Positions 1-17,207 of a DNA stretch of 17,207 bases are shown one piece after another. The notes below the pieces were generated by a model. It ran no database searches. It saw only the letters and a list, made by a program, of their open reading frames with translations, and was not told where the DNA came from. The position numbers and the translations under genes are program-made. Source of the stretch: Clostridia bacterium (GTDB lineage: Bacteria; Bacillota; Clostridia; Peptostreptococcales; Anaerovoracaceae); NCBI GenBank assembly GCA_900754805.1, contig CAAEEE010000471.1:1-17207 (forward strand), in the 5' to 3' direction. Each line of letters begins with the position of its first letter. Positions within the stretch are counted from its first letter, which is position 1.

Positions 1-3000
1 CAGACGGATGATCCAACAATCACAAACACTTATAAGACGCCGACACCGGCTGAAACAGCACTTACGGTAGAAAAATACTTCTACGATAAGACCGCACAGG
101 CGGACAAGAAATTCGGCAGCGAAGTATTTACTTTTGAGCTGTTCAAGGCGGAAGATGGAAACGGAACACTTGCAGAAGGTGCAACGGCAATCGACACTAA
201 ACAAGCGAGTGGTGCAGACATTTCAAGACAGACCCTGACCTTCCTGACTCTGAGACACGAACAGGATATGAAGCCGGGAGACTCTGTGACGGAATACTAT
301 CTGATTCGCGAAAAAGCTCCAACGAATCCGAGCATTAAGTGTGAGAACCCGGAGGTAATTGCAAAGGTTGTTTACAGCAAAGCAAAAGCAGCCGGTGCAT
401 ACAGCGATGCAGCGAATAAGATTGATGTAAGCGTAAGCTATAAGATGAAAGGTGAGACAGCCTTTGCGGAAGGCCGGAAGACGGTAAAGAACCTGTATAC
501 GGAACCGGATGCAGTCGTACCACAAGCACCAATTCAGGTAAAGAAAGCATTCTTTGACATCACAGGCGGAGAAGGTGCGAAAACTCCGAAGGCAATCCAT
601 GCGGGCGAGTTCAGCTTCACAATTACGCCGGTAGGCGAAGCACCGATGACAGGCATTACTCAGACAGTAAGCACCAAGGATGCGGCAAACGGTACCGACA
701 CAATCAGTTTCGGTAATACAACTTATACGAAAGAAGGCGTTTACCGCTATCTGATTACTGAAAATGCAGGCACAAACCCAAGTGTTGCTTATGACAAGCA
801 CGTGATTGAAGTCATTGTTACGGTAACAAAGAATTCGGGAAACAAACTTGTAGCAGCAACAGAGTATTTTGTAAAGGAAAACGCTGAAGATGCAGGCACG
901 AAGGAAGAAAATCCGACCTTTGAAAACTTGTACACTGAGCCGACAGCGACGAACTTCGTTCCGGAAGTCAGCAAGCATCTTGTAGATGTTACGGAAGGAA
1001 CGGAAGCTGACAGAGCATTCGGAAACGACATCTTCACATTCAATCTGTATAAGGCAAAAGCAGATGGAAGCATTGAAGGTGCAGTACTTGACACGGTAAG
1101 CACGAGCGCGGAAGATAAGGCACTCGCAGTTAAAAAACTTACTTTCCAGGAAATTGAGCTTGCGGATGATCTTGCATATGACACGGCTAAAACCGATTTC
1201 TACTATGTCATCAAGGAGGTAAAGGGAGATAACCCAAGTATCACTTATGACGAAACGGCAATTTTAGTTCATGCCGAGGTAACGAAGAACGCAGACAATA
1301 AGCTGGAAGTTAAAGTAACATACAGCAGAGGAGAGGAAAACAGCGGAGATGGTCTTGAGGTTAAGAACATCTACACGAAGCCGCAGCCTGCGAAATATGT
1401 AATTGAATTTACGAAGAAGTATTTTGATATTACATCAGGAACAGAAACTGCAAAGAATTTCGGTTCAGAGATTTTCAACTTCTCGCTGTATGAGTCGAAC
1501 GAAAACGGCGGACAAATCGGTGATCCGATTGAAGAAATCAGCACAACCGGCAGCAGAATTTCCTCACAGGATCTTGCTTTCGCAGAGAGAGTATACGATC
1601 AGGACATTGAGCCGGGTCAGACGGTAACACAATACTATCTGATTAAGGAAAAGAAAGGTGCAAACTACAGTATCGGTTACGATACAAAGGGAATTTTAGT
1701 CAAAGTAACGCTGACGAAAGATAAGCAGGACGCTGATCATCCGAATGCAAAGAATGAAGTAATCGCTTCCGTCGAATATCTGAAGCAGACAAGCGATGGC
1801 TTTACAGGCACATGGAGCGGCGATAAGCAAGTTGTGAGAAATACTTATACGACGCCGGCACCGGTTGTTCCGGAATCACCGATTCAGGTAAAGAAAGCAT
1901 TCTTTGACATCACGGGCGGAGACGAAGCAAAGACCGCAAAGGCAATTCATGCAGGCGAGTTTAGCTTTACAATTACGCCGGTAGATGACGCACCGATGAC
2001 GGGCATTTCCCAAACGGTAAGCACCAAGGATGCGGCAAGCGGCATAGATACAATTAGCTTCGGCAGCACAACTTATACGAAAGAAGGCGTTTACCGCTAC
2101 CTGATTACCGAGACAAGCGGTAAGAATCCAAGCGTTACCTACGATCAGCGCGTGATTGAAGTCGTTGTTACGGTAACAAAAACTTCTGCAAACAAGCTGG
2201 CAGCGAAAACGGAGTATTTCGTAAAAGGAAATGCAGAAGCAGCAGGTACAATGACTACAAATCCTACTTTTGAAAACCTGTACAAAGCACCGACAGCAGC
2301 GAATTTTGTTCCGGAAGTTATTAAACACCTTGTAGATGTTACAAGCGGAACAGAAATTGACAGAGTTTTCGGAAAAGACAGCTTCACATTTAAGTTGTAC
2401 GAGGCAGATGCAGCGGGCACGATTAAGGGAGAAGCAAGTGACACGGTAAGCACAGGCGAAGAAGATAAGGAACTGGCACTTAAGAAACTTGCATTTAAGC
2501 AAATCGACATCAGTAAAGACTTGGAATACGGAACAGACAAGACAGAATACTTCTACATTATTCGTGAGGAAGCAGGAGCAAATCCAAGCATTCAGGACGA
2601 TGTAAGAGAAATCCTCGTAAAAGTGACAGTAACCAAGACGACTGACAATAAGCTCGCAGCGAAGATAGAGTACATCCGAGGCGAAGAGCAGAAAGACACT
2701 GCACTGACTGTAACGAACCGTTATACGAAGCCGGAGCCTGCAAGCTTCACGCCGGAAGCAACGAAAAAGCTGACCGGAAGAACCTTGAAGGATGGAGACT
2801 TTGCATTCGAACTATTGGATGCGGAAGGAAATGTGATTGACACTGCAGCTAATGCTGAGGATGGAACAATTCGTTTCAAAGAGCTGAGATTTACTGAAGA
2901 TGCAGATGCAAAAGATTATGTTTACAGCATTCGAGAAGTTAAAGGCTCGATGGCAGGCATCATCTATGACAAGAGTGTATTCACGATGACAGTTCATGTG

Positions 3001-3981
3001 ATTAAAACGGCTGAAAACAAACTCGCAGTTGAATCCGTGACCTATCTGAAGGATGGAGCAGCGGCAGATGGAATTGAGTTTGTCAACCGCCGCGTCAGCC
3101 ATTCAACAAATGTAAGCATCGAAATCAAGGCAGAAAAACGCTTTGAAGGCGGCACACTCAACGGAGACGATTTCAGCTTTAAGCTTGAACCGATGAGAGA
3201 TACAAAAGGTTCTGTCAGAACAGCATCTAACCGTGCAGACGGCAGTATAAATTTTGGTACATTTACATACTTCGACGCGGGTGTATATGAGTATCTCATT
3301 ACAGAAACGCAAGGAACCGATAAGAATATTCTGTACGATGCCGCACAGATCAAGGTTACGGTAACTGTGACGAAAGAACTTGGACGACTGGTTGCAAATG
3401 TGAAGTACGAAAAATCCGGTACGGAAACAAATCAGTTTATCAACAAACTGAAAGAGCCGGATAAGGCAACTGTACAGATTCGCACTAAGAAAGTCCTCAA
3501 GGGCAGAGAACTCAATAGTGGCGACTTCCGCTTCATACTGACACCGCTTAGTGGAGCACCGGGAGAAGTGCAGACTGCAAGCAATGACGCAGATGGAAAC
3601 ATCTCCTTTAACACGATTCACTTCGACAAGGAAGGCATCTATCGTTATGAAATTACGGAAATGCGCAGCTCATCAATGAAAGACATCCTTTATGATAAGG
3701 AAAAAATTACAGTGACGGTAACGGTATCTAAGGATGAAGATGGAAATCTGACAGCAAAAGTATGCTACTCGAAAGACGGAAAGGCAGACAACCGGTTTAT
3801 CAATAAAACGAGAGAATCGGACGGCAAACCTCCGCAAAGAGATCGCGATAAAGATAAAGATAACTCGAGCATACCTAAGACAGGCGATGAAAACGCTGTA
3901 TGGTTATGGGTTCTGCTTGCAGGAGTTTCGGGAGGAGCTTTCGTAGGCGTTCGTATCGCACGAAGAAAAGAAGAAGAGTAG
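1..3981 (+). CDS. LPXTG-type surface protein with at least nine Spy0128/FctA-like isopeptide domains (5' partial)
   Basis: The reading frame is open from base 1, so the start, signal peptide and any N-terminal adhesin head are missing; 1326 residues are visible. It is a chain of Ig-like domains of the streptococcal pilin Spy0128/FctA type. Each domain has a Lys in the first strand, a Glu in a [LI]-[TRK]-E motif and an Asn in a final N-x-Y or F-x-N strand. The nine Lys/Glu/Asn sets, in window-frame residues, are 25/104/164, 182/254/309, 325/406/456, 473/550/614, 632/704/759, 775/856/906, 923/979/1029, 1046/1102/1148 and 1164/1220/1268. Asn9 closes a tenth, cut domain. Pro-rich linkers (YTEP, YTKP) join the first domains. 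A polar Lys/Asp spacer, IPKTG at 1291-1295, a hydrophobic segment and an RRKEEE tail form the sorting signal. By family knowledge, intramolecular Lys-Asn bonds make such stalks rigid and protease-resistant. I infer a wall-anchored adhesin or stalk. No sortase gene is visible nearby. Confidence 0.93.
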   Translation, partial: QTDDPTITNTYKTPTPAETALTVEKYFYDKTAQADKKFGSEVFTFELFKAEDGNGTLAEGATAIDTKQASGADISRQTLTFLTLRHEQDMKPGDSVTEYYLIREKAPTNPSIKCENPEVIAKVVYSKAKAAGAYSDAANKIDVSVSYKMKGETAFAEGRKTVKNLYTEPDAVVPQAPIQVKKAFFDITGGEGAKTPKAIHAGEFSFTITPVGEAPMTGITQTVSTKDAANGTDTISFGNTTYTKEGVYRYLITENAGTNPSVAYDKHVIEVIVTVTKNSGNKLVAATEYFVKENAEDAGTKEENPTFENLYTEPTATNFVPEVSKHLVDVTEGTEADRAFGNDIFTFNLYKAKADGSIEGAVLDTVSTSAEDKALAVKKLTFQEIELADDLAYDTAKTDFYYVIKEVKGDNPSITYDETAILVHAEVTKNADNKLEVKVTYSRGEENSGDGLEVKNIYTKPQPAKYVIEFTKKYFDITSGTETAKNFGSEIFNFSLYESNENGGQIGDPIEEISTTGSRISSQDLAFAERVYDQDIEPGQTVTQYYLIKEKKGANYSIGYDTKGILVKVTLTKDKQDADHPNAKNEVIASVEYLKQTSDGFTGTWSGDKQVVRNTYTTPAPVVPESPIQVKKAFFDITGGDEAKTAKAIHAGEFSFTITPVDDAPMTGISQTVSTKDAASGIDTISFGSTTYTKEGVYRYLITETSGKNPSVTYDQRVIEVVVTVTKTSANKLAAKTEYFVKGNAEAAGTMTTNPTFENLYKAPTAANFVPEVIKHLVDVTSGTEIDRVFGKDSFTFKLYEADAAGTIKGEASDTVSTGEEDKELALKKLAFKQIDISKDLEYGTDKTEYFYIIREEAGANPSIQDDVREILVKVTVTKTTDNKLAAKIEYIRGEEQKDTALTVTNRYTKPEPASFTPEATKKLTGRTLKDGDFAFELLDAEGNVIDTAANAEDGTIRFKELRFTEDADAKDYVYSIREVKGSMAGIIYDKSVFTMTVHVIKTAENKLAVESVTYLKDGAAADGIEFVNRRVSHSTNVSIEIKAEKRFEGGTLNGDDFSFKLEPMRDTKGSVRTASNRADGSINFGTFTYFDAGVYEYLITETQGTDKNILYDAAQIKVTVTVTKELGRLVANVKYEKSGTETNQFINKLKEPDKATVQIRTKKVLKGRELNSGDFRFILTPLSGAPGEVQTASNDADGNISFNTIHFDKEGIYRYEITEMRSSSMKDILYDKEKITVTVTVSKDEDGNLTAKVCYSKDGKADNRFINKTRESDGKPPQRDRDKDKDNSSIPKTGDENAVWLWVLLAGVSGGAFVGVRIARRKEEE
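43..1383 (+). repeat. Three-domain block, copy A
   Basis: First copy of a three-domain unit inside the surface protein gene, delimited by YKTP and YTKP linkers. It holds domains with Lys25, Lys182 and Lys325. Its second and third domains align with copy B at an offset of exactly 1350 bp, for example the segment ending TTTGACATCAC near 560 against 1910, and TGTAGATGTTAC near 981 against 2331. Its first domain differs from its partner by about 12 bp of insertions and deletions. Confidence 0.85.
1384..2733 (+). repeat. Three-domain block, copy B
   Basis: Second copy of the three-domain unit, holding domains with Lys473, Lys632 and Lys775. The middle domain is closest to its counterpart and shares long identical DNA stretches with it; the flanking domains are more diverged. 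The three domains after this block (Lys923, Lys1046, Lys1164) are shorter, about 103-107 residues from Lys to Asn against 128-142 before, and are not part of the 450-residue period. Confidence 0.85.
3871..3981 (+). other. Cell-wall sorting signal (IPKTG) of the surface protein
   Basis: IPKTG is encoded at 3871-3885, followed by a short DENA segment, a hydrophobic stretch of about 20 residues (WLWVLLAG...) and the basic tail RRKEEE at the stop codon. This is the standard tripartite sortase substrate signal. Cleavage is expected between Thr and Gly, with the protein then linked to peptidoglycan or to another pilin subunit. The sorting enzyme cannot be identified from this window. Confidence 0.9.
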
Positions 3982-3997
3982 GTATAGAATCCCCAAA

Positions 3998-4047
3998 AAA
4001 ACAGCCGGAAAGAGAGGCAATTTCCTTATCTTTTATACGGCTGTTTT
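3998..4047 (+). terminator. Rho-independent terminator after the surface protein gene
   Basis: AAAACAGCCG at 3998-4007 pairs perfectly with CGGCTGTTTT at 4038-4047. Inside the loop a second interrupted helix (AAAGAGAGG with CCTTATCTTT) can extend the stem. The A-rich left side and T-rich right side mean it could work in both directions, but only the + strand has a gene upstream. Confidence 0.85.
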
Positions 4048-4058
4048 ATTGTCTGCAG

Positions 4059-4088
4059 GTATAGACAGCTTGGATAACGGCATATAAT
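4059..4088 (+). promoter_or_regulatory. Candidate sigma-E-type promoter for yabP
   Basis: GTATAGA at 4059-4065, a 15 bp spacer, then CATATAAT at 4081-4088. This resembles the sporulation sigma-E pattern (an ATA-containing -35 and a CATAnnnT -10), and yabP belongs to the sigma-E regulon in Bacillus subtilis. The same DNA can be read as a weak sigma-A site: TAGACA at 4062-4067 and TATAAT at 4083-4088, with a short 15 bp spacer. The choice between the two is an inference. Confidence 0.5.
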
Positions 4089-4156
4089 GCGTAGTAGACA
4101 ACGATGCAGACAAATAATGTGCAGAAAAAAGTTGGAAAGTTGTAAGGAGGGACAGC

Positions 4157-4426
4157 ATGGAAAGCCATTACATAAACATTGACAATCGAAAGAGAATTAC
4201 CATCAGTCAGGTGGCAGATGTGGATGCGTTCGACGAGGATACCTTATGGGCGAACCTGAAAGAAGGCGGGCTGGAGATAACCGGGGAAAATCTGAATGTT
4301 GAGAAGCTGGATTTGCAGGAGGGAATTCTGATTGTGACCGGAGAAATCTGCTCCGTTTCGTACACGGATAAGGGTTCAAAAAAGACAAAAGGCCTTGGAA
4401 GATTCGGAAGACGAAAAGAAAAATGA
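4157..4426 (+). CDS. yabP: Sporulation protein YabP
   Basis: An 89-residue protein of the YabP/YqfC family, full length for the family. It is a small beta-rich protein in which acidic and hydrophobic residues alternate: an N-terminal segment around NIDNRKRITISQV, then GLEITGENLNVEKLDL and a strand around GILIVTGEI. The basic C-terminus (GRFGRRKEK) is typical. YabP is made in the mother cell under sigma-E in Bacillus; its exact biochemical role is not settled, although the neighbouring YabQ is needed for the cortex. AAGGAGG at 4144-4150, six bases before the ATG, fixes the start. The stop overlaps the yabQ start as ATGA, and the gene order yabP-yabQ-divIC matches Bacillus and Clostridia. Confidence 0.9.
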   Translation: MESHYINIDNRKRITISQVADVDAFDEDTLWANLKEGGLEITGENLNVEKLDLQEGILIVTGEICSVSYTDKGSKKTKGLGRFGRRKEK

Positions 4427-4761
4427 CCGAATTAATCAGAAGCCAGATCATCATTATACTGACAATGCTTTACTGCGGACTTTGCGCAGGGCTGATTTCT
4501 GATGTTTTCCGCGCTTTTGCCGAAATACGGAGTGTGCGCCGCTGGGTGAAGGGTGTGCTGGGTGCGGTCTTTTTCCTTTGCATCGGTTTTTTATACGGTG
4601 AGTTCGCGTTTTTCTGTGATAATGGGAAGATAAGCTTTCTTGGGATATTTTCCTTCCTCGCAGGTCTTTGGTTGTGGAAGAGATTCTTTTGTGGTATACT
4701 CTTCATGGGTGAGGAGAATGAGAAAAAAGAAAAGCAATTTAAGGGAATACGAAAAGAATAA
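4423..4761 (+). CDS. yabQ: Spore cortex biosynthesis protein YabQ
   Basis: A 112-residue, very hydrophobic protein with about three to four membrane segments: near residues 6-24 (IIIILTMLYCGLCAGLIS), 43-60 and 70-95. In Bacillus, YabQ sits in the outer forespore membrane and is required for cortex formation. A DVFRAF-type segment after the first membrane helix and a conserved position behind yabP support the call. The start overlaps yabP by 4 bp (ATGA), implying translational coupling. The charged C-terminus (EENEKKEKQ...) is encoded by DNA that also carries the promoter and start of divIC, so its sequence may be partly constrained by that overlap. Confidence 0.85.
   Translation: MTELIRSQIIIILTMLYCGLCAGLISDVFRAFAEIRSVRRWVKGVLGAVFFLCIGFLYGEFAFFCDNGKISFLGIFSFLAGLWLWKRFFCGILFMGEENEKKEKQFKGIRKE
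4672..4700 (+). promoter_or_regulatory. Candidate vegetative promoter inside yabQ, reading into divIC
   Basis: TTGTGG at 4672-4677, a 17 bp spacer and TATACT at 4695-4700, with a TGn extended -10 at 4692-4694. Transcription would begin near 4706-4708, about ten bases before the preferred divIC ATG. It would let divIC, rnmV and ksgA be transcribed during growth, independently of the sporulation genes. Confidence 0.55.
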
Positions 4762-5206
4762 CAGGGTAATAAACATTCCACAGGCGCAGACGGAGCGGCG
4801 CGAGCGTCTTCAGCAGCAGAAAAACCGCCGTGGGAATGTCGAGCCGTTTGACTCTGAAAGCGCGGAACGAGAATCCGGGCGGAGTACGGCAAGAAAAGGA
4901 AAAATAAACTATTCGAAACTGATTGTATGCGCTGTGATAGTTTTTCTCATAGTGTATTTTGCCATGTCTGCAATTAAAATTGTTAAGCTCGGTAAAGAAA
5001 AGGATGCGGCGGCTGCATACAATGCAGAACTGACGAAGGACAAGGAGAGTCTCGAACTTCAACTTGAGAACATTAACTCGCCTGATTACATAGAATCGCA
5101 GGCGCGGAGCGACCTCAAGCTGATAAAGCCAAACGAGCTTCTCTTCGTTTTTCCGGATACTGATTACAGCAAGGATGAAAAAAATGGAGAAAATCAAAGT
5201 CAATGA
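4718..5206 (+). CDS. divIC: Septum formation initiator DivIC/FtsB family protein
   Basis: A bitopic division protein, 162 residues from the chosen ATG. It has a basic cytoplasmic N-terminus (1-65), one membrane helix (about 68-88, LIVCAVIVFLIVYFAMS), a short coiled coil (89-120) and the family motif around SPDYIESQARSDLKL (121-135) before a short acidic tail. With FtsL and DivIB it forms the outer-face complex that activates septal wall synthesis. The reading frame is open back to 4640, but that start would overlap yabQ by 122 bp and add an unrelated N-terminus. GTG at 4709 is another option. GAGGAG at 4711-4716 lies too close to ATG 4718 for a normal ribosome binding site, so the start is uncertain. 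It overlaps both yabQ and rnmV. Confidence 0.85.
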   Translation: MRKKKSNLREYEKNNRVINIPQAQTERRERLQQQKNRRGNVEPFDSESAERESGRSTARKGKINYSKLIVCAVIVFLIVYFAMSAIKIVKLGKEKDAAAAYNAELTKDKESLELQLENINSPDYIESQARSDLKLIKPNELLFVFPDTDYSKDEKNGENQSQ

Positions 5207-5735
5207 GGTAATAATCGTTGAGGGCCGCGATGACACAGCGGCGGTCAAGCAGGCAGCAGACGGTCTCATTATAGAGACACACGGGTTCGGAATACGCAGG
5301 CAGACCTGGGAGCTCATCGAAAAGGCTTACCGAGAAAAGGGCATTATCATTCTGACAGACCCGGACTTTTCGGGAGAAGAAATCCGCAGGAAGCTGACGG
5401 AAAAATTTCCGGATGCCAAGCAGGCATTTTTAGACCGCACGCTTGCAACGAAAAAAGGCGACATCGGCATTGAAAATGCTGCGCCTGAGGCGATTGCCGA
5501 AGCACTTCTGAAAGCGCACTGCACAGTAAAAGACGGAGCAGAGGATGTGTTTACGGAAGAAGAGATGTTCCAAAACAGGCTTGCAGGAGATGCTGCCTCA
5601 AGGCAGAGGCGAGAAAAAGTCGGCAAGGCACTGGGCATCGGCTATGGAAATGCGAAAGCGTTTCTCGGCAAGCTGAATAAATTTAACATAAGCAAAGAGG
5701 ATTTTTATGAAGCTTTACGCACCATCGACGATTAG
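5184..5735 (+). CDS. rnmV: Ribonuclease M5 (5S rRNA maturation)
   Basis: A 183-residue TOPRIM-domain nuclease that cleaves double-stranded precursor 5S rRNA to give mature 5S rRNA. The TOPRIM motifs are clear: IIVEGRDD with catalytic Glu13, then LTDPDFSG with Asp59 and Asp61. A basic C-terminal half (SRQRREKVGKALGIGYGNAK) is typical of the RNA-binding region. ATG 5184 is preferred over ATG 5175 because AAGG at 5171-5174 is nine bases from the former but touches the latter. The gene overlaps the end of divIC and overlaps ksgA by 29 bp, as rnmV and ksgA are also paired in Bacillus. Confidence 0.92.
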   Translation: MEKIKVNEVIIVEGRDDTAAVKQAADGLIIETHGFGIRRQTWELIEKAYREKGIIILTDPDFSGEEIRRKLTEKFPDAKQAFLDRTLATKKGDIGIENAAPEAIAEALLKAHCTVKDGAEDVFTEEEMFQNRLAGDAASRQRREKVGKALGIGYGNAKAFLGKLNKFNISKEDFYEALRTIDD

Positions 5736-6576
5736 GGAAATTAAGGAAAAATACGGATTCCGCCTGACAAAAAGTCTGGGGCAGAATTTTTTGACGGATA
5801 AGAATATCATAGACCGCATTATAGAAGGTGCACAGATCGGTGAGAACGATTTGGTTATCGAAATCGGACCGGGAATCGGTGTGATTACCTACGAAACATC
5901 GATTGCGGCAAGAAAGGTAATCGCCGTGGAAATCGACCGCAATCTGATTCCGATTCTCGCAGAAACACTGGCGGAAAGGGACAATATCGAGGTTGTAAAC
6001 CGCGACATCCTGAAAACAGATGTCAATGCGCTGATTGCGGAAGCAAGAGAAAAAGACCCGGCAATCGAAAAGGTTCGGATTATCGGAAATCTCCCGTATT
6101 ACATTACAACTCCGATTATTATGAAACTCCTTGAAGAGGCAGTCTGCGCAGACGGAATTACCGTTATGATGCAGAAGGAAGTTGCGGATCGGATTAAAGC
6201 ATCTGCCGGAAATAAAACCTATGGCGCATTGTCCGTTGCCGTGCAGTACTACTGCGAGGTTGAAGGCGTTGTGAATGTGCCGAAAGAGGTTTTCGTGCCA
6301 CAGCCGAAGGTGGACTCCGCAGTTCTGAATTTAAAAATAAGAAAAGAAAAGCCGGTAGAGCTTATGGACGATCAGGTTTTCTTTCAGGTCGTAAAAGCAG
6401 GTTTTGGACAGAGGCGAAAGACCTTGAATAACTCGCTTATGGGGGTAGAGGGTATTACCAAGGAAATCGCAGGTGCTGCGCTTGAAGCAGCAAGAATAGA
6501 GCCTTCCAGACGTGCAGAAACGCTGACTCTGGAGGAATTCGCAAAATTATCAAACGAGGTAAAATTGAGATTATAA
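5707..6576 (+). CDS. rsmA: 16S rRNA (adenine1518/1519-N6) dimethyltransferase
   Basis: A 289-residue RsmA (KsgA) enzyme, full length. It transfers four methyl groups from S-adenosylmethionine to two adjacent adenines in the 3' hairpin of 16S rRNA during 30S assembly. KSLGQNFL at 22-29 is the family N-terminal motif, EIGPGIGVIT from Glu52 is the SAM-binding loop, and NLPY at 128-131 is the catalytic adenine-N6 motif. A C-terminal helical domain with GFGQRRKTLNNSL completes the fold. Its start lies inside rnmV, 29 bp before that gene's stop, so the two rRNA-processing proteins are probably translationally coupled. Loss of this enzyme gives kasugamycin resistance in other bacteria. Confidence 0.96.
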   Translation: MKLYAPSTIREIKEKYGFRLTKSLGQNFLTDKNIIDRIIEGAQIGENDLVIEIGPGIGVITYETSIAARKVIAVEIDRNLIPILAETLAERDNIEVVNRDILKTDVNALIAEAREKDPAIEKVRIIGNLPYYITTPIIMKLLEEAVCADGITVMMQKEVADRIKASAGNKTYGALSVAVQYYCEVEGVVNVPKEVFVPQPKVDSAVLNLKIRKEKPVELMDDQVFFQVVKAGFGQRRKTLNNSLMGVEGITKEIAGAALEAARIEPSRRAETLTLEEFAKLSNEVKLRL

Positions 6577-6595
6577 CGCAGAAAGGGAAACAGAA

Positions 6596-8677
6596 ATGGA
6601 TGAGAACAATAAAAAGGACAGGCTGGAAAAGTTTGAACATTTTAACCAGTTTGAAAAGTTAGACAGAAAAGTTGAAGAAACGATTCGCGAAGTTGAAAGG
6701 ATGGACAGGCGCAAATTTTACAAGAACAGCTTTGTCTTCGCGGGTATATGGGCAATTGCTCTGAATTTGATTATAGAAACGCTGGGAAGATTTACAACCG
6801 CAGGCATATTCGGCGGCTTGAAATTCATGGTCGGCGATCCGATTGTTTTTTTATACAATGCTTTGATTTTATTTACGACGCTTGTGCTTGCCTCTTTAGT
6901 TAAGCGTAGAATTTTCGTCTTTACGATTGTTTCTATCTTCTGGGTGGGCATCGGCATTGTCAACGGCGTAATTTTGACGCAGCGTATGACACCGTTTACG
7001 GTAAAGGATTTAAGCAATTTGAGCGATGGGCTTACGATCGTTACGAATTATCTGAAGACATGGCAGATTGTGCTTGCCGTGGTTGTAGTTGTTTTGGCAA
7101 TCCTCGGACTCGTACTGCTTTTTATCAAGGGTCCGCAAAAAAAAGACAAACTTCACAGAAAGAGAAATGCTGTGGCAGTCTGTCTCATATTCCTTTTTAC
7201 ATTCCTCTCGTCGTCTCTGGCAATCAGCGCCGGAGTTGTGGAAACCTTCTTCGGAAACTTAGCTTATGCGTACAGAGACTACGGTGTGGTATACTGCTTT
7301 ACGAATACATGGTTGAATACGGGGATTCATAAGCCGGCGAAGTACAGTGAAGAAAGCATTTTGAATATTTTCGATAAAAACGAGCTGGGTGACGACAATG
7401 CGATGCTTCTAAAGCAAAAAGATGTGGATGAGCAGTATCCGAACATCCTTTTCCTTCAGTTGGAATCCTTTATCGACCCGATGACGATAAAGAGCATCGA
7501 GCTTTCAGAGGACCCTTGCCCGAACTTCCGGAGACTCATGAGTGAATATTCCTCAGGACAGCTTTTGGTTCCGGCGTGCGGTGCGGGAACTGCCAATGTT
7601 GAATTTGAGGTTTTGACGGGACTGAGCGTGAAGTTCTTCGGACCGGGCGAATATCCGTATAAAGCGATTTTGAAGGAAGAAACCGGGGAGAGCCTTGCTT
7701 ACGACCTTGACAGTCTGGGCTATAAATCCCACGCAATTCACAACCACAGAGCGGTATTCTACAACCGCAATACCGTATTTTCCAATATCGGTTTTGATAC
7801 TTTCACCAGCGTGGAATACATGAAAAATGTAGTGAAAACGCCGAAAAACTGGGCGAAAGACAAGGCTTTGACAGAGTGTATCGAGGATGCGCTGGACTCT
7901 TCGGAAGGAAGAGATATGATTTACACGATTTCCGTTCAGGGACACGGAAAATATCCAAGTGAGCAGATAATTTTAGATCCGAAGATTCAGGTTTTATCTG
8001 CGCCAAGCGAAGAACTTAAGTGGAAATATGAGTATTATGTGAACCAGATTTATGAAATGGATCAGTTCATCGGCGATTTGGTCGATAAACTTTCCAAGCG
8101 TGATGAACCGATTATGCTGGCGATGTACGGCGACCATATTCCGGCAATCGATATGACTGAAGACGATTTGGAGAGTGGAAACCTCTATGCGACGCAGTAT
8201 TTAATCTGGGATAATTTCGGATTGCCGAAAGACGATGAGAACCTTCACACCTATCAGCTCGCAGCGCATATGATGGATATGGTGGATTTACAGGTAGGAA
8301 CAATTTTTACCTACCAGCAAAACCACAAAAACAGTGAAACTTATTTAGACGATCTGAAGGCACTGGGCTATGATATGCTCTACGGTAAGCGCTATATTTA
8401 CGGCGGCACGAATCCGTTCACACCGTCGAAGCTGAAGATGGGCGTAAACGATATTACAATCGACGATGTCGTTAAGATTGGTGAAAAATATTATATTAAA
8501 GGCAAAAACTTTACGCAGTACAGTAAGATTACTTTAAACGGTAAGGAACTGAAAACAATCTATCTGGGCGAGAACATACTGGGTCTTTTAGAGGATGTTG
8601 ATCCGGAAGAGGCCGCAAACATGAAGGTCAGCCAGATTGAAACCAAGAACAAAGAAATTTTGAGTACGACGGAGTAA
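6596..8677 (+). CDS. LtaS-like sulfatase-fold membrane enzyme (lipoteichoic acid synthase family) with extra C-terminal domain
   Basis: A 693-residue protein: a charged N-terminal cytoplasmic segment of about 45 residues (EKFEHFNQFEKLDRKVEE), about five membrane helices up to roughly 225, an extracellular sulfatase domain (about 280-600), and a C-terminal tail from 615 that resembles an IPT/TIG beta domain (YYIKGKNFTQYSKITLNG). The catalytic set is intact: Glu290, nucleophile Thr332 in GAGTANVEFE, His450 in VQGHGK, and Asp513-His514 in YGDHIP. Their spacing matches Staphylococcus aureus LtaS (Glu255, Thr300, His416, Asp475-His476). The family moves glycerol phosphate from phosphatidylglycerol onto a lipid or glycan acceptor; whether this one makes lipoteichoic acid or a related polymer is unknown. 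AAAGGG before the ATG and a 19 bp gap after rsmA suggest co-transcription. Confidence 0.9.
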   Translation: MDENNKKDRLEKFEHFNQFEKLDRKVEETIREVERMDRRKFYKNSFVFAGIWAIALNLIIETLGRFTTAGIFGGLKFMVGDPIVFLYNALILFTTLVLASLVKRRIFVFTIVSIFWVGIGIVNGVILTQRMTPFTVKDLSNLSDGLTIVTNYLKTWQIVLAVVVVVLAILGLVLLFIKGPQKKDKLHRKRNAVAVCLIFLFTFLSSSLAISAGVVETFFGNLAYAYRDYGVVYCFTNTWLNTGIHKPAKYSEESILNIFDKNELGDDNAMLLKQKDVDEQYPNILFLQLESFIDPMTIKSIELSEDPCPNFRRLMSEYSSGQLLVPACGAGTANVEFEVLTGLSVKFFGPGEYPYKAILKEETGESLAYDLDSLGYKSHAIHNHRAVFYNRNTVFSNIGFDTFTSVEYMKNVVKTPKNWAKDKALTECIEDALDSSEGRDMIYTISVQGHGKYPSEQIILDPKIQVLSAPSEELKWKYEYYVNQIYEMDQFIGDLVDKLSKRDEPIMLAMYGDHIPAIDMTEDDLESGNLYATQYLIWDNFGLPKDDENLHTYQLAAHMMDMVDLQVGTIFTYQQNHKNSETYLDDLKALGYDMLYGKRYIYGGTNPFTPSKLKMGVNDITIDDVVKIGEKYYIKGKNFTQYSKITLNGKELKTIYLGENILGLLEDVDPEEAANMKVSQIETKNKEILSTTE

Positions 8678-8698
8678 GAAAGGCAGCAGACAGACACA

Positions 8699-10069
8699 AT
8701 GCAACCGGGACATTTTATTGGAATCGCCATGGCTTTGGCAGCATTTATCATTGTAGAAATGAAATCTTCCGCGAAGGTAAAGAGCGCGGCAGACTTTGAC
8801 AAAGGAGGCGGAAAAGGAGGCGTATTTCTGGTATGCGGAACGCTGCTGGGAACGATTATCGCAGGACAGTCGACAATCGGAACGGCGCAGTTTGCGTTTA
8901 CCTATGGGCTGGCAGGAATCTGGTACACGCTGGGCTCGGCGCTCGGCTGCTTGATGTTCTATTTCGGCTATATTATACCGCTGCGAATCTCGCATGACAG
9001 CACACTGACAGAGGTTATCGGCGACGAGTTTGGGCCTCAGGCTTCCTATTTCGGCTCAGTGCTCTGCACGCTCGGAATGCTTATCAGTGTGGTCTCCAAC
9101 ATGATTGCATCATCTGCGCTTGTAACAGCACTGACAGGCTGGAAGCTTTGGGAGGGCTGCCTGCTGGCAATGGTACTGATGTTTGCCTATGTAGCACTCG
9201 GCGGCATAATCGGAGCAGGAATGGGCGGCGTTGTTAAAACGATACTGCTTTATATCCTGACGATTACCTGCATTTTCGTGACGATTCGGCTGACCGGGGA
9301 AATCGGACCGGGCACAAAACTGGATGTAGACATTCACGATCTATTCGCCAGAGGTGTGGCGAAGGAGCTTTTCAACGGTCTTGCACTTATTTTAGGGATA
9401 ATCTCTACGCAGTCCTATGCGCAGGCATTTTGGGTTGCGAAGAACTATCATGTTGCCAGAAAAGGCGCTTTAATCGGGGCACTGTTGTGTCTTCCGGTCG
9501 GGTTTGGAAGCGTGCTGGTCGGAATTTTTATGAAAAACCATAATTTGCAAAACGCAGCGGAAGCCTTTCCGACTTTCCTGCTTCATTATATGAATCCGCT
9601 TATCGGAGGGTTGGGGCTTGGAGCACTGATTGTCACGGTTGTGACAGGCGCAGGCGGACTGGTGCTTGGGGCTTCGACGATTTTAGTCAGAGATATTCTG
9701 GGCAGACGGAATCCAAAATACCGCGAAGGCAGGTGCCATCTGATTGCGATGCGGACAATGATTGTTACCATTCTTCTTTGTGCGGCAGTCATTGCTGTGA
9801 GCCTTCCGGGAACGCTGATGAACGATCTCGGTTTCCTTTCCATGGGACTTCGTGGGACGGTCATTTTCGTGCCGCTGAGTCTGGCATTGTTCTTTAAAGG
9901 GAGATTCGATTCGAAATGGATATGCGCGTCCATGATTGCAGGACCGATTTTGCTTATCATCGGAAATATTGTTAATATAGGACCGCCGCCGCTGATTTGG
10001 GGCGTTGCGGCAAATCTCATCATTTGTATGATGGGTTACAGAAAAACACAGGAGGTGCTTTCAAAATGA
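8699..10069 (+). CDS. Sodium:solute symporter family protein
   Basis: A 456-residue membrane protein with about 12 hydrophobic segments. It fits the SSS family (the PutP/SGLT group): a glycine-rich first core helix (GTLLGTIIAGQSTIGTAQFA) followed by the YGLAGIWYTLG motif, then STQSYAQAFWVAKN in a later helix. These proteins couple uptake of sugars, amino acids or organic acids to the sodium gradient. The substrate cannot be told from sequence. The length is at the short end for the family. It follows the LtaS-like gene by 21 bp with only a weak, distant ribosome binding site (AAGG about 16 bases upstream), so the exact start is less sure. It overlaps the acetyltransferase start by 4 bp. Confidence 0.82.
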   Translation: MQPGHFIGIAMALAAFIIVEMKSSAKVKSAADFDKGGGKGGVFLVCGTLLGTIIAGQSTIGTAQFAFTYGLAGIWYTLGSALGCLMFYFGYIIPLRISHDSTLTEVIGDEFGPQASYFGSVLCTLGMLISVVSNMIASSALVTALTGWKLWEGCLLAMVLMFAYVALGGIIGAGMGGVVKTILLYILTITCIFVTIRLTGEIGPGTKLDVDIHDLFARGVAKELFNGLALILGIISTQSYAQAFWVAKNYHVARKGALIGALLCLPVGFGSVLVGIFMKNHNLQNAAEAFPTFLLHYMNPLIGGLGLGALIVTVVTGAGGLVLGASTILVRDILGRRNPKYREGRCHLIAMRTMIVTILLCAAVIAVSLPGTLMNDLGFLSMGLRGTVIFVPLSLALFFKGRFDSKWICASMIAGPILLIIGNIVNIGPPPLIWGVAANLIICMMGYRKTQEVLSK

Positions 10070-10614
10070 AAACAATCGAAACCGAAAGACTGCTTTTGAC
10101 GCCGTGGACGACGGACGAAGCGGATGTAGAGGGACTGTATGCGTATGCAAAAAATCCGAATGTCGGACCGAACGCAGGCTGGAGTCCTCATGCAAGCCTG
10201 GAAGAATCAAAGGAGATTATCGAGACTTTATTTCTTCCGAATGAGGTTTGGGCAATCCGTGAAAAGGAAAGCGGCAAAATCATGGGAAGCATTGGACTGG
10301 AACCCGATCGGCGCAGGGAAGATGTAAAAAGCTTGGAAATGGGCTATTCTCTGGGCGAAGAATTTTGGGGATGCGGCTATATGACGGAGGCTGCCAGGGC
10401 GGTGATGGATTATGCTTTTCGCGAACTTGACATCGTGGTTATGGCAATCTGCACCGGACCTGAGAATAAACGCTCGCAGCGCGTCATTGAAAAATGCGGA
10501 TTCCGCTTTGAGGGAATCCAGCGGAAGGGCTACCACATCTACGACGGAACAGATCGGGACAATGTAGTCTATTCCATATTAAAAGAAGAGTTTTTGGACG
10601 GAGAAAAAGAATAA
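10066..10614 (+). CDS. GNAT family N-acetyltransferase (RimJ/RimL-like)
   Basis: A 182-residue acetyltransferase that begins with the RimJ/RimL-type signature TERLLLTPW. The acetyl-CoA region is visible as LGEEFWGCGYMTEA (FWGCGY at 100-105), and the C-terminal core has the common PENKRSQRVIEKCGF motif. Such enzymes acetylate protein N-termini, aminoglycosides or small amines; the substrate here is unknown. The frame is open back to 9997, but GGAGGT at 10051-10056 and the ATGA overlap with the symporter stop fix the start at 10066. The tight coupling suggests the two are made together, though a functional link is not evident. Confidence 0.88.
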   Translation: MKTIETERLLLTPWTTDEADVEGLYAYAKNPNVGPNAGWSPHASLEESKEIIETLFLPNEVWAIREKESGKIMGSIGLEPDRRREDVKSLEMGYSLGEEFWGCGYMTEAARAVMDYAFRELDIVVMAICTGPENKRSQRVIEKCGFRFEGIQRKGYHIYDGTDRDNVVYSILKEEFLDGEKE

Positions 10615-10629
10615 ACAGAAGAGAGAAAT

Positions 10630-11346
10630 ATGCAAAAGATAAAGAAATGGTTTTTACGACTGCTTGTCGTTTTGATTGCGCTTGCCATGATAGGCGTTTT
10701 GCTTGTCATGCTTATCAATAACCGCGTAAAGTCACAGACAAGGGATGATATTTTATATGCGATGCAGGCGGATATGGAAATAAACGCTGTAAGCAAGCAG
10801 AATCTCAAAGATTTTCAGGCGGAGTGCGCAATCGTGCTTGGGTGCGGAATTGAAGACGAAGAGACCCCCAGCCCTATGTTGAAAGACAGGCTGGATACAG
10901 GTATTAAACTTTATACCGAAGGAATTGTACCGAAAATTTTGCTGACGGGAGACAACGGGCAGGTCGGACATAACGAAATTCATGTTATGCTGAAATATAC
11001 CCACGAGGCAGGAGTTCCGGAGAACGATATTTTCTGCGATCATGCGGGCTTTTCCACTTACGACTCGATGTATCGCGCTGCCGATATTTTTAAGGTGCGG
11101 CGTGCGATTATCGTAACGCAGAAGTACCACGAGTACCGGGCACTGTATATCGCGAAAAAATTGGGAATCGAGGTATGCGGCGTTGCGGCGGAGCAGGATT
11201 CCTATTTCGGTCAGTCTTATCGGGAACTGCGGGAAATTCTTGCGCGGGATAAAGACTTCGTCAAGGCGATTCTCAGGCAAAAAGCAACCTTCGGCGGTGA
11301 GGCAATTCCAATCAGTGGGAGCGGAATCAGCAGTCACGGTGAATAA
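10630..11346 (+). CDS. SanA/ElyC/YdcF-type DUF218 membrane protein
   Basis: A 238-residue protein with an N-terminal basic patch and a single membrane helix (about 7-29, FLRLLVVLIALAMIGVLLVM), then a DUF218 domain. The domain shows AIVLGCG at 67-73, a LKDRLDTG segment, KILLTGDNG, and a conserved ENDIFCDHAGFSTYDS / VTQKYHEYRALYIAK core, with the STYDS and QKYHEYRA motifs typical of SanA-like members. SanA and ElyC affect envelope integrity in Escherichia coli (vancomycin sensitivity, lipid carrier use), but the biochemical activity is not settled. It lies 15 bp behind the acetyltransferase and is the last gene before a terminator. Confidence 0.85.
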   Translation: MQKIKKWFLRLLVVLIALAMIGVLLVMLINNRVKSQTRDDILYAMQADMEINAVSKQNLKDFQAECAIVLGCGIEDEETPSPMLKDRLDTGIKLYTEGIVPKILLTGDNGQVGHNEIHVMLKYTHEAGVPENDIFCDHAGFSTYDSMYRAADIFKVRRAIIVTQKYHEYRALYIAKKLGIEVCGVAAEQDSYFGQSYRELREILARDKDFVKAILRQKATFGGEAIPISGSGISSHGE

Positions 11347-11381
11347 AATACGCACGAAAACAGCGAAACAGGCATAGTATG

Positions 11382-11408
11382 TAGAGGACGGAAATGTCCT
11401 CTATTTTT
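11382..11408 (+). terminator. Rho-independent terminator closing the yabP-to-sanA-like gene run
   Basis: TAGAGGAC at 11382-11389 pairs perfectly with GTCCTCTA at 11396-11403 across a six-base loop, followed by a run of T. It separates the upstream operon from the cysteine desulfurase gene. Because it lies only about 30 bp before that gene, it could instead act as an attenuator if transcription reads through. Confidence 0.85.
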
Positions 11409-11430
11409 ATTATGCGAGGAAGGTCAAGTT

Positions 11431-12576
11431 ATGATATATCTGGATAATGGTGCCACATCCTACCCGAAGCCAAAGGGGATGGTGGCGGCGATGGAGGAGT
11501 GTATTTTAAAATACTGCGGCAATCCCGGTCGTTCAGGGCATTTCATGTCCATGAAAACAGGTGAGGAAGTATATCATGCCAGAAGAAAGATTGCAGAGCT
11601 TTTTAACATTGAGCAGGCAGAGCGGCTTATTTTTACGAAAAATACGACGGAGGCGTTAAATCTGGGGCTTACAGGACTGCTGAAGGAGGGCGACCATGTC
11701 ATTACGACTTCGATGGAGCACAACTCGGTACTGCGCCCACTGAAATCGCTGGAGCGCAAAGGCATTTCACAGACGGTAATCCGCGCAGACAGGCAGGGAA
11801 GAATCAAAGTCTCCGATATTGAAAAAACGATAAGGCCGAGCACGAAGCTGATTGTAATTACGGCGGCGTCTAATGTTACCGGAACGAAGATGCCCCTTGC
11901 AGAAATCGGCACTCTGGCAAGAAAACGCGGAATTCTCTTTATGGTCGACGGTGCGCAGGGTGCAGGCTGCATGAAGATCGATGTCCGCGAAATGAACATC
12001 GGAATGCTGGCAGTGCCGGGGCATAAGGGTCTTTTAGGTCCTTTGGGAACCGGAGCACTGTATGTAAGCCCGCAGACGGAAATTGCGCCTCTGCTTGCGG
12101 GAGGAACCGGAACGGAATCAAAAAGCCGAATCCAACCAAGGGAGTTTCCGGACGGATTCGAGGCAGGAACAATCAACGCGCCCGGAATTATCGGCATGGG
12201 ATTTTCCGCCGAGTTTATAGGAAAAATCGGGGTTGAGGTAATCGAGGAATATGAAAAAAATCTGATAGGCTGGCTTGACGAAGCCTTCGACAATATGGAC
12301 TTTGTTCACAGGTACGGCCCGGGCTGCGAGGAAAAAACGGGAATTACGCTCATCAATGTAGACGGAATCGGGGCGGAAGAACTTACCACGACGCTTAGCA
12401 GCGAATACAGCATCGCGGTGCGTGGCGGCTATCACTGCGCAGGACTGGCACATAAGACCATCGGCACATGGAACACCGGAGCTGTGCGAATCAGTACCGG
12501 ACCGTTTAATACGAAGAAAGATATGGAAAAAATTGCAGATGCGGTCTGGAAAATCGGCAGTAGACAAAACGCTTAA
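11431..12576 (+). CDS. Cysteine desulfurase family protein (class V aminotransferase fold, SufS/Csd-like)
   Basis: A 381-residue PLP enzyme. It starts with YLDNGATSYPKP, has TEALNLGL for cofactor phosphate binding, EHNSVLRP, VDGAQGAG with the aspartate that contacts the pyridine ring, Lys199 in VPGHKGLLGPLGTG as the PLP-linked lysine, and the sulfur-accepting Cys336 in RGGYHCAGLAH. The length is slightly shorter than SufS (about 405). Members remove sulfur from cysteine for Fe-S clusters, thiolation or related uses. No SufU, IscU, SufBCD or selenium gene lies next to it, so its pathway is open. AGGAAGG a few bases before the ATG supports the start. No convincing promoter is seen in the 84 bp after the upstream gene. 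Confidence 0.9.
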   Translation: MIYLDNGATSYPKPKGMVAAMEECILKYCGNPGRSGHFMSMKTGEEVYHARRKIAELFNIEQAERLIFTKNTTEALNLGLTGLLKEGDHVITTSMEHNSVLRPLKSLERKGISQTVIRADRQGRIKVSDIEKTIRPSTKLIVITAASNVTGTKMPLAEIGTLARKRGILFMVDGAQGAGCMKIDVREMNIGMLAVPGHKGLLGPLGTGALYVSPQTEIAPLLAGGTGTESKSRIQPREFPDGFEAGTINAPGIIGMGFSAEFIGKIGVEVIEEYEKNLIGWLDEAFDNMDFVHRYGPGCEEKTGITLINVDGIGAEELTTTLSSEYSIAVRGGYHCAGLAHKTIGTWNTGAVRISTGPFNTKKDMEKIADAVWKIGSRQNA

Positions 12577-12626
12577 AAATGTGTAAAGTAAATGTAAGAA
12601 AAAATCACCCACAGAACAAGATTTAA

Positions 12627-12635
12627 TGGTATACT
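12627..12635 (+). promoter_or_regulatory. Extended -10 promoter for the lipoprotein gene
   Basis: TGGTATACT at 12627-12635 is a TGn extended -10. No good -35 is seen at the usual 16-18 bp distance. It lies 38 bp before the lipoprotein ATG in the 97 bp gap after the cysteine desulfurase gene. The same nine bases occur at 4692-4700 before divIC. Confidence 0.6.
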
Positions 12636-12673
12636 GTAGGCAAAGATGATGTGAAAAAGAATAGGAGATACGA

Positions 12674-13483
12674 ATGAAAAAGAAATTAGTCGCAATCTTC
12701 ATGATATTTATGATGAGCGTTTCTCTCATCGCTTGCGGAAGTACGGATGATTCGAAAACATCAACGGACGCTGATACACAGATGGAAGCAGACAGCGATG
12801 CCAACGAAGATGAGGACGCAGGCGAAATTACCGACAGCGTTCCCGATGTCATTACTCCGAACAGCATTGCGGGCGAAAGCGAAGCAGAGTATGATTTAGG
12901 TGCTAAGGCCGCTAAGAGTTTTGGCATGTCGCAGACGCTGAAAAAGATAAGTTATAAAGATCTTTCTAAAATTGGAGACACGCTGGAAAGCGCGATGGAA
13001 AAGGGTCTTTCGAAGTCTGCCCTGAGCAATTTTGTAATTTCGTTCAATGAATACGAAGACGACGAGGCGGATAATATCGATCAGCTTGCATATGTGGTTG
13101 CGCTTGAGGATGACGATATGGAAAAGACCTCGATTGAGATGGGCGCATATCACAGCACGAAAGACGATAAATACTATCAGTATAATTTCTATACTTCCGA
13201 GACGCTCACAAGTGACATGGCATCCGTGAAAGCGATTTTGGCGGAAATCAAGAGCGCATACGGGGTGACCCTTTCGCAGTCAAAGGTCGAGAAAGCCCTG
13301 AAGGCGGCATGGAAGAAGGCAAAGGTAAACGAAGATTATTACGGCGTATACCAAAAGACAGAATATAAAGGTGACGGTTATCGTGACGGCGTTACCGCGG
13401 GCATCGATGTCGGCTATGATGAGGAAGGCAACATGAGCGCCTACATCTATGTTGAAAGAGAAAGATTGTATACAAAGCAGTAA
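12674..13483 (+). CDS. Lipoprotein of unknown function
   Basis: A 269-residue secreted lipoprotein. The signal peptide is short (MKKK plus a hydrophobic stretch) and ends in the lipobox SLIAC, so Cys21 would be lipidated. A low-complexity Ser/Thr/Asp/Glu linker (about 22-60) tethers a globular part. That part begins with a basic helical stretch (SQTLKKISYKDLSKIGDTLE), contains a strand-rich middle (NFVISFNEYED, YVVALEDDDMEKTSIEMGAY) and ends in a tail rich in Tyr and Gly (GDGYRDGVTAGIDVGYDEEG). I do not recognise the family. It has its own extended -10 promoter and lies 18 bp before the DUF2750 gene, so the two are probably co-transcribed. Confidence 0.85.
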   Translation: MKKKLVAIFMIFMMSVSLIACGSTDDSKTSTDADTQMEADSDANEDEDAGEITDSVPDVITPNSIAGESEAEYDLGAKAAKSFGMSQTLKKISYKDLSKIGDTLESAMEKGLSKSALSNFVISFNEYEDDEADNIDQLAYVVALEDDDMEKTSIEMGAYHSTKDDKYYQYNFYTSETLTSDMASVKAILAEIKSAYGVTLSQSKVEKALKAAWKKAKVNEDYYGVYQKTEYKGDGYRDGVTAGIDVGYDEEGNMSAYIYVERERLYTKQ

Positions 13484-13501
13484 GGGAAAGGCAGGAAAAA
13501 A

Positions 13502-14326
13502 ATGAGCAAAGCACAGTTGGTCTATATAAATTTTATAACAGAAACGGTCAGACGTGGAGAGGTCTGGATGCTGATGAAAGAGGAACGGGTTGCAATCGTC
13601 GAAACAGAAGACGGAGCGAAGATTCCTCTTTGGGCATCGCGAGAGGAAGCAAACGGACACCGCATTGCAGACTGGAAGGACTTCGAGCCTGTGAATGTCT
13701 CGCTTCCGGAGTTTCTTTGCATCTGCGTACCGGAGTTCGCAGACGATGATGTAGACGCCATCATCGGGCTGGATGAAGAGGGCGGAATCGCACGAAGGAT
13801 TGAGGAACTCGATATGGATTTAAGAGACGAAGCGGACGAGCAGGGAATCGACCTCGACAGTCTTGAGGGGGAAGTTATGGATATGATGGATAATGTGGAT
13901 GATTATGACGATATTATCGAAGAAATCGTGGAAAACGGTGTCGTCTGGGCTCTATTTGACGAGGACGGCGAGGCGATTTATGCGGATACGGATGTGGACG
14001 ATAAAGCTCTGCCGATTTGGGCTTCTGGTGCGGATGCAGCCCTGCAGTGCAGGGAAGAATGGGACGACTGCGTACCGGGAAGCATTCCGCTGGACGAATT
14101 TATAGAGGAATGGATACCTTTGCTCGATAAGGAAAATACGGCAGTTCTCTTTATTTTAGATGAAGAGGAAGCAATCGGCAGCGACGCAAAGAGCGTTGAG
14201 CAGGATTTGCTTGCAGAAATTGGCCTTCAGTTCGGATATGAAGATGCAGAGGATGACGATAAAGATGAAGAGGACACAGAATTCGACTTCGATAATGTGA
14301 TTCCGTTTCCGGGAGTTCTGCATTAA
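13502..14326 (+). CDS. Acidic protein with two tandem DUF2750 domains
   Basis: A 274-residue, strongly acidic, presumably cytoplasmic protein built from two copies of one module. Copy one (about 5-95) has GEVWML, IPLWASREEA and DFEPVNVSLPEF. Copy two (about 137-235) has GVVWALFDEDG, LPIWASGADA and DCVPGSIPLDEF. The pattern (VW-L ... LP-W-S ... P-L-EF) fits DUF2750, whose function is unknown. Each copy is followed by a similar helical segment (RRIEELDMDLRDEA and KSVEQDLLAEIGLQ), so the duplicated unit is longer than the core domain. An Asp/Glu-rich stretch (248-262) precedes the C-terminus. No terminator is visible after it, and the AT-rich accessory region starts just beyond. Confidence 0.75.
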   Translation: MSKAQLVYINFITETVRRGEVWMLMKEERVAIVETEDGAKIPLWASREEANGHRIADWKDFEPVNVSLPEFLCICVPEFADDDVDAIIGLDEEGGIARRIEELDMDLRDEADEQGIDLDSLEGEVMDMMDNVDDYDDIIEEIVENGVVWALFDEDGEAIYADTDVDDKALPIWASGADAALQCREEWDDCVPGSIPLDEFIEEWIPLLDKENTAVLFILDEEEAIGSDAKSVEQDLLAEIGLQFGYEDAEDDDKDEEDTEFDFDNVIPFPGVLH

Positions 14327-14463
14327 TTAGCATAGGGAATCAAAACACAAGCGGCTCGACCAATAATGAGGTGCCGTAACGAAGGTTTTGAAAACAAGTG
14401 GTAAAGATAATCGGTACGGTATATTGCAGAAACATCTAAAACTTATATTTGGAGGAAACTGCA
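14327..14463 (+). other. Junction between chromosomal genes and accessory DNA
   Basis: This 137 bp gap separates the DUF2750 gene from tnpV. It contains only short broken reading frames; a 12-codon frame at 14366-14404 is too short to support as a gene. TATATT at 14420-14425 is a possible -10 without a clear -35. No terminal inverted repeat, target duplication or tRNA end is seen, so the precise element boundary is not resolved. Confidence 0.35.
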
Positions 14464-14835
14464 ATGAAATCATTATTTGAACAAATGGGTGGCACATATC
14501 ACGAGGAAAATGGTTATCTAATTCCTAATCTGACCTTACCCACCGAACAAGAAACTGAAATTGGGTTGTGGGGACGGCGACACCGACGGTACATCAAGCA
14601 ATACCGCAAGGTGTTCTACACTAATCTGCTGACAAGTGACAAGTTGAACGGATACCTCGCTGACATTAACAAGCAGGCAGAGGATATGCTTTTTCGGCTC
14701 GTAAAACAAATGGCTGAGCGTGAGGGCGTGACAGAACAGCTCAAAGCAGACAATCAAATGGAGTGGGTTGCTCGGATGAATAATATCCGCAGCAGAGCCA
14801 CAGAAATCGTAAATAACGATATAATCTATAACTAA
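14464..14835 (+). CDS. tnpV: TnpV-family transposon-encoded protein
   Basis: A 123-residue protein that matches TnpV in length and pattern. TnpV proteins come from clostridial mobile elements of the Tn4451 type and their relatives; their biochemical role is not established. Visible family features are the N-terminal KSLFEQMGGTYHEENGYLIPNLTLP, a GLWGRRHRRYIKQYRK stretch followed by LLTSDKLNGYLADIN, and the highly conserved C-terminal MAEREGVTEQLKA / MEWVARMNNIRSRATEIV. GGAGGA at 14451-14456 supports ATG 14464 over an in-frame TTG at 14449. No recombinase, relaxase or other element gene accompanies it here, so it may be a remnant or the edge of a larger element. Confidence 0.9.
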   Translation: MKSLFEQMGGTYHEENGYLIPNLTLPTEQETEIGLWGRRHRRYIKQYRKVFYTNLLTSDKLNGYLADINKQAEDMLFRLVKQMAEREGVTEQLKADNQMEWVARMNNIRSRATEIVNNDIIYN

Positions 14836-14846
14836 TCGAGAACGGC

Positions 14847-14880
14847 GGCAGGGAGAACAATTCTCCTTGCCGTCATTTTG
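14847..14880 (+). terminator. Rho-independent terminator after tnpV
   Basis: GGCAGGGAGAA at 14847-14857 pairs with TTCTCCTTGCC at 14861-14871 with one G-T wobble and a three-base loop, followed by a short T-rich tail (CATTTT). It isolates tnpV from the helicase gene, which then needs its own promoter. Confidence 0.8.
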
Positions 14881-14914
14881 ATTTGCAAAAGTGGTAGGAA
14901 AAGACACAGTTATA

Positions 14915-14937
14915 TGGTATAATATTATTGGTATAGT
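14915..14937 (+). promoter_or_regulatory. Tandem extended -10 elements for the helicase gene
   Basis: TGGTATAAT at 14915-14923 and TGGTATAGT at 14929-14937 lie 14 bp apart, 38-52 bp upstream of the helicase ATG. Both carry the TGn extension, and neither has a good -35. Either or both could start the helicase transcript. GGAGGA at 14964-14969 is the ribosome binding site. Confidence 0.6.
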
Positions 14938-14974
14938 ATATTCACAGCAAAAAAACTGTTTTTGGAGGACAGAG

Positions 14975-17207
14975 ATGTATACTGCAATCAAGGACTACTG
15001 TAATAACAGCAATAACAACGGCTTGTTTTTGCTTGATATGCCCACAGGATACGGTAAGACTTACTCTGTCCTCGAATATATCTACGAAGCATCGTTGGAT
15101 GAGTCTAACAGTAAAAGGCGGTTTTTCTTTATAACAACTTTAAAGAAGAATCTTCCTACTGAAGAACTTAAAAATTGGTTTGAAAAGGCAGGTCAATTAG
15201 ATAAGTTTAATGAGAAATTTCTTTTTATAGATGCTAATGCAGATTGCGTAATCGATGGTCTTAAGAGCGAAATAATCAATGAAATACCGAGCGAAATTAA
15301 AAGGACGGATGAATATAAATCCTTTGTTCAAGATGTAAGATTCTTGCAAGAACAAAAAAATGTAAACAAAGATGAACTGCGAGGTTTTATCGGGAGTATA
15401 AAGGATAACCTTCGTAGCAAATCTGAACCTAATTTCAGAAAATTACTACAAACAATGTTGGCAAAAGAATTTCCTACAGTCAACGAACGCATTTACGCAA
15501 TAAAAACGAATAAAAGATGGCAATGGCTCGGAAAACTATATCCCGCAGTATACACTCGTGATAAACAAATCATTTTTATGAGTATGGATAAGTTTTTAAC
15601 GAGAAATGCTACAATTGTAGAACCTTCATATATGTTCTACAATACTGACATCATTGATAATGCAGCTATATTCATCGATGAGTTTGATGCAACAAAAGAA
15701 ACTTTATTAAAAAACATCATACAAAACGGACTGAGAGATAAGATCGATTATATTGAACTGTTCAAGGACATTTACTCCGCTCTACATACTAATGAATTTC
15801 CTACTGTACTTACCACACCGTCTAAGCAAAGGAAAGAAAGTAAATACAAGGATCAGACATTACAATCCGTAATTGATGGAATTCGGGAAAAAGCCGATGC
15901 AATCTATGAGAATTACACCTTACAGTTTAGCCACAGAACCTCAACAGATGTTGCAGATAATACTAAGAATTTCTTGTTCCAAGATCATCAATTCCATTCT
16001 ATTTTAGATGGAAATAATTCTTACATCACAACTGTAAGTGACACGAAAAATCGCATAAACGCTATTCGCTTTTCTCCCAATAAACCAAATGCAGAAAAGA
16101 ATAATATTCAAGTAATGCTCGGTAAATTACGGGGCTTTATTAAGTATTTTCAAATTGGTATCAATATACTTGCAATAAACTATATGCAATGCAAAGCCGA
16201 ACGCAAACAAAATGGTGATGATGAATTTACTATGGAATCGGCTATACGCTCTGTTTTAGCAGAGTTTAGGCTCAATTCCACATATATTGATTATATAACA
16301 TTACAAATATTGATCGCTTCACATAAAGTGAAAGGCGATATAGAAAATTCTGATTTTGATCTATCTTTTTATGAAAACGGGTTCCGTTTTTATTCATTTG
16401 AAGATGATGCAGTTCACGATATGCAGTCAAAAATAATGATGTGTTCTTTTCAGACTACTCCTGAAAAAATCCTTCTGCGCTTTTGTGAAAAGGCTAAAGT
16501 TATTGGCATATCAGCAACAGCTACCGTGCCTACCGTTATCGGAAACTACGATTTAGATTATCTTAAATCGAAAATGCAAACAGCTTTTTCGTTGCCGAGC
16601 GAAGCCGATAAAACACGCCTTCGTTCCGATTTTTCAAATTCGCTTTGCGGATATGATAATGTGTCCATAAATGTTGAATTATTAGGAGGAAATGTACGGG
16701 ATAACTATTCTGCTTCCGCTTGGAAAATAGTATTTGATTCAGATGAAATTTCTGAAATGATTTTTGACCGAATTGAACGTGAATTACCTGATAATAAAGA
16801 TAACTATCATAAAGAACGCTATATTAGAATCGCTTTAGCTTATAAGCGATTTGTGATGCATAATGATATTCAATCTTTTCTTTGCGTTCTTACAAAGCAT
16901 CCAAGAAAAGGTGACAAATATCTAAACAAGGATGTTCTTGATGAGATTTTCAAGTATATCATTGCAGAAGGCAATGCAAGTATAAGCGCAAATTCTTCTG
17001 TTTATCAGTTAGACGGCGATGAATACGATATAAAAAAGGACGAAATAACTCGTAAACTCTCGGAAGGCCAAAAACTGTTTATTATTTCGGTTTACCAAAC
17101 AATCGGTGCAGGACAAAACTTGCAATATAAGATCCCACGTGGATTGGAAAAAGAACTCATCAAAATCAATGACCGACCCTCTCGTGGCGAAAAAGATTTT
17201 GATGCTA
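14975..17207 (+). CDS. DEAD/DEAH-like SF2 helicase, XPD/DinG-like spacing, family not identified (3' partial)
   Basis: The frame is open from ATG 14975 to the window end; 744 residues are visible with no stop. Motif I (Walker A) is PTGYGKT at 23-29, motif II is DEFD at 235-238 in AIFIDEFDATK, motif III is SATAT at 513-517, and a motif V-like QTIGAGQN starts at Gln708. Motif VI is probably beyond the edge. About 205 residues lie between motifs I and II, and about 275 between II and III. That spacing resembles XPD/DinG helicases, which insert an Fe-S domain and an Arch domain at these places, but only one cysteine lies between motifs I and II, so no Fe-S cluster is expected. The gene is AT-rich (18 of 60 G+C in 15601-15660, against 36 of 60 in 9601-9660). 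Position behind tnpV suggests an acquired defence or mobile-element function; this is inference. Confidence 0.85.
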   Translation, partial: MYTAIKDYCNNSNNNGLFLLDMPTGYGKTYSVLEYIYEASLDESNSKRRFFFITTLKKNLPTEELKNWFEKAGQLDKFNEKFLFIDANADCVIDGLKSEIINEIPSEIKRTDEYKSFVQDVRFLQEQKNVNKDELRGFIGSIKDNLRSKSEPNFRKLLQTMLAKEFPTVNERIYAIKTNKRWQWLGKLYPAVYTRDKQIIFMSMDKFLTRNATIVEPSYMFYNTDIIDNAAIFIDEFDATKETLLKNIIQNGLRDKIDYIELFKDIYSALHTNEFPTVLTTPSKQRKESKYKDQTLQSVIDGIREKADAIYENYTLQFSHRTSTDVADNTKNFLFQDHQFHSILDGNNSYITTVSDTKNRINAIRFSPNKPNAEKNNIQVMLGKLRGFIKYFQIGINILAINYMQCKAERKQNGDDEFTMESAIRSVLAEFRLNSTYIDYITLQILIASHKVKGDIENSDFDLSFYENGFRFYSFEDDAVHDMQSKIMMCSFQTTPEKILLRFCEKAKVIGISATATVPTVIGNYDLDYLKSKMQTAFSLPSEADKTRLRSDFSNSLCGYDNVSINVELLGGNVRDNYSASAWKIVFDSDEISEMIFDRIERELPDNKDNYHKERYIRIALAYKRFVMHNDIQSFLCVLTKHPRKGDKYLNKDVLDEIFKYIIAEGNASISANSSVYQLDGDEYDIKKDEITRKLSEGQKLFIISVYQTIGAGQNLQYKIPRGLEKELIKINDRPSRGEKDFDA

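Follow-up and report, generated by a model that had tools for sequence, protein, structure and literature searches.

The gene that runs off the right end of the analysed DNA, a stretch of 17,207 nucleotides (hereafter the window), is very probably the ddmD gene of a DdmDE anti-plasmid system that a bacterium of Clostridia type acquired on a mobile segment. Judged by its residues, the protein is DdmD, the helicase-nuclease half of that system. An earlier, sequence-only reading of the same DNA had described a large SF2 helicase belonging to no named family. This description has to be replaced, as the residues inside the window already match PDB 9ix4, named DdmD (Lactobacillus casei), at E 5.9e-43. 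The features of the right end of the window are collected in Table 1.

Table 1. Features of the TnpV-ddmD end of the window
Feature	Positions	Strand	Remarks
Left edge of the acquired segment, with the TnpV leader	14362..14448	+	Homology to L001 and L002 starts abruptly at 14362
TnpV gene	14449..14835	+	PF14198, E 5.7e-48; first possible start TTG 14449, ATG 14464 likelier
Terminator-like hairpin between TnpV and ddmD	14844..14874	+	Consensus match only
ddmD 5' part, SF2 helicase part of DdmD	14975..17207	+	744 codons, runs off the window end
Helicase motif I, TGYGKT	15044..15061	+	Residues 24-29
Helicase motif II, DEFD	15677..15688	+	Residues 235-238
Helicase motif III, SATA	16511..16522	+	Residues 513-516
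Motif V-like, QTIGAGQN	17096..17119	+	Residues 708-715

Results

The helicase gene in the window

The plus-strand frame at 14975-17206 stays free of stops until the window end truncates it; when 14362-17207 was base-shuffled 200 times, stop-free runs in the three forward frames reached at most 134 codons. Judged by the nearest full-length relative (locus L001), about 415 of about 1159 DdmD residues lie beyond the window end. When the frame was re-read, helicase motifs I, II, III and the V-like motif, as well as the large inserts between them, were found where the sequence-only reading had placed them, and C91 was indeed the single cysteine between residues 30 and 234, that is, between motifs I and II. 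The AT-rich composition that it had reported was also confirmed: the helicase gene has 34.3% GC, and the four blocks into which 1-14361 was divided have 45.0-47.6%. Its proposal that the gene has its own promoters did not hold up: a single promoter-like site was found in 14300-15050, which is at chance level (shuffle mean 1.6). A terminator-like hairpin does stand between TnpV and ddmD (Table 1), and that region had two terminator-like sites against a shuffle mean of 0.4.

In the PDB search, six distinct sequences matched the window piece at E <= 0.01. The best was 9ix4, whose L. casei origin was taken from the titles of 9ixm and 9iw3, and the other five scored from E 4.3e-10 to 5.1e-10 under the depositor name 'Helicase/UvrB N-terminal domain-containing protein'. 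Three of these five (8u3k, 9ezy and 9bgk) have entry titles that describe V. cholerae DdmD-DdmE or DdmDE complexes, and the remaining two (8u0u and 9khv) carry the same depositor name with nearly equal scores. None of the family collections identified the window piece as DdmD: in Pfam, ResIII reached 22.4 bits, just below its 22.5-bit cut-off, PADLOC returned a weak Cas3c match, and NCBIfam had no match. This near-silence of the three collections explains why the earlier reader was unable to name the helicase.

Full-length relatives and the C-terminal nuclease

The search of public genome contigs found relatives in 11 loci, some of them in records from animal gut samples according to their titles. 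The nearest full-length relative, at L001:10001-13480, is a protein of 1159 residues that is 95% identical to the window protein over its 744 residues, and the DdmD of L002 is 94% identical across 634 residues only. The L001 protein matched the PADLOC DdmD profile at E 2.3e-42 over residues 226-1118 and PDB 9ix4 at E 3.8e-66 over residues 7-1135; all five other relatives given to PADLOC (L003, L006, L007, L009 and L022) matched the DdmD profile at 1.1e-36 to 7.5e-47. In L001, the helicase runs on to QAIGRICR (residues 828-835) and is followed at the C terminus by a PD-(D/E)XK nuclease with the motifs GALGE (1030-1034), ELFDYK (1059-1064) and IDFK (1072-1075), which align with those of the solved DdmDs. 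In an alignment of 11 full-length DdmDs, DxK was present in all 11 and GALGE in 10, the distant L023 protein having AAISE in its place. The DdmDs of the clade measure 1137-1166 residues, and the region of the C-terminal nuclease found in these relatives falls beyond the window end.

The collections were similarly quiet for the relatives. No Pfam family was above cut-off in the three DdmDs scanned, the window piece among them, and NCBIfam had no match for two DdmDs and three DdmEs of the relatives, while ResIII was borne by some relatives among the best 120 of at least 985. Full-length DdmD is rare among species-level genomes: of 391 genomes sampled from the class, 3 have it, as do 3 of 398 sampled from the phylum, G001 (the sample centre) and G042 being counted in both; a fourth match in the class sample was short (5e-4). 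The family is larger in protein collections than the species-level genomes suggest: at least 985 DdmD relatives were found among 7991 scored candidates, and 570 DdmE relatives among 7141.

The DdmE partner

A DdmE-family gene directly follows ddmD in 14 of the 15 loci that extend beyond ddmD (L001, L003-L011, L022, L023 and L055-L057), so that the same neighbour does recur among the homologues, as the sequence-only reading had proposed to check. L001 and L011 do not count as independent, since they are 99.7% identical over 3704 bases. In L001, ddmE starts 17 bases ahead of the ddmD end. The expectation of an Argonaute-like partner downstream was thus borne out for the relatives, and for the window itself it stays an expectation, as the window stops before that position.

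Sequence and fold both point to DdmE, an Argonaute-type protein, as the partner in the relatives. The sequence-only reading had also named pPIWI-RE proteins as neighbours of DinG-type helicases; for the partner in the relatives, the best matches by profile and by fold are DdmE. Three of five partners given to PADLOC matched its DdmE model (L007 at 3.6e-11, L010 at 1.7e-8 and L003 at 6.8e-6), and the other two, from L001 and the Nostoc locus L022, had no match. For the partners of L022 and L023, the name DdmE comes from alignment A1, in which they are 30% and 24% identical to L001 DdmE, and not from PADLOC. A single-sequence phmmer search of the PDB with the L001 partner returned the 9iw3 DdmE at 7.3e-16, an unrelated chain at 0.00012 and V. 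cholerae DdmE only at 0.05. The profile of the 17 sequences in A1 returned four PDB sequences at E <= 0.1, all of them DdmE, with E values from 1e-40 (L. casei) through 1.5e-23 (V. cholerae) to 1.6e-23. An AlphaFold model of the L001 partner built from 15 sequences (pLDDT 78.1, pTM 0.75) was compared with the PDB by Foldseek, and the first six matches were DdmE chains (4.1e-34 to 1.2e-20); the 13 matches at E <= 0.001 further comprised six PIWI/Argonaute chains and the unrelated 7kpv. Against the solved DdmEs the model gave TM (query) values of 0.51-0.64 and rmsd values of 7.9-9.0, and its domain placement is accordingly loose. By column conservation, A1 had no invariant D or E at 388-594, the pattern that loss of the catalytic tetrad would give; in the 15-sequence alignment of clade DdmEs, however, D390 and E439 were invariant.

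The clade DdmEs are compact, with 600-607 residues in the eight loci measured and 597-604 in the best 120 of 570 relatives. A stretch of about 80 residues, which would fall between L001 residues 506 and 507, is absent from them and present in the DdmEs of Nostoc L022 (710 residues) and L. casei; the DdmEs of L055-L057 have 679-693 residues. By these alignments, a compact DdmE without the insertion of about 80 residues appears to be a new detail of the clade. The DdmE at L023:7629-9479, on a Lactobacillus intestinalis plasmid, has 616 residues, is 24% identical to L001 DdmE and also lacks the insertion. It makes a second compact DdmE, which perhaps arose independently of the clade's.

TnpV and the mobile segment

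The sequence-only reading had taken the adjacent tnpV gene as a sign of horizontal acquisition, and both the gene and the inference stood: the TnpV match is strong (Table 1) and a sharp border at 14362 is common to unrelated hosts. From this position the window is 88.0% identical to L001 over 2855 columns and 86.8% identical to L002 over 2526 columns of DNA, and to the left of it the flanks of the three are unrelated. For KsgA, the window shares 45% identity with the L001 genome and 39% with the L002 genome, as against 95% and 94% for DdmD, which argues for movement of the segment from one distant host to another; misassembly is possible in L002, a short metagenome contig.

The host side of the border carries genes of other kinds. 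The run at window 4157-6576 is of sporulation and housekeeping type, with YabP, YabQ, a DivIC-like reading frame (by eye), a Toprim/DUF4093 protein, which we take to be like RNase M5, and KsgA. This run indicates a spore-former of Clostridia type. At the DNA level, 12 of 197 genomes of the order of G001 matched the window, with short and weak matches only, to 6596-10069. Window 1-3981 codes for a surface protein of 1326 residues that is truncated by the left end of the window; it bears seven Spy0128-like isopeptide (FctA) stretches (PF12892, E 1.4e-100) and a C-terminal SIPKTGDE that resembles a sortase signal by eye.

Nine clade loci extend over 1 kb upstream of ddmD. TnpV lies ahead of ddmD in four of them (the window, L001, L002 and L007) and not in the other five (L003-L006 and L010), nor was it found before ddmD in any of the five more distant loci (L022, L023 and L055-L057). 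TnpV is common, being over cut-off in 72 of 196 class-sample genomes against 0 of 14 control genomes, so its presence in a genome says little. The leader of the window TnpV was considered as a general TnpV leader and rejected as such: among 34 TnpV loci it is common only to the window, L001 (the same as L026) and L002 by eye, and a 12-mer from it was present in four loci out of 57, each of them a copy of L001 or L002. The model of TnpV (window 14464-14832, pLDDT 92.8) consists of a small beta hairpin plus helices and had no PDB match at E <= 0.001. The modelled fold neither supports nor excludes the excision role that has been postulated for TnpV (PMC3158075).

To the right of DdmE, L011 has a NikA-like gene (2.7e-11) and a relaxase gene (PF03432, 3.1e-41). 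A terminal repeat of the segment was sought and not found: when the leftmost 16, 20 and 24 bases of L002's segment were compared in both orientations with short stretches right of the segment in L011 and L003, nothing close turned up, the best match having 5 mismatches of 16. The left-end motif had one match in IMG/VR, locus L058, which was taken as chance, as no TnpV or ddm gene was found there. Carriage of the segment by a phage or a plasmid was also considered and rejected: the family had no match in phages, none of six pattern matches in IMG/VR was confirmed, and plasmids gave no near DNA match, the only plasmid-borne relatives being five distant ones of 20-35% identity.

The transposons Tn4451, Tn6104, Tn6105 and Tn6106, as described in PMC3158075, bring together TnpV, accessory genes and a mobilisation gene, which in Tn6104 is placed at the right end. 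The segment resembles them in its TnpV and accessory genes and in the mobilisation-type genes to the right of DdmE in L011. It differs in that its cargo is ddmDE and that no large serine recombinase was seen in the stretches read; in the window and L001, host genes stand beside TnpV where Tn6104 has a serine recombinase gene (same source). By analogy, the segment moves, or moved, presumably as cargo of a Tn4451-like mobilisable transposon; with neither a recombinase nor a right end seen, we infer its transposon status from these likenesses.

Defense setting of the relatives

PADLOC was run on eight neighbours of ddmDE in L003, L004 and L010, and six of them matched something at E <= 0.001. The neighbours in L010 include a type IIG restriction-methylation enzyme (5e-253), an HKD+Snf2 helicase (1.7e-53) and a PDC-M36A candidate (4.4e-39), and those in L004 an AbiO/Nhi-type protein (6.2e-146) and a PDC-S41 candidate (1.1e-169). 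The match of L003:8355-9806 was weak (0.00031), and L003:4091-5644 and L010:8220-9038 had no match at this threshold. In the distant relative L055 (1-5809, minus strand), the genes after DdmE, possible members of a defense island, code for a DUF6414 protein, an AAA ATPase, a member of the 5'-nucleotidase family and a DUF4011/AAA protein that is truncated where the locus ends. The general picture drawn by the sequence-only reading, of a horizontally moved helicase of defense type with few cysteines at the Fe-S ligand positions, agrees with the DdmD match and with the DdmE of the relatives.

Discussion

Three other identities of the window gene were weighed. The one that deserves most attention, unlikely as it is, is an orphan or decaying DdmD with some other role or none. 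It takes its plausibility from L006, where a full DdmD (L006:2214-5705) is followed 48 bases downstream by an ABC transporter gene (PF00005, 9.7e-39) and not by DdmE, and from the fact that the window ends before the partner position. L006 is itself either an orphan DdmD or an assembly error, and because of it a DdmE partner for the window copy is not certain. Against decay, the helicase motifs within the window are intact, and the pair is kept in 14 of 15 loci, among them L001 with its 95% identical protein. We infer that, on the contig of the window, the remainder of ddmD and a ddmE gene lie past the window end.

A somewhat smaller chance is given to an ApsA-type helicase-nuclease of the ApsAB family with an ApsB partner. 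According to PMC11096173, in which the broad ApsA-to-DdmD family was already described, ApsA and DdmD form one broad family of helicases with a PD-(D/E)XK nuclease, and the D-to-DxK layout of the L001 nuclease resembles the D1420...D1433-V-K1435 of ApsA. ApsAB of Escherichia coli is likewise an anti-plasmid helicase-nuclease with an Argonaute-like partner (same source), but ApsB belongs to another family than DdmE. The partner of the relatives is DdmE by sequence and fold, and PMC11096173 reports that no ApsB-DdmE sequence similarity was found. It also places ApsA motifs as far as residue 1435, which makes ApsA longer than the clade DdmDs with their 1137-1166 residues, and it describes a Y-K-Q-K guide-end motif of ApsB as absent from DdmE. 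In A1, Y347, Q363 and K388 are invariant, and the ApsB MID motif Y-x3-K..QG..K was not found, with no invariant K at Y347+4. The reading as a type IV CRISPR CasDinG or a housekeeping DinG/YoaA helicase, the former of which had been brought up by the sequence-only reading, can be set aside almost entirely. L001 does match PADLOC typeIV_DinG weakly (E 2.6e-5), but only over residues 5-47, which cover motif I, whereas the DdmD profile takes in about 900 residues at 2.3e-42; no full-length DinG-type match to L001 was found in PADLOC, and at E <= 0.01 the PDB search of the window piece returned nothing but DdmD sequences. No cas families were found among the 10 window reading frames scanned with Pfam, and among the PADLOC matches listed for the eight neighbours of L003, L004 and L010, the only link to cas genes was a helicase cross-match to Cas3 in one protein.

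The identification as DdmD is also the one in keeping with the systems already solved. Like the DdmDE of L. casei (9ix4, 9iw3, 9ixm) and V. cholerae (8u3k, 9ezy, 9bgk and others), the relatives combine an SF2 helicase and a PD-(D/E)XK nuclease in about 1140-1190 residues, with DdmE as the next gene, the same motifs and the same C-terminal DdmE stretch. They differ from them in their DdmEs, with 600-607 residues against chains of 677-715, mainly by the missing insertion of about 80 residues, and in the TnpV that adjoins ddmD in some clade loci. An earlier description of clostridial DdmDE in print is possible.

The mechanism can be proposed by analogy with V. cholerae. For that organism, PMC12409362 describes plasmid loss caused by DdmDE: DdmE binds single-stranded DNA guides and the plasmid target and recruits DdmD, which exists as an autoinhibited dimer until it is brought to the non-target strand, where its 5' to 3' movement is accompanied by nuclease-dependent cutting; in one passage of PMC12904381 the names DdmD and DdmE are interchanged. 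In the clostridial system, DdmE would likewise carry a single-stranded DNA guide that pairs with plasmid DNA and would recruit DdmD out of its autoinhibited dimer. DdmD would then load onto the non-target strand and move 5' to 3' by its ATPase motor, and its nuclease would cut the plasmid, which would be lost. The relatives do have the helicase and nuclease motifs.

In summary, DdmDE, for which the solved examples to date come from V. cholerae and L. casei, is placed here among uncultured Clostridia as a system that has moved horizontally. The results with PADLOC, NCBIfam and Pfam show that annotation can overlook it, and the compact DdmE offers a natural deletion for asking what the insertion does. 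A broader and distinctly tentative idea, which we hold to be somewhat less probable than its opposite, is that ddmDE is the cargo of a TnpV-marked family of mobilisable transposons that moves between distant Clostridia, carries a stripped-down DdmE and competes with plasmids for hosts. If this is true, an anti-plasmid system on a mobilisable element would clearly exemplify mobile elements in conflict with one another.
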